DNA of 64,000 nt from Trinickia fusca (GTDB lineage Bacteria; Pseudomonadota; Gammaproteobacteria; Burkholderiales; Burkholderiaceae): assembly GCF_003628145.1 (NCBI RefSeq), contig NZ_RBZV01000004.1, positions 296,998-360,997 of the forward strand, given 5' to 3'. Made by a program: the position numbers and the translations under genes. A model generated the notes under the pieces. The model had not been told where the DNA came from and did not search any database. It saw only the letters and a list, made by a program, of their open reading frames with translations. How positions within the stretch are numbered: position 1 is the first letter of the stretch; each line of letters opens with the position of its first letter. Shown piece after piece: positions 1 through 64,000 of this stretch.

Positions 1-10
1 CACCCAATGC

Positions 11-1612
11 CTACATCGACTTCTTGAACGGCGCGCCCGAATGCTCGCGCAATTCGTTGAAGACGATCTTGGGCCATGCCTTTTGCGCGACTTCGATCTC
101 GGAGATGTGCGAGGCCAGGTACGTCGGCGCGTTCGACACGTCGTGCGCGATACGCGCTGCGTAGGCATCGCAGAAACGACGCAACTCGCCGGCATCGTCA
201 CACGTCACCCAACGCGACATGCGATAGCGTGCCGGGAAGGTGCGCACGTCGACCTTGTATTCGGCCGACAGCCGGTGCGACACCACTTCGAATTGCAGCT
301 GCCCCACGGCGCCCAGAATCATCGAGCCGCCGTGCGTGGGCCGGAACACCTGAATGGCGCCTTCCTCGCCGAGTTGCTTGAGCGCTTCGCCAAGCTGCTT
401 GGCGCGCATCGGATCGATGACCTCGATGGTCTGGAAGATCTCGGGCGCGAAGAACGGCAGGCCCACGAATTGCAGATCCTCGCCTTCGGTCAGCGTATCG
501 CCGAGGCTCAGCGTGCCATGGTTAGGAATCCCGATGATGTCGCCAGGGTAAGCCTCGCTGACCGTTTCGCGACGCTGCGACAGAAACGTCACGACGTTAT
601 TGGCGCGAAACGACTTGTTCGTACGCGTGACCTTGAGTGCCATACCGCGCTCGAAGCGGCCCGAGCAGACGCGGATGAACGCGACACGATCGCGGTGCGC
701 GAGATCCATGTTCGCTTGCACCTTGAAGACGACGCCCGTGAACTTCGGCTCCTCGGGCTGCACGGGGCGCTGCACGGTCATGCGCGCCGACGGCGGCGGT
801 GCGAGATCGACGAGTGCGTCGAGAATCTCCTTCACGCCGAAGTTGTTGATCGCCGAACCGAACAGCACGGGCGACTGATCGCCGGCCAGGAAGGCTTCGC
901 GATCGAACGAAGGCGTCGCCGCCGTGATGAGGTCGATCTCGTCCTTCGCGCGCGTCCAGGCGAAACCGAAGCGTTGCTCGCCCTCGTCCGCGCCGAGCGC
1001 GCTCAGCGTTTCGACGGCCCCGCCTGCCGTCTCCTGGCCCGCGCGGAACACGCGCACCTGATCGCGTTGAAGGTCGTAGACGCCCTGGAACTCCTTGCCC
1101 ATGCCGATGGGCCAGGTGAACGGCACGGCGGCCACGCCGAGGTGCTGTTCGATTTCGTCGAGCAGGTCGAGCGGCTCGCGCACTTCGCGGTCGAGCTTGT
1201 TGATGAACGTGACGATCGGCGTGCGGCGGCTGCGGCACACCTCGAGCAGCTTCAGCGTCTGGGCTTCGACCCCGTTTGCGCCGTCGATGACCATCACGGC
1301 CGCGTCGACAGCCGTCAGCACGCGGTAGGTATCTTCAGAGAAATCCTCGTGGCCCGGCGTATCGAGCAGATTGATGACGGCGTCGCCGTATTCGAACTGC
1401 ATGACCGAGCTCGCCACCGAAATGCCGCGCTGCTTTTCGATCTCCATCCAGTCGGACGTGGCGAAGCGGCCGCTCTTCTTGCCCTTGACGGTGCCAGCGA
1501 TCTGAATTGCCCCCGAAAACAGCAGGAGCTTTTCGGTGAGCGTGGTTTTCCCGGCATCCGGGTGCGAAATGACCGCAAACGTGCGGCGGCGCTTGAGTTC
1601 GGCAACTGACAT
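11..1612 (-). CDS. prfC: Peptide chain release factor 3 (RF3)
   Basis: Translational GTPase that recycles RF1/RF2 from the ribosome after termination; cytoplasmic. The 533-residue product is the normal family length. Visible GTPase motifs are the P-loop HPDAGKT (about residues 17-23), G3 DTPGH (84-88) and NKLD (138-141), followed by the EF-Tu-like domain II and the RF3-specific C-terminal domain. The reading frame is complete, with its stop 11 bases from the window edge. No strong Shine-Dalgarno sequence precedes the ATG, but the MSVAELKRRRTFAVISHPDAG start matches the family. It appears monocistronic, and the next gene ends 167 bases upstream of its start. Confidence 0.97.
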   Translation of the reverse strand: MSVAELKRRRTFAVISHPDAGKTTLTEKLLLFSGAIQIAGTVKGKKSGRFATSDWMEIEKQRGISVASSVMQFEYGDAVINLLDTPGHEDFSEDTYRVLTAVDAAVMVIDGANGVEAQTLKLLEVCRSRRTPIVTFINKLDREVREPLDLLDEIEQHLGVAAVPFTWPIGMGKEFQGVYDLQRDQVRVFRAGQETAGGAVETLSALGADEGEQRFGFAWTRAKDEIDLITAATPSFDREAFLAGDQSPVLFGSAINNFGVKEILDALVDLAPPPSARMTVQRPVQPEEPKFTGVVFKVQANMDLAHRDRVAFIRVCSGRFERGMALKVTRTNKSFRANNVVTFLSQRRETVSEAYPGDIIGIPNHGTLSLGDTLTEGEDLQFVGLPFFAPEIFQTIEVIDPMRAKQLGEALKQLGEEGAIQVFRPTHGGSMILGAVGQLQFEVVSHRLSAEYKVDVRTFPARYRMSRWVTCDDAGELRRFCDAYAARIAHDVSNAPTYLASHISEIEVAQKAWPKIVFNELREHSGAPFKKSM

Positions 1613-1779
1613 CGTGTATGGGGGTGGCTATCGGATTGAGCGGCGCGGGGGCGATGATACACGGGTGGCGGGCCCGGCTGCCGAAGTCGAGCTGTCCGCC
1701 GTCGATGCAACGATCAATTTGGCGCGCCAAGGGCCGACTACAACGCTTAGCCGTGTAGCGACCGCCCCAGCTCACCGAA

Positions 1780-2919
1780 TTACGGCTGCCCCGATGGGCA
1801 GAGCGCCAATCTCGCGGCCAGACTGGCTTCGGTAAAGAGCCCTCGGGCGATGAGCGTCGCCCGCTCACCCGGTGAGAGTCGGCCGCAGGCGTAGACGGTG
1901 CCCAGCAACAGCTGGGTTTTCGGATGCGCCGGATCGGTCAGAAAGCCGAAGTTCGACTCGGCCGCGTTTTTGCGCGGCTCGTCATAGAGCTCGTAGAATT
2001 CCGCGCCCTCAATATTGGCGTCCTTCTGGCTCAGCAAGTACTCGATATGCGTCTTCAGGCTGATGAGGGCCTTCGCATCGTCGTAGGGCTTGCCCTGCAG
2101 CGGTGCGTATATCTCAGCCGCATTGAGCTCGTTGACGATGACGGGCTTGCCGATTTTGTGCATTTCGGCGAAGACATCGATCGTGCCGCTCGGCGTGCTG
2201 ACTCGGTAAGGGCTGGTTCCCGCACCGTAATAGTAGTGATAGGCCAGCTTGTCGACGACAACGCCTTGCGCCTCCAGGAACGGCACCAGTCCGAAGTCCG
2301 CATAAACGGTGTCGACAACTGTTCTGAGCGGTTGACCGGTTTGCGTGCCGGCATCGTGGATCGCGCGCGACATGCCGCGCAGCACCGCCGCCCATTGGTG
2401 CGCCAAGGGAGTGGCATAGTCACCGGCAGAACCTCCGACGCCGCTCTTGAATCCTTTGCGCAAGCTCAGCTCGTTCTCGAGCTCCCAGTCGTGGATCGAA
2501 CCTGCGAATTCCCGGGCAATAGGATAGACGCGATCATAGCCCTGTGCCTCGAGGCCCGCGTCCGTGTTCGGATACTTGCCACTGTCCGTCGCATCGCCCC
2601 AAGTAAACGGCACGTAGAGAATGGGGTGCAGGGTGATGTGATAAGCCTTGGACAGGGAACCCAGTGCCTGGAGCGTTGTAGTGGCTGTGCCGCTATCTCC
2701 CGTCAGCGCAACATCGAACCGGTAGGTCTTGAGGCCGCGGTGCCCAAGCGTCGCGAATTGCGTGGGATAGTCGCTCCAAAGCGCCTGACTCGGGCTGGGA
2801 TGCCCACACATGCCCCACGTAAATGCGGGGGCAGCCGTCGCGGCCGGGCTCGACAGGCTGCTCGTCAGCAACATCGAAGCCAGAAGGCCGACGGCCGCAT
2901 AGGTGCGCAGTGTGCTCAT
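1780..2919 (-). CDS. Secreted clan GH-A glycoside hydrolase (GH39/PslG-like)
   Basis: The 379-residue protein has a Sec signal peptide (residues 1 to about 29, ending near an Ala-rich AXA site), so it should be periplasmic or secreted. The rest reads as a (beta/alpha)8 retaining hydrolase. An Asn-Glu pair follows WELE (N149-E150, likely acid/base), and a second Glu lies in VIVNELNA (E264, likely nucleophile). The layout resembles GH39-like enzymes such as PslG that cut self-produced exopolysaccharide. That is an inference, but it fits the EPS locus starting 1 kb away. GGAGGTG lies 9 bases before the ATG and fixes the start. The exact GH family and substrate cannot be told by eye. Confidence 0.75.
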   Translation of the reverse strand: MSTLRTYAAVGLLASMLLTSSLSSPAATAAPAFTWGMCGHPSPSQALWSDYPTQFATLGHRGLKTYRFDVALTGDSGTATTTLQALGSLSKAYHITLHPILYVPFTWGDATDSGKYPNTDAGLEAQGYDRVYPIAREFAGSIHDWELENELSLRKGFKSGVGGSAGDYATPLAHQWAAVLRGMSRAIHDAGTQTGQPLRTVVDTVYADFGLVPFLEAQGVVVDKLAYHYYYGAGTSPYRVSTPSGTIDVFAEMHKIGKPVIVNELNAAEIYAPLQGKPYDDAKALISLKTHIEYLLSQKDANIEGAEFYELYDEPRKNAAESNFGFLTDPAHPKTQLLLGTVYACGRLSPGERATLIARGLFTEASLAARLALCPSGQP

Positions 2920-3065
2920 ATGACATTCACCTCCATTTGCTGTGGAGCTATTCGTGGTTTATCGGCCGCGTATCCAGAACTGGGCCGGTAATCATGCACG
3001 AATGAAGGCGATGCTTGCCGTCGAGTCAGCAAAGTTCAGGGTGCCCCAGAAATTCTGCTTGTCCC

Positions 3066-3863
3066 TCAGTTACCTCCTGGCGAACGCGGAGCTTTGTCAG
3101 GATCATGTGTGTGACGCAGCCCAAGCACTTCGAGATAAATATCAAGCGATCGCTGCACCGACGCTGCGACCAGATCGGTGATTTCGCTGTAGTCACCGTT
3201 GACACACGCGACATCGAGCGCATCGTAGTAAGCGAGTCGATCTTCCTTACGGATGATCGCGGGCGGGTAGCCTTCCTTCATCAGCTCGAAGTTCAGCAGC
3301 AACCGTCCCGTCCGACCATTGCCATCGACAAATGGGTGAATCTTCACAAACCGGGTGTGCAGTTCCGCCGCGCGTTCGACGGGGTGCATCGCGCCAGCCT
3401 GGCCGTACCAGTCGATCAACGCGACCATTTCAGCAGGGAGGTGGACGAAGTCAGGCGGCGTCGTGCTCGCGCCTGCGATCACGACGTTCTCTTGGCGATA
3501 GCGGCCCGCCTGTTCGGAATCGATGCTCTTCAGAACGAGCGAATGGAGGTTGCGAACCTGCCACTCGGTCAATGTTTCATGCCGCGAGACGATCTCCTCG
3601 ACGTATAGGATCGCGTCACGGTGGTTCGTTGCCTCGAAATGCTCGCGAATAGACTTTCCGCCAACCGTGATCCCTTCAAGAACCACTTTCGTTTCCCGCA
3701 GCGTCAGCGTGTTGCCCTCGATCGCATTCGAGTGATACGTCCACTCCAACATCAGCTTCTCGCGCAGCGATGCGACCGTATGCGACGGCAGTGGGCGCGC
3801 AGCATCGAGCGTTGCCTTGTCGGCGTCGATCGTCTTCAGCAGCGCAGCAGGTTGATTCGGCAT
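3066..3863 (-). CDS. Fic family protein with N-terminal inhibitory motif
   Basis: About 265 residues. The core motif HPFVDGNGRTGR (about residues 176-187) is a complete HxFx(D/E)GNGRxxR active site for AMP transfer, or a related transfer, to protein hydroxyls. The N-terminal SNAIEGN (about 45-51) matches the (S/T)xxxE(G/N) inhibition helix of class II Fic enzymes, so it should be auto-inhibited without a separate antitoxin. The open frame extends to 3950, but the extra residues are encoded by an operator-like palindrome. The ATG at 3863 has GAGAG just upstream, whereas the ATG at 3884 has no ribosome site. No separate antitoxin or regulator gene adjoins it. Confidence 0.85.
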   Translation of the reverse strand: MPNQPAALLKTIDADKATLDAARPLPSHTVASLREKLMLEWTYHSNAIEGNTLTLRETKVVLEGITVGGKSIREHFEATNHRDAILYVEEIVSRHETLTEWQVRNLHSLVLKSIDSEQAGRYRQENVVIAGASTTPPDFVHLPAEMVALIDWYGQAGAMHPVERAAELHTRFVKIHPFVDGNGRTGRLLLNFELMKEGYPPAIIRKEDRLAYYDALDVACVNGDYSEITDLVAASVQRSLDIYLEVLGLRHTHDPDKAPRSPGGN

Positions 3864-3898
3864 TTTTCTCTCGAAGCGAGGCATGGTGCGGGGATCAT

Positions 3899-3917
3899 AT
3901 ATCCCCAACGGGGATAT
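3899..3917. promoter_or_regulatory. Perfect operator-like palindrome upstream of fic
   Basis: ATATCCCC-AAC-GGGGATAT: 8-base arms with a 3-base spacer, 36 bases upstream of the chosen fic start, where a promoter would lie. It is close to the TATCC-N8-GGATA site of HipB-type XRE repressors, with spacing one base shorter. The binding protein is not encoded nearby. Confidence 0.55.
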
Positions 3918-3956
3918 GATAATCAAGAGCCGGCGAATACGGCCAAACACGCCCCC

Positions 3957-5150
3957 TCAAACCACCCCCACCTCAATAGCCTCCCGATAAACCTGCGCAA
4001 CCCGTCGCGCGATCACCGCATTATCGAAGTTCGCCAGGGCATATTCCCTGCACGCCTGCGCATCCGGCAACCTCAACCGCCCATCGAGCGCCGCGTCGAT
4101 CCCCTCCGCGATCGCATCGGCCCCGGTAGCCGGCAGCACCAGATCGCTCGACAACCCCGCCACCGCCTCCGGCAACCCACCCACCGGCGTCACCAGCACA
4201 GGCGTGCCAGCAGCAAGCGACTCCACGGTCACGAGCCCGAACCCTTCGAGCGCCACCGTCGGCACCACGCTCAACGTCGCCGCGCGATACAACTCCGGCA
4301 AACGTTCATCAGGCACGAAGCCCAGCAGCTTCACATCGTTCTCGAGCCCTGCTGCCGCGATACGCCCCTCCAATTCATCGGCTAGCCGTCCTTTGCCCGC
4401 GATCAGCAACAACGCATCGGAACCTCGCCGCGCCTTCACGAGCGCCATCGCATCGATCAGATCCTCGATCCCCATGCGGCGCACGAGCCGTCGCACCGTC
4501 AAGACGATCGGCCTATCCTGCGGCAACTGCAGACGCTGCCTTGCCTGACGGCTCGTCATCTTCACGTCGAAGCGCGACACGTCCACGCACCCCGGCACCA
4601 CACGCACGCGCTCGGCCGGCACACCGTAGTGCGTCGTCAAGATGCGGCCGAACGCATCCGACAGCACGATGAGCCGCGTCGAACGCGCGTACACCGAACG
4701 CTCCACCCAGCGCTTCGCGCTTCGCCCCCACGACGCCGCGCCCTCCACACTGCTCTCATCGGCCCACGGCCCCTGAAAGTGCGACACCTGCGCGATGTCG
4801 CGCGCGAGACTCAAGCTCGGCCACGTATAAAGCGCAAAGTGCGAAGAGATCACGTCGGGCCGCTCCCTCTTTAGCGCCTCCATGAAGGCCTTGCGTGCTG
4901 CCATCAAGCGAAGCGGCAACGGCTGCGCCTCCGGCCCAAAGCCGCGAATCGCGCCGCCCGTATCATGCGCCACGCGGTGCGAACCGGCCACCATGCCGCG
5001 CACGGCCACGCCCGCTCCCGGCAGTGCGCGCACGAGCGAGTAGTACATGCGGTCGAGACCGCCAGCGCGTTCGGGAAACCAGTGCATCCCGATCTGCAAC
5101 GATTTGATCTCAGCTTGCGTCACTTGTCCCGTTTTCATCGTTAGTGTCAT
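3957..5150 (-). CDS. Family 4 glycosyltransferase of the EPS locus
   Basis: GT-B fold glycosyltransferase (397 residues) expected to add a sugar to the lipid-linked EPS repeat unit at the cytoplasmic membrane. The C-terminal half carries the nucleotide-sugar EX7E motif in EGFGLVTVE, followed by SLAAGTPV, typical of GT4. The start ATG overlaps the stop of the preceding glycosyltransferase (ATGA), so the two are translationally coupled; a second ATG lies four codons in. This is the last gene of the minus-strand EPS operon. The donor sugar and linkage cannot be read from the sequence. Confidence 0.85.
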   Translation of the reverse strand: MTLTMKTGQVTQAEIKSLQIGMHWFPERAGGLDRMYYSLVRALPGAGVAVRGMVAGSHRVAHDTGGAIRGFGPEAQPLPLRLMAARKAFMEALKRERPDVISSHFALYTWPSLSLARDIAQVSHFQGPWADESSVEGAASWGRSAKRWVERSVYARSTRLIVLSDAFGRILTTHYGVPAERVRVVPGCVDVSRFDVKMTSRQARQRLQLPQDRPIVLTVRRLVRRMGIEDLIDAMALVKARRGSDALLLIAGKGRLADELEGRIAAAGLENDVKLLGFVPDERLPELYRAATLSVVPTVALEGFGLVTVESLAAGTPVLVTPVGGLPEAVAGLSSDLVLPATGADAIAEGIDAALDGRLRLPDAQACREYALANFDNAVIARRVAQVYREAIEVGVV

Positions 5151-6385
5151 TTAGGCTCACCTCCATCGGTCGGGATCAAGCGGGCACCCGCCGGGCGATC
5201 GTTGATGGTATCGCTCGCACGGTTGCCCTCCCCCGTACCGCTCGCCGCATGCGCGGCCTGCCGCGCGACGCGGCGATACAGGTCGAGATAGCGTGCCGCC
5301 ATCCGCGACCACTCGAATTGGCGCGCGAGCCGGCTCGCTTGCGCGCCCATCAGACGGCAGCGCCACTCATCGTCGGCGAGCGCCGCAATCGCTTTGGCCA
5401 GCTCGCGCGGATCATCCGGGTCGGGCAGCACGATGCCGCAGTCCGGGCCAATCACTTCGGCACCACCCGCCGTGCGCGCGGTGACGACCGGCAGCCCTGC
5501 GGCGATCGCTTCGAGCAGCGACAAGCTCATCGCCTCGTATCTCGACGGAAACACGTAAGCATCGACGCTGTGCATGAGGCTCGGCACATCCTCGACGAAG
5601 TCGAGAAAATGCACACGATGATCGAGCCGCAACGTGCGTGCGACGTCGGGATAACGGCTGCCATGCAGCCGTCCCGCTACGACGACATGCACGTTCTCCG
5701 GCAGATGCACGAGCGCGCTGAGTACCGTGCCGAGGTTTTTACGCGGCGTGCGTAAATCGCCGGCAAAGAGCAGCAGGAACGCGTCGTCGGGCAGCCCGAA
5801 CCGGCGCCTGTCGCCGCGTGCGCCTGCGAACGTCTGAACATCCACCCCGTTGTGGATCACTTCGATCCTCTGAGCCGGTACACCGGCCTCGCGCAACTCG
5901 GCCGCAACCTTCTCCGACACGGCAGCAACGACGCTCGAGCGCCGATAGGCCCAGCGCTCGAGCCTGGCATTCAGGCAGGTGTAGAGGTATTGATAAGCGG
6001 CGTTCAGCCCACCCGAAAGCCCATAGGGGTAGTACGGACTCGCGAACCACCCGCTGTGCACGAAGTGGGCCGTGTTCACATCGGCATGAACCCACGAGAT
6101 GAAGCCGTTGACGTGCACGACATCGAACTCGTGGCGATGCTGGCGCAGCCACAGTGCGCTCTTGATCGCAAAGACCTGATGCCGAATCAGATTCGTCTGC
6201 CAGACTCGGCCTACGTGGATCGGCACCCAGCGCAACCTGGGATGGGCAAGCAGCGCAGGCGCGACGTGCGTGGCGACGAGCGTCACCGTGCAGCCTTCGG
6301 CAAGCGCTGCCGAAGCGATTTCATGATTGACGCGGCCTTGACCGTCGTTATGACGGACCGCATGCGTAACGATCGCCACTCTCAT
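5147..6385 (-). CDS. Family 4 glycosyltransferase of the EPS locus
   Basis: 412-residue GT-B enzyme. An N-terminal Glyco_transf_4 domain (MRVAIVTHAVRHNDGQGRVN start with the Gly-rich loop) is followed by a GT4 domain with the EX7E motif EAMSLSLLE in the C-terminal half. It is probably cytoplasmic or membrane-associated and extends the undecaprenyl-linked repeat. It sits 15 bases after the Wzy-like gene and overlaps the next glycosyltransferase by 4 bases. Acceptor and donor are unknown. Confidence 0.86.
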   Translation of the reverse strand: MRVAIVTHAVRHNDGQGRVNHEIASAALAEGCTVTLVATHVAPALLAHPRLRWVPIHVGRVWQTNLIRHQVFAIKSALWLRQHRHEFDVVHVNGFISWVHADVNTAHFVHSGWFASPYYPYGLSGGLNAAYQYLYTCLNARLERWAYRRSSVVAAVSEKVAAELREAGVPAQRIEVIHNGVDVQTFAGARGDRRRFGLPDDAFLLLFAGDLRTPRKNLGTVLSALVHLPENVHVVVAGRLHGSRYPDVARTLRLDHRVHFLDFVEDVPSLMHSVDAYVFPSRYEAMSLSLLEAIAAGLPVVTARTAGGAEVIGPDCGIVLPDPDDPRELAKAIAALADDEWRCRLMGAQASRLARQFEWSRMAARYLDLYRRVARQAAHAASGTGEGNRASDTINDRPAGARLIPTDGGEPK

Positions 6386-6400
6386 GACTTCGATGCCTCG

Positions 6401-7867
6401 CTAAATAAGTGACGGGCCGGCGCGACGTATCGCGGCCTGACGCTGCGACTTGCGCCATTGCGCAGCCGACAACAGCGAAGCGATGCTCATATACATCAAT
6501 AGCCCACCCGTGCCGATAAACGAATTCGCGAAGACGATCATGGCGAAGACGGAGCCGGCGAGCGAGAGGCAGGCTTGAGCGAACTTGTCGCCGCCTAGCG
6601 AAAACGACACACGCAACGCGCGGACCAGCAACCAGCCGAGGCCCGAGAGATAGAGCAGCGTGCCGGGCCAGCCGAGCACGAACGGGATGTTCATCACGCC
6701 GCTGTCGAAGTTGCCGTATTTGCCGAGCTTGCCGCCTTCGTTCGACAGCTTCGTCGATGTGCCGGTCGCACCGAGCCCCATGCCCGCGACGTTCGTGAAG
6801 GCCGTTTCCGCGAACGTCGCATAGAATGCGTTGCGCGATGCGTAGCTTTGGTCGTCGTCGAGATTCGTGATGGTCTGCAGCCGCGCGGACACGCGATCGG
6901 CCACCGGCCCGAACGCCAGCATCGGCATCGAGAGCGCCGCGAGCACTGCCAGCCCAAGAACGATGCGGATGCGAACGAGATTGCTCGACTTCGCGAGCTG
7001 AATCGCGAGCGCGATGACCCATCCGCCCCACGTCGAACGCACGAGCGACAAGCCGAATGCGGCAAAGCCCGCCGCGGCCGCCACCCAGCGCAAGCGATCG
7101 GTAGACGCCGGCACGAGCACGAGCGCGCCCATCATCGCCAACGCGAACGGCCCCGACGAATTCATCGTGCTGAACACGCGCACGCCCATCGGGACGGGAT
7201 CGCCCTGCGAAGCCATCTCCGAGCCGATCATCCACATCGCGTCCCACTGCGGCATGATGAAAAACTGCACGACGCCGTAGACACCCATCACGAGCATGCC
7301 GCGCACGAACGTCGTCACGATCACTTCACGGTAGGCCGGGTAATCTCGCCAATGGGCAACGATGTGAAACCCGATCAACACGGGATAGAGCCAGTTCGCC
7401 AGATCGTAGACGGCCGCGGCCGGTCCGCTCGAAACGATGCCGACCGCGAACGCATAACCGATCGCCACGAGAATCAACAACATGGGCAAGCCGCGCCACG
7501 TGCCGAGCAAGCGATAGCGGCGCACGAGCCCGAGGCCGCTGATCATCGTGACGGCAACTGGGGCGATCTGAATCGGGCTCGTCGGCGTGTAGCCGCCATG
7601 CACGAAGTCGGCAAAGCGCCGCACTTCGGGGCTCAGAAACCACATCCACCAGACGAAGCCCACATAGCGGGCCGGACTCACGACGAAAAGCCAGAGGCCG
7701 ACGAGCGTCGCGAGCGCCGGAAACGCCAGCGTCAACAGTCCGCCCTGATGGGCAAGCGCAAGCACGAGCGTCGCAGACCACAGCAGCGCCTGTGCCGCCC
7801 AGTGCTTGGGATCGGATGTCAGCAAGCGGTCGATCGCGGGAGCGCGCACTGCGCGCGCAGACGGCAT
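6401..7867 (-). CDS. O-antigen ligase/polymerase-type membrane protein (Wzy-like)
   Basis: 488-residue polytopic inner-membrane protein with about ten to twelve hydrophobic segments and a large loop in the C-terminal half, as in the O-antigen ligase/Wzy superfamily. It is the likely EPS repeat-unit polymerase. The open frame reaches 8086, but the ATG at 7867 overlaps the stop of the GT2 gene (ATGA), and the upstream extension is Arg-rich shadow sequence. No flippase (Wzx) gene is visible beside it, so repeat-unit transport must be encoded elsewhere or outside the window. Confidence 0.82.
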   Translation of the reverse strand: MPSARAVRAPAIDRLLTSDPKHWAAQALLWSATLVLALAHQGGLLTLAFPALATLVGLWLFVVSPARYVGFVWWMWFLSPEVRRFADFVHGGYTPTSPIQIAPVAVTMISGLGLVRRYRLLGTWRGLPMLLILVAIGYAFAVGIVSSGPAAAVYDLANWLYPVLIGFHIVAHWRDYPAYREVIVTTFVRGMLVMGVYGVVQFFIMPQWDAMWMIGSEMASQGDPVPMGVRVFSTMNSSGPFALAMMGALVLVPASTDRLRWVAAAAGFAAFGLSLVRSTWGGWVIALAIQLAKSSNLVRIRIVLGLAVLAALSMPMLAFGPVADRVSARLQTITNLDDDQSYASRNAFYATFAETAFTNVAGMGLGATGTSTKLSNEGGKLGKYGNFDSGVMNIPFVLGWPGTLLYLSGLGWLLVRALRVSFSLGGDKFAQACLSLAGSVFAMIVFANSFIGTGGLLMYMSIASLLSAAQWRKSQRQAAIRRAGPSLI

Positions 7868-8790
7868 CACGAGGTGGCCCGCCTTGCCTCGAGCGCGCCA
7901 AGCCGCGCGGCTCGCCAGCGTCCGCGAACGGCGCCGCCGTTCTTCGAAGCGAGGGCCAGCACAGCATGCACGAGCCCCGGGTACACGCGCGTACCGATGA
8001 GCGCATACCACCACCACGCGGTGAGCCGATGCAGCGGCGGCAAATGTTCGCGCAGCGTGAGATGCAGGTTGTACGCGGCGTTGCAAATCGCCACAGCCGA
8101 TTGCTCATGGCGCGGATCTTCGTCGATGCGCGGCGCCGGATAGTGATCGACCGCCACGCGCGGATCGTAGACGAGCTTCCAGCCAGAGCGCTTCACGCTC
8201 ATGCTGAACGCCATATCGCCGTGGACTTGCGCGCCTTTGCCACGCAGTCGTTCGTCGAAGCGGATGCCGGCTATCGCCGCGCGCCGATAGCTCATATTGG
8301 CACCCTTGAGCAAATCGACCTCACGCGCCTCGCCGACGCCAAGATGATGATTGCCGACGATCTTGCCCGACGCCATCACGCGCCCCACTTGACGGCATTG
8401 ACCATCGAGCAGACGTCCGCGCTCATGCACCCAGTCTCGTCCGCCGACCGCGCCTAGCCGCGGATTGGCCGCGAATGCCGCAGCGATGCGCTCGAGCCAG
8501 TCGGCACGTGGCGCCGCATCGTCGTCGGTGATCGCGATCACGTCGCCCTTTGCGCTATCGAGCCCTCGATTGAGTGCTGCGATCTGCCCGGGCACATCGA
8601 CCATCACGCATTCGAGCACGAGCTCACCGCGCACCTTCGGGTCGGCAAGCGCCGCATGCGTGGCCTCGTCGTCAGGCCGCGCCACGACGATGACCTGTTC
8701 GGCCTGCCGTGTCTGTCGCTGCAAGGCGAGCAGGCAACGAGCCAGGTCGTCGGGCCGGCGATACGTTGGAATGAGGACCGTCAGCTTCAT
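7867..8790 (-). CDS. Family 2 glycosyltransferase
   Basis: 307-residue GT-A enzyme opening with the classic MKLTVLIPTYRR strand. The nucleotide/metal-binding acidic cluster is ITDDDAAP (D89-D91). A hydrophobic stretch near the C-terminus may attach it to the membrane. Its start overlaps the stop of the wzc-like gene and its stop overlaps the start of the wzy-like gene, both as ATGA. It should add one sugar of the EPS repeat; specificity unknown. Confidence 0.88.
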   Translation of the reverse strand: MKLTVLIPTYRRPDDLARCLLALQRQTRQAEQVIVVARPDDEATHAALADPKVRGELVLECVMVDVPGQIAALNRGLDSAKGDVIAITDDDAAPRADWLERIAAAFAANPRLGAVGGRDWVHERGRLLDGQCRQVGRVMASGKIVGNHHLGVGEAREVDLLKGANMSYRRAAIAGIRFDERLRGKGAQVHGDMAFSMSVKRSGWKLVYDPRVAVDHYPAPRIDEDPRHEQSAVAICNAAYNLHLTLREHLPPLHRLTAWWWYALIGTRVYPGLVHAVLALASKNGGAVRGRWRAARLGALEARRATS

Positions 8791-11039
8791 GGGTTCAGAT
8801 ATTCCCTAACAGCCGCAAAACCGGCACGGGCGAAGCCCCGCGAACGATGCGGCATTCCGTTGAAAATGCCGCCTTGCACCTGCACGCCCGCCGTAGCGAG
8901 CCGCTTCAGCGACGCGGCGATGTCCGCTTCCGCATGCATGCCCGAGCGCAGGACGATGAACGAGGTGCCCGCGAGCGCCGCGATCACCGAGGCATCGGTG
9001 ACGGCAAGCACGGGTGGCGTATCGACGAGGATCACGTCGTAACGTCGTGCGAGGCCGTCGAGATACTGCTGTAACCGCGGCGACATCAGGAGTTCTGAAG
9101 GGTTCGGCGGACGCGCGCCCGACGCGATGAAGCTCAGATCGGGCACCGGCGTCGAGCGAATCGCCTCTTCGAGCGAAATCTGCCCGCTCAGCAACTCGGA
9201 CAACCCACCCTCCAGATTGCCGCCGAAGTACTCGTCGAGCGTGCCGCGCCGCATATCCGCGTCGATCACGAGCACGCGCTTGCCGGAGTCGGCAAACAGC
9301 ACGGCAATGTTCGCGATCAGGAAGCTGCGGCCAATGCCGGGAGCCGGGCCCGTCAACACCATCACGCCATTTCTTGCCTCGGCCAGTGCGAACTGCATCG
9401 ACGTGCGCAGGCTGCGCAGGGCTTCCGTGCAGACGTCGTTGGGCCGCGTGAAGGCGAGGATCGGCCGCGTGCGCCCCTGCCCGCGCACGAACGCCCCGTC
9501 GAGCCCCTCGGCCTCTGCACTCGACGGCACGAGGCCATAGAGCGGCAGACCGAACGTGCGCTCGATCTGCTCGGGATCATCGATGCCCCGGTACAGGCTG
9601 CGGCGCAGAAACACGAAGCCGGTGCCAGCGATCAGGCCCAGCATCGCCGCAGCAGAGAGGATCAGCACCTTCTTCGGCTTGACGGGCACGCCGGGGCGCA
9701 GCGCCGCGTCGACGAGATGCACGTTGCCGCCCGTGCCGGCCTTCTGGACCGATAGCTCCTGCACGCGATTGAGCAGCAGCACGTAGATGTCCTCGGCCAC
9801 CTTCGCATCGCGTTGCAATGCGACACCCTTCACTTCGGAGGCTGGCAGATTACGGAAGCGCTCGCTGAACTTTTCGCGCTCGCCCTCGAGTTTCGCGAGC
9901 TGTTCCTGTGCGGTTTGAATGACCGGATGATTCTGGCTGAAGCGCTGTTGCAGCGCCGCGATCTGCAGTTGCATCGCCGCGATCTGCTGCTCGTATTGAA
10001 TGCTGCCTTCCAGATAAACCTTCGCTTCATCACTCGGATTGATCGAGCCCGACTGCTGCTGATAGGCCGTCAACGCGGCCTCGGCCCGTTCGAGATCGGC
10101 CTTCAGGCGCGGTGCCTCGCCTTTCAGGAAGTCGAGCATCTTGCTGGCCTCCTGCTGGCGCGCGCCCACGTACTGACGCAGATACGACTGCGTGAGCGCG
10201 TTGGCGATATCGGCCGCATGCTGGGGATTCTTGTCTTCGAGCTCGATCTCGATGATGCCGGTTTGCTTGCCCAGCTCGGTCACCTGGATCGCCATCTGAA
10301 ACCCGGTGATGGCATCGAGGTCGTTGGCGCGCACGACGACGAAGCGCGTGCCCGGCCGCGCGACGATCTGCTTGACGACGATCGTCACGCCGCCACCGCT
10401 CTCGCGCTGACCGACGCGCCCGTCGATCAGCAGGTTGCCGTCGGGGTCATGCAACGTGTAATGGCCACCGCCCATCGCCGTCAGCGTGAGCTGTGCCCCT
10501 TCGAGGGCAGGGGGCACGTCGATCGAATCGACGTCGGCAACTTCGCCGCCCCAGGCATACGACGACAAGCCGAGCCATGGCCGAGCCGGCACGCCTGGCG
10601 TGGCGAGGCGTGCCGCGATCGTACCTAGCAGCGGAATCGTCTTCGGCGACACCGAGTAGTTCAGCTTGCACTGCGCCACCACGGGCCCGACCACGCCACG
10701 GCTCTTGATCATCTCGATCTCGGCGTCGGTCGGCAGCGTCGGGCCGCCGCTGGCGACCGTTCCGCCATTGACGGTCTGCGTCAGCGCCTGAGAGGCGTTG
10801 TTCCCCGCTTCGACGCGCACGTGCGCGTCGGCCGAGTAGATCGGCTTGGCCAGGAAGCAGTACAGCGCTGCCATCGCGATGATCGTCAATGTCACGCCGA
10901 GCAGCCAGTTGACGTCTTCGACGAGCACGCGCAGCAACTGGCCGAGGACCACATCCTCATCTTCGGCATGCAACACCGGCGCGGGGGCGGGAGCGCTCGT
11001 ATGGGGCGGAAGCGTAGGGAGCGTGTTCATGGCGTTCAC
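8787..11039 (-). CDS. Wzc-type polysaccharide co-polymerase/BY-kinase with atypical active site
   Basis: 750 residues. A first membrane segment (about 45-65), a Wzz-type periplasmic domain with coiled coil (about 300-400), a second membrane segment (about 457-478) and a cytoplasmic BY-kinase domain. It should control EPS chain length and couple polymerisation to Wza export. The Walker A' (VLVIDADMR, 589-597) and Walker B (VILVDTPP, 669-676) motifs are normal. Walker A reads GPAPGIGRS (564-572), with Arg571 (codon CGC) where the nucleotide-binding Lys is expected. The C-terminus has a single Tyr (Y747) instead of the usual tyrosine cluster. Kinase activity and phospho-cycling are therefore doubtful. 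No Wzb phosphatase gene is present locally. Confidence 0.9.
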   Translation of the reverse strand: MNAMNTLPTLPPHTSAPAPAPVLHAEDEDVVLGQLLRVLVEDVNWLLGVTLTIIAMAALYCFLAKPIYSADAHVRVEAGNNASQALTQTVNGGTVASGGPTLPTDAEIEMIKSRGVVGPVVAQCKLNYSVSPKTIPLLGTIAARLATPGVPARPWLGLSSYAWGGEVADVDSIDVPPALEGAQLTLTAMGGGHYTLHDPDGNLLIDGRVGQRESGGGVTIVVKQIVARPGTRFVVVRANDLDAITGFQMAIQVTELGKQTGIIEIELEDKNPQHAADIANALTQSYLRQYVGARQQEASKMLDFLKGEAPRLKADLERAEAALTAYQQQSGSINPSDEAKVYLEGSIQYEQQIAAMQLQIAALQQRFSQNHPVIQTAQEQLAKLEGEREKFSERFRNLPASEVKGVALQRDAKVAEDIYVLLLNRVQELSVQKAGTGGNVHLVDAALRPGVPVKPKKVLILSAAAMLGLIAGTGFVFLRRSLYRGIDDPEQIERTFGLPLYGLVPSSAEAEGLDGAFVRGQGRTRPILAFTRPNDVCTEALRSLRTSMQFALAEARNGVMVLTGPAPGIGRSFLIANIAVLFADSGKRVLVIDADMRRGTLDEYFGGNLEGGLSELLSGQISLEEAIRSTPVPDLSFIASGARPPNPSELLMSPRLQQYLDGLARRYDVILVDTPPVLAVTDASVIAALAGTSFIVLRSGMHAEADIAASLKRLATAGVQVQGGIFNGMPHRSRGFARAGFAAVREYLNP

Positions 11040-12235
11040 TTCGTCAACTGCTTCAGGTAGAAGAGCGCTTCGAGCGTCGGCAACACTTGCTGCAGCAGGC
11101 GGTTGAACTGCACCGAGCTCGCCGTGCCGACGTACACGACGTCCATCGGCTGAAGCTGGAATTGCGTCGACAGCAGCAGCGCGTCGGGCTGCGTCATGTC
11201 GAGCCGATAGATGTCGGGCGCGCTGGGCCGTGTGCGCATGCCGCGAATCACGTACACCTGACGCGGATTCGCATCGGTATCGAGAATGCCGCCCGCATTC
11301 GTCAGCGAATCGGCGATCGTCAAGCGACCGCGAATCATCGGCACCGGCGTCGGCTGTTTGACTTCGCCCATCACGAACACGCGGCTGTCGGCGCGATCGG
11401 GAATGTTGAGGATGTCGCCGTCCTGCAGCAGCACGTTCTGCGAGATGTCGCCGCGATCGAGCAGACCGTTCGCGTCGAGTTGATAGAACTTGCCGTTACG
11501 CGTCAGTCGCACGCGTTGCAGATCGGCATTGTCCGCCGTGCCGCCCGAACGTGTGATCGCGTCGACGAGCGTGAGCGGCACGTCGGTGATGGCGAGCGGC
11601 CCCGGCGCCTTGATTTGGCCGGTCACCTGCACGCGCTGGCTACGGTAGGCGAGCACGCGCACATCGAGTTGCGGATTCTTCAGATACGGCCCGAGCGCCT
11701 TCACGAGCTGCTCGCGCACCTGCTGCGCGGTCTTGCCCGCTACCGATACGCGCCCGGCGAACGGGAAAAAAATCGTGCCGTCGGGGGAAACGGTCTGCCC
11801 GTACGGATCGGCTTGCCCCGGCAGCGCCGTCGTATAGGGCTGCGCGAGCGCGCCGGCCACCGTTTGCGTCGTCGTGCCGCCCGCCGAGAACGTCGTGCCT
11901 TGCGGCGTCGTCAGCTCAGGGTGATCCCACACGGTGATGCCGAGAATGTCTTGCGGCCCGATGCGGTAGACATACTGCGACAGGCTCGCAAAGTTCGGCT
12001 GCGGCAGCTGCGCCGGCACGGGCTGCGCGGTCTCGAGCGACAAGATCACGTCCGGCGTGATGCGATGCACGAGATACGTGTCCGTGCTCTGCGGCTGATT
12101 GGCGTCGTCACGCAGACGCGACGAATCGAGCGAGTTGCCGGGCACCAGCGCACAACCGGGCAGCCAGGAGACAACGAGCGTCAACAGGAGCAGGGATGGG
12201 AGACGACGATTCATAGGCGCTCGGCGTGAAGTCAT
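11036..12235 (-). CDS. Wza-type EPS export outer-membrane lipoprotein
   Basis: About 399 residues. A lipoprotein signal ends in the lipobox LPGC; N-terminal residues come from either the coupled ATG at 12235 or the ATG at 12214 ([12 protein letters not shown]), which gives a better-sized signal. The Poly_export domain ([20 protein letters not shown]) and SLBB-type repeats follow. It forms the outer-membrane channel for the polymer and partners with the Wzc-like protein, whose start it overlaps by 4 bases. The coupled ATG also overlaps the ugd stop. Confidence 0.92.
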
Positions 12236-13656
12236 ACGGAGAAGGCGGCAATCGAATCACCGGGCCGCGTCGAACGTTCGACACCGGGCGTGCCGAACGA
12301 GGGCCGCCCGATCGAGTGGTATTCGATACCCGTTTCGGCCATCGCGAGCGGGTCGTACAGGTTGCGCCCATCGAAGATCACAGGCCGCTTGAGCAGATGC
12401 CTGAGGCTGCGCAGATCGGGGCTCTTGAACGCCTTCCACTCGGTCATGACGACGAGCGCGTCCACACCTTGGGCAGCTTCCATCTGATCGTTCACGAGCG
12501 TGAGCCGGCTCAGCGCATCGTCGTCGCCGCGCAGATCGAACTCGAACGCGCGCTTCGCTTCGCCGAGTGCAACGGGATCGAACGCCACGACGTGCGCGCC
12601 GCGCGCCAGCAGCGCCGCAATCAGCACACGGCTCGGCGCCTCGCGCATGTCGTCGGTTTCGGGCTTGAACGCGAGCCCCCACACGCCGAACGTGAGTCCG
12701 TCGAGGTCTTCGCCGAAACGCGCGACGATCTTGCGTTCGAGCACGCGCTTTTGCGTGGCGTTGACGGCCGACACGGCCTCGAGGATGCGCAGCGCCTGGC
12801 CGCTTTCCTGTGCGGTGCGCTTGAGCGCTTCGACGTCCTTCGGAAAGCACGAGCCGCCGTAGCCACAACCCGCATAGAGAAAGTGATAGCCGATACGCGG
12901 ATCGGAGCCGATGCCGCGGCGCACCGCATCGATGTCGGCGCCGACGCGCTCGGCCAGATTCGCGAGCTCGTTCATGAACGAGATGCGCGTCGCGAGCATC
13001 GCGTTCGCGGCGTACTTCGTGAACTCGGCCGAGCGAACGTCCATGTGCAGCGTGCGCTCGCGGTTGCGATTGAACGGCGCGTACAGGCGCTTCATCGTCT
13101 CGAGCGCGCGCTCGCCCGGCACGTCGTCGTCGCAACCCAACACGATCCGCTCGGGACGCGTGAAATCCTCGATCGCGGCGCCTTCCTTGAGAAACTCGGG
13201 ATTCGAGACCACCGAGAAAAGCGGCTCCATGGCGCGCAGCGCCAATTGCTCGGCGATCGTGTCCCCTACGCGCCGAGCGGTGCCCACGGGCACCGTCGAT
13301 TTGTCGACGACAACGGTAAAACCCTCCATGTAGCGTCCGATCTCGCGCGCGGCGGAGAGCACGTACTGAAGATCGGCCGAGCCGTCCTCGTCGCTCGGCG
13401 TCCCGACGGCAATGAAGATCACGTCGCCATGCGCAATGGCCGTGCGCGCATCGGTCGTGAACGACAGACGGCCCGCCGTCCGGTTGCGCGCGATGATCTC
13501 GCGCAAGCCCGGCTCGTGAATCGGCACACCGCCTCCTTCGAGCACCGCAATCCGCGATGCGTCGACATCGAAGCAGCAGACATCGTTGCCGATGTCCGAA
13601 AGGCAAGCACCGGTCACAAGGCCGACGTAGCCGCAGCCGATGATGGTCACGTTCAT
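12232..13656 (-). CDS. ugd: UDP-glucose 6-dehydrogenase
   Basis: Oxidises UDP-glucose to UDP-glucuronate with two NAD+, supplying uronic acid for the EPS. The 474-residue protein has the Rossmann GCGYVG motif (7-12), the STVPVGT segment and the catalytic Cys in [12 protein letters not shown] (C270), so all expected active-site landmarks are present. It lies 76 bases after the priming transferase and is coupled to wza. Equivalent to bceC in cepacian loci by family; orthology is not proven. Confidence 0.94.
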
Positions 13657-13732
13657 AATTCGATGGCCCCAGGAAAAACGACAAAAGCGTGGCGTGCGAC
13701 GTAGCCGCGAAGCCTGTACGCACTCGTGTCGG

Positions 13733-15130
13733 TCAATAGGCGTTGCTACCTGAGAATCCCTTCCACATCGTCAGGACAACGATCTTGATGTCGAACCAGA
13801 ACGTCCAGTTCTGGATGTAGTACAGGTCGAGCTTGACGCGGCCGCTCATCTTTTCGATGCGGTCGGTCTCGCCGCGAAAGCCGTGAATCTGGGCCCAGCC
13901 GGTGATGCCGGGCTTGATGCGATAGCGGGACATGTACCCTTTCACGAGGTCCTTGTAGAGATCGTCGTGCTCGAGTGCATGCGGGCGCGGTCCGACAACC
14001 GACATCTCGCCCTTGAGCACGTTGATGAACTGCGGCAGCTCATCGAGACTCGTTCTGCGCAGGAAACGGCCCACGCGCGTGACGCGCGTATCGTGACGCG
14101 TCGCCTGCGTGACCTTGCCCGTCGTCTCCGCATGCACTTTCATCGTGCGGAACTTGTAGATCTTGAACGCGTTGCCGTCGATGCCAAGACGCGTCTGCCG
14201 GAAGAACACAGGCCCCGGCGAAGACAGCTTCACGGCCACCGAGATCATGGCCATCAGCGGTGCGAGCGCAACGAGGGCCGCGAGCGCGAACAGGCGATCG
14301 AACACGACCTTCGGCAATACGCGCACATCGGTGATCGGCGACGCCGCGAGCGTGATCGCCGGCACGCCGAGCAGATCGACCACTTCCTGATTGAACAGCG
14401 ACAAGCTGCGCACGTCGGGGATGAAGCGAATGTTGACGAAATCGTTGCGAAATTGCGTGACGATCCGATGAATGGTCGGCTCGCACGATATCGGCAACGC
14501 CAGCCACAGCTCGCGAATCGCGCGACGCTGCACGAGCGAGACCAACGTGGCGAAATCGCGTTCGAGCCGCACGCCGGCGATGTCACGGCGAAGCGCATGG
14601 ACTCGGTCCTGCTCGTGATCGTCGCCTTCCTCGAACACGCAAACCGGTGCGAACCCGGCGTCGGGCCGTGCCTTCATGCGCTCGATCAGAAACGCCGCAT
14701 AAGCCGTGGTGCCGACGATCGCCACCTCCTTCTGATTGAAGCCACCGCGACGCAAATGCTTGAGCGCTGTATAGACCAACCCCTTGGTCGCCAACAGCAG
14801 CGCAACGGTCATGGCGGCCCACAACGCAAGCCAGCCGCGCGACAAGGCGTCGACCCGATGCACGCTGAAGCTCATCAGCACGCCCGCGCCCTCGACGACG
14901 AGCCACGCGAGCGCCGTGCGCCACAACAGATCGCCCACCGGCTTGCCGCGCCACGAGCCATAGATGCCGAACGCGGGAAACAGCGCGATCACGAGCATGC
15001 CGTCGAACGCGACGGCAATACTCTGCGTGTCGTTGAGCCATACCGGCCGGCCAACATACAGCGCGGCGGCGATGAGCGCACCGAAGCTCGCAAGCGCAAC
15101 GTCGATCGTCCGTGAGAAAAGGCCCATCAT
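13733..15130 (-). CDS. Undecaprenyl-phosphate hexose-1-phosphate transferase (WcaJ/BceB type)
   Basis: Priming enzyme that loads the first sugar-1-phosphate, usually glucose, on undecaprenyl phosphate. The 465-residue protein has four or five N-terminal hydrophobic segments, a central CoA-binding-like domain ([17 protein letters not shown]) and a C-terminal bacterial sugar transferase domain with [19 protein letters not shown] and [15 protein letters not shown] lies 8 bases before the ATG. First gene of the minus-strand EPS operon, divergent from manC. Confidence 0.92.
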
Positions 15131-15414
15131 CGCGATACCTCGATTTCAGCCGTTTATTCGTGGGCTCTCATCAAGCGCTATTAAAAAGCGCAGGGCAAGC
15201 GGACCAATATTCAAAATTATTGCGGCCGGGTTTTCCCCATTATTTTTTATTTTTTTGTCGCAATTGCAGCCGTGCTCGCATGCGCGTCGATGACATCGAA
15301 CGGGTCGAGCCCCGCGCAGCTCCCATGAGCCAAACAGCACACAGGTATCCGTTTTATTGTCGATTTACTTCCTGACACACTCGAAGCCACCGATTCCTGC
15401 CCCAGGGGGCCTCG
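15131..15414. promoter_or_regulatory. Divergent EPS promoter region
   Basis: 284 bases without a gene between the priming transferase and manC. About 15180-15270 is strongly AT-rich compared with its surroundings (runs of A/T including a T-rich tract near 15240), which marks the likely divergent promoters. I looked for a sigma-54 site (GG-N10-GC), because related Burkholderia EPS loci use one, and found only a poor match near 15160. Confidence 0.5.
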
Positions 15415-16965
15415 ATGACTATGCCGATTTCCGCGCCAGATACCGATCTTTCGCTTGCACCGTCCTCATCCGCTGCCCTCGAGCCCACCGTTCGCGCAAG
15501 GCTCAAGATTCATCCGGTCGTGCTGGCCGGAGGATCGGGCACGCGCTTGTGGCCCATGTCGCGCGAACACTATCCGAAGCAATTGATCGAGCTGCTCGGC
15601 GACGAATCGCTGCTGCAATCGACCGCACATCGCCTCGCCGACCTCACGGCCGATTTCTCGCTCGCCGATGAAGTCGTCGTCATCTGCAACGAAGAACATC
15701 GCTTCACGACCGCCGAGCAACTGCGCGCGTGCGGTGCCACCGCTCGCATCATGCTCGAGCCGCTCGGGCGCGATACCGCGCCCGCGTTGACGAGCGCGGC
15801 GCTCGACGTGCTCGCGCGCGCCGGCGAGGGCAACGACGCGGTACTGGTCGTGATGCCGGCCGATCACGCGATAGCCGATGCGCGAGGCTTCCAGGCGGCG
15901 GTTGCTACGGCGGTGCGCTATGCGGAGCAAGGCATGATCGCCACGCTCGGCATCGTGCCGACGCACGCGGAGACGGGCTACGGCTATCTGCGCCTCGGGC
16001 CCCGTCTGGCCGATGCGACCGGCGGCATCGCCGCACGCCAGCTCGTACGCTTCGTCGAGAAACCGCATCTCGAGCTGGCGAGGCAGTATGTCGAATCAGG
16101 TGAATATTGGTGGAACAGCGGCATCTTCGTCATGCGCGCCTCCACGTGGCTGCGTGCACTACGCTGGCTCGAACCGGCCATGTACGACGCGTGCTCGAAG
16201 GCTTATGCACAAGGCCGCGTCGATGGCGAGTTCTTCCGCCTCGATCGCGATGCATTCGGGCAATCGCCGTCGAACTCGATCGACTATGCGGTGATGGAGC
16301 ACTTGAGCGATGACGACGCGGTATGCGCAGGCGTCGTCGTACCGCTTGGCGCGGGATGGTCCGACGTCGGCTCATGGGATGCGATCTGGCAGATCATGCC
16401 CAAGGACGACCAGGGCAACGTCGCGCAAGGGCACGTGCTGCTCGAAGACGCGCACACGACGCTCGCGCATTCGGAGGGACGCCTCGTCGCATGCGTGGGC
16501 ACGCGCGATCTCGTCGTCGTGGAAACCGCCGATGCCGTGCTGGTCGCCGACAAGTCTCACGTGCAGGACGTGAAGAAGGTCGTGAACCGCCTGAAGGCCC
16601 AGCGGGGGCCCGAAGCGGCGAACCATCGTAAGGTCCATCGTCCGTGGGGCTACTACGACTCGGTCGACAACGGCGAACGCTTCCAGGTCAAGCGCATCGT
16701 CGTGAAGCCTGGTGCGCGTCTGTCGCTACAGATGCACCATCACCGAGCCGAGCACTGGATCGTCGTGCGCGGCACCGCCCGCGTGACACGCGGGGAAGAA
16801 ACGTTCCTTCTTTCGGAAAACGAATCGACGTACATCCCGCTCGGTGTAGTCCATCGGCTCGAAAACCCCGGCAAGCTGCCCCTCGAAATCATCGAAGTAC
16901 AGTCCGGTTCGTATCTCGGCGAAGACGACATCGTCCGCTTCGACGATACCTACGGGCGGCAATAG
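15415..16965 (+). CDS. manC: Mannose-1-phosphate guanylyltransferase/mannose-6-phosphate isomerase
   Basis: Bifunctional type II enzyme (516 residues) making GDP-mannose precursors. The N-terminal nucleotidyltransferase signature LAGGSGTRLWPMSREHYPKQ lies at about residues 38-57, and the cupin-type isomerase domain with HRPWGYYDSVD is in the last quarter. Transcribed divergently from the EPS operon, whose GDP-mannose supply it should serve; equivalent to bceA by family. Two ATGs (15415 and 15421) are possible starts. Confidence 0.93.
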   Translation: MTMPISAPDTDLSLAPSSSAALEPTVRARLKIHPVVLAGGSGTRLWPMSREHYPKQLIELLGDESLLQSTAHRLADLTADFSLADEVVVICNEEHRFTTAEQLRACGATARIMLEPLGRDTAPALTSAALDVLARAGEGNDAVLVVMPADHAIADARGFQAAVATAVRYAEQGMIATLGIVPTHAETGYGYLRLGPRLADATGGIAARQLVRFVEKPHLELARQYVESGEYWWNSGIFVMRASTWLRALRWLEPAMYDACSKAYAQGRVDGEFFRLDRDAFGQSPSNSIDYAVMEHLSDDDAVCAGVVVPLGAGWSDVGSWDAIWQIMPKDDQGNVAQGHVLLEDAHTTLAHSEGRLVACVGTRDLVVVETADAVLVADKSHVQDVKKVVNRLKAQRGPEAANHRKVHRPWGYYDSVDNGERFQVKRIVVKPGARLSLQMHHHRAEHWIVVRGTARVTRGEETFLLSENESTYIPLGVVHRLENPGKLPLEIIEVQSGSYLGEDDIVRFDDTYGRQ

Positions 16966-16967
16966 AA

Positions 16968-17020
16968 ACGAGTCGAACCTGGAAGACGGGAGGCGGCGCC
17001 GGCCGCCCCGCTCGACTCGT
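16968..17020. terminator. Large stem-loop between convergent genes
   Basis: An outer stem ACGAGTCGA (16968-16976) pairs with TCGACTCGT (17012-17020) around an inner GC-rich hairpin GGCGGC-GCCG-GCCGCC (16992-17007). It lies between the convergent manC and DUF4096 genes, so it could end transcription from both sides. There is no T-run, so factor-independent termination is uncertain. Confidence 0.45.
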
Positions 17021-17036
17021 ATCGCGTGACGCCTTG

Positions 17037-18032
17037 TCAGGCGTGATAGAGCAACTCGGGGGGTTTGGCGTCGCCGTGGCTGTCGGAGTGCAGCAGCCAT
17101 TCATGCGCCGCTCGTGTCGTGATGACCGCCGAGTCGAGCGAGCGTGTCGTGGTCGAGGCAACCGTCATGGCCGTGATCGGCGCCGCTAGCGCGCGTTCCG
17201 CCACAGCGGGTGCAATCGGAATTTCGCCGACGGGCTCCGCCGCCTGCGCCTGGCTCGCCAACGCCGCAGCCGCTGCAGCCGCTGCGCTTTCGTGACGATC
17301 GATCCAATCCTGCGCCCACTCGAGCGCATGACGCTCCGCACTTTCATGATCGGCGAAGGACGGACCGATGAGGCCAGAACGTTCGATACGCCTGCCGTCC
17401 TTCAAGAGCTCGGCCGACGCACGATAGGTCAGCTGCGTGTGCTTTGCAACGGCCTGCGCCTGCGCCTGGATCGTATAGCCGCGATAATCTTGCGTCAGCT
17501 TGTCCGTCGACGTCGCGTTCAACAACGGAACATCGTGCGCTTGCTCTCGCATGCGCAGCGTCGTACCTGGCACTTGAAATGGCCGCGATGATGCAATCGG
17601 CACGTCGCTCGTGTGGCATGTGTTCGCGCATGCGCCGTTCGCGGCTTGCCACGATTCCGGATTGGTCCAGAACACGCCGCGCAGACGCGGCGACTCGGGC
17701 GCCGGCGCCGGCTTGGGCGCAGACTGCGCGACGGGCTGCGGTTGCGGCACATAAGCAAAGGCGCGGCCCGTCTCGGACAAGACCCTGACTATTTCGATCA
17801 ACGTCCCATCGGCGAGCCACTCGTCGAACCGACGTCGGCACGTCGGGCCGGATGGATAACGCGCCGGTAACTTGGACCAGCGTTCGCCTGTCGTCAAAAT
17901 CCATAGCACTGCGTTGGTCACGACGCGCGTCTCGGCTCGAGGCCGGCCGCGTCGATGCGGATGGACCGGCTCGTCCGCCGCAAGAGCGGCGATACGCGCC
18001 CACTCGTCGTCGTTCAGCTCTTCAAAGAACAT
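17037..18032 (-). CDS. DUF4096 (transposase-derived HTH) protein with unrelated C-terminal domain
   Basis: 331 residues. Residues about 5-75 (DDEWARIAAL through RRRFDEWLADGTL) match the N-terminal DNA-binding domain of IS5-family transposases (DUF4096), including the GRPR motif and the WSKLPARYPS strand. No DDE catalytic domain follows. Instead there is a Pro/Gln linker, a Cys-containing middle segment, a compact domain around YRGYTIQAQAQ...WAQDWIDRH and an Ala-rich tail. It looks like a domesticated DNA-binding protein, perhaps a regulator of the adjoining EPS locus. The frame extends to 18233, but the ATG at 18032 has GGAG 7 bases upstream and begins the conserved domain. Role inferred only. 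Confidence 0.6.
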   Translation of the reverse strand: MFFEELNDDEWARIAALAADEPVHPHRRGRPRAETRVVTNAVLWILTTGERWSKLPARYPSGPTCRRRFDEWLADGTLIEIVRVLSETGRAFAYVPQPQPVAQSAPKPAPAPESPRLRGVFWTNPESWQAANGACANTCHTSDVPIASSRPFQVPGTTLRMREQAHDVPLLNATSTDKLTQDYRGYTIQAQAQAVAKHTQLTYRASAELLKDGRRIERSGLIGPSFADHESAERHALEWAQDWIDRHESAAAAAAAALASQAQAAEPVGEIPIAPAVAERALAAPITAMTVASTTTRSLDSAVITTRAAHEWLLHSDSHGDAKPPELLYHA

Positions 18033-18143
18033 ATTTTTCTCCACACGGCCTGGCCTGGCCGCGACGCTCGACTGTTGCGAACGGGTCATCCGCAACAGCT
18101 GCCGGGTTGCACAAATGGCTTTGTTGTTCTCGTTACAGCGATC

Positions 18144-18170
18144 AAAACCGCACACAGGCAGTGCGGTTTT
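18144..18170. terminator. Perfect hairpin, bidirectional terminator-like
   Basis: AAAACCGCAC-N7-GTGCGGTTTT: 10-base perfect arms with A/T runs on both outer sides, as in a bidirectional intrinsic terminator. It lies 112 bases upstream of the DUF4096 start, so in that gene's direction it would be a leader hairpin that could attenuate its expression. Confidence 0.6.
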
Positions 18171-18284
18171 GCCCTCGGGTGACGCACAAAAGGCGGTCTC
18201 GCTCGTGCATGGGAAAAATGCTGCAGAAAGCATACCATCGCGTTCGGCACAGCAATATGCCGATACGTCGGTTGATGCCGCATA

Positions 18285-18302
18285 TGTTAGGTCAACCTAA
18301 CA
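18285..18302. promoter_or_regulatory. 18-base operator-like palindrome
   Basis: TGTTAGGT-CA-ACCTAACA, 8-base perfect arms. It sits in the 458-base gap (18033-18490) upstream of the DUF4096 gene, next to AT-rich sequence at 18320-18360 that could hold a promoter. TTAGGT/ACCTAA half-sites recall DtxR/MntR-type metal repressors; the binding protein is unknown. The rest of the gap holds only the hairpin at 18144 and short repeats, with no supportable gene. Confidence 0.5.
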
Positions 18303-18474
18303 GATTATGGGCAAGCATTCCATTGTGAAATTGTTAAATTTGTTTATATTAGAAAATTCCCACCAGCACGGGAATGCTTATCGCATGACTAGCTCGAAGC
18401 AAAACGATTTCGAGCGAGCCTTCGAATGCAATCCTCGTGCCCGGAAAATTCTATCGGGAATGCAGCCGTTTTCA

Positions 18475-18494
18475 ATAACGCCGGGCGGCGTTAT
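18475..18494. terminator. Hairpin at the end of the DUF3501 gene
   Basis: ATAACGCC-GGGC-GGCGTTAT, 8-base perfect arms, overlapping the DUF3501 stop codon. It may end the rubrerythrin operon. No T-run follows in the minus direction. Confidence 0.4.
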
Positions 18495-19072
18495 CGGAGG
18501 TCGTTGCGCAGCGAAGCGAGCACTTGCGGCGCGATATCCTGATCGGGAACCGGATAGTTCGGATGATCACAACCGATGGTGAGGCGCGCACCATCGCGCA
18601 ACCGTTCTTTCATGCGCGGCGTGAATTCGAACCGCACGAAGTGCACGGCAGAAGTCTTCTCGTCGTTGTCGCGCTGGAGGTCTTCGTCAGCAATCGCATA
18701 CACCGCCTGCTCGCCTTCGACACGCATGAACATGCGGTCTTCGATGCCGATGAGCCGTGCCAGTGCCGCCCGGCGTTCGACCTCGTTCACATATTCGATC
18801 TGCAGCGTCGCTTTCAAATTGTTGCCGTCAGGCACGAGCGGCACGTAGGCATCGAGCTCGGCATCTATGCCTGCCTCATCGAAGATTTTTTCGATGTGAA
18901 GCATTTCCTGAATTTGATAACGGATCGTCGTCTCGTCTTCGAACAGAACGGTCAAGTGATTACCGACATGGACCAACCGGTTTTTCTTGTGCTCGATTAC
19001 TTCGTCGCGCATCGCCTTACGCACTTTCGCATAGCTTTCGAGCGTCAACAGCGAATCCCTCGTTATCGTCAT
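18491..19072 (-). CDS. DUF3501 family protein
   Basis: 193 residues matching the DUF3501 family over its full length (MTITRDSLLTLESYAKVR start, EMLHIEKIFDEAGIDAELDAYVPLVPDG, FVRFEFTPRM). Function unknown; soluble, no signal or membrane segment. It is the third gene of a conserved trio with a CCG-domain Fe-S protein (39 bases upstream) and rubrerythrin. That set recurs in many proteobacteria and suggests a shared role in peroxide or redox defence. Confidence 0.88.
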   Translation of the reverse strand: MTITRDSLLTLESYAKVRKAMRDEVIEHKKNRLVHVGNHLTVLFEDETTIRYQIQEMLHIEKIFDEAGIDAELDAYVPLVPDGNNLKATLQIEYVNEVERRAALARLIGIEDRMFMRVEGEQAVYAIADEDLQRDNDEKTSAVHFVRFEFTPRMKERLRDGARLTIGCDHPNYPVPDQDIAPQVLASLRNDLR

Positions 19073-19111
19073 GGCGAGTTATCCTTACCGATTTCAAGTG
19101 CGGTTCACGGC

Positions 19112-20449
19112 TCAAATACCGTAAGCCTTACGCAATAATGTAAGCGGATGAGCAAGCGGCGCCGGATTTAAACCGGCCTCTTCGATACCCTGCGCGATGT
19201 GGTGTCCTGCGAGTTGGCAATCCGAAGCAATATAAGCCGGCTCAGGTTCGGCCATCGCCTTGAAAACAGGCGTACCGATACGCATGGCCGTCGCGTGAAA
19301 TTCTTTCTTGACGCCGAACGTGCCCGCATGTCCCGAACAACGTTCGACGACCTTGATCTCGGTGCCGGGCACCAGCGAAAGCGCGTCGAACGTCTTGCGA
19401 CCGAGATTCTGCACGCGGCCGTGACACGGCACATGGTACGAGACCTTGCCCAGTTCGTGCTTGAAGTCGGTCTTGAGCAACCCATCGCGATGACGTGACA
19501 CGAAATACTCGAATGGGTCCCAGAACGCTTCGCTGACCGCCTTCACGTCTTCGTCTTCGGGAAACATCAGCGGCAGCTCGTGCTTGTACATCAGCACGCA
19601 GCTGGGTACGGCCCCGATCAACGCATAGCCTTCGCGAGCATACCTGGCGAGCACGGGGATGTTCTTTTCCTTCTTTGCCGCCACCCCGTCGAGGTTGCCC
19701 TGCTCGAGCAATGGCATGCCGCAACAAGCCTCGCTTGCGACGAGCTCATAGGGAACCTCGTTGTGCGCGAGCAGAGCAAGGAGGTCATGACCGATGCCCG
19801 GTTCGTTGAAATTCACATAGCAGGTCGCGTAGATCGCCACTTTGCCCGGTGTCCGTTCGCCATCTCGCACGGGGGCAGCAGGCGAGGCTTTCGCTGCGCG
19901 GCGAAATTTGCGCGCGGCGAAGTCGGGCAGCCAAGCGTGGCGGTCGACGGCCAGCGTCGCTTCGAGCGCCGCGCGCGCGGGCTTCATGCGATTGACGGCG
20001 TTCACCGTTTGAGTGACGACGGGAATGCCGGCGAAATGCCCTAACGCGTCGGTGTTCGACAGCACCTTGTCGCGCAGCGGCACCTCGCCGCGTTTGTACC
20101 TGGCCGCCTTGGCGCGCAGCATCAAATGGGGAAAGTCGACATTCCACGGATGCGGCGGCACATAAGGGCACTTCGTCATGTAGCACAGGTCGCACAGATA
20201 GCATTGATCGACGACTTTCGGATAGGCCTGCGGATCGACGTCGTGTGCCTCGCCGCTCTCCGTCGCGTCGACGAGATCGAACAGCGTCGGAAACGCGCCG
20301 CACAACGACACGCAGCGCCGGCAGCCCGCGCAGATGTCGAACACGCGTCCCAACTCGCGATCGATCGATGCCTGATCGTAGAACTCCACCGAGCGCCAAT
20401 CGAGCGGATGACGCGTCGGCGCTTCGAGACTCCCTTCCTTGTGCGGCAT
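19112..20449 (-). CDS. Heterodisulfide-reductase-like Fe-S protein (CCG domains)
   Basis: 445 residues. Two Cys-rich ferredoxin-type motifs near the N-terminus (CAGCRRCVSLC from C40; CYLCDLCYMTKCP about 45 residues later) are followed by two CCG cysteine-rich domains (ASEACCGMPL and ERCSGHAGTFG). This resembles GlpC/HdrB-like electron-transfer subunits. No flavin or membrane subunit lies beside it, so its electron partners are probably rubrerythrin and DUF3501. The frame extends to 20521, but the ATG at 20449 has GAAGGAG 9 bases upstream. Reaction unknown. Confidence 0.85.
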   Translation of the reverse strand: MPHKEGSLEAPTRHPLDWRSVEFYDQASIDRELGRVFDICAGCRRCVSLCGAFPTLFDLVDATESGEAHDVDPQAYPKVVDQCYLCDLCYMTKCPYVPPHPWNVDFPHLMLRAKAARYKRGEVPLRDKVLSNTDALGHFAGIPVVTQTVNAVNRMKPARAALEATLAVDRHAWLPDFAARKFRRAAKASPAAPVRDGERTPGKVAIYATCYVNFNEPGIGHDLLALLAHNEVPYELVASEACCGMPLLEQGNLDGVAAKKEKNIPVLARYAREGYALIGAVPSCVLMYKHELPLMFPEDEDVKAVSEAFWDPFEYFVSRHRDGLLKTDFKHELGKVSYHVPCHGRVQNLGRKTFDALSLVPGTEIKVVERCSGHAGTFGVKKEFHATAMRIGTPVFKAMAEPEPAYIASDCQLAGHHIAQGIEEAGLNPAPLAHPLTLLRKAYGI

Positions 20450-20580
20450 GAAGCAACACTCCTTCAGGGTGGCGGGCGCACCGGATGCGCTGGGCAAGGC
20501 AAATGCGCGCGACGTGCTCATGCACGCCGCGCGTCGAATGCAGCGCGTCGCCAGCGAGCTGGCGACCGCCCGGACCGCCG

Positions 20581-21003
20581 TTAGTCGGCCAGCACTTCGA
20601 GGGCCTTCGTATAGCGGTTCGCGTGGCTGCGCTCGGCCTTGGCGAGCGTCTCGAACCAGTTGGCGATTTCGTCGAAGCCTTCGTCGCGAGCAGTCTTCGC
20701 CATGCCGGGATACATATCCGTATATTCGTGCGTCTCGCCGGCGATGGCCGATTGCAGATTCAAGCGTGACGTACCGAACGGCAGACCCGTTGCGGGATCG
20801 CCCACGGCTTCCAGATATTCCAGATGACCGTGCGCGTGGCCCGTTTCGCCTTCCGCCGTCGAGCGGAACAGCGCAGCCAGATCGTTCTGACCTTCGACGT
20901 CGGCCTTCGCCGCGAAATACAGATAGCGGCGATTCGCTTGAGATTCACCAGCAAACGCGGACTTCAGGTTCTCTTCCGTTTTCGAGCCTTTCAACTGTGC
21001 CAT
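20581..21003 (-). CDS. Rubrerythrin-like diiron protein
   Basis: 140-residue ferritin-like four-helix protein with diiron ligands in [30 protein letters not shown] and [10 protein letters not shown]. It lacks the C-terminal rubredoxin domain (no CxxC), so electrons for peroxide reduction must come from a partner, plausibly the downstream Fe-S protein. AAGGAGG precedes the ATG at 21003, which excludes the longer frame to 21165. Confidence 0.92.
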
Positions 21004-21141
21004 CTGAACCTCCTTGTGGGGCGGCACGTGCGGCGGTCGATACCCGACGCACGGCCGAATCTTCTGCACTGTGGGAATGGAAACGACGCACATCGCGGCC
21101 CCCACGTCAGAAGGGGCCGTGTGCTTAAAATCTAGGAGGTC

Positions 21142-21155
21142 GGGAACGGGTTCCC
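21142..21155. promoter_or_regulatory. Palindrome upstream of the rubrerythrin gene
   Basis: GGGAAC-GG-GTTCCC, perfect 6-base arms about 140 bases upstream of the rubrerythrin ATG. On the minus strand a weak TTGGGG/TAGATT promoter-like pair spans it. Candidate operator; regulator unknown. Confidence 0.35.
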
Positions 21156-21322
21156 CAATTGTCATTTTCTATGCCGACGATAGCAATCTCGGCACCGCGC
21201 GACACTACGTAGATGCGTCGTATTCGCATGGTGAATGCCTATCCAGGGCGGACCGCCAGCGCACCTTTCAATCCTGTTCTTACCGCAACGCTCGCCCCTC
21301 CTGAATTCTTTTCCCGTTTCAT

Positions 21323-21345
21323 ATTGATTCGTCATCCGAATCAAT
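21323..21345. promoter_or_regulatory. Perfect 23-base operator-like palindrome upstream of the aromatic locus
   Basis: ATTGATTCG-N5-CGAATCAAT: 9-base perfect arms, 168 bases upstream of the flavoprotein ATG and in an AT-rich stretch. It has the size and symmetry of a TetR- or MarR-family operator. No regulator gene is adjacent. The rest of 21004-21512 (509 bases) shows no gene on either strand. Confidence 0.55.
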
Positions 21346-21512
21346 TATCCGATCCGTGCCACGTGAAGATCGATGTGCTCTTCTCCGATGATCGCGGGGA
21401 CCGACAGCGCGCGTGCAAAAGTGTCTGACATTCCTGCCAGTTTCGGTGCGCATCGACTGCCGCTACATTGCGCCCATATCGTCATTTCAAGCGCTTGCGC
21501 GCCCCACCTGAC

Positions 21513-22691
21513 ATGGACTTCGCCCTCACCGACCGTCAGCAGGAACTTGCCCGCCGGTATCGCGACATCGGCGCTCATCACGCGCGGCTGGATGCACGCG
21601 ACGGGTTCGACTGGAACGCTTGGCACACCATCACCGACGCCGGTCTGTGGCAGCTAGCGGTGCCGACAGCGCTCGGCGGCGCGGGCGGCACGTGGGCGGA
21701 CTTCACGGCAGCGTTCGAAGCGTTGGTCGGCACCCTGCGTTCGATCGGCTTCGCGATGGCCGTCGCCAACCAGGCTACGTTGATTCATGCGTTGCTGGCG
21801 CACGGCTCGCGCGGGCAGCAGGCAAACGTGCTGCCGCGGTTGTTGAATGGCGAACCCGGTGCGACGGCCATCTCCGAGCGCGGCACCGGCACGGAGATAC
21901 GCGCGCTTCAAACGGCCCTGACGAACGACGAGCAGGATTTCCGGCTCAACGGCCACAAGTACAACGTCAGCCTCGCCCCTCATGCCGCGCTCGTGCTCGT
22001 CGCATCGCGCTACGACGACGGCCCGCGCAGCGCCACCGCGCTCGTGCTGCTCGACACCGCCCTGCGCGGCGTATCGCGCAGCGTGCCGCAGGCCACGCTC
22101 GGCGTGCACGACCTGCCGATCGGCGAACTCGAATTCGACGATGTGCCGATCGACGCCGGCAGCCTGCTGGGCACCCCGCGCGAGGGCCTCAAGACGCTCA
22201 TGCATATCGCCTCGATGAACCGCGCTTACTTCGGTCTTCTATGCGCTGCGTCGATTCATCCGTTCCTGGCGGATGCGCTCGCCTACGCCGGCACCCGCTC
22301 GATTCTCGATGTCTCGATCGACACGCACCAGCACGTGCAGCGCCGTCTCGTCGACGTGCGCATACGCGCCGAACGCTCGCGCTGGATGGCGCTGGCTGCG
22401 CTCGGCCAATTGCTGGACGACCATCCAGCCGCCCTCGAGAACTGCTCGATCGCGAAACTCACGGCCGCGCAAGACCTGACGCAATCGGCCATCGACCTGC
22501 TCGCGCTGCACGGCAGCAACGGTTATCGCAGCGGCATGCTGTCGGCGTTCGCAGCCGACGCGCTCGCGATGATCTCGGCCGGCGGCACCGAGGAGATGCA
22601 TCGCCGCAACATCTTCGCGCAGATGCAGCGCCGGCCCGACGCCGCCGCCAAAAGCGCGGCCCCGGTTAGACGCGAGGCCGCGCCGGCCTGA
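21513..22691 (+). CDS. Acyl-CoA-dehydrogenase-fold flavoprotein (TdaE/TrlB-like candidate)
   Basis: 392 residues with the three-part acyl-CoA dehydrogenase layout: N-terminal helices (MDFALTDRQQELARRYRDIG), a middle beta domain with a flavin-contact segment (AISERGTGTEIRAL, where dehydrogenases have TEPGAGSD) and a C-terminal helical domain. The usual catalytic Glu of the YEGT motif is replaced (ISAGGTEEMHRR), and the alternative Glu site of isovaleryl-type enzymes (LxxER) reads MNRAYF. An oxidative rather than dehydrogenating role is therefore possible, as in the tropone flavoprotein TdaE. It lies first in the aromatic locus and is followed by an intrinsic terminator. Family assignment is firm; function is inference. 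Confidence 0.8.
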   Translation: MDFALTDRQQELARRYRDIGAHHARLDARDGFDWNAWHTITDAGLWQLAVPTALGGAGGTWADFTAAFEALVGTLRSIGFAMAVANQATLIHALLAHGSRGQQANVLPRLLNGEPGATAISERGTGTEIRALQTALTNDEQDFRLNGHKYNVSLAPHAALVLVASRYDDGPRSATALVLLDTALRGVSRSVPQATLGVHDLPIGELEFDDVPIDAGSLLGTPREGLKTLMHIASMNRAYFGLLCAASIHPFLADALAYAGTRSILDVSIDTHQHVQRRLVDVRIRAERSRWMALAALGQLLDDHPAALENCSIAKLTAAQDLTQSAIDLLALHGSNGYRSGMLSAFAADALAMISAGGTEEMHRRNIFAQMQRRPDAAAKSAAPVRREAAPA

Positions 22692-22698
22692 GCGCCGC

Positions 22699-22719
22699 GC
22701 GGCATTCGCCGCTTTTTTT
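22699..22719 (+). terminator. Intrinsic terminator after the flavoprotein gene
   Basis: GCGGC-ATTC-GCCGC followed by seven T, starting 8 bases after the stop codon. Short stem but classic form. It would separate or attenuate expression of the downstream thioesterase and fusion genes. Confidence 0.65.
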
Positions 22720-22813
22720 CTCGTCGGATTCCATCGACCGTCGTCCCCACCCGACGTGCGCGCCGCGCCCGGCGCACGCGCACGTTCCGTTTGCTTTCGT
22801 CAAGGAGAACATC

Positions 22814-23221
22814 TTGCCCATCGTCCCCGGCCTCAAGGCACAAGCCTCATATCGCGTAGACACGCTCTCGCTCGCCGATCAATGGGGGGGTGAAGCGCAC
22901 GCGCTCGCCAGCCCGATCATGATCATCTTCATCGAGCAGACCTGCATGAAGGCGACCGACCATCTGCTCGATCCGTCGTTGATGACGGTCGGCTACTACT
23001 TCGAGATCAAGCACCTTCAGCCCACGCCGCCCGAATGGGAAGTGACCGTCGATGCGGAACTGATCCGCTCCGACGGCCGCATGATGACCTACAAAGTCAG
23101 CGTGCGCGATGCAGCCGGCGTCGTCGGCGAGGGGCTGCACACGCGTTGCGCCGTCGAGCGCGACGGCTTCCACGAGCGCCTCGCGCAACGTCGCGCGAGC
23201 GCCGCCCTCGTCGAGCAGTAA
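22814..23221 (+). CDS. FlK-like hotdog-fold acyl-CoA thioesterase
   Basis: 135 residues of single hotdog fold resembling fluoroacetyl-CoA thioesterase (FlK) and related proteins. A Glu-containing helix (IEQTCMKATD), a likely catalytic His in FEIKHLQPTPP and the C-terminal strand pair EVTVDAELIRSDGRMMTYKV with GVVGEGLHTRCAVE are visible. It should hydrolyse a small or aromatic CoA thioester. The start codon is TTG with AAGGAG 6 bases upstream, and no ATG gives the full N-terminal strand. It lies 57 bases before the fusion gene. In this context it could play the TdaD-type role of releasing a CoA-bound ring-expanded product (inference). Confidence 0.8.
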   Translation: MPIVPGLKAQASYRVDTLSLADQWGGEAHALASPIMIIFIEQTCMKATDHLLDPSLMTVGYYFEIKHLQPTPPEWEVTVDAELIRSDGRMMTYKVSVRDAAGVVGEGLHTRCAVERDGFHERLAQRRASAALVEQ

Positions 23222-23278
23222 TCGCCGCGCGTACCGCCTCGACAACACACTACGCGAACTACGCGCAAGGAGACACTC

Positions 23279-25168
23279 ATGCTGCCGCCCCTCCTCCAGT
23301 CGTTGCGCATTCCGGTCATCGCTTCGCCGATGCTGATCGCGAGCTATCCCGAGCTCGTGCTTGCCCAATGCAAGGCGGGCATCGTCGGTGCGTTTCCGGC
23401 GCTCAACGCGCGGCCCAGCGCGCAACTCGACGATTGGCTCGTGCAGATCGACGAGGCGCTCGCCGCCCATCGCATGGCCCATCCGGGCGAACCGATCGGG
23501 CCTTATGCCGTCAATCAGATCTGCCATCAATCGAACGGCCGGCTCGAAGCCGATATGCGGATCTGCCTCGACCGTCACGTGCCGCTATGGATCACGAGCC
23601 TGCGCGCGCCGCCTCGCGAAATCGTCGACGAGGTGCATCGCTATGGAGGCGTGATCATTCACGATGTCACCACCATCCGACACGCAGAGAAAGCACTCGA
23701 AGCCGGTGTCGACGGGCTCATTCTGGTCGCGGCGGGTGCCGGCGGCCATGCAGGGACGCTTTCGCCATTCGCGCTCGTGAGCGAGGTACGGCGCATGCAC
23801 GCCGGCCTGCTCGTGCTGTCCGGCGCGATCGCGAACGGCGATGCGATCGCCGCAGCCCTCGCGCTGGGTGCCGATGCGGCCTACATCGGCACGCGCTTTC
23901 TTGCCTCGCACGAGGCGAACGTCGTCGAGGGCTACAAGCAGACCCTCGTCGACGCGCACGCCGCTGACATCATCTACACGGATGCCTTCACGGGCGTGCA
24001 CGGCAACTACCTGCGGCAGAGTATCGAAGCAGCAGGCCTCGATCCGCGCAACCTGCCGCGCGCGGAAGGCGCCGCGATCGACTTCTCCGGCGACGGGGGC
24101 GTCAAGCAATGGCGCGACATCTGGGGTGCGGGGCAAGGCGTCGGCACGATCGATGCCGTCCTTGGCGCCGGCGAAATCGTCGCGCAGCTCGAGCGCGAAT
24201 TCCATGCCGCGCGCGCGAGGTTGCTGCGTGTGGCCGCCCCGCTTGGCCACGACACGGCCGGCGCCGCGTTCAGGAGCACCAGCCTGCCTTTGCCGGGTCT
24301 CCCATCACCGGTCGCGTTCCTCGGCCCGAGCGGCAGCTACACCGAAGAGGCGATGCGTACGCGCGTTGCGCTGTCCGATGAAACGCTCGCCTGCGAGAGC
24401 ATCGACGAAATCTTTGCAGCGCTCGCGGACGGGCGCGCGCGTGCCGCTATCGTACCGATCGAGAACTCGAGCGAAGGCGCCGTGGTGCGTACCGTCGACC
24501 GCTTGCTCGATACGCACACGTCGATCACGGGCGAGATCGTGATACCGGTCTCGCACTGTCTGCTGTCGATGCAACCCGACCTGACCTCGATCGACACCGT
24601 CATCGCGCATCCGCATGCACTCGCTCAGTGCCGGCAGTGGCTCGCCACGCATCTGCCGCATGCCCGGCTCGAAGAAGCGTCCAGCAATTCGGCCGCCGTG
24701 CGGAGCAGCGTCAACGCGCGCGGCAGTGCGGCCATCGCCGGCGAGCGTACCGCAGCCCAATACGGCCTGCGGATCGCAGCGCGCGCGATTCAGGACCGTC
24801 CCGACAATCACACGCGCTTTCTGGTCCTGGGCGGTGCGGCGCCGCGACCGACCGGACGCGATCGCACGAGCCTCGTCGTGCGCCTCGCGCATTCGGTCGG
24901 CTCGCTCGCTCGCGTGTTCGACGCGATTGCCCAGTGTGGTGTCTCGGTGCTGTGGCTCGAGCCGCGCCCGCTACGCGGCGAAAGCTGGGCCTACTGGTTC
25001 TTCGTCGACGTGGCCGGCCATCGCGACGAGCCGCCCGTGGCTGCGGCACTCGACGCACTTGGCGCGGTAGCCGAAGAAGTCTATGTGCTCGGCGCCTATC
25101 CGCGAGACGAAGGGGCGGCGTCGGCTTCGCTCATCCTCTCGCCCGAAACGGAGGACGTGCCATGCTGA
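23279..25168 (+). CDS. Nitronate monooxygenase-prephenate dehydratase fusion
   Basis: 629 residues in one uninterrupted frame; AAGGAGA precedes the ATG. Residues 1 to about 320 are an FMN TIM-barrel of the nitronate monooxygenase class (PVIASPM, QCKAGIVGAFPALNARP, AAGAGGHAG 151-159). After a linker (about 320-344), a complete prephenate dehydratase follows: VAFLGPSGSYTEEA (345-358), VPIENSSEG (392-400), HPHALAQC (444-451) and catalytic TRF (512-514). A C-terminal ACT domain (about 531-605) has its Phe-binding motifs altered: GSLA for GALA, LEPRP for IESRP. The second half should make phenylpyruvate, perhaps without normal feedback; the flavin half's substrate is unknown. It overlaps the next gene. 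Confidence 0.9.
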   Translation: MLPPLLQSLRIPVIASPMLIASYPELVLAQCKAGIVGAFPALNARPSAQLDDWLVQIDEALAAHRMAHPGEPIGPYAVNQICHQSNGRLEADMRICLDRHVPLWITSLRAPPREIVDEVHRYGGVIIHDVTTIRHAEKALEAGVDGLILVAAGAGGHAGTLSPFALVSEVRRMHAGLLVLSGAIANGDAIAAALALGADAAYIGTRFLASHEANVVEGYKQTLVDAHAADIIYTDAFTGVHGNYLRQSIEAAGLDPRNLPRAEGAAIDFSGDGGVKQWRDIWGAGQGVGTIDAVLGAGEIVAQLEREFHAARARLLRVAAPLGHDTAGAAFRSTSLPLPGLPSPVAFLGPSGSYTEEAMRTRVALSDETLACESIDEIFAALADGRARAAIVPIENSSEGAVVRTVDRLLDTHTSITGEIVIPVSHCLLSMQPDLTSIDTVIAHPHALAQCRQWLATHLPHARLEEASSNSAAVRSSVNARGSAAIAGERTAAQYGLRIAARAIQDRPDNHTRFLVLGGAAPRPTGRDRTSLVVRLAHSVGSLARVFDAIAQCGVSVLWLEPRPLRGESWAYWFFVDVAGHRDEPPVAAALDALGAVAEEVYVLGAYPRDEGAASASLILSPETEDVPC

Positions 25169-25872
25169 TGCGCAATCGCACTCAACGCCACGTGCAGGCG
25201 ATCCGCCACCACGCTGACGACCGCCTGCTCGTCCTGATCGAAGTCGGTGCGCATGCGAGGTGCGCATCGGCCGCGCATGACGTCGCCGTGCGCATCGACG
25301 CGTGGCGCACCATCTACGAAGACGAACTCGAGGTGCTCGCCTTCGTCCGCGGCACGGCGGCGGACGATCCGGCGATCGAGCGCGCACGCAGCGCCGCGCA
25401 ACGTCTGCATACGGTCGGCGTGCCGGTGGTGCTCGGCGTGCTGCCACCCGAGCCGGCCGGCACGCGGGCCGCACGTCGAGCTCGCTTCGAGCGATGGGGA
25501 TGGTGCGACGGCGAGGAGCCGCGCTTGGCCGCCGGGTCGACGGCCCCCGTCGACGTCGTGCTCGTGCGCCTCGACACGATCGACGAGCCCGGTCAGGCAA
25601 GCTCGATCGATACCGTCGCCACACGTCTTGTCGTCGGCTGCTCGCCTTCCGGCGATGCGATCGATCAAACCGTGCTCGCCTCGCAGACGGCACAAGACAT
25701 CGAATGCGGTGTCGCCCACGCGTGCGGCCTCCTGCTCGCACCGTCCGTCGACCATACCGACGAAGCATTCGATGACATCCACGCCCTTCTGTCCCTGCTC
25801 GCGAGCGCGGTCTACCGCCGGCGCATCACGTTCGCCACGCGTTGCTTCGCCCCGCTGCGCAGCGCGCTTTGA
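25162..25872 (+). CDS. Degenerate class I DAHP-synthase-like protein
   Basis: 236 residues; ATG 25162 overlaps the fusion-gene stop and has GGAGG upstream. By eye it follows the order of class I (AroG-type) DAHP synthases: DDRLLVLIEVG where LLVIVGPCSIHD is expected, a strand-helix DELEVLAFVRG, then GVPVVLGVLPPEP for the GLPVATEFLDP segment, and CSPSGDAIDQTV...QDIECG...GLLLAPSVD for the IDCSHGNS...GVMIES end. The KPRT loop and the metal-ligand Cys, His and Glu are missing, and it is about 100 residues short, so catalysis is unlikely. It may be a regulatory or structural relic. The resemblance is weak; an unrelated unknown protein remains possible. Confidence 0.45.
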   Translation: MLMRNRTQRHVQAIRHHADDRLLVLIEVGAHARCASAAHDVAVRIDAWRTIYEDELEVLAFVRGTAADDPAIERARSAAQRLHTVGVPVVLGVLPPEPAGTRAARRARFERWGWCDGEEPRLAAGSTAPVDVVLVRLDTIDEPGQASSIDTVATRLVVGCSPSGDAIDQTVLASQTAQDIECGVAHACGLLLAPSVDHTDEAFDDIHALLSLLASAVYRRRITFATRCFAPLRSAL

Positions 25873-25971
25873 TCCCGCCCAACCCGTGTCGCGCGCCGCT
25901 CGGCATGGGTTGCCGCACGGCGCCGACTGGCATTTCTGTCAGTTGTCGCCAGGCCATGCAAAAGCGTACGT

Positions 25972-25987
25972 TATATCTAACGATATA
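25972..25987. promoter_or_regulatory. Operator-like palindrome before the efflux operon
   Basis: TATATC-TAAC-GATATA in a short AT-rich island (about 25965-25995) 28 bases before the efflux operon start, where a promoter and repressor site would be expected. ATATCT is repeated just downstream. No regulator gene is adjacent. Confidence 0.5.
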
Positions 25988-26014
25988 TCTTACGACTCAA
26001 CTTAGCGATTCCTT

Positions 26015-27466
26015 ATGGTGTCCGCTTCCTTCTTCCCACACGTTCCGCGCGTCTGGGCCTGCGCGCTCAGCGCCGCTATCCTTGGCGGCTGCGCGGGCTT
26101 CGGCCAAGTGCCCCCGACCAGCGCGGTCAAGCCGGTCGAGACTTACGACGTCGGCGACCGCATTCGCGATGTACAGGGTGGCCCCGACCTGGCCCCACAG
26201 TGGTGGCGCGATTTTCATGATGCGGCGCTCGATCGCCTGGTCGACGATGCACGGGCGAGCGCACCGACGCTGACGGTCGTGCGCGAACGCGTCAACGAAG
26301 CGCTGGCGCGCACCGACGTCGAACGCGCGGCTGGCCGGCCGCAAATCGACGGCTCGTTGTCCGTCACCCCCACGCGCTTTCCCGGCAGCTACAAGATTCC
26401 GCCGCCGGCGGCAGGGCACTGGCAAACCGATACGCAGGTGCTCGCCGGGCTCTCGTTCGATCTCGACCTCGCCGGACGCATCGACGCCACCGTGCGTGCA
26501 GCGAGCCGTCGTGCCGACGAACAGGCAGCGCTCGAACGCGGCGCCTCGCTCGCTTTGGAAACGGCACTCGTCGCCACTTATCTGGAACTCGCGCGCGACT
26601 GGCAGTTGCGGCAGATCGCCGAAGATACGCTCGCGCAGCATCGCGCGTTACTTCGACTGACCGACCAGCGCGTGGCAGCCGGGCTCGATATGCGCATGGC
26701 CTCGCTGCGCGCCGCCGAGCCGATTCCGCTGGCCGAGAGCGAACTCGCCGGCTACGACGCGGACATCGCGGTGCTGCGCGACCGCCTGGCCGTGCTCGCG
26801 GGACGCGGCCCCGGCTATACGGCGACGCTCGTCCCCGCGCCCGCTGTCCTCGACGTGCAAGCGCAGTTGCCGCGGGCGCTACCGGCCGACCTCATCGCAC
26901 GCCGCCCCGACGTGGCTGCCGCCAAAGCCGACGTCGAGGCGAAGACGGCGCAGATCGACGTCGCGCGTGCCGCGTTCTACCCCGACATCGACCTGCTCGC
27001 GTTCGCGGGCTGGCAAAGCCTCGGGCTGCGTGCGCTGCTGAGCGGCAACAGCGCGTCGCTCGGCGTGGGCCCTGCGCTCACGCTGCCGATCTTCGAAGGA
27101 GGACGACTGCGCGCCAATCTTCGCGCGCAGGTGGCCGTCTACAACGAAGCGGTAGCGCAGTACGACGACACGGTCGTGCGTGCGCTCGCCCAGATCAGCG
27201 ACACGCTCGCCACGATCGCGACCCAACGCAAACAGCGGGACTTCACGCACGAAGCGCTGACGCGTGCTCAAAGCAGCTACGACCTCGAGACGCGCCGCTA
27301 CGAACACGGTGTCTCCGGCTATCTCGACGTGCTGCTCGCGCAAAACCGCTTGCATGAAGACCGTGCGGCCTACGCGCAAGCCCAGTCGGCCTTGCTGATC
27401 AGCCACGTTCAATTGATCGGCGCGCTCGGCGGCGCCGTCACCCAAAACGACAAGGACGTCCAATGA
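26015..27466 (+). CDS. Outer-membrane efflux lipoprotein (NodT family)
   Basis: 483 residues. Lipoprotein signal with lipobox LGGC, then two OEP repeats (YLELARDWQLR and ARAAFYPDIDLLAFAGWQ types). It is the TolC-like exit duct of a tripartite pump whose adaptor and MFS transporter genes follow with 4-base overlaps. The ribosome site is weak. Its position directly after the aromatic locus suggests it exports that product (inference). Confidence 0.9.
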   Translation: MVSASFFPHVPRVWACALSAAILGGCAGFGQVPPTSAVKPVETYDVGDRIRDVQGGPDLAPQWWRDFHDAALDRLVDDARASAPTLTVVRERVNEALARTDVERAAGRPQIDGSLSVTPTRFPGSYKIPPPAAGHWQTDTQVLAGLSFDLDLAGRIDATVRAASRRADEQAALERGASLALETALVATYLELARDWQLRQIAEDTLAQHRALLRLTDQRVAAGLDMRMASLRAAEPIPLAESELAGYDADIAVLRDRLAVLAGRGPGYTATLVPAPAVLDVQAQLPRALPADLIARRPDVAAAKADVEAKTAQIDVARAAFYPDIDLLAFAGWQSLGLRALLSGNSASLGVGPALTLPIFEGGRLRANLRAQVAVYNEAVAQYDDTVVRALAQISDTLATIATQRKQRDFTHEALTRAQSSYDLETRRYEHGVSGYLDVLLAQNRLHEDRAAYAQAQSALLISHVQLIGALGGAVTQNDKDVQ

Positions 27467-28719
27467 GTCAGCCCACCCCTTCCCAAGCCGCGCCGACGAC
27501 CGATCAAGCACAGGCGTCGCACGCATCGTTCGCTGCGCGACGACGCCGCTATTTCCGTGCATTCGGCGTCGCGCTCGTGCTGATCGCCGCAGTCGTCACC
27601 GTCTGGTGGTGGCTCGAATCGCGCAACGTCGAGAGCACCGACGACGCCTACGTCGCCGGCGATGTCGTGCAGATCTCTCCGCGCGTGGCGGGCACCGCCG
27701 TGGCCGTGCTCGCGCAAAACACCGATTGGGTCGAATCGGGCACTCCGCTCGTCGAAATCGACAAGACCGACATGCGCGTGGCACTTGATGCGGCTGTCAA
27801 TGCGCTCGCGCATTCGGTCCGCGACTATCGCTCGGCCAACGCCGACGCTTCGCGCGAGCTTGCGCAAATCCGGTTGCGCGAGTCGGACCTCGCACGTGCG
27901 CAAGACGACTTGCAGCGGCGCCTGGCCGTGGCGGCCGACGGCGGGGTCGCCAAAGAAGAGATTCGTCACGCCCACGATGCGGTCGCCGCCGCGCAAGCAG
28001 CGCTCGATGCGCAGCGCGCCGCCTATCGCGCGAGCCTCGCGCACGTCGACGGCACGACGATCGATTCGAGCCCGCTGGTCAAGGCCGCCGCCACCCAGGT
28101 CCGCAGTGCGGCACTTGCGTTGTCGCGCACCGACGTGCGCGCGCCGATCGCGGGCCGCGTCACGCGCCGACTCGTGCAAGTCGGCCAGCATGTTGCGCCG
28201 GGCACGCCTGTCATGGAGCTCGTGCCGCTCGATCGCGTGTGGGTCGATGCGAACTTCAAGGAGTCCCAACTGCGACGCATGCGCCCCGGGCAGCCCGTCG
28301 AGTTGCGCGCCGATCTGTACGGCGACGACGTCGTCTATCACGGCACCATCGAAGGCTTCGAGGCCGGCACGGGTGCCGCGTTCGCCGCCCTCCCCGCGCA
28401 GAACGCCACGGGCAACTGGATCAAGGTCGTGCAGCGCGTGCCCGTGCGCATCGCGCTCGATGCGCGCGAGCTGCGCGCTCATCCGCTGCTGATCGGCCTG
28501 TCGATGACGGCGACGGTGCGGATGACGGGCGTTGCGCGACCCGGCGAGGTGATGGCGACGACGATGGCGATGCCCCCCCTCTCCGAGCACACCGCTCGCA
28601 CGCCCGATACGACGACCGTCTACGACGACGAGGCGCATGTCGGCGACGCGCTCGTCGCCCGCACGATCCGCGCTAATAGCGGCATCGGTATCGGTATCGA
28701 CGAGAAAGCTGCACCATGA
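27463..28719 (+). CDS. EmrA-type membrane fusion protein (HlyD family)
   Basis: 418 residues: one N-terminal membrane anchor (about residues 29-48), STDDAYVAGDVVQISPRVAG opening the lipoyl half-motif, a coiled-coil hairpin (about 110-200), the second half-motif (VRAPIAGRVTRRLVQVGQHV) and a beta-barrel domain with VWVDANFKESQL. It bridges the MFS pump and the outer-membrane factor. Coupled on both sides by ATGA overlaps. Confidence 0.93.
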   Translation: MSQPTPSQAAPTTDQAQASHASFAARRRRYFRAFGVALVLIAAVVTVWWWLESRNVESTDDAYVAGDVVQISPRVAGTAVAVLAQNTDWVESGTPLVEIDKTDMRVALDAAVNALAHSVRDYRSANADASRELAQIRLRESDLARAQDDLQRRLAVAADGGVAKEEIRHAHDAVAAAQAALDAQRAAYRASLAHVDGTTIDSSPLVKAAATQVRSAALALSRTDVRAPIAGRVTRRLVQVGQHVAPGTPVMELVPLDRVWVDANFKESQLRRMRPGQPVELRADLYGDDVVYHGTIEGFEAGTGAAFAALPAQNATGNWIKVVQRVPVRIALDARELRAHPLLIGLSMTATVRMTGVARPGEVMATTMAMPPLSEHTARTPDTTTVYDDEAHVGDALVARTIRANSGIGIGIDEKAAP

Positions 28720-30266
28720 AAGCCCTATCGTTTCTGCGCCGTGGCCCTACGTCGCCACTCGAACCGCTGCACGGTGCGGCGCTGATCCCGATCGCCATGG
28801 CGATCAGCATCGCGAACTTCATGCAGACGCTCGACCTCACGATCGCCAACGTCGCCGTGCCGACGATCTCGGGCGACCTCGGCGTATCGCCCGACATGGG
28901 CACGTGGATGCTCACGTGTTTCGCCACACCGCTCGCGATCACGCTGCCGCTGACGGGCTGGCTCGCGCAGCGTTTCGGACAGGTACGGCTCTTTTGCGTG
29001 TCGTTGGCGCTGTTCATCCTGACGTCCGCGCTGTGCGGTGTCGCGCCGAACTTCGAGACGCTGCTCTTGTTTCGCGCGCTGCAAGGCGCGGTGTCGGGGC
29101 CGTTGACGGCGTTGTCGCAAGCGTTGCTCATCGCCGTGTTTCCGGCCGCCCGCCGCAATGTCGCGCTCGCGGTCTGGCAGACGACGACATTCGTCGCGCC
29201 GGTGCTGGGGCCGATCGCGGGCGGCTGGATCACCGACAACATCTCGTGGCCGTGGATCTTCTACATCAACGTGCCGACCGGCATCGCCGTGCTGCTGATC
29301 CTGACACGCGGCCTGGCCGGACGCGACAACCCGACGCGCAGGCTGCCCGTCGACGCCGTCGGCCTCGTGCTGCTCGCCCTGACCTTCGGCTCGCTGCAAT
29401 TGATCTTCGACCGCGGGCAGACACTGGACTGGTTCAGTGCCACGCCCATCCGTGTGCTGGCCGTGATTTGCGCAATCAGCTTCATCGCGCTCGTGATGTG
29501 GGAGTTGACCGACGAACATCCGATCGTCGATTTGCGGCTCTTTGCCGATCGCAACTTTCTCGCGGGCACCGTCGCCGTGACGGTCGGCTTCGGCGCGTAT
29601 TACGGGGCACTCGTGCTCGTGCCGCTGTGGCTGCAGACGGAGCAGGGATACACCGCGACGTGGGCCGGCATCGCCACGGCGCCACTGGGCATCGCCGGCA
29701 TTCTCATCGCGCCGGTGATCGGCCGTATTCAGCATCGCGTCGATCCACGCTGGTTCGCGACGGCCGCGCTGGTCGGCTGGGGCGCGGCATCGTTCTGGCG
29801 GACAGGCTTCAATACCGAGGTGACGATCGACGAAATTGGCTGGAATTCACTGCTGATGGGCGCGGCAACCGCCCTCTTCGTCACGCCGCTGGTATCGCTG
29901 TCGATCGCGGCGCTGCCGCGCGAACGTTTGCCCGCGGCATCGGGTCTGCAAAATGCGCTGCGCCGCATCGGTACGAGCACGGCGACCGCGCTGGCGCCGA
30001 CGTATTTCGAACGCCGCTCGCGTGTGCACAGCACCTATCTGATCGAGCGCATCACGCCATTCAATCGTTCGTTCTCCGAATGGTTCGACACGTTGCGGCA
30101 TGCGGGGATGAGCACGGATGGCGCGCTGGCCTCGATCGCGCGAGCGGTCGACGTTCAGGCGCACATGCTCGCGCTCAACGACTTCTCGGCGGGATGCACG
30201 GTGCTGTTCGCGGCGACGCTGGCGGTGGTCTGGGCGACACGGTATCGGCGGGCGGAGAGAGGGTGA
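28716..30266 (+). CDS. EmrB-type DHA2 family MFS drug transporter
   Basis: 516 residues with 14 predicted membrane segments. The DHA2/EmrB signatures are FMQTLDLTIANVAVPTISGDLG in the first helix region and LGPIAGGWITDNISWPWIFYINVP around helix 5. It is a proton-driven exporter working with the adjacent adaptor and outer-membrane factor. No MarR-type repressor gene, common for emr operons, is found nearby. Confidence 0.93.
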   Translation: MKALSFLRRGPTSPLEPLHGAALIPIAMAISIANFMQTLDLTIANVAVPTISGDLGVSPDMGTWMLTCFATPLAITLPLTGWLAQRFGQVRLFCVSLALFILTSALCGVAPNFETLLLFRALQGAVSGPLTALSQALLIAVFPAARRNVALAVWQTTTFVAPVLGPIAGGWITDNISWPWIFYINVPTGIAVLLILTRGLAGRDNPTRRLPVDAVGLVLLALTFGSLQLIFDRGQTLDWFSATPIRVLAVICAISFIALVMWELTDEHPIVDLRLFADRNFLAGTVAVTVGFGAYYGALVLVPLWLQTEQGYTATWAGIATAPLGIAGILIAPVIGRIQHRVDPRWFATAALVGWGAASFWRTGFNTEVTIDEIGWNSLLMGAATALFVTPLVSLSIAALPRERLPAASGLQNALRRIGTSTATALAPTYFERRSRVHSTYLIERITPFNRSFSEWFDTLRHAGMSTDGALASIARAVDVQAHMLALNDFSAGCTVLFAATLAVVWATRYRRAERG

Positions 30267-30270
30267 GGGG
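30219..30270. repeat. Direct-repeat copy 1 (EmrB 3' end)
   Basis: This 3' end of the EmrB gene is repeated imperfectly at 31147-31198. By eye 33 of the first 44 positions match, including an 11-base identical run (CGGTATCGGCG). The encoded ends are alike: W-A-T-R-Y-R-R-A here and W-T-M-R-Y-R-R-A in the second copy. Confidence 0.5.
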
Positions 30271-30271
30271 T

Positions 30272-30295
30272 GTGCCTACGACACGTCGCAGGCAC
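30272..30295. terminator. Hairpin between efflux operon and M91 gene
   Basis: GTGCCTACGAC-AC-GTCGCAGGCAC: 11-base arms with a single mismatch, between the convergent EmrB and M91 protease genes. A likely terminator stem for both, although no T-run follows directly. Confidence 0.45.
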
Positions 30296-30311
30296 AGAGT
30301 GCCGCAAGGCC

Positions 30312-31049
30312 TCAGCCTCTATTGTTTCTTTGTGCCTCAAGCCTGGCTCGCAAGCGCGCCGGCATCGGTCTGCTGGGCGCCTCGTTGGCGACCTGAAGCA
30401 AAGCCTCTCCCTGATCCTGACGGCGGTGAGCACGATATTGCTCATTGGTCATTCTGTGCGGCAGATCGTCATGCACGGCGAAATGCGAATTTCGCTCGTT
30501 TAGGCCCAGCTCCGTTCTTGCGGCGTTTTCGGAAGGCGCCGGGTCAGCTGGGTGCGTGGCAGACGGGTCTGTGCCCGTAATCGTGTACTCTTCCTCGGCG
30601 TTGCTCCAGCCGGGATGGGTGCCATCGGCCTGCTTGCGGCGCGCGTATTCGGCAGGCGCCTCCATATGATGCAACTTATGCAGCGCCTCGTGAGTGAACG
30701 TGGCGTGATGCTCCGCCTCCGACGGGAAGCTGCTCTTGTCGCGCAAATTGATCACGCCTTCGAACTCATTTTCGCCGCCCTGATAGACAGGAGGCTGCGA
30801 CGGGTCATTGCTCAGCCGTGAGTTGACGATGCGCGGATCCTGGAGCAATCCCCGTCCGACCGCGTTGCTCTCCAGAGCCGTTTTGAACCGCGCTTGGCGC
30901 ATCTTGTAGGCCTCGTTCCGTACGAGCCCTGCTAAGCCCGGCGAAACGGCGAGCCTCCTGCTCTGAACGCTAGGTTGATTGCTTGAGGCGTGCTCCGACG
31001 GCGCGTCGGTAGCCTCGGCGGAACCGGTCGCCGAAACGTTGTTCATCAT
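30312..31049 (-). CDS. Probable M91-family zinc metalloprotease (NleD/XopG-like effector)
   Basis: 245 residues. The zinc motif HEALH (120-124) is followed by KLHHMEA and, 25 residues on, WSNAEEEYTITG (148-159). This order, together with VYQGGENEFEGVINLRD and the length of about 230-245 residues, resembles the NleD/HopH1/XopG group of type III secreted proteases that cut host MAP kinases. The first 35 residues are rich in Ser, Ala, Thr and Asn and lack a Sec signal, as in type III signals. No plant-inducible (TTCG-N16-TTCG) box was found upstream, and no secretion genes are in the window. Family call from motifs only; host role is inference. Confidence 0.65.
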   Translation of the reverse strand: MMNNVSATGSAEATDAPSEHASSNQPSVQSRRLAVSPGLAGLVRNEAYKMRQARFKTALESNAVGRGLLQDPRIVNSRLSNDPSQPPVYQGGENEFEGVINLRDKSSFPSEAEHHATFTHEALHKLHHMEAPAEYARRKQADGTHPGWSNAEEEYTITGTDPSATHPADPAPSENAARTELGLNERNSHFAVHDDLPHRMTNEQYRAHRRQDQGEALLQVANEAPSRPMPARLRARLEAQRNNRG

Positions 31050-31146
31050 GGTGAATTCTCACGACATACACGGAACGGCCATTACAAATATTTCCTTGAG
31101 GCTCGATCCTGCGCCATCAGAAGTTGAGACCTGAAATACGAAGCCG

Positions 31147-31198
31147 CTGGTGATGGCGTGGACGATGCGGTATCGGCGAGCGGGGAAGGGTCGAGGGT
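31147..31198. repeat. Direct-repeat copy 2 (decayed EmrB-like 3' end)
   Basis: Imperfect copy of 30219-30270 without a supporting open gene. The two copies bracket the M91 protease gene, as expected if that gene arrived by insertion next to the efflux gene's 3' end. The rest of 31050-31197 shows no gene. Confidence 0.45.
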
Positions 31199-32325
31199 CA
31201 GGCTTGAGACGAATCGTTGAGCTCGTAACTGGTGCTGCGCCCGCCGGCTGCGGACTTGCGCAGCACATCATGGGCGATCAGCTCGCTGATGTCGCGCAGC
31301 GCCGTATCCGCCGAACATTTGGCAATCGCTGCCCACTTGCTGCTGGTCAGCTTCCCGTCGAAACCGTCGAGCAGGCGATTCACCAATTTCACTTGCCGCG
31401 CGTTCATCGGTGTATGGGCGAACCGCCGCCAAAAACGCGCCTTCGTCAGCACTGCATCGAGCGAACGTTGCGCCTGATCGACGGCGCCATGGAGCGTCGT
31501 CAGAAACCAGCTAAGCCAGGGCGTCACGTCCAGCGTCGACTTTTGGGTTCGCTCGAGGATGTCGTAATACGCCTTGCGCTCGCGCTGGATCTGAGCCGAA
31601 AGGCTGTAGAAGCGTTGTGACGCGCCATCTGCGCGCGCCAGCAGCAAGTCGCCGATCGCACGGGCAATGCGTCCATTGCCATCGTCGAACGGATGCAGCG
31701 TGACGAACCATAAATGACCGAGGGCAGCTTTGATGAGGGGTGGCTCGGGCGTCTCTGCATCGAGCCAGTCGAGCAGGCGCGCCATCTCGGCTTCGAGGCG
31801 GTCAGCTGGCGGCGCTTCGAAATGCACGCGTTGGCGACCGATTGGCCCCGAAACTACTTGCATCGGCCCACGAGCGTCATCCCGCCACGCGGCAACCGTA
31901 ATTCTGGACATACCCGAGTAACCGGTGGGGAACAACGCCGCGTGCCAACCGAAGAGCCGCTCCTTCGATAGCGGGGCATGGTAGTTCTCCGCGGCATCCA
32001 GCACCATCTCGACCACACCGTCGACATGCCGATCAACGGGGGCGAGCGCACCGATGTCGACACCGAGGCGACGTGCAATGGATGAGCGCACGGACTCGAC
32101 GTTCAGATGCTCGCCCTCGATCTCACTAGTCTTGACCACGTCTTCGGTCAAAGCAGCAAGACTGGCCTCGCTACGCAGCGTCATGCCGACATCGGCCAAG
32201 CGCCCGAGCAAGAGCCCCTGGGCGCGGCTGACCTCGGCCATCGGCGCAGCCAGTGCGGCCAAGTCGTAGCGCCAGTTCGGCCAATCATCGGCCTGCCAGA
32301 TGTAGGTGTAATCTCCGCTTTCCAT
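31198..32325 (-). CDS. Fic family protein with DUF4172 and winged-helix domain
   Basis: 375 residues. The N-terminal DUF4172-type segment (YIWQADDWPNWRYD) is followed by an inhibitory motif TSEIEGE (T66-E70-G71), the complete Fic motif HPFDDGNGRIAR (about 211-222) and a C-terminal winged helix (about 324-375; TSSKWAAIAKCSADTALRDI). It is a likely self-regulated protein AMPylator or related transferase. The ATG at 32325 is preferred over the upstream frame to 32373 because it begins the conserved domain and lies inside the operator array. The HTH may bind those repeats for autorepression (inference). Confidence 0.87.
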   Translation of the reverse strand: MESGDYTYIWQADDWPNWRYDLAALAAPMAEVSRAQGLLLGRLADVGMTLRSEASLAALTEDVVKTSEIEGEHLNVESVRSSIARRLGVDIGALAPVDRHVDGVVEMVLDAAENYHAPLSKERLFGWHAALFPTGYSGMSRITVAAWRDDARGPMQVVSGPIGRQRVHFEAPPADRLEAEMARLLDWLDAETPEPPLIKAALGHLWFVTLHPFDDGNGRIARAIGDLLLARADGASQRFYSLSAQIQRERKAYYDILERTQKSTLDVTPWLSWFLTTLHGAVDQAQRSLDAVLTKARFWRRFAHTPMNARQVKLVNRLLDGFDGKLTSSKWAAIAKCSADTALRDISELIAHDVLRKSAAGGRSTSYELNDSSQA

Positions 32326-32406
32326 GCGGAGATTATGACCGCCATTCTCCGCATCGGCAACCAATCTCCGCATTTCTTGCGGAGATTAGCGCGACGATTC
32401 TCCGCG
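32311..32406. promoter_or_regulatory. Array of (A)TCTCCGC half-sites over the fic start
   Basis: Six half-sites in 96 bases. One inverted pair ATCTCCGC-N7-GCGGAGAT (32311-32333) spans the start codon, one perfect pair AATCTCCGCA-N5-TGCGGAGATT lies at 32363-32387, and single sites lie at 32344-32353 and 32397-32406. The spacing and symmetry point to cooperative binding of a repressor. Confidence 0.65.
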
Positions 32407-32531
32407 TAGCATCAGCCTCGAAAGCTCGCTCGCACCGCCCACGCGCCATGACGATTCGTGAGATATTCCGCATCGCCGATCACTGGCATTTCGCAATTTC
32501 AACAACAACGATAGAAACTGGAGATCCCCCA

Positions 32532-33155
32532 ATGCGAATCGGAATCATCGGTGCAGGCAATATCGGAACGGCGCTGGTCAAGCGCCTGGCCCCTCACGGA
32601 CATGAGTTGATGTTGAGCTTCCACCGCGATCGCGCGGCGCTATCGGAATTGGCGTCTTCGCTAGGCGTGGCGTCCGGTACGCCGGCCGAAGCCGTGGAGT
32701 TTGCCGAGGTGGTGGTGCTCGCGGTGCCTTGGGGCGTGGTCCCCGATGCCCTGAAGGAGGCGGGACGCTTCGACGGCAAGATCCTGTGGGATTGCACCAA
32801 TGCGCTGAAATCGGACATGAGCGGCCTGGAAGTCGGAACGACGACGTCGGCCGGAGAACTAGTCGCGCAATGGGCCAGCGATGCCCGAGTCGTCAAAGGC
32901 GTGCCGCCTTTCGCGCAGTTGCTGCACTCCGACGATCCGACCATTGGCGGGCAACCCCCGAGCGTTTTCGTCGCGGGTGCGGACGCTCAAGCAAAGGCAG
33001 CGGTTGCCCAGCTCATGAGCGAACTGCCGGCCACGGTCACGGATGCGGGTCCGCTCGAAGCGTCGCGCTTCATCGAGCCTGCGATGATGCTGGTGGTGCA
33101 TATGGCCTACAGGCAAGGGCATGGGCCTCGGATCGCGATGCAGTTGATGCGCTGA
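32532..33155 (+). CDS. NADP-binding F420-dependent-reductase-like oxidoreductase
   Basis: 207 residues. The N-terminal Rossmann fold GIIGAGNIGTALVKRLAPHGHE and the VVLAVPWGVVPDAL segment match the F420-dependent NADP reductase/DUF-type dinucleotide-binding family. The F420 partner is unlikely in this lineage, so the hydride acceptor is unknown. GGAG lies upstream of the ATG. Upstream residues of the open frame to 32253 are not family-like. It stands alone between the Fic operator array and a quinone reductase gene. Confidence 0.8.
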   Translation: MRIGIIGAGNIGTALVKRLAPHGHELMLSFHRDRAALSELASSLGVASGTPAEAVEFAEVVVLAVPWGVVPDALKEAGRFDGKILWDCTNALKSDMSGLEVGTTTSAGELVAQWASDARVVKGVPPFAQLLHSDDPTIGGQPPSVFVAGADAQAKAAVAQLMSELPATVTDAGPLEASRFIEPAMMLVVHMAYRQGHGPRIAMQLMR

Positions 33156-33239
33156 TCCAGCTGGTCGTTCTGCTTATCGTCGCTGGGAGGTCGAGCCCTG
33201 CCAGCGACGAGCTTGAACGCTTCAGTTTCGGTTTCGACT

Positions 33240-34259
33240 TCAGTTATCGGCGACCAACACAATCTTGCCGATGTGCCGCGACGAATCGATCAATTCGTGT
33301 GCAAGCCGCGCCTCACCGAGCGGAAAGGTTCGGCAGATCAGCGGCTTGACCGCTCCCGCCTCAAAAAGCGGCCACACGTGTTGCTGTAGATCGCGAATGA
33401 TGCTCGCCTTGTCCTCGTAGCTGCGCGGACGCAGCGTCGATCCGATATGGGTGAGCTGCTTGTGCATCAGCGGCCAGATATTGAAGTCCTTCGCTGCCCC
33501 TTTCAACGCACTGACCTGGACAATGCGCCCGTTCATCGCCGCCGCCTCGAAGTTGCGGGCGAGGTAGTCGCCGGCAATGATGTCGAGAATCACGTCGATG
33601 CCTTGACCGTCGGTGAATCGCTTCACTTCTTCGACAAAATCGGCCTCCCGGTGATTGATCGAAAGGTCGGCGCCGAGTCGCAGGCTTGCCTCGCGGTGTG
33701 CTTCGGAACCCGCTGTCGTGATGATCTTCGACGCACCGAACGCCTTGGCAAGCATCGTGGCCGTGGTGCCGATGCCCGAAGCCCCGCCGTGGATCAGTAC
33801 CGATTCGCCCGCTTTGAATCCGCCGCGCCGGAAAAGATTCAGCCATACCGTCATGAACGTCTCGGGCATCGCGGCTGCTTCGACCACGCTGAGCCCTTTG
33901 GGGATCGGCATCGTCGCGTTTTCATGCGCCACGGCGAACTCGGCATAGCCGCCCCCAGTGACGAGCGCACATACGAGGTCACCCACCTGAAAACGCGTCA
34001 CACCGCTACCGACGGCGACCACCTCGCCCGCCACTTCGAGCCCAGGAATGTCCGATGCGCCCGGCGGCGGCGCGTAGAACCCCTTGCGCTGTAGGACATC
34101 GGGGCCATTTACACCCGCCGCGAGCATACGAATCAGAATCTCACCCGCCTCTGGACGCGGCACGGCGCGCGTCACTGGCGCCAGCACTTCCGGCCCACCC
34201 GGCTCGCGGATTTCAATCGCCATCATCGTCGACGGCAAGGTTTCGTTAGTCGTGAGCAT
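33240..34259 (-). CDS. PIG3-type NAD(P)H:quinone oxidoreductase
   Basis: 339-residue zinc-independent medium-chain dehydrogenase/reductase. The N-terminal GroES-like domain has AGVNGPDVLQRKGFYAPPPGASDIPG, typical of the PIG3 (TP53I3) group, and the NADP site is IHGGASGIGTTATMLAKAFG. It reduces quinones in the cytoplasm. AGGAG lies 5 bases before the ATG at 34259. It is divergent from a LysR gene that probably controls it. Confidence 0.9.
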   Translation of the reverse strand: MLTTNETLPSTMMAIEIREPGGPEVLAPVTRAVPRPEAGEILIRMLAAGVNGPDVLQRKGFYAPPPGASDIPGLEVAGEVVAVGSGVTRFQVGDLVCALVTGGGYAEFAVAHENATMPIPKGLSVVEAAAMPETFMTVWLNLFRRGGFKAGESVLIHGGASGIGTTATMLAKAFGASKIITTAGSEAHREASLRLGADLSINHREADFVEEVKRFTDGQGIDVILDIIAGDYLARNFEAAAMNGRIVQVSALKGAAKDFNIWPLMHKQLTHIGSTLRPRSYEDKASIIRDLQQHVWPLFEAGAVKPLICRTFPLGEARLAHELIDSSRHIGKIVLVADN

Positions 34260-34367
34260 GGAATCTCCTATACGAATAAGCGGCGTTTGGGGTCGAGGCG
34301 GAGCAGTCGCTCAGCACCACGATGCGAATACATGGCTGTCAGTATAGGTCCGCAAGCCGATGAATTT

Positions 34368-34408
34368 GTGATGCAATATGGCCATGGAGCGATGCAATTT
34401 TGCATCAC
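34368..34408. promoter_or_regulatory. LysR operator in the divergent promoter
   Basis: Three related half-sites: GTGATGCAA (34368-34376) and the perfect palindrome GATGCAA-TT-TTGCATC (34391-34406), whose right arm extended to TTGCATCAC mirrors the first site. They lie between the PIG3 gene and the GTG start of the LysR gene, as expected for LysR autoregulation and target control. Confidence 0.6.
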
Positions 34409-34424
34409 TATCGGAGACGTGATC

Positions 34425-35300
34425 GTGGATTGGGACGACACCCGCATCTTCCTCGCCGTGCAACGCGAGAGAACGCTCAGAGGCGCCGCAAAGACGCTCG
34501 ACCTGGACCAGGCAACGGTAGGCAGGCGCATTGCCGCGCTTGAACGCTCGTTGTCCGCGACGCTGTTTCTGCGTACCTCGGACGGCTACGTGCTGACGCC
34601 TGCTGGCGAACTCGCGCTCAAGGCGGCGGAAAAGATGGAGCATGCAGCGCATGAACTCGTGCGTCACACGCACGGGGTCGACACGCGGCTTGAAGGCGAC
34701 GTGCGGGTCACGACCACCGACTCGATCGCGCAGGAGTTCCTGATTCCCGCCATCGTTCGTCTGCACGCCAAACATCCCGACGTGCGAGTCCTGTTGAGCA
34801 CGTCGACGCAGACGCTGAACCTCGCGAAGCGCGAAGCCGACATCGCGGTGCGAACGATCAAACCCGAGAATCCCGATCTGATCGCCCGTCGCCTCGCGCG
34901 ATGGCCAATGGGGCTCTTCGCGTCGAAGGGCTACCTCAAGAAGCGCGGCGAACCGAATCCGGGAACGGCCTTCGCCGGTCACGATATCGTCCTGTATCAC
35001 TCATACATGCCGGGGAGCGGCAACCGCGCACCGACACTCGCCGGCGAGCCGATCCATGCCGGTCGGATCGTGTCGGCCGTCAACTCGAATCTGATGCTGC
35101 GCTCGCAGATCAAGGCCGGCCTCGGTCTCGGGGAAATTCCGGTCCTGCTTGGCGAACGGGATGGGCTCGTGCGCGTGTGGCCCGAGCGCACACGCGCGGA
35201 GCTCTACGAAGTATGGCTCGTCACACACCAGGATCTACGCCACACCACGCGGATCAGGGCGATGATCGATGAGATCGTGCAGGCATTCGAATGCCAATGA
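34425..35300 (+). CDS. LysR-family transcriptional regulator
   Basis: 291 residues from the GTG at 34425, which has GGAG 8 bases upstream and gives the usual family length. The open frame to 34287 would run through the operator. N-terminal winged HTH (DDTRIFLAVQ...GAAKTLDLDQATVGRRIAALE), then the substrate-binding domain. The divergent quinone oxidoreductase gene is the likely target; the inducer is unknown. Confidence 0.88.
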   Translation: MDWDDTRIFLAVQRERTLRGAAKTLDLDQATVGRRIAALERSLSATLFLRTSDGYVLTPAGELALKAAEKMEHAAHELVRHTHGVDTRLEGDVRVTTTDSIAQEFLIPAIVRLHAKHPDVRVLLSTSTQTLNLAKREADIAVRTIKPENPDLIARRLARWPMGLFASKGYLKKRGEPNPGTAFAGHDIVLYHSYMPGSGNRAPTLAGEPIHAGRIVSAVNSNLMLRSQIKAGLGLGEIPVLLGERDGLVRVWPERTRAELYEVWLVTHQDLRHTTRIRAMIDEIVQAFECQ

Positions 35301-35306
35301 GCCCAC

Positions 35307-36038
35307 TTACATCTGTTTGAACAACCCCACGTAAGCGCGGCTCACGGGCAAGACATCGGTATGTCCGCGCAGATGAATGCGCAGCCTGCCGAGCAGATCA
35401 CGCTCGACGCGATCGATCGCCGCATACGCGACGATCACGCCGCGATGCACCTGCGCAAAGCGCTCGGCGTCGAGACGCGGCAACAGCTCCTTCAATGGGG
35501 TGCGAATCACGTGGCGCTGCTGCGCCGTGATCACCTCGGTGTATTTGTCCGTCGATTGAAAGTACAACACGTCATCGATCGACACGAGCCGCGTCGTGTC
35601 CTTCAAACCCACCGTCAGCCAACGTATCGGCGCCGTCTCCCTGGCCTCGCACGCGGCCGCCAGCGTCGCCGCATCGGGTGGCGTCCAGCCGCCGCGCTGC
35701 AACTTGGCAATGCAGCGCTGCAGCCGCTCGTCGCTGATCGGCTTAAGCAGATAGTCGAGTGCCGACGCTTCGAACGCTTGCACGGCGTACTCGTCGTAAG
35801 CGGTCACGAACACCACGCGCACATAGGGCGCGAGGCTCGCTAGCTTGAGCCCATCGATGCCGGGCATGCGGATGTCGAGGAACGCAACGTCGGGCCGCTT
35901 CGCGCCCAACTCGGCCAGCGCATCGATGCCGTTGCGCGGCTGCCCAACGATCTCGAGTTCGGGCCACAGACGAGACAGCCTCGAGGCGAGTTCGGCCGAG
36001 AGATTCGGTTCGTCGTCGGCAATGAGGGCAGTCGGCAT
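35307..36038 (-). CDS. LytTR-family response regulator
   Basis: 243 residues: receiver domain (DDEPN acidic pair, phospho-acceptor Asp in VAFLDIRMPGIDG near residue 58) and a C-terminal LytTR DNA-binding domain (DVLYFQSTDKYTEV, RVERDLLGRLRIHLRG). It belongs with the LytS-type kinase encoded at 37838-38911, from which it is separated by an IS605-type element. Its ribosome site (GGAGG, 8 bases before the ATG) lies in or at the IS terminus. The two-component pair has no adjacent target gene that can be named. Confidence 0.92.
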   Translation of the reverse strand: MPTALIADDEPNLSAELASRLSRLWPELEIVGQPRNGIDALAELGAKRPDVAFLDIRMPGIDGLKLASLAPYVRVVFVTAYDEYAVQAFEASALDYLLKPISDERLQRCIAKLQRGGWTPPDAATLAAACEARETAPIRWLTVGLKDTTRLVSIDDVLYFQSTDKYTEVITAQQRHVIRTPLKELLPRLDAERFAQVHRGVIVAYAAIDRVERDLLGRLRIHLRGHTDVLPVSRAYVGLFKQM

Positions 36039-36051
36039 ATTGACTTCCTCC

Positions 36052-36067
36052 CCGGCCTAAAGGCCGG
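36052..36067. repeat. Right-end hairpin of the IS605-like element
   Basis: Perfect 6-base stem CCGGCC-TAAA-GGCCGG; it contains the tnpB stop codon and lies 14 bases from the response-regulator start. In TnpB systems the guide-RNA scaffold ends here. Confidence 0.7.
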
Positions 36068-37331
36068 AGATTCCTACGGCGCTCATCGCGGCATCGAGCC
36101 GGGATGAGTCGCTTCGGTGGGTTCCTGCTGCTGGCGACCCTACTGCGTCACTCACTTTGCCCCGAAGGAAATCCCCTTGGGGGACACAGGCGAACCGGGC
36201 GTGTCCCGCCCTTAAAACGTTGATTGCGCCGACTACATCGGCGTTTTCCTCGTAGCCGCACCGGACACACGCGAACAGCGCTTGCGTCTTGCGGTTTTCC
36301 TTCGATACGTACCCGCAGCACGGACAGGTGCGGCTCGTGTTCTGCGGCGGCACGGCGATGAGATAGCCGCCGTTCCACGCCAGCTTGTAATCCAGTTGAC
36401 GGCGGAACTCGAACCAGCCCTGATCGAGAATGGATTTATTCAGGCCGGTCTTGGCTCGAACGTTCTTCCCAGGCGCATCGGTTGTGCCCGCTGCCGACTT
36501 GGACATGTTGCGCACCTGCAAGTCCTCGATACACACCATCGCGTGGTTTTGGCTGATCGCGGTTGAGCTCTTGTGCAGGTAGTCGCGGCGGGCGTTACCG
36601 ATCCGGGCATGGATACGCTGGACTCGGGCTTGCGCCTTTTTCCAGTTGTTGCTGAACTTGGTCTTGCGACTCATCGCCTGCTGCGCTTTACGCAGAGCAG
36701 TTTCTTGCCGCTTGAAGCTGTCGAGCGGCGCGTAGAAACTGCCGTCCGAGAGCGTGGCGAAACGAGCCACGCCCATGTCGATGCCGACCGCGCTCGTGGC
36801 CTGAGGCACGGACGGCTCAACTTCGCGTTCGGTCTGGATCGAGACGAACCACCTGCCGCACGACTGGCTGACGGTGATGTTCTTCACCGCGCCGAGCACG
36901 TCCCGGCTGTTCCGGTAGCGCAGCCATCCGAGCTTGGGCAGGAATAGTCGGCTGTTGGCCTGATCGAGCTTGATCTGCTTGGGGTCTGGATAGCGAAAGC
37001 TGTCGCCCTGGCCTTTCCTCTTGAAGCGCGGGAAGTCGGCCCGTTTGGCGAAGAAATTGGCATAGGCCCGCTCCAGGTCCTTGAGCGTCTGTTGCAGCGG
37101 ATGCACGGGCGCATCGGCCAGCCACGGTGTTTCCGCGCCATTGCGCCATGCCGTGAGTTCCTTGCACAGGCCTGCGTAGCCGAGTTTCTTCCCGCCTTGC
37201 TCGTACCTCGCCTTCTGCAACGCCAGCGCCTTGTTGAAGACGAACCGGCACGAGCCAGCAAAGCGGCGCATGTTGCGCTGCTGTTCGCCGGTCGGCATCA
37301 GTTCGTATTTGAAGGCTTGAAGACGTTGCAT
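36057..37331 (-). CDS. tnpB: TnpB RNA-guided nuclease of IS605-like element
   Basis: 424 residues. N-terminal helix-turn-helix domain, RuvC-like triad D185 (VGIDMGVARF), E269 (CIEDLQVRN) and D365 (NADVVGAINVL), and a zinc finger CPCC...CVRC (Cys 336, 339, 355, 358). All catalytic landmarks are intact, so the protein should be an active omega-RNA-guided DNA nuclease that maintains the element. The guide RNA is expected from the 3' part of the gene and its right end, with the guide taken from the flanking response-regulator sequence. Confidence 0.92.
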   Translation of the reverse strand: MQRLQAFKYELMPTGEQQRNMRRFAGSCRFVFNKALALQKARYEQGGKKLGYAGLCKELTAWRNGAETPWLADAPVHPLQQTLKDLERAYANFFAKRADFPRFKRKGQGDSFRYPDPKQIKLDQANSRLFLPKLGWLRYRNSRDVLGAVKNITVSQSCGRWFVSIQTEREVEPSVPQATSAVGIDMGVARFATLSDGSFYAPLDSFKRQETALRKAQQAMSRKTKFSNNWKKAQARVQRIHARIGNARRDYLHKSSTAISQNHAMVCIEDLQVRNMSKSAAGTTDAPGKNVRAKTGLNKSILDQGWFEFRRQLDYKLAWNGGYLIAVPPQNTSRTCPCCGYVSKENRKTQALFACVRCGYEENADVVGAINVLRAGHARFACVPQGDFLRGKVSDAVGSPAAGTHRSDSSRLDAAMSAVGISGL

Positions 37332-37353
37332 GGCTCAATCATACTCTTGGTCT

Positions 37354-37767
37354 ATGAGCAACGACAACGATATTCGGCACGGACGGCACTGTGTTTTTAA
37401 GATGCATGTCCATTTGGTCTTCGTAGCGAAATACCGCCGTAGGGTATTCGATGGGGACGCTATCGGGCGACTTCGAGCCATCTTCGCCAAGGTCTGCGCC
37501 GACTTCGAGGCCGACCTGATCGAGATGGACGGCGAGGACGATTACGTGCACCTACTGGTGGAATACCCGCCCAAGGTGGCCGTCTCGAATCTGGTAAACA
37601 GCCTCAAGGGCGTATCGAGCCGCCTGCTGCGCAGGGAGCGGCCCGACATCCAGAAACGTTACTGGAAGGGCGCCCTGTGGTCGCCGTCCTACTTCGCCTC
37701 ATCTTGCGGGGGCGCACCAATTTCCATCGTGCGGCAGTACATCGAGCAACAGCAAACGCCACATTGA
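37354..37767 (+). CDS. tnpA: TnpA Y1 HUH transposase (IS200/IS605)
   Basis: 137 residues from the ATG at 37354. HUH motif HVHLVF (His 18 and 20), and the catalytic Tyr is probably Y129 in RQYIEQQ. FKMHVHLVFVAKYRR is the typical family opening. Full length and uninterrupted. It cuts and joins single-strand element ends at subterminal hairpins. Divergent from tnpB with 22 bases between the starts. Confidence 0.92.
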   Translation: MSNDNDIRHGRHCVFKMHVHLVFVAKYRRRVFDGDAIGRLRAIFAKVCADFEADLIEMDGEDDYVHLLVEYPPKVAVSNLVNSLKGVSSRLLRRERPDIQKRYWKGALWSPSYFASSCGGAPISIVRQYIEQQQTPH

Positions 37768-37772
37768 ACGAA

Positions 37773-37789
37773 GGACGGCTACGCCGTCC
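37773..37789. terminator. Hairpin after tnpA
   Basis: GGACGGC-TAC-GCCGTCC, 7-base perfect stem 6 bases after the tnpA stop; may limit read-through into the antisense strand of the kinase gene. Confidence 0.45.
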
Positions 37790-37800
37790 GCGCTATCCTT

Positions 37801-37821
37801 CCCCGCCCTGAAAGGACGGGG
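37801..37821. repeat. Left-end hairpin of the IS605-like element
   Basis: CCCCGCCC-TGAAA-GGACGGGG: an imperfect stem with one mismatch, about 16 bases from the histidine kinase stop codon. Confidence 0.65.
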
Positions 37822-37837
37822 CTTGCCGCGCAACGGG

Positions 37838-38911
37838 TCAGCGAATCGGAATCAGCAGCGTCGCGGTCACGCCCCGCGTGGCGTCGGCGTTCGCGCCGAT
37901 CGACAGTTGGCCTTCGGCGCCATAAAGGCTCTGCATGCGCTCGCGCACGTTCGCGAGCCCGACGCCGCCGTGCACCTTCGTACTGTTGCCCAGGCCGACG
38001 CCCGTGTCGCTGACATCGAGGCGCAGCATCTGGTCCTCGCAGCGGGCCGCGATACGAATCTGGCCACCCTCGAGCGAGGGCTCGATACCATGCAGCAACG
38101 CATTCTCGACGAGCGGCTGCAGCAGCAACGGCACAAATGGCCGTTCACGCACCGATGAAGGCACGTCGATGGCGTATGAGAGCCGATCGCCGAGCCGGAT
38201 CGACGCGATACGCAGCAACGCCTCGACGAGCGCGAGCTCCTCATCGAGCGTCGACGTAGGCTTGCGCGTACGTGCGAGGCTTGCGCGCAAATAGCAGTTC
38301 AAGTTCTCGAGCATCATTGACGCCCGCGCAGGATCACGCTCGATCAAGCTCTGTACGTTCGCGAGCGTGTTGAACAGAAAGTGCGGCTCGATCTGTGCCT
38401 GCAGCAAGGCCAGGCGCGCGGCCGTCTCCGACTGGCGCAGCTCGGCTGCCTCGCGGCGCTGCCGTTCGAGCGTCGCGCGCATGCGGAACCACTGCACGAG
38501 CACGGACAGGAACACGGATATGGCGGCGGATATCAGGAACGACGGCGAGAGGGACAACCATACGTCAAGGGCCGTCTTGCCGATCAACTCTGGCACGTAC
38601 CCGACCGTCCGCGCGGCAAACTCGACGCCCATCATGACACTGATGGGTGTGACCACCAGCGCCTTCGTCAACAGTCGCAGCCGGCCCGGCACGATCCGGT
38701 CGGCCAGCAAGCTCAGCAGGCAGGCGGGGACACCGATGCCATTCGATGTGACCAAATACACCCTCAATGGAGCGTCGCGAATCGACACCCAGAACGCGAG
38801 GCCGACGAGGCAGTTGAAGGCGATGAGCGCCAGCACGGACAACGGTATGCGGGCGCGTCCACGCCGCAAGCCTTGGTAGTACAAAATCAGGGAATCAGGT
38901 TTGCTCGACAT
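37838..38911 (-). CDS. LytS/AlgZ-type sensor histidine kinase
   Basis: About 357 residues. Four hydrophobic segments in the first half, a coiled coil (about 140-170), the His_kinase phosphorylation site QIEPHFLFNTLANVQ and an ATPase domain with LLLQPLVENALLHG and DTGVGLGN. It partners with the LytTR regulator at 35307-36038, which must originally have followed directly; an IS605-like element now lies between. The frame reaches 38977; the ATG at 38911 starts before the first membrane segment and has a weak GAGG. Stimulus unknown. Confidence 0.88.
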   Translation of the reverse strand: MSSKPDSLILYYQGLRRGRARIPLSVLALIAFNCLVGLAFWVSIRDAPLRVYLVTSNGIGVPACLLSLLADRIVPGRLRLLTKALVVTPISVMMGVEFAARTVGYVPELIGKTALDVWLSLSPSFLISAAISVFLSVLVQWFRMRATLERQRREAAELRQSETAARLALLQAQIEPHFLFNTLANVQSLIERDPARASMMLENLNCYLRASLARTRKPTSTLDEELALVEALLRIASIRLGDRLSYAIDVPSSVRERPFVPLLLQPLVENALLHGIEPSLEGGQIRIAARCEDQMLRLDVSDTGVGLGNSTKVHGGVGLANVRERMQSLYGAEGQLSIGANADATRGVTATLLIPIR

Positions 38912-39063
38912 GGCCTCGGGAGAACCTGTCATACGACGAACGGGGTGTCCCGACTGTACCCCATGCAACCAAGCCATAGCGTGCGGCGCGATGAACCGCG
39001 AAATGCTGCGACCAGATGAAGCCAGAGCCGATGAAACGCCGCACGTGCCACGTTAAAGCAACA

Positions 39064-39603
39064 TCACAGCTGCTTGTGGAAGAACGTCGTACCGCCCAGC
39101 GTGCCGTCGGGCTTCAGCGCGTAATTGGGTATGTCGCCGACGCGCTGCCAGCCCGCGCGCGCATACAAGCGCTCAGCGTCACCGCCGGTTACCGTATCGA
39201 GCACGAGCACGCTCTTGTTCTCCTCACGCGCAGCGCCATCGATCGCAGCCATCAAGCGTTGAGCCACGCCGCGCCGCCGCGCATCGCGATGCACGAGCAC
39301 CTTCTCCACGTCGGCACGGTGCGGTTGATTCTGGGGCATCGCCATCACGAGCTGGACGGTGCCGACGATGCGCCCGTTCGGCTCTTGCGCGACGAGCAAC
39401 ACCCGCTCGCCGCGCGCCACCCCTTCGGCCACGTTTCGCCAGAACGCGAGGGCGGTCTCGCGCGCGATCGGCAGCACGAAACTCACTCCTGCGCCGCCTT
39501 CGACGCAATCGATGAGCACGTCGGCCAGCCCTTCGACGGCCGCCGCCGCTTCCGCGCCGCTGAGGCGCCGCACGGTCACACTGTCGATCGTTTGCGAATC
39601 CAT
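39064..39603 (-). CDS. GNAT-family N-acetyltransferase
   Basis: 179 residues with the acetyl-CoA motif A segment VLVHRDARRRGVAQRLM and motif B tail LYARAGWQRVGDIPNYAL. Substrate unknown; the form resembles small-molecule or antibiotic acetyltransferases. It lies 28 bases after the ABC exporter operon and may be read with it or from its own promoter at the palindrome 39614-39625. The ATG at 39603 begins the conserved domain. Confidence 0.85.
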   Translation of the reverse strand: MDSQTIDSVTVRRLSGAEAAAAVEGLADVLIDCVEGGAGVSFVLPIARETALAFWRNVAEGVARGERVLLVAQEPNGRIVGTVQLVMAMPQNQPHRADVEKVLVHRDARRRGVAQRLMAAIDGAAREENKSVLVLDTVTGGDAERLYARAGWQRVGDIPNYALKPDGTLGGTTFFHKQL

Positions 39604-39613
39604 TCCTTTACCC

Positions 39614-39625
39614 GTTACTAGTAAC
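39614..39625. promoter_or_regulatory. Palindrome between exporter operon and GNAT gene
   Basis: GTTACTAGTAAC, a perfect 12-base palindrome in the 28-base gap, followed by a related half-site CAGTGAC. Possible operator for the GNAT gene. Confidence 0.35.
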
Positions 39626-39631
39626 CAGTGA

Positions 39632-40810
39632 CTAATTGGCACGCAATGCCGTGGCGATCGGCAAGCGCGCCGCGCGCACGGCCGGCAGCAGACCGCCGAG
39701 CATGCCGACCACGCAGGCGACGAACACCCCCGATACAAGCAGCGAGGCCGTGACCGTCAAGTGAAACACCACCTGCGTGAAGTTCGAGCCCAGCGTATTG
39801 AGGGTGTTGCCGTTAAAGCCGAGCCATGCCGCGATCGAACCGACCACGCTGCCGATCAACGCGAGCAGCAGCGATTCGACGAGCACCGAGATCACGATCG
39901 GCGCGCCGCCGAAGCCGATAGCGCGCAACGTGGCGATCTCGCGCGTACGCGTGGACACGGCCGTGTACATCGTGTTGACCGCGCCGAAGCACGCGCCCAG
40001 CGCCATGATTCCACCGACAAAATACGCGAGCAAGTTCAAGAGCTTCGACAGATTGCGCGACTGCGACGCGTAGTAGTCGGCCTCGCGCTGCACGCTGACC
40101 TTCAGCGTCGGATCGGTCGTCAGCGCCCCCTTGAAGCTATCGAACGCCGCAGCCGAGTCGAGCATCACCGTCACCGACTGGAACAGGTTGCGGCGATAGG
40201 CCGACAACACGGTCTCGACATCACCTTGCATTTCCGATTCGTGCGCATCGCCGCCGCTCTCGTAGATGCCCACGACGGTCCACTCGGAATCGCGGAACGC
40301 GATATGGCTGCCGAGCTCGAGCCCCTTGAACTGCGTGACGGCCGACTTGCCGACGATGATCTCGCGCACGGCGGGCCGATACATGCGGCCAGCGACCAAG
40401 TGGATCTCGGGGCGCAGCTTCATCGCATTGGGACTGACGCCGCGCAGCGTGACGTTCGCATCGCCGTTGTCCTTCTTCTGCGGCAGCGACACGATGACGA
40501 CGACCTCGGTAGACGCAACCGGGCGGCCGGCAGCATCCTTGTGCACGCCAGGCGCATCGAGGATCGTCTGCGTGTTCTCGCGCGAGATCGTGCTGCCGAG
40601 TTCGGCTTCGGAACCCGCACGCAGCACGATCGCGCGATCCATGCGCGCCGTGCCCTTGAGCGTCTGCGTGAAGCCCTCGGCCATCGCGAGCACCGACACC
40701 ATGACGGCGACCGTCACGGCAATGCCGATGACGATGACCCACGCGATACCGATCCGCTGCGGCAGGCTGCGCAGGTTCATCGACGTGACTGCTACGATTT
40801 GCTTGATCAT
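39632..40810 (-). CDS. MacB/FtsX-type ABC transporter permease
   Basis: 392 residues: one N-terminal membrane helix, a large MacB_PCD periplasmic domain (about 45-255) and three C-terminal helices with the FtsX signature TREIATLRAIGFG. Second permease of the tripartite exporter. The ATG at 40810 overlaps the stop of the first permease; the longer frame to 41008 is shadow. Confidence 0.9.
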   Translation of the reverse strand: MIKQIVAVTSMNLRSLPQRIGIAWVIVIGIAVTVAVMVSVLAMAEGFTQTLKGTARMDRAIVLRAGSEAELGSTISRENTQTILDAPGVHKDAAGRPVASTEVVVIVSLPQKKDNGDANVTLRGVSPNAMKLRPEIHLVAGRMYRPAVREIIVGKSAVTQFKGLELGSHIAFRDSEWTVVGIYESGGDAHESEMQGDVETVLSAYRRNLFQSVTVMLDSAAAFDSFKGALTTDPTLKVSVQREADYYASQSRNLSKLLNLLAYFVGGIMALGACFGAVNTMYTAVSTRTREIATLRAIGFGGAPIVISVLVESLLLALIGSVVGSIAAWLGFNGNTLNTLGSNFTQVVFHLTVTASLLVSGVFVACVVGMLGGLLPAVRAARLPIATALRAN

Positions 40811-41952
40811 GACCGCAGGGCCTCCACAATGACCAACCGTTTGGCGCGCCAGGCCGGTACGAGGCCCGTGGCCGCTGCCAGCAGGATCGCCATCAACAAG
40901 CCTTCGGCAATCACCTTCGGCGGCATTTCGACGACGCCGAGCGTATCCCTGAGCGCTGGGAACAGCAGGTCGGCAATACCGATGCCGAGCACCGCCGCGA
41001 ACACGCACAGCAGCAGCGATTGCAACAGCACGAGCACGAGCACGCGCGTATCGCTGAAGCCGAGCGTCTTCATCACGGCCAGCTGCGGCACCTGCTCGCG
41101 CACGCCCTGCATCACCGTGCTGCCCACCGCGAACAACAGCGCGAAGAACACCGCGAACAGGATGTACGTGACGATCAGGCTGATGTCGCCGATCTGCTTG
41201 AGGAACGACTGCTGGAATTCCTTTTCCGTCTGCGTCTTCGTCTCGTCGGGCGAGTTCGCGAAGCGCTTGTCGATCGCCGCCGCGACCTCGGCCGATTGCC
41301 GCGGATCCTTCAACTGCACCACGTACCAGCCGACTGTGCCTTTGCCGAAGCTGCGCGCTTCGTCGAAGTACTTGTAGTTGAAGTACAGGGCCTCTTCACG
41401 CTGACGATTACCCGGGTCCTGGTAGATGCCGACGATGTCGAAGTCCCAATCGGACGTGCCGTCCGATGCCTTGACCCAGATCGTCGAATGCAACGGCAGG
41501 CGGTCGCCGACCTTCCAGCCGTATTTGTCCGCGAGCGTCTTGCCGACGATGGCGCCCGTGCGCGTCTTCTCGAGCGCCTTCAACTGCTCGGGCGGCACCT
41601 GAAATTCAGGCCGCACGGCGAACGCGCGCTCGGCTTCGACGGGAAACGCCGCAAGCGGGTTCTTCGGATCCTGATAGTACGGACCGAACCACGATTCATG
41701 CGAGACGCGCTCGACGCCCGGGATCGATTCGATCTGCGTCAGATCGGCGAGCGGCAGCGACTCGGTGAGCGAGATACGGTTCGTCACGATGAGCCGGTTG
41801 ACGTTGGAGCGCTCGATCGTCTGCTGAAATGCCGCATTGATCCCTTGCAGCATGCCGAACAGCAGGAACGCAATCACGATCGAGAGCAGCGAAAGCGACG
41901 TGCGCAACTTCTTGCGCCATAACATCGCCCACATCAGGGGTATGTATTTCAT
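40807..41952 (-). CDS. MacB/FtsX-type ABC transporter permease
   Basis: 381 residues with the same four-helix MacB-like layout and VPQLAVMKTLGFSDTRV (FtsX motif). It pairs with the downstream permease, forming a heterodimer that uses periplasmic conformational change to push substrate through the OMF. Sits 16 bases after the ATPase gene. Confidence 0.9.
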   Translation of the reverse strand: MKYIPLMWAMLWRKKLRTSLSLLSIVIAFLLFGMLQGINAAFQQTIERSNVNRLIVTNRISLTESLPLADLTQIESIPGVERVSHESWFGPYYQDPKNPLAAFPVEAERAFAVRPEFQVPPEQLKALEKTRTGAIVGKTLADKYGWKVGDRLPLHSTIWVKASDGTSDWDFDIVGIYQDPGNRQREEALYFNYKYFDEARSFGKGTVGWYVVQLKDPRQSAEVAAAIDKRFANSPDETKTQTEKEFQQSFLKQIGDISLIVTYILFAVFFALLFAVGSTVMQGVREQVPQLAVMKTLGFSDTRVLVLVLLQSLLLCVFAAVLGIGIADLLFPALRDTLGVVEMPPKVIAEGLLMAILLAAATGLVPAWRAKRLVIVEALRS

Positions 41953-41968
41953 GCGTGCGCTCCGCTTC

Positions 41969-42664
<696 letters not shown>

Positions 42665-42696
42665 TGCATCACTCCTCGTTCAGCCTTCTAATTCGT

Positions 42697-43959
42697 TTAT
42701 CGATCGACCACTTTCACATGGGTGCCATCGGCGAGCTTGGCGAAATCGCCGACTGCCACCCGCTCGCCCGCATTCAGGCCGGCCAGGATGGTCTGCCCGT
42801 CGTCGTTGCGCGCGCCGAGCTTGACCGCGCGGCGTTCGAGCGTGTCATCGTGCAACACGAATACGGTCCCCGTATTCGAGCCGGCCGCCCCGCCCACCTG
42901 CACGGCCTCCGGCGGCAGCAGGACACCGCCGCCCGCCGAGTGCGCTGCGCCTTGCGCACCCTGCGCATCGCTGAGGAACGACACGCGCGCGCCCATCTCG
43001 GGCAGGATGCGCGGGTCGCGCGACTTGAAGCCCACGCGCACCTTCACGGTCGCCTTGCTGCGGTCGGCCGTCGGTATCACCGCGATCACGTAGGCCGGGA
43101 TCTGCCAGTCCGGATACGCATTGAGCTTCAGGACGGCGGGCCCTTGCGTGCGCACGCGGCTGATGAAGTTTTCGCTGACGTCCACTTCGACTTCGAGCGA
43201 ATCCATGTCGACCAGCGTGCAGATGCCGCTACGCGTGAAGCCGCCACCCTGCGACAGCGGCGACACGATTTCACCGGGCTGCGCGTTCTTGGTCGTGACG
43301 ACGCCCGTAAACGGCGCGCGCACGACGGTGTCGTTATAGTCGCGCTGTGCGACTTCGAGTGCCGCACGCCGCACGGCGAGATTGCCTTCGGCGACCAACA
43401 GATCGGTTTGCCTCGCGTCGTAGGCGGACTTGCTCGCTTCAAGCGCCGCCGTGCTGATCACGCCTGTCGCCGCGAGTTTCTTGTCGCGCGCATACGTCGG
43501 CGCGATGTCTTCTGCCGCGGCCTTCGCCTGAGCCAGCGTGCCCTCCGCCTGCTGGACGCCGGCCTTCGCTTCGAGCAACGACGCGGACGCATTCGTATCG
43601 TCGAGCTTGGCCACGACGTCGCCTTCCTTGACGTGCTGTCCCTCCTCGATGAACAGCTGCTCGAGCTTGCCCGTGATCTTCGCCGACACCGTGGCTTGCC
43701 GGCGCGCCACCACGTAGCCCGACGCATCGAGCATCGAGGCGCCGCCCTGCACGCCCGAGCTCGAAGGCAGCGCGCGTGCCACGGCCACTTTGACCTCGGG
43801 CGCGGCCGAACGCGTCCAGAAGAATGCGCCCAAGCCCAACACGATCAGCAGGCCCAGCAAGCCTGCGATCCACCACGAGCGATGACCGGTCTGCGTATCG
43901 GCGGGCCGTTGCCCCCGGTCGATACGTAATTCGCGCAGCAAGTCGGATTTGTCCGTCAT
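42697..43959 (-). CDS. MacA-type membrane fusion protein
   Basis: 420 residues: a single membrane anchor (about 28-48), lipoyl halves (SGYVVARRQATVSAKITGKL and VVRAPFTGVVTTKNAQPGEIV), a coiled-coil hairpin and beta domains. Adaptor between the ABC permeases and the NodT-type outer-membrane factor. The ATG at 43959 is preferred; upstream residues of the frame overlap the OMF gene. It overlaps or abuts the OMF stop at 44006 with a 46-base gap. Confidence 0.9.
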   Translation of the reverse strand: MTDKSDLLRELRIDRGQRPADTQTGHRSWWIAGLLGLLIVLGLGAFFWTRSAAPEVKVAVARALPSSSGVQGGASMLDASGYVVARRQATVSAKITGKLEQLFIEEGQHVKEGDVVAKLDDTNASASLLEAKAGVQQAEGTLAQAKAAAEDIAPTYARDKKLAATGVISTAALEASKSAYDARQTDLLVAEGNLAVRRAALEVAQRDYNDTVVRAPFTGVVTTKNAQPGEIVSPLSQGGGFTRSGICTLVDMDSLEVEVDVSENFISRVRTQGPAVLKLNAYPDWQIPAYVIAVIPTADRSKATVKVRVGFKSRDPRILPEMGARVSFLSDAQGAQGAAHSAGGGVLLPPEAVQVGGAAGSNTGTVFVLHDDTLERRAVKLGARNDDGQTILAGLNAGERVAVGDFAKLADGTHVKVVDR

Positions 43960-44005
43960 GAAAGGAATTCCGCGAAATCGAAAAGAGTTGGTGGGCCTGG
44001 CCCGC

Positions 44006-45568
44006 TCAATGTGTTTGCGTTTGTGTCTGCGTCTGCGCTCGAGGCGCCGTTTGCATCGCGTCTTCGGCCGGACTGCTCCAATCGCCACCCAATGCGAGGA
44101 AGAGTGCAGCTGTGTCCTGATAACGCGCCGCCTGCGCCTGCACATACGCGATGCGCGAGCGCTGATATTGCTGCTGCGCGATCAGCAGATCGAGGTTGTT
44201 CGCGCCGCCGAGGCCGAACCGTTGCTCGATCAGATGCAGGCTGTCGGCCGCCGCCGTTTGCGCGCGATATTGCGCGTTGAGCGTCTGCGCATCGTGCTCG
44301 AGCGCGCGCAGTGTGTCGGCCACGTTCTTGAACGCGAGCAACACCGTCTGCCGATACTGCGCGTACGACTGATCGTACTCCGCAATCGCGGCACGCCGCT
44401 TGGCGTTGAGCGTGCCGCCCTGAAACAGCGGCTGCGTCAGGTTGCCGGCCAGCGAGAACACATTGCTCTTGAGCAACGAACCCAACGTTTCGGCCGAATC
44501 GCCGAAGCTGCCCGTAATGCCGATCTGCGGGAACATGTTCGCCGTCGCGACGCCCACCCGCGCGCTAGCCTGATGCAGCTGTGCCTGCGCACGCCGGATG
44601 TCGGGACGCTGCCGCACGACCTCGGACGGCACCATGACCGGAATGTCGGGCGGCAAGCGCAGCGCAGCCAGATCCAGCGGTTGCTCGCCGTACTCGCCTG
44701 GCAGCTTGCCGACATAGACGGCCAACTGGCTGCGCGCCTCGGCAAGCTGCTGCTGCAACGGCGGCACGGTAGCCTCGACCGACGCGAGGTTCGACTCGGC
44801 CTGCAGGACGTCGGAGCGTGGCGAACCGCCCAGCTCGAACTGCTTGCGCGCGAGCTCGACCTCATGCTGCGCCGAAGCAACCAGATCGTGCGTCGCATCG
44901 ATCTGCGCGCGCAGCGACGCTTCGAGCACGGCAGCCGTCACGACATTGGCTGCCAGCGTTTGATAGGTCGCTTGCAGTTCTTCGCGCTGCGCATCGCGCG
45001 CGGCTTCGTCCGCTTCGATTCCACGCCGCACACCGCCGAATACGTCGAAGTTGTATGACAGATTGACCGACGCGTTATAGAGCGTAAACAGGAAATTGAA
45101 GGGCCCGGGGAAGCCCTGCGAGGCGCCGTTGATCTTCTCGCGCGATGCGCCAAGCGAGCCGCTCACGGACGGAAACAGCGCGCCGCGCTGCGCGTTGAGC
45201 TGCTGCTGCGCGTCACGCAATGCCGCTTGCGCCGAGTCGATCGTCGGACTGTTCGTCAGCGCGCCGTCGACGAGGCGGTCCAGCTCCGGCGAACCATATT
45301 GCGTCCACCAGTGCGAATCGAGCGCCAGGCGCGCCTTGAACTGCTGTGGCTCGCCACCGGCCACCGGCGTGGCCATCGTTTGCGTAGGCATCGGCTGCTC
45401 GGTGACGGATGTCACGCTCGGCGCAGCCGGCGCCTTGAAATCGGGGCCGACCGCACACGCGCCGAGCGCCACCGAGCAGGCGAATGCCACCAGCGAGCGA
45501 CCTAGCGGCACACGACTTAGACATGCTCTGGGTAGCCGGCGTGGTACGCCGCGCACGTTGTTATCCAT
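44006..45568 (-). CDS. Outer-membrane efflux lipoprotein (NodT family)
   Basis: 520 residues; the lipobox LGAC sits at about residue 38 after a long signal, then OEP repeats (NFDVFGGVRRGIEADEA, NMFPQIGITGSFGDSAETLG). First gene of the MacAB-like exporter operon. The C-terminus is a run of Thr-Gln dipeptides. Substrate unknown; no regulator gene adjoins. Confidence 0.9.
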   Translation of the reverse strand: MDNNVRGVPRRLPRACLSRVPLGRSLVAFACSVALGACAVGPDFKAPAAPSVTSVTEQPMPTQTMATPVAGGEPQQFKARLALDSHWWTQYGSPELDRLVDGALTNSPTIDSAQAALRDAQQQLNAQRGALFPSVSGSLGASREKINGASQGFPGPFNFLFTLYNASVNLSYNFDVFGGVRRGIEADEAARDAQREELQATYQTLAANVVTAAVLEASLRAQIDATHDLVASAQHEVELARKQFELGGSPRSDVLQAESNLASVEATVPPLQQQLAEARSQLAVYVGKLPGEYGEQPLDLAALRLPPDIPVMVPSEVVRQRPDIRRAQAQLHQASARVGVATANMFPQIGITGSFGDSAETLGSLLKSNVFSLAGNLTQPLFQGGTLNAKRRAAIAEYDQSYAQYRQTVLLAFKNVADTLRALEHDAQTLNAQYRAQTAAADSLHLIEQRFGLGGANNLDLLIAQQQYQRSRIAYVQAQAARYQDTAALFLALGGDWSSPAEDAMQTAPRAQTQTQTQTH

Positions 45569-45599
45569 GTTCGAATGGGAAAACCGAATCGACGTAAAT

Positions 45600-45617
45600 G
45601 CTCCGATTGTTCGGAGC
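45600..45617. promoter_or_regulatory. Operator-like palindrome upstream of the exporter operon
   Basis: GCTCCGA-TTGT-TCGGAGC, perfect 7-base arms, 32 bases before the OMF start. It could be an operator or a leader hairpin for the MacAB-like operon. Confidence 0.5.
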
Positions 45618-45728
45618 AGACAAAAATACCGGCTACCGCACTGAAATGCGGCAACGAGTATAGCGCTGGCTTCCTGACGTCGATAGTGACGAATGGAAGG
45701 CTGACGTTCTATTACTTTTGCATCGACC

Positions 45729-45975
45729 TACAGCAAACCGCGTTTCTTTAATACAGGCTCGACTGCCAGTGCACGGCGGTGGAACCGCTGGTTAGCCAAC
45801 GCCGGATCGATCGAATTGCCACTGCTGTAAATCCATTTGCGCAAACGCTCGGCCGTGGCCCGTTCGAATGGATCGCCTGCTTCTTCGAATGCCGTTTAGC
45901 CGTCGGCTGCGAATACGTCGGCCCAAGAATAAACGTAGTAGCCCGCCGCATAACCATCGGTTCCGGACAGAACAT
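45729..45975 (-). pseudogene. Decayed copy of an M3 peptidase 3' end
   Basis: Reads the same C-terminus as the intact gene at 46805 (identical final motif EPVLKKRGLL then stop; also SSGNSIDPAL and YAAGYYVY). It carries an in-frame stop where the intact gene has the Tyr of ADGY, and another stop upstream. Similarity fades beyond about 45975. Coordinates of the 5' limit are approximate. Confidence 0.75.
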
Positions 45976-46068
45976 ACGGCTACAGCACACCGCCCAGCAT
46001 AACGAATTGCGCCGCAGCCGGCATCGAAGGCACACAAGGGGCACATCGGTGCGAGTGCCCGGCGCCTT

Positions 46069-46620
46069 TCATTCAAAGCTTGTCGCGGGATGGCTGGAGC
46101 GTTCTCCGGCTGCCCGGATCGAGCGGACGAGCACGTTCAAGGCACGGCCGAGCGGCATACCGGCCAGCATGCCCCATGCAGCGAACGCAAGCGAAACGAA
46201 CTGCTCGGAGGCGGCCCAGGGTTGACGCGTTTCGACCGCGTAATGCAGGAAACCTTCGAGGGCGAACATCAGCAGCAGCGTGACGAGCAGGCTCGGATCG
46301 CCAGGCAGTCGCACACGCATGCCCCTGCGTCGTACGCCGCTATCGTCGACGGTTGCAATGGGCTCGAAGCCAAGCCGCCAACGGCTCGCATGCAGCCAGC
46401 CCAGCACGATGCCCGCAGCGAGCGTGAACAGCGCCAGCGCGTAGTCGGGCCAGCCGGCGCCGGGGAACAGACGGTTTACGCTCGACGCCCCGAGCAGCAC
46501 GAACGCGAGGGGAAACACGATCGTGCGTTCGACACGGATGGTGCGTGGGTAGCAGCGCCTGATGCCGACGTAGACCAGGACGCACAACAGGACATAGACG
46601 TAGGTCGGAACGTATTGCAT
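46069..46620 (-). CDS. Small integral membrane protein (DUF6622-like)
   Basis: 183 residues from the ATG at 46620 (MQYVPTYVYVLLCVLVYVG). Four or five hydrophobic segments separated by short Arg-rich loops; resembles the DUF6622 membrane family common in Burkholderia, from memory. The frame to 46761 adds a non-hydrophobic stretch unlikely to be translated. It sits between an intact M3 peptidase gene and a decayed copy of that gene's 3' end. Function unknown. The 184-base gap upstream shows nothing else. Confidence 0.65.
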   Translation of the reverse strand: MQYVPTYVYVLLCVLVYVGIRRCYPRTIRVERTIVFPLAFVLLGASSVNRLFPGAGWPDYALALFTLAAGIVLGWLHASRWRLGFEPIATVDDSGVRRRGMRVRLPGDPSLLVTLLLMFALEGFLHYAVETRQPWAASEQFVSLAFAAWGMLAGMPLGRALNVLVRSIRAAGERSSHPATSFE

Positions 46621-46804
46621 CGGATGCCTCGCGAAGTGCCGTGATCGAGCGGGAGTGCTTGATCGTGACTGTATTCGCGCGGGTGCCGGTGCGCTCGCGC
46701 ATGCGACGAGCGGTGCGATTTCGCAGACGGGCTGCGCCGAGCGGCGACGAGTGGGGTTCAACGGCTGCAGGCCAGATGGCCCGCAACCGGTTGAACCAGC
46801 GGCC

Positions 46805-48847
46805 TTACAGCAAACCGCGTTTCTTCAATACCGGCTCGACTGCCGGTGCACGGCCGCGGAACCGTTCATAAGCCAGCGCGGGATCGATCGAATTGCCGCT
46901 GCTGTAAATCCATTTGTGCAAGCGCTCGGCCGTAGCCCGGTCGAATGGATTACCCGCTTCTTCGAAAGCCGTATAGCCGTCGGCCGCCAGCACGTCGGCC
47001 CACAAATAGACGTAATAGCCCGCCGCGTAATCCTCCCCCGCAAATAGGTGTTGAAAGTGCGACAAGCGATGCCTGAAGTCGATTTCGGGCGGCACACCAT
47101 GTTTTGCAGCTTGCGCCGTTTGGAATTCGGCAATGTCGACCGCTTCGCCGCGCGGCAGCGAATGCAAGGCCATGTCCACCAATGCCGACGCCCCATATTC
47201 GACCGTGGCATACGCCTGATCGAAGCGACTTGCCGCCTCGAGCCGATCGAGCAGCACCTCCGGGATCGGCTCGCCCGTTTCGACGTGCCGGGCATGGCGT
47301 TGCAGCACGTCGCGCTCGCGCGCCCAACTCTCGAACAATTGCGACGGCAGCTCGACGAAATCCATCAGCACGTTCGTGCCCGACAGCCGGTGATAGTGCA
47401 CGTTCGACAGCAGGCCATGCAGCCCATGCCCGAACTCGTGGAAGAGCGTGCGGATATCGTCGAAGCTCAGCAGCGTCTGAGCGCCTTTCGCGAAGTTGTT
47501 GTTGTTCAGCACGATCGGCAACGTGCCGCCGTTCAGGCCCGACTGCGCGCGCAGAATGCTCATCCATGCGCCGCTGCGCTTGCCCGGCCGGGCGAAGTTG
47601 TCGCCGATGAACACGCCGACCGGCTTGCCTTCGCTGTCGGCCACTTCCCACAGGCGGGCGTCGGCGTGATAAAGCGTCACGTCGTGGCGTTCCGTGAATC
47701 GCAAGCCGAACAGGCGCGAAGCGCAATCGAACATCGCCGCGACCATCGCGTCGAGTGAGAAGTACGGCTTGATTTGCGCATCGTCGATAGAAAAGCGCTT
47801 CTGACGCAGCTTCTCCGCGAGATACATCCAGTCCCACGCGGCGATCGGCGTAGGCTGACCGAGCTCGCGCGCGAGTTCCGTCAGCGCGGCACGATCTTCG
47901 CCGGCTTTGACGAGCGCAGGCTGCCACGCGCGCGTCAGCAGATCGTTCGCGGCCTGTGGCGTATGCGCCATGCGATCGGCGAGCCGGTAGTCGGCGTACG
48001 TCGCGTAACCGAGCAGCGACGCTTTCTCTTGCCGCAACGCAACGATGCGGGCCGCCACCGGGCGGTTGTCGCGCTCGCCGTCGTGCGCGCCGCGCTCCTT
48101 GCCGGCACGCCACACGCGCTCGCGCAGATCGCGCCGCTCGGAGAACGTCAGGAACGGCTCGGCCAGCGACGGCGCCAGCGTGATCGCATGCGTCCCGTCG
48201 GGCAACCCGCGCACACGGGCCGCTTCACGCGCGGATTCCAGCAACGATGGGGGCAGGCCGGCCAGTTCGTCGCCGCTCAGCGTCAGCGCGAATGCGGTTT
48301 CGTCGCCCAGAACGTTCTGACGAAATTGTGCAGCCAGGGCGGCCAATTGCTCCACGATTTCTGCAAAGCGCGCTTTGGCCTGCGGGGCGAGCGTCGCGCC
48401 CGCGCGCTCGAAATCCAGATAGAAGCGCTCGAGCAGACGCCGCTGCTCGGCCGTCAGCGCGAGCGACTCGCGCTCAGCGTAAACGCCCGCGACGCGCGCA
48501 AACAGCGCTTCGTGCTGATAGATCACGCTTTCGTGCGCGGCCAGACGCGGCGACCAGTCGCGCTCGACGGCTTGCAGCGCCGGCGACGTCGCGCTCGCCG
48601 CGAGGTTCTCGAACAGCACCGTCAAACGAAACAGCGTCTGCCCTGCGGCATCGATGGCCGCAATGGTGTTGTCGAACGTCGGCGCATCGCTCGCGTTCGC
48701 GATCGCATCGATCTCGTCCCGATGCTCGCGCATCGCCGCCTCGAACGCGGGCGGGAAGTGCTCGGGCACGATACGCGCAAACGGCGGCAGACCGTGAGGG
48801 TCGTTCCATGGCTCAAGTAACGGATTCATCGCATTCGAGGTCGTCAT
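46805..48847 (-). CDS. prlC: M3-family oligopeptidase (oligopeptidase A type)
   Basis: 680 residues, the usual length of oligopeptidase A. Zinc motif LFHEFGHGLHGLL near residue 467, with the downstream Glu ligand in FVELPSQLFE. Cytoplasmic enzyme degrading peptides of roughly 5-20 residues, including cleaved signal peptides. It lies 37 bases after the XRE/cupin gene at the end of a peptide-import/protease train, so it may digest imported peptides. No clear ribosome site; ATGs at 48847 and 48829 are both possible. Confidence 0.92.
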   Translation of the reverse strand: MTTSNAMNPLLEPWNDPHGLPPFARIVPEHFPPAFEAAMREHRDEIDAIANASDAPTFDNTIAAIDAAGQTLFRLTVLFENLAASATSPALQAVERDWSPRLAAHESVIYQHEALFARVAGVYAERESLALTAEQRRLLERFYLDFERAGATLAPQAKARFAEIVEQLAALAAQFRQNVLGDETAFALTLSGDELAGLPPSLLESAREAARVRGLPDGTHAITLAPSLAEPFLTFSERRDLRERVWRAGKERGAHDGERDNRPVAARIVALRQEKASLLGYATYADYRLADRMAHTPQAANDLLTRAWQPALVKAGEDRAALTELARELGQPTPIAAWDWMYLAEKLRQKRFSIDDAQIKPYFSLDAMVAAMFDCASRLFGLRFTERHDVTLYHADARLWEVADSEGKPVGVFIGDNFARPGKRSGAWMSILRAQSGLNGGTLPIVLNNNNFAKGAQTLLSFDDIRTLFHEFGHGLHGLLSNVHYHRLSGTNVLMDFVELPSQLFESWARERDVLQRHARHVETGEPIPEVLLDRLEAASRFDQAYATVEYGASALVDMALHSLPRGEAVDIAEFQTAQAAKHGVPPEIDFRHRLSHFQHLFAGEDYAAGYYVYLWADVLAADGYTAFEEAGNPFDRATAERLHKWIYSSGNSIDPALAYERFRGRAPAVEPVLKKRGLL

Positions 48848-48884
48848 GTTTATTTTTGTTCAGCAAACGTTTGAATTAGCGGCG

Positions 48885-49499
48885 TTACAACAAGCTCGGC
48901 GTACCGACCCACATCAGTACGGCCTCGAGATCGCCGGTGTTTTCCCAACTGTGCTCGTCGGTCGCGTCATAGTGCGCCGAGTCGCCGGTACGAAACGAAA
49001 ACGTCTTGCCCTTGAGCGTCAACGCAACGGTGCCCGACAGCACGTACCAGAACTGCTCGCCCGCGCGCGTCGCGACTTCGGCGAGCTTTTGCCCTGCCGG
49101 CATGCGCACGAGCAGCGCCTCCATGCGCCCGCCGTCGAACACCTGCGTCAGGCGCGCGAACAAGTTGCCGGCATCGGCAAAGCCGAAGAACGCAAGCTGA
49201 TCGCCGCGCGCGATGTAGCGCCCCTCGCGCGGCGCCTCGAGCAGGTACTGAAGGTCGACGCCAAGCACGCGCGCGATCGCCATCAACGTCGCGAGCGACG
49301 GCCGCGCGAGCCCGCGCTCCACTTGCGACAGGAACGGCGTGGAGATGCCCGCGCACGCGGCAGTCTCGTCGAGCGTCAGCAACAAGCGCTGACGCAACGA
49401 CCGAATCTTCGAGCCGAGCACCGTGGCTGGCCGATCCTGGTCGAGCCACGAGCCTCGTTCGTAAGTCTTGCGATGCCGCGTCATACTGCCATCCATCAT
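48885..49499 (-). CDS. XRE-family regulator with C-terminal cupin
   Basis: 204 residues: HTH_XRE domain (about 27-82, with LLTLDETAACAGISTPFLSQVERG) and a small-molecule-sensing cupin (about 115-195, EQFWYVLSGTVALTLKG). This architecture is typical of local regulators of amine or amino-acid pathways (PuuR-like). Its ATG overlaps the RND pump stop, so it is part of the long operon and probably controls it. Ligand unknown. Confidence 0.9.
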   Translation of the reverse strand: MMDGSMTRHRKTYERGSWLDQDRPATVLGSKIRSLRQRLLLTLDETAACAGISTPFLSQVERGLARPSLATLMAIARVLGVDLQYLLEAPREGRYIARGDQLAFFGFADAGNLFARLTQVFDGGRMEALLVRMPAGQKLAEVATRAGEQFWYVLSGTVALTLKGKTFSFRTGDSAHYDATDEHSWENTGDLEAVLMWVGTPSLL

Positions 49500-52400
49500 G
49501 AGCGCTCCGTCTCGGTATCACGCAGGGCTTGATCGTCCAGCGCGCGGCCAGCCGGCCCGGCCGACGTCGGGGTCGTGTCGCCATGCTTGTCGCCGCTGGC
49601 CGCTGCCGGCCGGCGCCGTTCAGTCAATCGCATCACGACGTAGAACGCGATGGGCGTGAACACCAGGCCCAGCGCGGTCGCGGCAATCACGCCACCGAAC
49701 ACGCCGGTGCCGATCGAGTGCCGGCTTTCGGCGCCGCCGCCCGTCGAGAACACGAGCGGCACGACGCCAAGCAGGAATGCGGCCGACGTCATCACGATGG
49801 GCCGGAAGCGCATCGCGCACGCCTGCACGACCGCGTCAGCCAACGCCACGCCGCGTGTGCGCAGATCGCGCGCGAATTGCACGATCAAAATGGCGTTCTT
49901 GCCAGCCAGGCCGATCACCGTCACGAGGCCGATCTTGAAGTAGATGTCGTTCGGCATGTCGCGGATGAGCATCGCGGCCACGGCCCCGATCATGCCGAGC
50001 GGGACGACGACCAGCACCGACAGCGGCACGGTCCAGCTCTCGTATAGCGCCGCGAGCGCCATGAATACGGCGAGCAGCGACAGCCCGATCAGCAGCGGCG
50101 TCTGGCGCGCGGCCAGCGTTTCGGCCAGCGACGCATCGGCCCAGTCGTAGGCGAAGCCCTCCGGCAATTGCGCGGCGAGCCGCTCCATCTCGGCCATTGC
50201 CGCGCCCGAGCTGTAGCCCTTCGCGGCGCGGCCGTTCAGATCGAGCGCCGGATAACCGTTGTAGCGCTGCACGATGATGGGGCCACGGCTCCAGTGCAGC
50301 GACGCAAAAGCCGAGAACGGCACCATCTTGTTGCTCGCATTGCGCACCGACAGCTTCATCAGGTCGGCATCGGTCATGCGCGTGGGCGCGTCGGCGCCGA
50401 CCAGGACGCGCAACATGCGCCCGCCAGCGGGGAAGTCGTCGATGTAGGACATGCCGAACGTGTTGCCGAGCACGTCCTGAATCGCATCGAACGATACGTC
50501 CATCGCATAGGCTTTCGCGCGGTCGATCTCGAGCGTCACCCGCGGCGCGTCGGGCAGCGTTTCCGAATGCACGTCGGCCAGGATGGGATCGTGCTCGGCC
50601 AGTCGAAGCAGCTGCTCGCGCGCGGCATCGAGCGCATCCTTGCCGAGCCCGCCACGATCCTCGAGATGGAACGTAAAGCCTTCGGAGTGACCGAGGCCCG
50701 GCACCGATGGCGGCAACTGCGCGAACACCTGGCCCTCGTCGATCTTGGAGAACGCTTCGTTGAGCCGGTCGCGCAGCGTCTGGGCGTCGATGTCGCGATG
50801 GCCCCAGTCCTTCAAGTCGATGAATGCCATCCCGACGTTCTGCCCTTGGCCGATGAAGCTCCAGCCGATCACCGTCGTCGCGTTCTCGATCGACGGCTGT
50901 TCGTGCAAGATCTTCTCGACCTTCTGCACCACGGCGAACGTGCGCTGCTGCGACGCACCGGGCGGCAGAATGACCATGACCATCACCTGGCCTTGGTCTT
51001 CGGTAGGCAGAAAGCCGCTCGGCAGCGACTGATACATGAACGTGCCCGCGACCACGAGCGCGACGTGCACGGCGAATACGCGCGCCGGGCGCCGCAACAA
51101 TCGCTCGACGAACCCGCGATAGCGCACCGAGGTGCGATCGAAGCCAGCCAGAAAACGCCCGACCAGGCCGGTCGCATGGTGGGCGTCGGCGGCTGGCGGC
51201 TTCAGCAGGCTCGCGCATAGCGCGGGCGCGAGCGACAGCGCCATGAAGGCCGACACGAGAATGGCCGAGATCATCGCGATCGAGAACTGCCGATAGATGC
51301 CGCCCACGCCGCCCGTGAAGAACGCCATCGGCACGAACACGGCGATCAGCACCGCCGTCACGCCGACGATGGCCCCGCCGATCTGCGCCATCGCCTTGCG
51401 CGTCGCTTCGCGCGCGGGCAAGCCTTCGTCGCGCATGATGCGCTCGATGTTCTCGACGACGACGATCGCATCGTCGACGAGAATGCCGATCGCCAGCACG
51501 AGGCCGAACAGCGTAAAGACGTTGATCGAGAGCCCGAACGTGTACATCGCGACGAACGCGCCCATCAGCGCCACCGGAATCACGACGGTCGGCACGAGCG
51601 TGTAGCGCAAGTCGCGCAGGAACAGCCACATCACGCAGAACACGAGCACGATCGCCTCGATCAGCGTGATCATGACTTCGCTGATCGCGATCTTCACGAA
51701 GTGGGCGCCGTCGTACGGAATCTGGACATCGATACCGGGCGGCAGCGACTTCTTGAGCGCGGCCACCCGCGCGTGAATCGCATTCGACGTTTCGAGTGCG
51801 TTGCCGAGCGGGCCCAGTTGGATACCGACCGTCGCCGCGTTCTTGCCGTTCAGGCGCGACCAGAACGTGTAGCTATCGCGGCCGAGCTCGACGCGCGCGA
51901 CGTCGCCGATGCGCACGACCGAACCATCGGGCAGCGCCTTCAGCACGATTTGCGCGAACTCGGCCGGCGTACGCAGCTGGCCGCGCACGCTGACCGACGC
52001 GGTCAGCACCTGACCGTTGACGGCAGGCGCATCGCCGAGCGTGCCGGCCGTCACGGTCGTGTTCTGCGCGCGGATAGCGGCTGCGACGTCGGCTGGCGCC
52101 AGATTGAACTCGCGCAGCTTGACCGGATCGAGCCAGATGCGCATCGCTTCGTCCGCATCCCACAGCTCGGCGGCGCCGACGCCCGGCGTGCGCTTGAGCT
52201 CGCGCAGCAGATAGCGGTTCAGGTAATCGCTGAGCGCCGTCGAATCGCGCGTGCCGTCGGTCGAGACCATCGACACGAGCATCAGGAACGTGTTGGTGGC
52301 CTTGAACACGCTGATGCCTTGCTGCACGACCGCCTGCGGCAAGCGCGGCTCGATCTGCTTGAGCCGGTTCTGCACGTCGACCATCGCGAGATCCGGGCTG

Positions 52401-52693
52401 GTACCCGGCGTGAACGTGACGTCGATTTCGAGGTTGCCGAGCGCATCGCTCGTCGTTTCGTAATATTGGAGCCCGTCGGCACCGTCGAGGCTTTGCTCGA
52501 CGAGACTCGCTACGTCGCTGTCGACGGCTTCGGCCGATGCGCCCGGATAAGTCGCGGAGATGACGATGCGCGGCGGGGAAAGGTGCGGATACTGCGACAC
52601 CGGCAGCATCGGCACGGCCAGCGCGCCGGCGACGATGATCGCGAGGGCGACGATCCAGGCGAAGACGGGGCGGTCGATGAAAAATGATGGCAC
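49496..52693 (-). CDS. HAE1-type RND efflux permease (AcrB-like)
   Basis: 1065 residues from a GTG start (52693, GAGG 8 bases upstream): VPSFFIDRPVFAWIVALAI is the canonical RND opening. Twelve-helix layout with two large periplasmic loops; the proton-relay Asp pair is in AIGILVDDAIVVVENIE. No membrane-fusion or outer-membrane gene is adjacent, so it must borrow partners. It is 10 bases after a GNAT gene and is coupled to the XRE/cupin gene. The longer frame to 52846 is shadow over the GNAT gene. Confidence 0.93.
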   Translation of the reverse strand: MPSFFIDRPVFAWIVALAIIVAGALAVPMLPVSQYPHLSPPRIVISATYPGASAEAVDSDVASLVEQSLDGADGLQYYETTSDALGNLEIDVTFTPGTSPDLAMVDVQNRLKQIEPRLPQAVVQQGISVFKATNTFLMLVSMVSTDGTRDSTALSDYLNRYLLRELKRTPGVGAAELWDADEAMRIWLDPVKLREFNLAPADVAAAIRAQNTTVTAGTLGDAPAVNGQVLTASVSVRGQLRTPAEFAQIVLKALPDGSVVRIGDVARVELGRDSYTFWSRLNGKNAATVGIQLGPLGNALETSNAIHARVAALKKSLPPGIDVQIPYDGAHFVKIAISEVMITLIEAIVLVFCVMWLFLRDLRYTLVPTVVIPVALMGAFVAMYTFGLSINVFTLFGLVLAIGILVDDAIVVVENIERIMRDEGLPAREATRKAMAQIGGAIVGVTAVLIAVFVPMAFFTGGVGGIYRQFSIAMISAILVSAFMALSLAPALCASLLKPPAADAHHATGLVGRFLAGFDRTSVRYRGFVERLLRRPARVFAVHVALVVAGTFMYQSLPSGFLPTEDQGQVMVMVILPPGASQQRTFAVVQKVEKILHEQPSIENATTVIGWSFIGQGQNVGMAFIDLKDWGHRDIDAQTLRDRLNEAFSKIDEGQVFAQLPPSVPGLGHSEGFTFHLEDRGGLGKDALDAAREQLLRLAEHDPILADVHSETLPDAPRVTLEIDRAKAYAMDVSFDAIQDVLGNTFGMSYIDDFPAGGRMLRVLVGADAPTRMTDADLMKLSVRNASNKMVPFSAFASLHWSRGPIIVQRYNGYPALDLNGRAAKGYSSGAAMAEMERLAAQLPEGFAYDWADASLAETLAARQTPLLIGLSLLAVFMALAALYESWTVPLSVLVVVPLGMIGAVAAMLIRDMPNDIYFKIGLVTVIGLAGKNAILIVQFARDLRTRGVALADAVVQACAMRFRPIVMTSAAFLLGVVPLVFSTGGGAESRHSIGTGVFGGVIAATALGLVFTPIAFYVVMRLTERRRPAAASGDKHGDTTPTSAGPAGRALDDQALRDTETERS

Positions 52694-52703
52694 GCGGGTG
52701 TCC

Positions 52704-53246
52704 TCACAGTGAAGCGAACGCCGGCGCGTCGACCAGGCGGGCCAGGTGCAGCACGTCGGCGAGCTCGCCGTCCCGCACTGCGTAGGCGCGCGAGTAGCCT
52801 TCGTCGGCGAACCCGAACTTGCGATACAGCGCGATCGCGCGCGCATTGTCAGCGAAGACGGTCAACTCGAGACGGCGCAAGCCGAGCTGACGGTCGGCGC
52901 AATCGATCATCGCGTGCATGAGCGCGGTGCCAATGCCACGGTCGACGTAAGCGTCGTGCACGCTGAGCGCGACGTTCCCGCAATGCGAGCGGCGCGGCTT
53001 ATGGACGAGCAACGTCCCATGACCGACGATGTCACCGTCGATCGTCGCGCACAGGCGCACACTGCGCTCGCTCGAGCCCTTCTCGCGCTCGGTCAGCGTC
53101 GAAGCCAGCACATACGGCTGGATGAGCGTGCCATGACGCACGCCGGGCAGGTTCATCAGCTGGGCGATCGCCTCCCCGTCGAACGATTCGCGCGGGCGAA
53201 TCTCGAAGCGCGACCCTTCCTGTTCGATCGATTGCGTGGCGTTCAT
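52704..53246 (-). CDS. GNAT-family N-acetyltransferase (second of tandem pair)
   Basis: 180 residues. Motif A HDAYVDRGIGTALMHAMID, motif B LYRKFGFADEGYSRAYAVRDGE. Similar in length and motif layout to the upstream GNAT, with which it overlaps by 4 bases, suggesting an old tandem duplication. The pair lies between TldE protease and the RND pump genes. Substrate unknown; acetylation of a peptide-derived amine is inferred from context. Confidence 0.88.
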   Translation of the reverse strand: MNATQSIEQEGSRFEIRPRESFDGEAIAQLMNLPGVRHGTLIQPYVLASTLTEREKGSSERSVRLCATIDGDIVGHGTLLVHKPRRSHCGNVALSVHDAYVDRGIGTALMHAMIDCADRQLGLRRLELTVFADNARAIALYRKFGFADEGYSRAYAVRDGELADVLHLARLVDAPAFASL

Positions 53247-53800
53247 CGTGCAGGCGCTCCGAAGGGAATGGCATCGCGCAGGCGTGCCATCAGATACATG
53301 TCGACGAGCGCGCCATCGCGCACGACGCTGCCGCGTTGCCGTGCCTCGATCTCGAACCCGAAGCGCTGATACAGGCCGACCGCACGCGCGTTGTCGACGA
53401 ATACTTGCAGCTCGAGCCGGCGCAAGCCCAGCCAGTTGTCGGCGATGTCGATGAGCTCGACCATGAGCCGCTTGCCGATGCCGCGACCCTGCCATGCCTC
53501 GTGCACGCTCATGCCTATCACGGCCGTGTGCGCGCGGCGCATCCGGCCCGGCTGAAGCTCGGCCGTGCCGACGAGCGTCTCGCCCACCACCGCGCCCAGC
53601 ACGATCGCGGGCGGCCCGATACGCGCGAGCCAGTCGCGCCGGTCGTCGAGCGACCGGTGCGGCATATGCGGGTTCGCCTGCGCGAACAAGCCCGGCTGCT
53701 CCTGTAACGCGTGATACTGCTCCGCGTCGGACGCACGCAGCGGCCGGAGCAGCAACCCCTCAGGCAAAGATTCGGTTTTTATCGTTGTTGTTTCGGTCAT
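53243..53800 (-). CDS. GNAT-family N-acetyltransferase (first of tandem pair)
   Basis: 185 residues, ATG at 53800 just after the tldE stop. Motif A VHEAWQGRGIGKRLMVELID, motif B LYQRFGFEIEARQRGSVVRDGA. Same architecture as the next gene (LGLRRLELxVFxDNARA shared by both). Upstream frame to 53971 is shadow. Cytoplasmic; substrate unknown. Confidence 0.88.
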   Translation of the reverse strand: MTETTTIKTESLPEGLLLRPLRASDAEQYHALQEQPGLFAQANPHMPHRSLDDRRDWLARIGPPAIVLGAVVGETLVGTAELQPGRMRRAHTAVIGMSVHEAWQGRGIGKRLMVELIDIADNWLGLRRLELQVFVDNARAVGLYQRFGFEIEARQRGSVVRDGALVDMYLMARLRDAIPFGAPAR

Positions 53801-53804
53801 GCGT

Positions 53805-55181
53805 TCAGAGTGTGAGTTCGAACGATCGCGCGAGCATGCCCGGCAATCGCATCCCTCCGGTCGCACGCTCGCCCCACGTCGAATCGCTGAGCAACAGCTC
53901 GGGCTCCGCATCGAGTCTCTCGAGCTCATCGCCAAGCAGACGGTACAGGCTGTCGTCGAAGCGCATGGCATCGACGGGCGCGACGATCTTGCCGCCCTCG
54001 ACCCAAAACGTCGCGAAGCGCGTCATGCCCGTCAGGCGGCAATTCATGCGATCCGAGTAGTTCACATACCATAGATTGCCGACATACAGCCCCGAATCGA
54101 GCACGCTGAGCACATCGTCCGCCGCCAGATCGCCGCCCGCCATCGAGAGTGTCGTGACGATCTCTTCGGACAGCGCGCCGTTCGGCTTGAAGCCGTATTC
54201 GCGGGCGCTGCGCGCGTCGGTCAACCGTTCCACGCTACGCCCCGCCTGCACGAGCGGTACGCTTTCTCGTAGGTAGCCGTCATCGTTGAAGCCCGGCGTA
54301 ATGCCAAGGCTCAGGTCTTCGGTCAGCGTCACGCGCGGATCGAGCGCAACCTGGCCGACGTGGAGCTTGTACAGCTCGCTGCGCGAAGCGGCCTGCTGAC
54401 GCGCCGAAAAACCCTGCCACCCAACCGTTCCGAGCAACTCCTGCATCGCGGCCGGCGCCAGATAGGCGCGATAGCGGCCAGGCCCGAGCACATGCGGCGC
54501 ACGTCCGAGCACGGGCAGGCGCTGAGCGGCTTGCTCGACCTTGCGCGCGAACGTGTCATCGCTCCACGCATCCCCCGTGTACACGCTCTTGATCGCGCGA
54601 CCGCTGCGGTCGTAGAGCGACCAGCTGAAATTGAAGTTGGCCACCTCGTACCAGCCGCGGCTGCCGCTCGACGACGCGAAGCCGCGCATGATCGTGCCGC
54701 CCGCATAGAACCCGACGAAGTCGAGCCCGCGCGCGCATTCGGCCACCGTCCGCACGAGCGCGTGCGGCTCGGGCAAGACACCCGCGCGCCGCGTCGACTG
54801 CGTCCATTGCGAACGGTCGAACAAGAGGTGGGGATCGTCGGGCGCATCGCGCAAGCTGTCGCGCAGCGTCGCGAGCGCCTCGGTCACGTCGCGCAGATCG
54901 GCGACGGCGTCGCCGCCCAACGTCAGCGTCGAGTAGGCCTGCCGCGCGCCGTCGACGAGCCGCAGCGTCAGCTTGCCCTGCGACACGCTGCCGATCTGGC
55001 GCACCTTGCCTTCGTTGAAGCGAATGAACTCCGACTCCTCGGCCGACAACGACAGCAGCATCGTCTCCTCGCCCGAGCGCATGCGCTCGATCGCATCGGC
55101 GAGCCACGAGAAGTGTTGCTGCCAATCGGGGCTGGTCGCGATGGGCACAGCCTCTCCCGTGCGATTCGATGAATCCATCAT
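53805..55181 (-). CDS. TldE/PmbA-like metalloprotease subunit
   Basis: 458 residues of the TldD/PmbA fold without the HExxxH zinc motif, as expected for the non-catalytic TldE-type subunit of the TldD-TldE heterodimer. Features include EFIRFNEGKVRQIGSVSQGK and NYSDRMNCRLTGMTRFATFWVEGG. The ATG overlaps the tldD stop (ATGA). The complex cuts unfolded or modified peptides, and in E. coli it is needed for microcin B17 maturation. Confidence 0.88.
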   Translation of the reverse strand: MMDSSNRTGEAVPIATSPDWQQHFSWLADAIERMRSGEETMLLSLSAEESEFIRFNEGKVRQIGSVSQGKLTLRLVDGARQAYSTLTLGGDAVADLRDVTEALATLRDSLRDAPDDPHLLFDRSQWTQSTRRAGVLPEPHALVRTVAECARGLDFVGFYAGGTIMRGFASSSGSRGWYEVANFNFSWSLYDRSGRAIKSVYTGDAWSDDTFARKVEQAAQRLPVLGRAPHVLGPGRYRAYLAPAAMQELLGTVGWQGFSARQQAASRSELYKLHVGQVALDPRVTLTEDLSLGITPGFNDDGYLRESVPLVQAGRSVERLTDARSAREYGFKPNGALSEEIVTTLSMAGGDLAADDVLSVLDSGLYVGNLWYVNYSDRMNCRLTGMTRFATFWVEGGKIVAPVDAMRFDDSLYRLLGDELERLDAEPELLLSDSTWGERATGGMRLPGMLARSFELTL

Positions 55182-56614
55182 GCCCCTCCGAATACGTCGA
55201 CGTTGGCAAACACGCACGCGGGCGACGCATGGCCCACACGGATGATCTGCGAGGGCTCGCCCTTGCCGCAAAACGGCGTGCCGTAGATTTCGCGCGTCGT
55301 GTCGTTGCCGACGGCCTTCAGGCTGCGCCAAAAGCTCGCCGAGATGCCGCGATAGTTGGGTTGCTTGACGACTTGCGTGAGCTTGCCGTTCTCGATCAGT
55401 TGGCCGAACTCGCAGCCGAACTGGAATTTGTTGCGATGATCGTCGATCGACCACGACGTATTCGAGCGCATCAGGATGCCGTGCTCGATGCCGGCGATGA
55501 GCTCGTCGAGCGAGCTCGCGCCCGGCTCGATGTTCAGGTTCGCCATGCGATCGATCGGTGGACGGTTCCAGTTCGATGCGCGCGATGCGGCCACGCCCGA
55601 CAATTGGGCGCGCTGCTGTGACAGCGTGCCGCCGAGCGGCCGTTCGAGTATGCCGTCGCGGATCAGATAGTGTTTGCGCGCCTGTGCGCCGTCGTCGTCG
55701 AACGCATAGGTCGCGGCTTCTTCGAGCAGTTCGGGATCGAACGTGACGTTCAAGAGCTCAGAGCCGTAGCGGTAATTGCCGAACATCTCGGGCTTCACGA
55801 AGCTCCAACCGGCGAAGTTGCGCTCGTCGCCGAGAATGCGGTCGAGCTCGAGCGGATGACCGATCGACTCGTGGATTTGCAGCATCATCTGATCGGGCAT
55901 CAACAGCAGATCGCGCCGGCCCGACGGGCAATTCGGCGCGGCCAGCAGCTGCAATGCCTCGTCGGCCACACGCGCTCCCGCGCCGTCGAAGCCGTGACGC
56001 GCAAGGATCTCGAGGCCGCCCTGCCCGAGCAGGCCATGGCCCCCGCCCAGCGAGCGCACCTGTGTGTCGCCGCGCGCGTGCGCGGCCACGCTCAAATACG
56101 GCTTCAGGAAACGAAAACGTTGCGTGATGCGCACGCCGTCGCTCGTCAAATACAGCTGATCGGTGTGCGTGATCTGCACGCTTGCCGTGCGTTCGACGAT
56201 GCGCTCGTCGATGCGGGCGCTCGCGCATTCGTGGGCGAGGCGGTCGAGCCATTCGCCGCGCGTAGGCAGCGCGCGCTCGGCATGCGGCGACACGTAATCG
56301 CCACTCGTGGCCGGACGCGCGACGAGACGCTGATCGATCAGCGACACGCGAGCGGCGGCCCGCGCGCGTTCGCCCGCTCGTGCGAGCGCGGCTTGCAGGC
56401 CGGACGGTGAGAGGTCGGCCGTCGCCGCGTAGCCGGCACCGGCACCACACCAGGCCGTCAACATGGCGCCGCGATCGCGCAGCGTGGTGAACGGCTGAGC
56501 CACGTCGTTGCGCACGACGTGGTCCTCGATGCGCTCATCGACGATCCGTAGCGACCAGAAATCCGCTTCGCTCGTCAGCCCCGCTGCAGCTTCACTCCAC
56601 CGCTCATCGATCAT
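55178..56614 (-). CDS. TldD-like metalloprotease catalytic subunit
   Basis: 478 residues with the TldD zinc motif HESIGH (H248-E249, H253) and conserved C-terminal Cys-containing strands. It forms the active partner of the downstream TldE-like protein and works on peptides threaded into a closed chamber. The ATG overlaps the stop of the peptide-importer ATPase gene, an unusual coupling of uptake and proteolysis. Many genomes carry tldD and pmbA apart from any transporter, so this may be a specialised second pair. Confidence 0.9.
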   Translation of the reverse strand: MIDERWSEAAAGLTSEADFWSLRIVDERIEDHVVRNDVAQPFTTLRDRGAMLTAWCGAGAGYAATADLSPSGLQAALARAGERARAAARVSLIDQRLVARPATSGDYVSPHAERALPTRGEWLDRLAHECASARIDERIVERTASVQITHTDQLYLTSDGVRITQRFRFLKPYLSVAAHARGDTQVRSLGGGHGLLGQGGLEILARHGFDGAGARVADEALQLLAAPNCPSGRRDLLLMPDQMMLQIHESIGHPLELDRILGDERNFAGWSFVKPEMFGNYRYGSELLNVTFDPELLEEAATYAFDDDGAQARKHYLIRDGILERPLGGTLSQQRAQLSGVAASRASNWNRPPIDRMANLNIEPGASSLDELIAGIEHGILMRSNTSWSIDDHRNKFQFGCEFGQLIENGKLTQVVKQPNYRGISASFWRSLKAVGNDTTREIYGTPFCGKGEPSQIIRVGHASPACVFANVDVFGGA

Positions 56615-58254
56615 GCAAGCTCCTCACGCGTATCGGCTTCCGGCATCTGCATCGACGCAGCGAGCAACGACTGCGTATACGGATGCGACGGAGCCTGCAG
56701 CACCTGCAGCGTATCGCCGGATTCGACGATGCGCCCCGACTTCATCACGACGACGCGGTGCGCCATCGCGCGCATCACGGCCAGATCGTGCGTGATGAAC
56801 AGATAGCTGAGGCCGTACTTCTTTTGCAGACGCGTGAGCAGGCCCAGCACTTGTTGCTGAACGGACACGTCGAGCGCACTCGTCGGCTCGTCGAGCACCA
56901 GCAGTTCGGGCTCGACCGCCAACGCGCGTGCGATCGCAATACGCTGCCGCTGACCGCCCGAAAACTCGTGCGGATAGCGCAGCAGCGCATCGGCCGGCAA
57001 CCCGACCTCTTCGAGCAGCTCGGCCACTCGCGCGCTGCGCGCTTTCGCGTCGAGCGAAGGCTTGTGCACGCGCAGCCCCTCGCCGACGATCTGCTCGATC
57101 GTCATGCGCGGCGACAACGAACCGAACGGATCCTGAAACACCACCTGCATGCGGGCGCAGAGCGCGCACCATTCCGCGCTGGACGCACGGAACGACGCGA
57201 GCGAGCGGCCCCCGATCTTCACCTCGCCGGCCGCAGCGCGCTGCAAGCCCAGCACGGTCGATGCCATCGTCGACTTGCCCGAGCCCGACTCGCCGACGAT
57301 GCCGACCGTCTCGCCACGGCGCAGCGTCAAGTCGACGTCTTGTACGGCGCGGAACTTCGCGCTGCCGAACAGGCCACGCACGCCCTTGACGCTCATGCGG
57401 TAATCGACGGCCAGCCCTTTGATGTCCAACACGTTCGGCGCCGTTGCCGGCACGGGATCGATGTTGCGGCGCGGTTCGCTATCGAGCAGGCGCTGCGTAT
57501 ACGGGTGCTGCGGGTTCGTGAAGAGCGCTTCGGTCGTATTCGTTTCGACGAGCACGCCCTTCTCCATCACGGCCACGCGCTGCGCGAAGCGTCGCACGAG
57601 GTTGAGGTCGTGCGTGATCAACAGCACGGCCATGCCACGGTCAGCGGCTTCCTGCTCTTGCAGGCCGATCAGCAAGTCGACGATCTGCTGGCGCACGGTC
57701 ACGTCGAGCGCCGTGGTGGGCTCGTCGGCGAGCAGCAGGCGCGGACGGCACGCCAGCGCCATCGCGATCATCGCGCGTTGACGCTGACCGCCCGAAAGCT
57801 GATGCGGGAAGCTGTCGATGCGTCGCTCCGGCTCGGGAATGCCCGTGCGCCGCAGCAGTTCGATACCGCGCGCACGCGCGGCGTTGGGCCGCAAGCCTTC
57901 ATGCAGCCGCAGGCTTTCGGCGATCTGCTTGCCGATCGTGTACAGCGGATTGAGCGCCGTCATCGGCTCTTGGAACACCATCGCGATATCGGCGCCGCGC
58001 ACGCCGCGCATCTGCTGTTCGCTCTTGCTCAGCAGGTCTTCGCCGTCGAACATGATGCGGCCCGCGTACTTCGCATGTTGCACGAGACGCAGGATCGACA
58101 GCGCGGTCACGCTCTTGCCCGAGCCTGACTCGCCGACCAGCGCGACACGCTCGCCGCGGCTGACCGCTAGATTCAGATCGCGCACGACCGATTTATCGCC
58201 GAAACCGATCGACAAGTCCTCGATCCGCAGCAGGGGCTGATTGTTGCTCATCAC
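56611..58254 (-). CDS. yejF: Peptide ABC importer ATPase, two cassettes (YejF type)
   Basis: 547 residues with two complete ABC domains: GESGSGKSV/LSGGQRQR/LLLADEPT in the first half and GESGSGKST/FSGGQRQR/LVLDEPTS in the second. Energises the YejBE permease. Overlaps both yejE and tldD by 4 bases. Confidence 0.93.
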   Translation of the reverse strand: MMSNNQPLLRIEDLSIGFGDKSVVRDLNLAVSRGERVALVGESGSGKSVTALSILRLVQHAKYAGRIMFDGEDLLSKSEQQMRGVRGADIAMVFQEPMTALNPLYTIGKQIAESLRLHEGLRPNAARARGIELLRRTGIPEPERRIDSFPHQLSGGQRQRAMIAMALACRPRLLLADEPTTALDVTVRQQIVDLLIGLQEQEAADRGMAVLLITHDLNLVRRFAQRVAVMEKGVLVETNTTEALFTNPQHPYTQRLLDSEPRRNIDPVPATAPNVLDIKGLAVDYRMSVKGVRGLFGSAKFRAVQDVDLTLRRGETVGIVGESGSGKSTMASTVLGLQRAAAGEVKIGGRSLASFRASSAEWCALCARMQVVFQDPFGSLSPRMTIEQIVGEGLRVHKPSLDAKARSARVAELLEEVGLPADALLRYPHEFSGGQRQRIAIARALAVEPELLVLDEPTSALDVSVQQQVLGLLTRLQKKYGLSYLFITHDLAVMRAMAHRVVVMKSGRIVESGDTLQVLQAPSHPYTQSLLAASMQMPEADTREELA

Positions 58255-59363
58255 TTCGCCCCTCCGAAGGCCGAACCACGGTTGCGCGTATCGAGCGCGT
58301 TACGCAAGGCGTCGCCCATGAACGTCAGCAGCAGCAGCGTGATGACGAGCGCGGAGAACGCCGAAATCGAAATCCACCAGGCATCGAGGTTGTTCTTGCC
58401 TTCTTGCAGCAGCTCGCCGAGGCTCGGCGTCGGCGCCGGGACGCCAAGGCCGAGGAAGTCGAGACTGGTGAGCGACAAAATCGCCGCGCTCATGCGGAAC
58501 GGCAGGAACGTGATGACGGGCGTGAGACTGTTGGGCAACACATGGCGCCAGATGATCTGCCAGTTCGACAGACCCATCGTGCGCGCCGCCTTCACATAGT
58601 CGAGCGAGCGGTTGCGCAGGAACTCGGCCCGCACGTAGTCGGACAGCACGAGCCAGCCGAACATCGACAGCAGGATGAACAGCAGCCACAACGTCGGTTC
58701 GAAGATCGACGCGAAAATGATCAAGAGGTACAGGTCCGGCATCGACGCCCAGATCTCGATCAGGCGCTGCCCGATGAGGTCGGTGCGTCCGCCGTAGAAG
58801 CCCTGTATCGCCCCCGTCAGCACACCGAACACGACGCCCGATATCGTCAACGCGAACGCCATCAGCACCGAGACGCGGAAGCCGTACAACAGCCGGGACA
58901 GCACGTCACGCCCGAACTGATCGGTGCCGAGCCAGTTTGCCGACGACGGCGGCGCCGGAAACGGCCGCACGGCGAAGTAGTCGATCGTGTCGTAGTAGTT
59001 GTGGTTGAACGGATAGATCGCGAAGTTGCCGTTCGATTCGATGCGCGAACGGATATACGGATCGAGGTAGTTCGTCTTGGCGGGGAAGTCGCCACCGAAC
59101 TGTGTCTCCGGATACTCCTTCACGATCGGAAAGTAGTAGTGGCCTTCGTAGCGCACGACGAGCGGCTTGTCGTTGGCGATCAGCTCGCCGGCGAGGCTCA
59201 CCACGAACAGCACGACGAAGAGCACGAGGCTCCAGTAGCCCAGGCGCTCGCGCTTGAAGCGCAGCCAGGTACGCCGCCACGGCGAAATCGACGCCGCCGG
59301 TGCAGCGGTGGCCGGCTTAGCGGTCCATGCGCTCGAATTGGATGCGGGGGTCGACGAGGACAT
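58251..59363 (-). CDS. yejE: Peptide ABC importer permease (YejE type)
   Basis: About 370 residues: one N-terminal helix, a periplasmic segment (YEGHYYFPIVKEYPETQFGGDF) characteristic of YejE, then a BPD_transp domain with the EAA-type loop AARTMGLSNWQIIWRHVLPN. ATGs at 59378 and 59363 are possible; either way it overlaps the yejB 3' end by about 50-60 bases. Confidence 0.92.
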   Translation of the reverse strand: MSSSTPASNSSAWTAKPATAAPAASISPWRRTWLRFKRERLGYWSLVLFVVLFVVSLAGELIANDKPLVVRYEGHYYFPIVKEYPETQFGGDFPAKTNYLDPYIRSRIESNGNFAIYPFNHNYYDTIDYFAVRPFPAPPSSANWLGTDQFGRDVLSRLLYGFRVSVLMAFALTISGVVFGVLTGAIQGFYGGRTDLIGQRLIEIWASMPDLYLLIIFASIFEPTLWLLFILLSMFGWLVLSDYVRAEFLRNRSLDYVKAARTMGLSNWQIIWRHVLPNSLTPVITFLPFRMSAAILSLTSLDFLGLGVPAPTPSLGELLQEGKNNLDAWWISISAFSALVITLLLLTFMGDALRNALDTRNRGSAFGGAK

Positions 59364-60375
59364 AGCAGACGTCAGCAATAAGTTTGGTAACGAGACCGAT
59401 CAAGGTGAACAGGAACAGCGAGCCGAGCACTACGGGGTAGTCGCGGCGAATCACCGAGTCGTACGAGAGTTGGCCCATGCCGTCGAGCGAGAACAGCGTC
59501 TCGATCAGCAGGTTGCCGTTCAGGAACGCGCCGACGAATGCTGTCGGCAAACCCGTCAGCAGCGGAATCGCGGCATTGCGCAGCACGTGCTTCCACAGCA
59601 CGTCGCGCTCGGGCGCCCCCTTGGCACGCGCCGTCAGCACGTATTGACGGCCGATCTCCTCGAGGAACGTGTTCTTCGTGAGGATCGTGACGATCGCAAA
59701 GTTGCCGACCACCGATGCCGTCACGGGCAACACCATGTGCCACAGATAGTCGAGCAGCTTGCCGATCGTGCTGAGATCGTCGAAGTTGTCCGACGTCAGC
59801 CCGCGCATCGGGAACACCTGCCAGAACGTGCCGCCGCCGAACAGCATCAGCAGCAGCACGCCGAGCACGAAGCCCGGGATCGCGTAGCCGATCAGCACCA
59901 GTACGCTCGTGACCGTGTCGAAGCGGGTGCCGTTACGCACCGCCTTCGCGATCCCGAGCGGCACCGATACGGCGTACGTCAATATCACCGTCCATAGCCC
60001 CAATGAGATCGACACAGGCAGCTTGTCCTTGATGACCTGCCAGACGCTCTCGTGCTGGAAGTACGACTGACCGAGGTCGAACGTCGCGTAGTTCTTCATC
60101 ATCAGGAAGTAGCGCGTGAGCGGCGGCTTGTCGAAGCCGAACTGCTTCTTGATCTGCTCGATCTGCTGCGGATCGACGCCCTGGCTGCCGTGGTAGCCGC
60201 CGCCACCGCCGCCGCCATCGCCGCCGCCACCGTGCTGCGCGCCGTGGCGCATCAGCATCACCATCTGCTCGACCGGTCCGCCCGGTACGAACTGCGTGAC
60301 GACGAAAGTCAGCGTGATGACCCCGATCAGTGTCGGGATCATCAGCAGCAGACGTCTGAGAATGTAAGCAAGCAT
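59317..60375 (-). CDS. yejB: Peptide ABC importer permease (YejB type)
   Basis: 352 residues, start MLAYILRRLLLMIPTLIGV with AGGAG 6 bases before the ATG at 60375. A Gly/His-rich insert (about residues 45-65, GGGDGGGGGGGY) lies in the first periplasmic loop, as in many beta-proteobacterial YejB proteins. EAA loop in TARAKGAPERDVLWKHVLRN. Confidence 0.92.
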   Translation of the reverse strand: MLAYILRRLLLMIPTLIGVITLTFVVTQFVPGGPVEQMVMLMRHGAQHGGGGDGGGGGGGYHGSQGVDPQQIEQIKKQFGFDKPPLTRYFLMMKNYATFDLGQSYFQHESVWQVIKDKLPVSISLGLWTVILTYAVSVPLGIAKAVRNGTRFDTVTSVLVLIGYAIPGFVLGVLLLMLFGGGTFWQVFPMRGLTSDNFDDLSTIGKLLDYLWHMVLPVTASVVGNFAIVTILTKNTFLEEIGRQYVLTARAKGAPERDVLWKHVLRNAAIPLLTGLPTAFVGAFLNGNLLIETLFSLDGMGQLSYDSVIRRDYPVVLGSLFLFTLIGLVTKLIADVCYVLVDPRIQFERMDR

Positions 60376-60383
60376 GGCACTCC

Positions 60384-62282
60384 TCAATGCGCTGCGGTTG
60401 CGGAAGCGGCTGGCTCAGCCGCCGTCTGCGTCTTCGGTGCCGCCTGCGGAGCGCCTGCGCTCGCGCCCTGCGGCTTGCGGTACCAGTAATCGATCACCCA
60501 GTCCTCGTACTGATACGAATCAGGCACAACCGCCGGAAATCCGAGCGACGTCTTGTAGCCGATGCGCGCGTGCGGCATGTAGTACTGCGGCACGAGGTAA
60601 TACTCGTTGATCAGCACGCGGTCGAGCGCATGGGTGGCCGTCTCCAGATCGTCGAGCGTGGTCGCCGAGATCGCCGTTTTCACGAGCGAGTCGACGGCCT
60701 TCGAGCGGATGCCCGAGTAGTTCTCCGAACCGACTTCCGACGCCGCCTGGCTCGTGAAGCGGCGCACGAGCTCGATGCCAGGAATCGTGACAGGCGGATA
60801 GATGAACGTCGTCATGTCGTACTCGAAGTTGTCGAGCCGCTTCTGATAGAGCGCCGAGTCGAGCTCGCGCAGATGCGCCTGGATGCCGAGCGTCTGCAGC
60901 GCCTGCGTGTACGGCACGATCAGGCGATCCATGCCGGGCTCGTCGTCCATGATCTCGATCGTCATCGCGTTGCCGTCGGCATCGCGCAGCGCGCCGTCGC
61001 GGTAGTGCCAGCCCGCTTCGCCAAGCAGCCGGCGCGCTTCGCGCAGGTTCGCGCGCTGCGAGCTCGGCGCCAGCGTGCTCGGCGACTTCACCATCGGCCC
61101 GAAAACTTCGGACGGCAGTTCCTTGCGGTACGGCTCGAGCAGCTGGAGCTCCTTGTCGCTCGGCATGCCCTTGGCGGCAAACGGACTGTCGTCCCAGAAG
61201 CTGTTCAGACGCACGTACTGGCCGTAAAACATCATCCGGTTCATCCAGTCGTAGTCGAACGCGAGGGCCAGTGCATGACGGACGCGACGGTCCTTGAACT
61301 GCGACTTGCGCGTGTTGATCAGGAAGCCCTGCATCTGCGCCGGGCCATCGTTCCACACGCCCTTCGTGATGAGGCCCGACTTGAAGTTCTTGCCCACGTA
61401 CTTGCGCGCCCACTGCGTCGAGCTGTATTCGACGTGCGCATCGGCATCGCCGGCCTTCAGCGCCTCGAGCATCGTGTACTGATCGAGGTACAGCTTGAAC
61501 TTCACGCGCTCGAAGTGGAACATGCCGCGTCGCGAGGGCAGGTTCGCTGCCCAGTAGTTCGGGTTGCGGCGATAAATGATCTCTTTGTTGTTCTTGCGCG
61601 ATTCGATCAGGTACGGGCTGCTCGCGATCGGCGGATCGACGGCGAGCTGATCGAACGGTACACGTTTGCCGTCTGAGCGCATCCCCCACTTCTGCGAGAA
61701 CACCGGGATATCGCCTGCCACCAGCGGGGCGACACGTGACGCATCGGCAAAGTCGAAGCGCACAGTATGGCGATCGACCACCGTGGCGCGTTTGATGACG
61801 GAGAATTGCGACCCGAAGACCGGCGACGCCTGCTGGCTCTTGAGCGTATCGAGCGAGTATTTGACGTCGGCTGCGGTGATCGGATCGCCGTTCGAGAAAC
61901 GCGCGGCAGGATTGATGTGGAACGTCGCCGACAGGTTGTCAGGCGCCACTTCGACATCGTCGGCAATCAGCGGATATTCGGAGGCGAGCTCATCCCAGCT
62001 GCGCTGCATCAGCGTGTCGAACATCAGGTTCTGGATGTCCGGCGCTGCCGAGCCGCGCACGATGAACGGATTCAGCGAATCGTAGCTTTGCGCCTGATTG
62101 TAGTTCTCGAAGTTCAGGTCGCCCGTTCGCGGCGCATTAGGGTCCGCGTAGTCGAAATGCGTGAAATTCGCCGGATACTTCGGCTCCCCGAATTGCGCGA
62201 TGCCTGGCTTCGCGTGCACGGGCAAGGCCAGCGCGACACCGAGCGTCGTCGCGAGCAGCAGGCGAAACGTGACTGGTCTCAT
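60384..62282 (-). CDS. yejA: Peptide ABC importer periplasmic binding protein (YejA type)
   Basis: 632 residues: Sec signal peptide (1 to about 24, ALPVHAKPG), then the SBP_bac_5 fold (FSNGDPITAADVKYSLDTLKS). YejA-type binding proteins take large or modified peptides such as microcin C. The C-terminal tail is Ala/Pro-rich. First gene of the long train; the 150-base gap upstream (62283-62432) should hold its promoter, but no clear element can be named. Confidence 0.92.
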   Translation of the reverse strand: MRPVTFRLLLATTLGVALALPVHAKPGIAQFGEPKYPANFTHFDYADPNAPRTGDLNFENYNQAQSYDSLNPFIVRGSAAPDIQNLMFDTLMQRSWDELASEYPLIADDVEVAPDNLSATFHINPAARFSNGDPITAADVKYSLDTLKSQQASPVFGSQFSVIKRATVVDRHTVRFDFADASRVAPLVAGDIPVFSQKWGMRSDGKRVPFDQLAVDPPIASSPYLIESRKNNKEIIYRRNPNYWAANLPSRRGMFHFERVKFKLYLDQYTMLEALKAGDADAHVEYSSTQWARKYVGKNFKSGLITKGVWNDGPAQMQGFLINTRKSQFKDRRVRHALALAFDYDWMNRMMFYGQYVRLNSFWDDSPFAAKGMPSDKELQLLEPYRKELPSEVFGPMVKSPSTLAPSSQRANLREARRLLGEAGWHYRDGALRDADGNAMTIEIMDDEPGMDRLIVPYTQALQTLGIQAHLRELDSALYQKRLDNFEYDMTTFIYPPVTIPGIELVRRFTSQAASEVGSENYSGIRSKAVDSLVKTAISATTLDDLETATHALDRVLINEYYLVPQYYMPHARIGYKTSLGFPAVVPDSYQYEDWVIDYWYRKPQGASAGAPQAAPKTQTAAEPAASATAAH

Positions 62283-62432
62283 TTTCTATGTGCGTGAGGG
62301 CGCATACCGGTTCACGCGATGCATGACCGGTATGCCGTTCATCGGATCGATGATGAGGGAGCGGGCGCTCAGGCGCCTGGGTTCATGCGCCGCACGGTGC
62401 GGCCCATGACGCAGGCGTGTTCGCCCGCCCGA

Positions 62433-63641
62433 TCATTTCGACGCAACCAGCAGCCAGAGCCGCGCGAGATCGGCCGCGCCGTCCGTGCCCTTGACCGCGC
62501 GGAACGCCTGTACGGCGCGCGTCTTCTGGCCAGCCACGTAATACGCGATGCCCAGGTGCAGCTGCGCCTCGTCGGGATGGTCGAGCCCGCCCTTAGCGAT
62601 AGCCGCTTCCATCATCGCGAGACCGTCTTTGGCCTGCCCTGCGTAGACCTTGTTGAAGCCCTGGTCGATCGCCGGGATGGGTACGCCATTGCTGTCGGTC
62701 GCGCCACCTTGCGCACGCTTGGCCGCGAGCGCCTGCAAGCGCTTCTCGCGATCAGCCTGTGCATCGTGTCCGAGCACGCCCGACGTGAAGCCCTGGTCGA
62801 TGACTTGCTTGGCCTCGGCCGTCGTACCGGCGACGATCGAGAGCTGCGTCATCTCCATGTAGTCGTCAGCCGTCGCGAGCGAGCCCATCGTACGGCGCAG
62901 GCGATACGTGTCGACGTCGAGACGCGACGAGTAACCCGGCTTGTTGCGAATCGCGTGGAACAGGTCGTCCCAGTACGACTGCTTCGGGTGATAGGCGACG
63001 AGCTTCTCGAGTGCGCCGCGATAAGCCGTGTCGTCCTTGTTGCGTTGCGCGCAGGTGGCGAGCAATTGCAGGTTCGACTCGTCGGGGGCACGTCCGCCGC
63101 GCACTTCGGCATCGGCGCTGCTCTTGAGCAGACCCACGACGTTGCCGCAGTCGTTCGACAGGTAGTACGACTGCACGAGCAGCGTACGCATCTGCGGATC
63201 GCCGCCGCCGGCCTTCTGATAGCGCTGTGCGACCTGAATCGCACGTGCGTAGTTGTGCTGCTGGAAGTACACGCCGGCCAGGGTGGCCGTCACGCGCTGC
63301 TCGTCCTCGCCTTTGAGCTGACCCGAGCCCAGCAGCGTCTCGTACGCTTGCGCGGCCGTGCCCGTTTCACCGGCGGCCATCGCAGCCGCGCCGCGCATTT
63401 CCTCGACCATGTAGGTCTCGTACGGCGTTTTGCCCGGCACTGCCGCGGCCTGCGCGATCTTGCCGAGCGCATCCTTGTACTTGTGAGCCCGGTACAGATC
63501 CTGAGCCGCATTCAGCGGCTTGGCCACATCCGGGCGCAGCGTGTCCGCGGCATACGTGGTGGCCGGCGCGGCAGCGAGCATGAAGAGCCCGCTCGCGACG
63601 GCCGCGAACGCGGCCTGCTTGAAGCGTCGATGGATCGTTCG
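62433..63641 (-). CDS. Exported TPR-type protein
   Basis: 402 residues: Sec signal (about 1-33, ending ATTYAAD), then helical TPR-like repeats (DLYRAHKYKDALGKIAQAA, AGVYFQQHNYARAIQVAQRY, AQLHLGIAYYVAGQKTRAVQ). AAGGAAG precedes the ATG at 63641. It lies 13 bases after an exbD gene and is probably a periplasmic partner of a TonB/ExbBD-type energy-transducing complex. Function unknown. Confidence 0.85.
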   Translation of the reverse strand, partial: RTIHRRFKQAAFAAVASGLFMLAAAPATTYAADTLRPDVAKPLNAAQDLYRAHKYKDALGKIAQAAAVPGKTPYETYMVEEMRGAAAMAAGETGTAAQAYETLLGSGQLKGEDEQRVTATLAGVYFQQHNYARAIQVAQRYQKAGGGDPQMRTLLVQSYYLSNDCGNVVGLLKSSADAEVRGGRAPDESNLQLLATCAQRNKDDTAYRGALEKLVAYHPKQSYWDDLFHAIRNKPGYSSRLDVDTYRLRRTMGSLATADDYMEMTQLSIVAGTTAEAKQVIDQGFTSGVLGHDAQADREKRLQALAAKRAQGGATDSNGVPIPAIDQGFNKVYAGQAKDGLAMMEAAIAKGGLDHPDEAQLHLGIAYYVAGQKTRAVQAFRAVKGTDGAADLARLWLLVASK

Positions 63642-63654
63642 CATTGCGACTTCC

Positions 63655-64000
63655 TTATTGCATGTACTGCTCATTGCCGATCAACCCGATCTTGGTCGCG
63701 CCGACGCGCTCTGCCGCGGCCATCACGGCAGCCACATCCTTGTACGGCACGAGCTTGTTCGGGCGCAGGTGAATCTCCGCCTGTACGGGCTCGGCCGCCA
63801 CTTGTGCGAGCTTGGCCTCGAGTGCGGCCTGGCCCGGCACGACGACGCCGTTCCACATCATCGTGCCGTCGAAGTCGATGTCGATCTGCACGACTTCAGG
63901 CTGCACCAGCGGCGGCGGCGGATTGCCGACCGGCAGATTCATCTTGACCGCGTGCATCTGGATCGGGATCGTGATGATCAGCATGATCAAGAGCACCAGC
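63655..64000 (-). CDS. ExbD/TolR-type proton-channel subunit (partial)
   Basis: Runs off the window: about the first 30 residues, expected to hold the start and part of the single membrane helix, lie beyond base 64000. The visible part has the end of the helix (MLLIMLIITIPI), a Pro-rich linker and the periplasmic ExbD domain (RPNKLVPYKDVAAVMAAAERVGATKIGLIG). Partner of an ExbB probably encoded just outside. Confidence 0.9.
   Translation of the reverse strand, partial: LVLLIMLIITIPIQMHAVKMNLPVGNPPPPLVQPEVVQIDIDFDGTMMWNGVVVPGQAALEAKLAQVAAEPVQAEIHLRPNKLVPYKDVAAVMAAAERVGATKIGLIGNEQYMQ

Follow-up and report, generated by a model that had tools for sequence, protein, structure and literature searches.

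A seven-gene cluster in the Trinickia fusca window (the whole 64,000-nucleotide stretch of contig C34 that we analyzed) is probably one half of a tropolone-type biosynthetic system of a soil bacterium; as far as sequence can tell, the product would most likely be a (hydroxylated) tropolone. All seven genes are open frames on the forward strand. The initial annotation had read the locus as tropone/tropolone-type, with its own exporter and drawing on paa genes elsewhere. The flavoprotein, thioesterase, prephenate dehydratase (PDT) fusion, DAHP-synthase-like protein, and tripartite efflux operon that it named are all in place, and both the TdaE relative and the distant paa genes stand, but the locus is only half of the system, the rest of which lies on contig C14.

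The first gene (21513..22691) encodes a 392-aa protein with three acyl-CoA dehydrogenase (ACAD) Pfam domains, which is 43 to 45% identical to the verified Phaeobacter inhibens TdaE (WP_014881725.1), its suggested relative. It carries G357 and N236 at the two catalytic-Glu positions of ACADs, in agreement with its previous description as an ACAD-fold flavoprotein without the usual base; P. inhibens TdaE likewise has no Glu at either position. In our tree, 17 TdaE rows, including the window protein, split from nine ACADs of its own genome (support 100/99), with a warning of long ACAD branches and with TpoE and Burkholderia plantarii TdaE not among the rows. The genome has 16 ACAD places, 14 of which were obtained as loci; one of these is a TdaE on contig C38, and nine of the other 13 were chosen by phmmer with the window protein (4 were dropped). 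The window protein belongs to one group of 13 rows (100/100), which we named TdaE2; the label "TdaE1" does not correspond to one clade (0% of bootstrap trees). TdaE2 keeps 18 positions that are shared without change by the whole set of 17 TdaE rows but by none of the nine ACADs; at 21 positions, each of the 13 TdaE2 rows differs from each of the 4 remaining TdaE rows. By sequence, the flavoprotein is a TdaE-family enzyme of a second type, whose substrate may differ, given its separate branch and 21 fixed differences.

The second gene (22814..23221; TTG start, with AAGGAG upstream) encodes a 135-aa FlK-type (COG5496-like) hotdog thioesterase (PF22636, 82.2 bits). When it was aligned with the FlK sequence in the PDB, S33, E41, and H67 fell at the positions of Thr(Ser)/Glu/His, which we take to be the FlK catalytic triad; these positions are kept in 12 of 12 aligned sequences (window included), and the prediction of a hotdog CoA thioesterase is borne out. 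Eleven of the 15 genomes have the FlK gene directly 3' of tdaE2, and in one of these, Paraburkholderia ribeironis, the two are fused in one 547-aa frame; such adjacency and fusion are expected of consecutive steps.

The third gene (23279..25168) encodes a single fusion protein, as predicted: a nitronate monooxygenase (NMO)-like FMN domain (residues 1 to about 335; 23279..24283; PF03060, 82.5 bits) is followed by a complete PDT with its ACT part (24284..25168; PF00800, 192 bits; NF008865, 245.7 bits against a cut-off of 219). The GGHAG motif of the NMO-like domain is present in all seven aligned sequences (window included), and wherever frames were read in relatives, NMO stands as a separate gene. 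The PDT part has no chorismate mutase domain; it keeps the TRF motif and has EPRP in place of ESRP. The ESRP motif of housekeeping PheA, presumably part of the phenylalanine site, is absent from 9 of 9 aligned cluster PDTs. Several relatives have a separate chorismate mutase-PDT gene and P. ribeironis has a PDT gene without chorismate mutase; the NMO-PDT fusion may reflect an in-frame deletion of the chorismate mutase part.

The label "DAHP-synthase-like" for the 236-aa product of the fourth gene (25162..25872) is right but weak: its AroG match scores 19 bits (cut-off, 568) and covers residues 6 to 60 only, there is no Pfam match, and the GPCSIHD and KPRTT stretches present in the DAHP synthases of this genome are, by eye, absent. 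We thus rejected an active type I DAHP synthase in the window; the protein is probably not catalytic. It has relatives at 25 to 32% identity in eight other loci, including the C38 cluster described below. An AlphaFold model from a nine-row alignment had a mean pLDDT of 50.1 and was not usable, and all six matches in a PDB search (E, 0.88 to 8.3) were taken as chance.

The last three genes form the tripartite efflux operon recognized earlier (26015..30266): a NodT family outer membrane factor (OMF; 26015..27466; TIGR01845, 349.7 bits against a cut-off of 210), an EmrA-type periplasmic adaptor (27463..28719; NF011715, 391 bits, under the curated cut-off of 563, and syntenic in relatives), and an EmrB-type MFS exporter (DHA2; 28716..30266; TIGR00711, 440 bits against a cut-off of 230) that is 74 to 78% identical to the cluster exporters of relatives. 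We saw no regulator among the genes of the window cluster. On its flank, on the reverse strand and outside the pathway, lie genes for a rubrerythrin, a cysteine-rich CCG protein, and a DUF3501 protein (18491..21165; Pfam and tblastn).

The expectation that the gene set is conserved elsewhere held. The TdaE, FlK, NMO, and PDT genes occur together, with order kept, in 11 of 15 TdaE2 genomes (window genome counted); the phylum search scored at most 4 candidates per genome and the relatives search at most 12, so that either may miss some, and a contig scan relied on two short peptide patterns. These 11 genomes span three genera (Trinickia, the Burkholderia cepacia complex, and P. ribeironis, in which NMO and PDT are separated by an AHL-synthase-like gene), and because order is kept in so many, the grouping is not chance. 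Four Trinickia genomes carry a solitary tdaE2 (one copy has an in-frame TAG), whose neighbors by tblastn are the rubrerythrin, CCG protein, and DUF3501 genes, as at the window flank; thus, TdaE2 can be retained where the cluster is absent.

In relatives, a divergent operon adjoining the pump encodes TdaD, an intact DAHP synthase, a Rieske oxygenase, and a DUF1330 protein, and in three relatives also a NicC-like FAD monooxygenase. T. fusca has this second half, monooxygenase included, on C14, where ten genes are open frames. Its DAHP synthase matches PF00793 with 271 bits. The window has no thioesterase of the TdaD/TpoD type (COG0824); a TdaD relative lies at 10792..11226 of C14 locus L071 and has counterparts beside the cluster in seven relatives, those with sequence reaching that far. 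The closest PDB match of the relatives' Rieske alpha subunit is salicylate 5-hydroxylase; the C14 copy is 88% like that of P. ribeironis, and a 71% paralogue on contig C6 places the enzyme close to catabolic-looking ones. The closest PDB match of the C14 FAD enzyme is the decarboxylating 6-hydroxynicotinate 3-monooxygenase NicC (E, 1e-94), and the fourth is "Tropone 2-monooxygenase" 8rqh (E, 3e-42), which we infer from its name to be TrlE. Literature searches of openly available main texts found no paper that joins tropolone with either salicylate 5-hydroxylase or fluoroacetyl-CoA thioesterase.

As the initial annotation supposed, the window has no PaaZ-ECH homolog (none of 16 PaaZ-type places is on C34), and paa genes are present elsewhere: PaaA, the PaaN_2 aldehyde dehydrogenase, PaaG, and PaaK all exceed their score cut-offs. 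For ECH, the genome offers only a weak stand-alone MaoC-type candidate; at a second, weaker hydratase place, on C23, the frame scanned beside it is a different gene. TrlA and PaaZ2 are dedicated ECHs that steer flux; since the hydratase part of PaaZ matched neither half of our system, no dedicated ECH was seen to do so here.

The same genome contains a second, canonical-looking tropolone cluster, on C38 (L016), which encodes TdaE, TdaD, DAHP synthase, chorismate mutase-PDT, a degenerate DAHP-like protein, and an EmrAB pump, along with genes that were assigned by eye as HpaB-like, SDR, CitE-like, and flavin-reductase-like. The EmrAB proteins of the two pumps are 48 to 53% alike and the OMFs 34%; the C38 LysR and degenerate DAHP-like proteins have relatives in the window-type system.

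The route that best explains these observations, and that we consider likely to be correct, would begin with PDT and the C14 DAHP synthase raising phenylpyruvate and hence phenylacetate, from which the paa enzymes would make phenylacetyl-CoA, epoxidize it, and open the ring. Aldehyde escaping oxidation would close to the seven-membered CoA ester 2-hydroxycyclohepta-1,4,6-triene-1-carboxyl-CoA, which TdaE2 would dehydrogenate and oxygenate; CoA would then be freed by FlK and/or the C14 TdaD. The Rieske enzyme, which resembles salicylate 5-hydroxylase, would hydroxylate the resulting salicylate-like seven-membered acid, or a tropolone derived from it, and/or the NicC-like FAD monooxygenase would carry out an ipso-hydroxylation that releases CO2; OMF-EmrA-EmrB would export the product. 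This route is based on the protein families and synteny observed, on the fusion of TdaE2 to FlK in a relative, on the paa genes, and on the presence of the second half. More tentatively, Trinickia, Paraburkholderia, and the B. cepacia complex might share a new tropolone route in which TdaE2 works with FlK and the Rieske enzyme (joined in some by a NicC-like ipso-hydroxylase) hydroxylates a seven-membered "salicylate" to an undescribed or unassigned hydroxytropolone.

An alternative that carries some weight but that we think unlikely, and that is compatible with the proposed route for the ancestral system, is that the window genome retains an eroding remnant, its genes intact, its pathway broken up, and its product lost. 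The two halves lie on different contigs, and the possible deletion in the NMO-PDT fusion would fit. Among relatives, T. soli and FW106 are without PDT, DAHP-like, and OMF genes in the interval between NMO and EmrA, Y13 and G009 keep TdaE2 with no FlK at E ≤ 1e-5, and the FlK of G003 is only a 48- to 49-residue stretch. However, the seven window and ten C14 genes are all open frames, the PDT TRF motif and FlK triad positions are kept, and the DAHP synthase missing from the window half is present on C14.

We think it improbable that TdaE2 instead acts on a different CoA thioester, the product being a non-troponoid aromatic from phenylpyruvate- or salicylate-type precursors and the Rieske and FAD enzymes ordinary benzenoid hydroxylases. 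The 21 fixed differences and the very close similarity of the Rieske enzyme to salicylate 5-hydroxylase would agree with this, as would the statement, in the main text of PMC11481866, that many clusters with TpoE-like flavoproteins are probably not tropolone makers; against it, TdaE2 keeps the 18 TdaE-specific positions, and the PDT, DAHP synthase, TdaD, degenerate DAHP-like protein, and EmrAB match the gene company on C38. That the flavoprotein is an ordinary ACAD beside unrelated shikimate and drug-efflux genes has only a minute chance of being true: its Pfam domains are generic for ACADs and all its NCBIfam scores are far under cut-offs, but the tree and absent catalytic Glu speak against it, as do synteny across three genera and the TdaE2-FlK fusion.

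A tropolone-type system remains our preferred reading, and its closest likeness is to known pathways of several kinds. Like tda of P. inhibens (tropodithietic acid), it would depend on paa genes and pairs a TdaE-family flavoprotein with a small thioesterase; it differs in that the window half has FlK in place of TdaD, an EmrAB pump, a flavoprotein on a separate branch, and no TdaB-like glutathione transferase among its cluster genes, and in its complete PDT, where TdaC is described as weakly PDT-like (PMC7497051). With C38 and the putative clusters of B. plantarii and Burkholderia cenocepacia (compared by the main-text description in PMC8283759), it shares TdaE, shikimate-pathway genes, a thioesterase, and transporters; what sets the window type apart from C38 are its FlK, NMO, Rieske, and DUF1330 genes and, in some genomes, a NicC-like monooxygenase gene. 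In the Pseudomonas tpo pathway (3,7-dihydroxytropolone), the flavoprotein TpoE also works with a separate thioesterase, TpoD, which it needs to free CoA, but TpoD is of COG0824 type and the precursor genes are TpoF and TpoG; how the hydroxyl groups of hydroxytropolones are added in Pseudomonas is described as an open question, with no ring hydroxylases known for tpo, whereas the window-type system encodes candidates (PMC11481866, main text).

The available descriptions of Streptomyces trl (3,7-dihydroxytropolone; PMC11110157, PMC7497051) share with our system a presumed DAHP synthase, a bifunctional chorismate-to-phenylpyruvate enzyme, and a thioesterase, in trl the PaaY-like TrlF, for which a carbonic-anhydrase-type mechanism is proposed; they name no Rieske oxygenase, which the window-type system has. 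The initial annotation erred in citing TrlB as an ACAD-fold flavoprotein: TrlB is described as a presumed DAHP synthase (PMC7497051), and trl uses group A FAD monooxygenases, among them TrlE, which is structurally unrelated to TdaE (PMC11110157). The C14 FAD enzyme falls into the broad family to which TrlE belongs. Membership in trl was rejected, as the ACAD-fold TdaE2 is present and the C14 FAD enzyme is nearer NicC than 8rqh. Very likely, the window cluster is of the same kind as the uncharacterized clusters from genome mining in Burkholderia cepacia and others, reported in 2024, in which TpoE-like flavoproteins lie beside a COG5496 thioesterase (PMC11481866); the main text of that paper does not mention Rieske enzymes or salicylate.

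If the more tentative shared route is real, a Rieske oxygenase would have a troponoid as its substrate, and the tda-type and trl-type strategies would be united within a single pathway. The cluster provides testable hydroxylation candidates in the Rieske oxygenase and the NicC-like monooxygenase, a TdaE2-FlK fusion that occurs in nature and ties two steps together, and a case of two tropolone-type clusters in a single genome. Since tropolones act as metal-chelating antibiotics, as signals, and as plant toxins, a second cluster class in soil- and plant-associated Burkholderiaceae would bear on biocontrol and plant disease.

Judged by homology, the locus at 21513-30266 of the window is a putative tropolone-type cluster of the TdaE kind, a variant with an FlK-type thioesterase, a nitronate monooxygenase-like (NMO) protein, and a separate tailoring half. 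This variant was in part anticipated, because the available text of PMC11481866 places COG5496 thioesterases next to TpoE-like flavoproteins in B. cepacia, among other organisms. The gene run proposed in the initial annotation is real: it comprises seven genes, every frame of which is open. Pfam and NCBIfam assigned acyl-CoA dehydrogenase (ACAD) domains to the first gene, placed the thioesterase in the FlK family, and identified the NMO domain and prephenate dehydratase (PDT) as parts of one fused protein, and the pump genes as outer membrane factor (OMF), EmrA, and EmrB; for the 236-aa protein, a 19-bit match to DAHP synthase (AroG) was the sole domain evidence. Directly downstream of the cluster lies a minus-strand gene for a Fic/DOC protein with DUF4172 (31198-32373). 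Also on the minus strand are an IS605 OrfB/TnpB-type transposon protein with a Cas12f-like TNB domain (36057-37331) and a second OMF-like stretch (44084-45322; 29% versus the cluster's OMF).

The window flavoprotein is 43-45% identical to Phaeobacter inhibens DSM 17395 TdaE (WP_014881725.1), the accession of the enzyme characterized in PMC8283759, according to the portion of that paper available. Our tree contained 26 proteins: 13 of the window-type branch, designated TdaE2; 4 other TdaE proteins, labeled TdaE1 (from P. inhibens, contig C38 of the window's genome, B. anthina, and B. puraquae); and 9 ACADs, those picked by phmmer among 13 loci of the window's genome. As had been proposed, the flavoprotein sorts with TdaE and apart from these nine same-genome ACADs (support 100/99), whose branches are long and drew a tool warning. 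TdaE2 forms a single group (100/100); the TdaE1 proteins are not a single clade. At eighteen positions, the 17 TdaE rows all have one residue that none of the 9 ACADs has; among these positions is N151, presumably beside the flavin, where 8 of the 9 ACADs have Trp or Phe. The catalytic Glu is missing, as first noted, with both usual ACAD positions altered (G357 and N236), and TdaE2 differs from the remaining TdaE rows at 21 positions. Few genomes carry the family: counting the window's own, it occurs in at least 9 of 149 relatives (E ≤ 1e-30) and in at least 2 of the 398 phylum genomes searched (E ≤ 1e-60). Among the matches listed in the latter search, L088 (G260:C2:94669-95766; 46%) is the sole TdaE-like one outside the window's genome.

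Our searches turned up TdaE2 in 15 genomes: the window's, G009, T. soli, Trinickia sp. Y13, bin FW106, T. diaoshuihuensis, and T. dabaoshanensis on the Trinickia side, and P. ribeironis, B. cepacia LK29, B. anthina, B. puraquae, two B. arboris, Burkholderia sp. MS389, and B. lata from other genera. The expected conservation of the gene set was borne out by the order TdaE2-FlK-NMO-PDT in 11 of the 15, with the pump following in 9 of these 11; the pump lies on the opposite side of the cluster in P. ribeironis, and in B. arboris LMG 24066 the contig ends before it. In the P. ribeironis locus (L048), TdaE2 and FlK form a single 547-aa reading frame (10001-11644), and an AHL-synthase-like gene (12609-13289) separates NMO from PDT; a LuxR-type gene (8836-9573) lies near the fusion. 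NMO is a separate gene in every relative whose frames were read, followed by a chorismate mutase-PDT gene in T. diaoshuihuensis, B. anthina, B. cepacia LK29, and MS389, suggesting that the window's NMO-PDT fusion may be an in-frame deletion that took out the NMO stop and the chorismate mutase part. Alternatively, its ancestor may already have been without the chorismate mutase part, which the P. ribeironis PDT likewise lacks.

In relatives, the pump adjoins a divergent operon encoding TdaD (a COG0824-type thioesterase), DAHP synthase, Rieske oxygenase alpha and beta subunits and ferredoxin, and one or two DUF1330 proteins, with a group A FAD monooxygenase included in P. ribeironis, T. soli, and FW106. 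Among the seven relatives whose fetched stretch extended there, a LuxR-type stretch accompanies the operon in all seven and a LysR gene in six. The window's genome (6.10 Mb, 41 contigs) carries this half on C14 (43,023 bases) at L071 (G000:C14:20000-39999) 9186-16648: LysR, LuxR HTH, TdaD, DAHP synthase, Rieske alpha/beta/ferredoxin, two DUF1330, and a NicC-like FAD monooxygenase; next, at 16934, comes one that by eye is VgrG-like. Because the C14 half is 6 kb from the nearer contig end and the window half is deep within the 497-kb C34, of which the window covers 296998-360997, the two halves are truly apart in the present assembly.

The C14 and P. ribeironis Rieske alpha subunits share 88% identity. 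Every NCBIfam score was under cut-off, and the best PDB match of the P. ribeironis and B. anthina alpha subunits is salicylate 5-hydroxylase (7c8z). A 71% paralogue on C6 of the window's genome has neighbors resembling, by eye, branched-chain amino-acid-type transporters, and no DAHP synthase match next to it. The FAD enzyme matched 6-hydroxynicotinate 3-monooxygenase best, then decarboxylative vanillate 1-hydroxylase and, in fourth place, "Tropone 2-monooxygenase" (8rqh), which, judging from its name, is probably TrlE. In the available part of PMC11110157, TrlE replaces a carboxyl with a hydroxyl group and binds salicylate and tropone-2-carboxylate.

A separate, canonical-looking tropolone-type cluster lies on C38 (L016, G000:C38:5000-24999, 770-16757). 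It contains EmrAB-OMF, LysR, HpaB-like, SDR, CitE-like lyase, TetR, TdaD, TdaE1, DAHP synthase, chorismate mutase-PDT, a degenerate DAHP-like protein, and a flavin-reductase-like protein (PDT named by profile, TdaD and TdaE by identity to P. inhibens [55% and 53%], and the remainder by eye). Both clusters have a degenerate DAHP-synthase-like protein beside PDT (window 25162-25872 and L016 15359-16102), the two being 25% identical. What is available of PMC11481866 lists Trinickia among genera whose clusters hold DAHP synthase and PDT. B. anthina and B. puraquae also each have another TdaE besides TdaE2; it adjoins a CitE-like lyase and lies near an EmrAB pump (L026 and L027, respectively), and in B. 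anthina it also adjoins a gene judged by eye to resemble a PLP-dependent lyase.

As for precursor supply, the window's genome has above-cut-off matches to PaaA (C5) and to PaaN_2 aldehyde dehydrogenase, PaaG, and PaaK (C7). For the fused PaaZ model (TIGR02278), no place in it reaches the cut-off, and the candidate for the ring-opening hydratase is a weak MaoC-type match on C9. All 10 aligned PDTs, including the genome's PheA, retain the TRF motif; the ESRP motif of PheA, which we take to be tied to feedback regulation, is missing from all 9 cluster PDTs, which would fit a feedback-insensitive supply.

The neighbors of the window TdaE2 (rubrerythrin, CCG protein, and DUF3501) are those of the solitary TdaE2 in T. 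soli, Y13, FW106, and G009, and it groups in the tree with the first three of these (G009 was left out). Solitary TdaE2 genes beside rubrerythrin were seen at L018, L019, L020, and L021, in four genomes of the genus. In T. soli and FW106, FlK-NMO-EmrA with EmrB is kept away from TdaE2, split over two contigs in FW106, and PDT, DAHP-like, and OMF genes are absent from the NMO-EmrA interval. FlK was not found in Y13 or G009 at E ≤ 1e-5, the G009 TdaE2 (L018) has an in-frame TAG, and genome G003 has an FlK stretch of 48-49 residues. From these partial losses, the Trinickia lineage seems to display several stages in the break-up of the system, with the window's genome perhaps representing an early stage.
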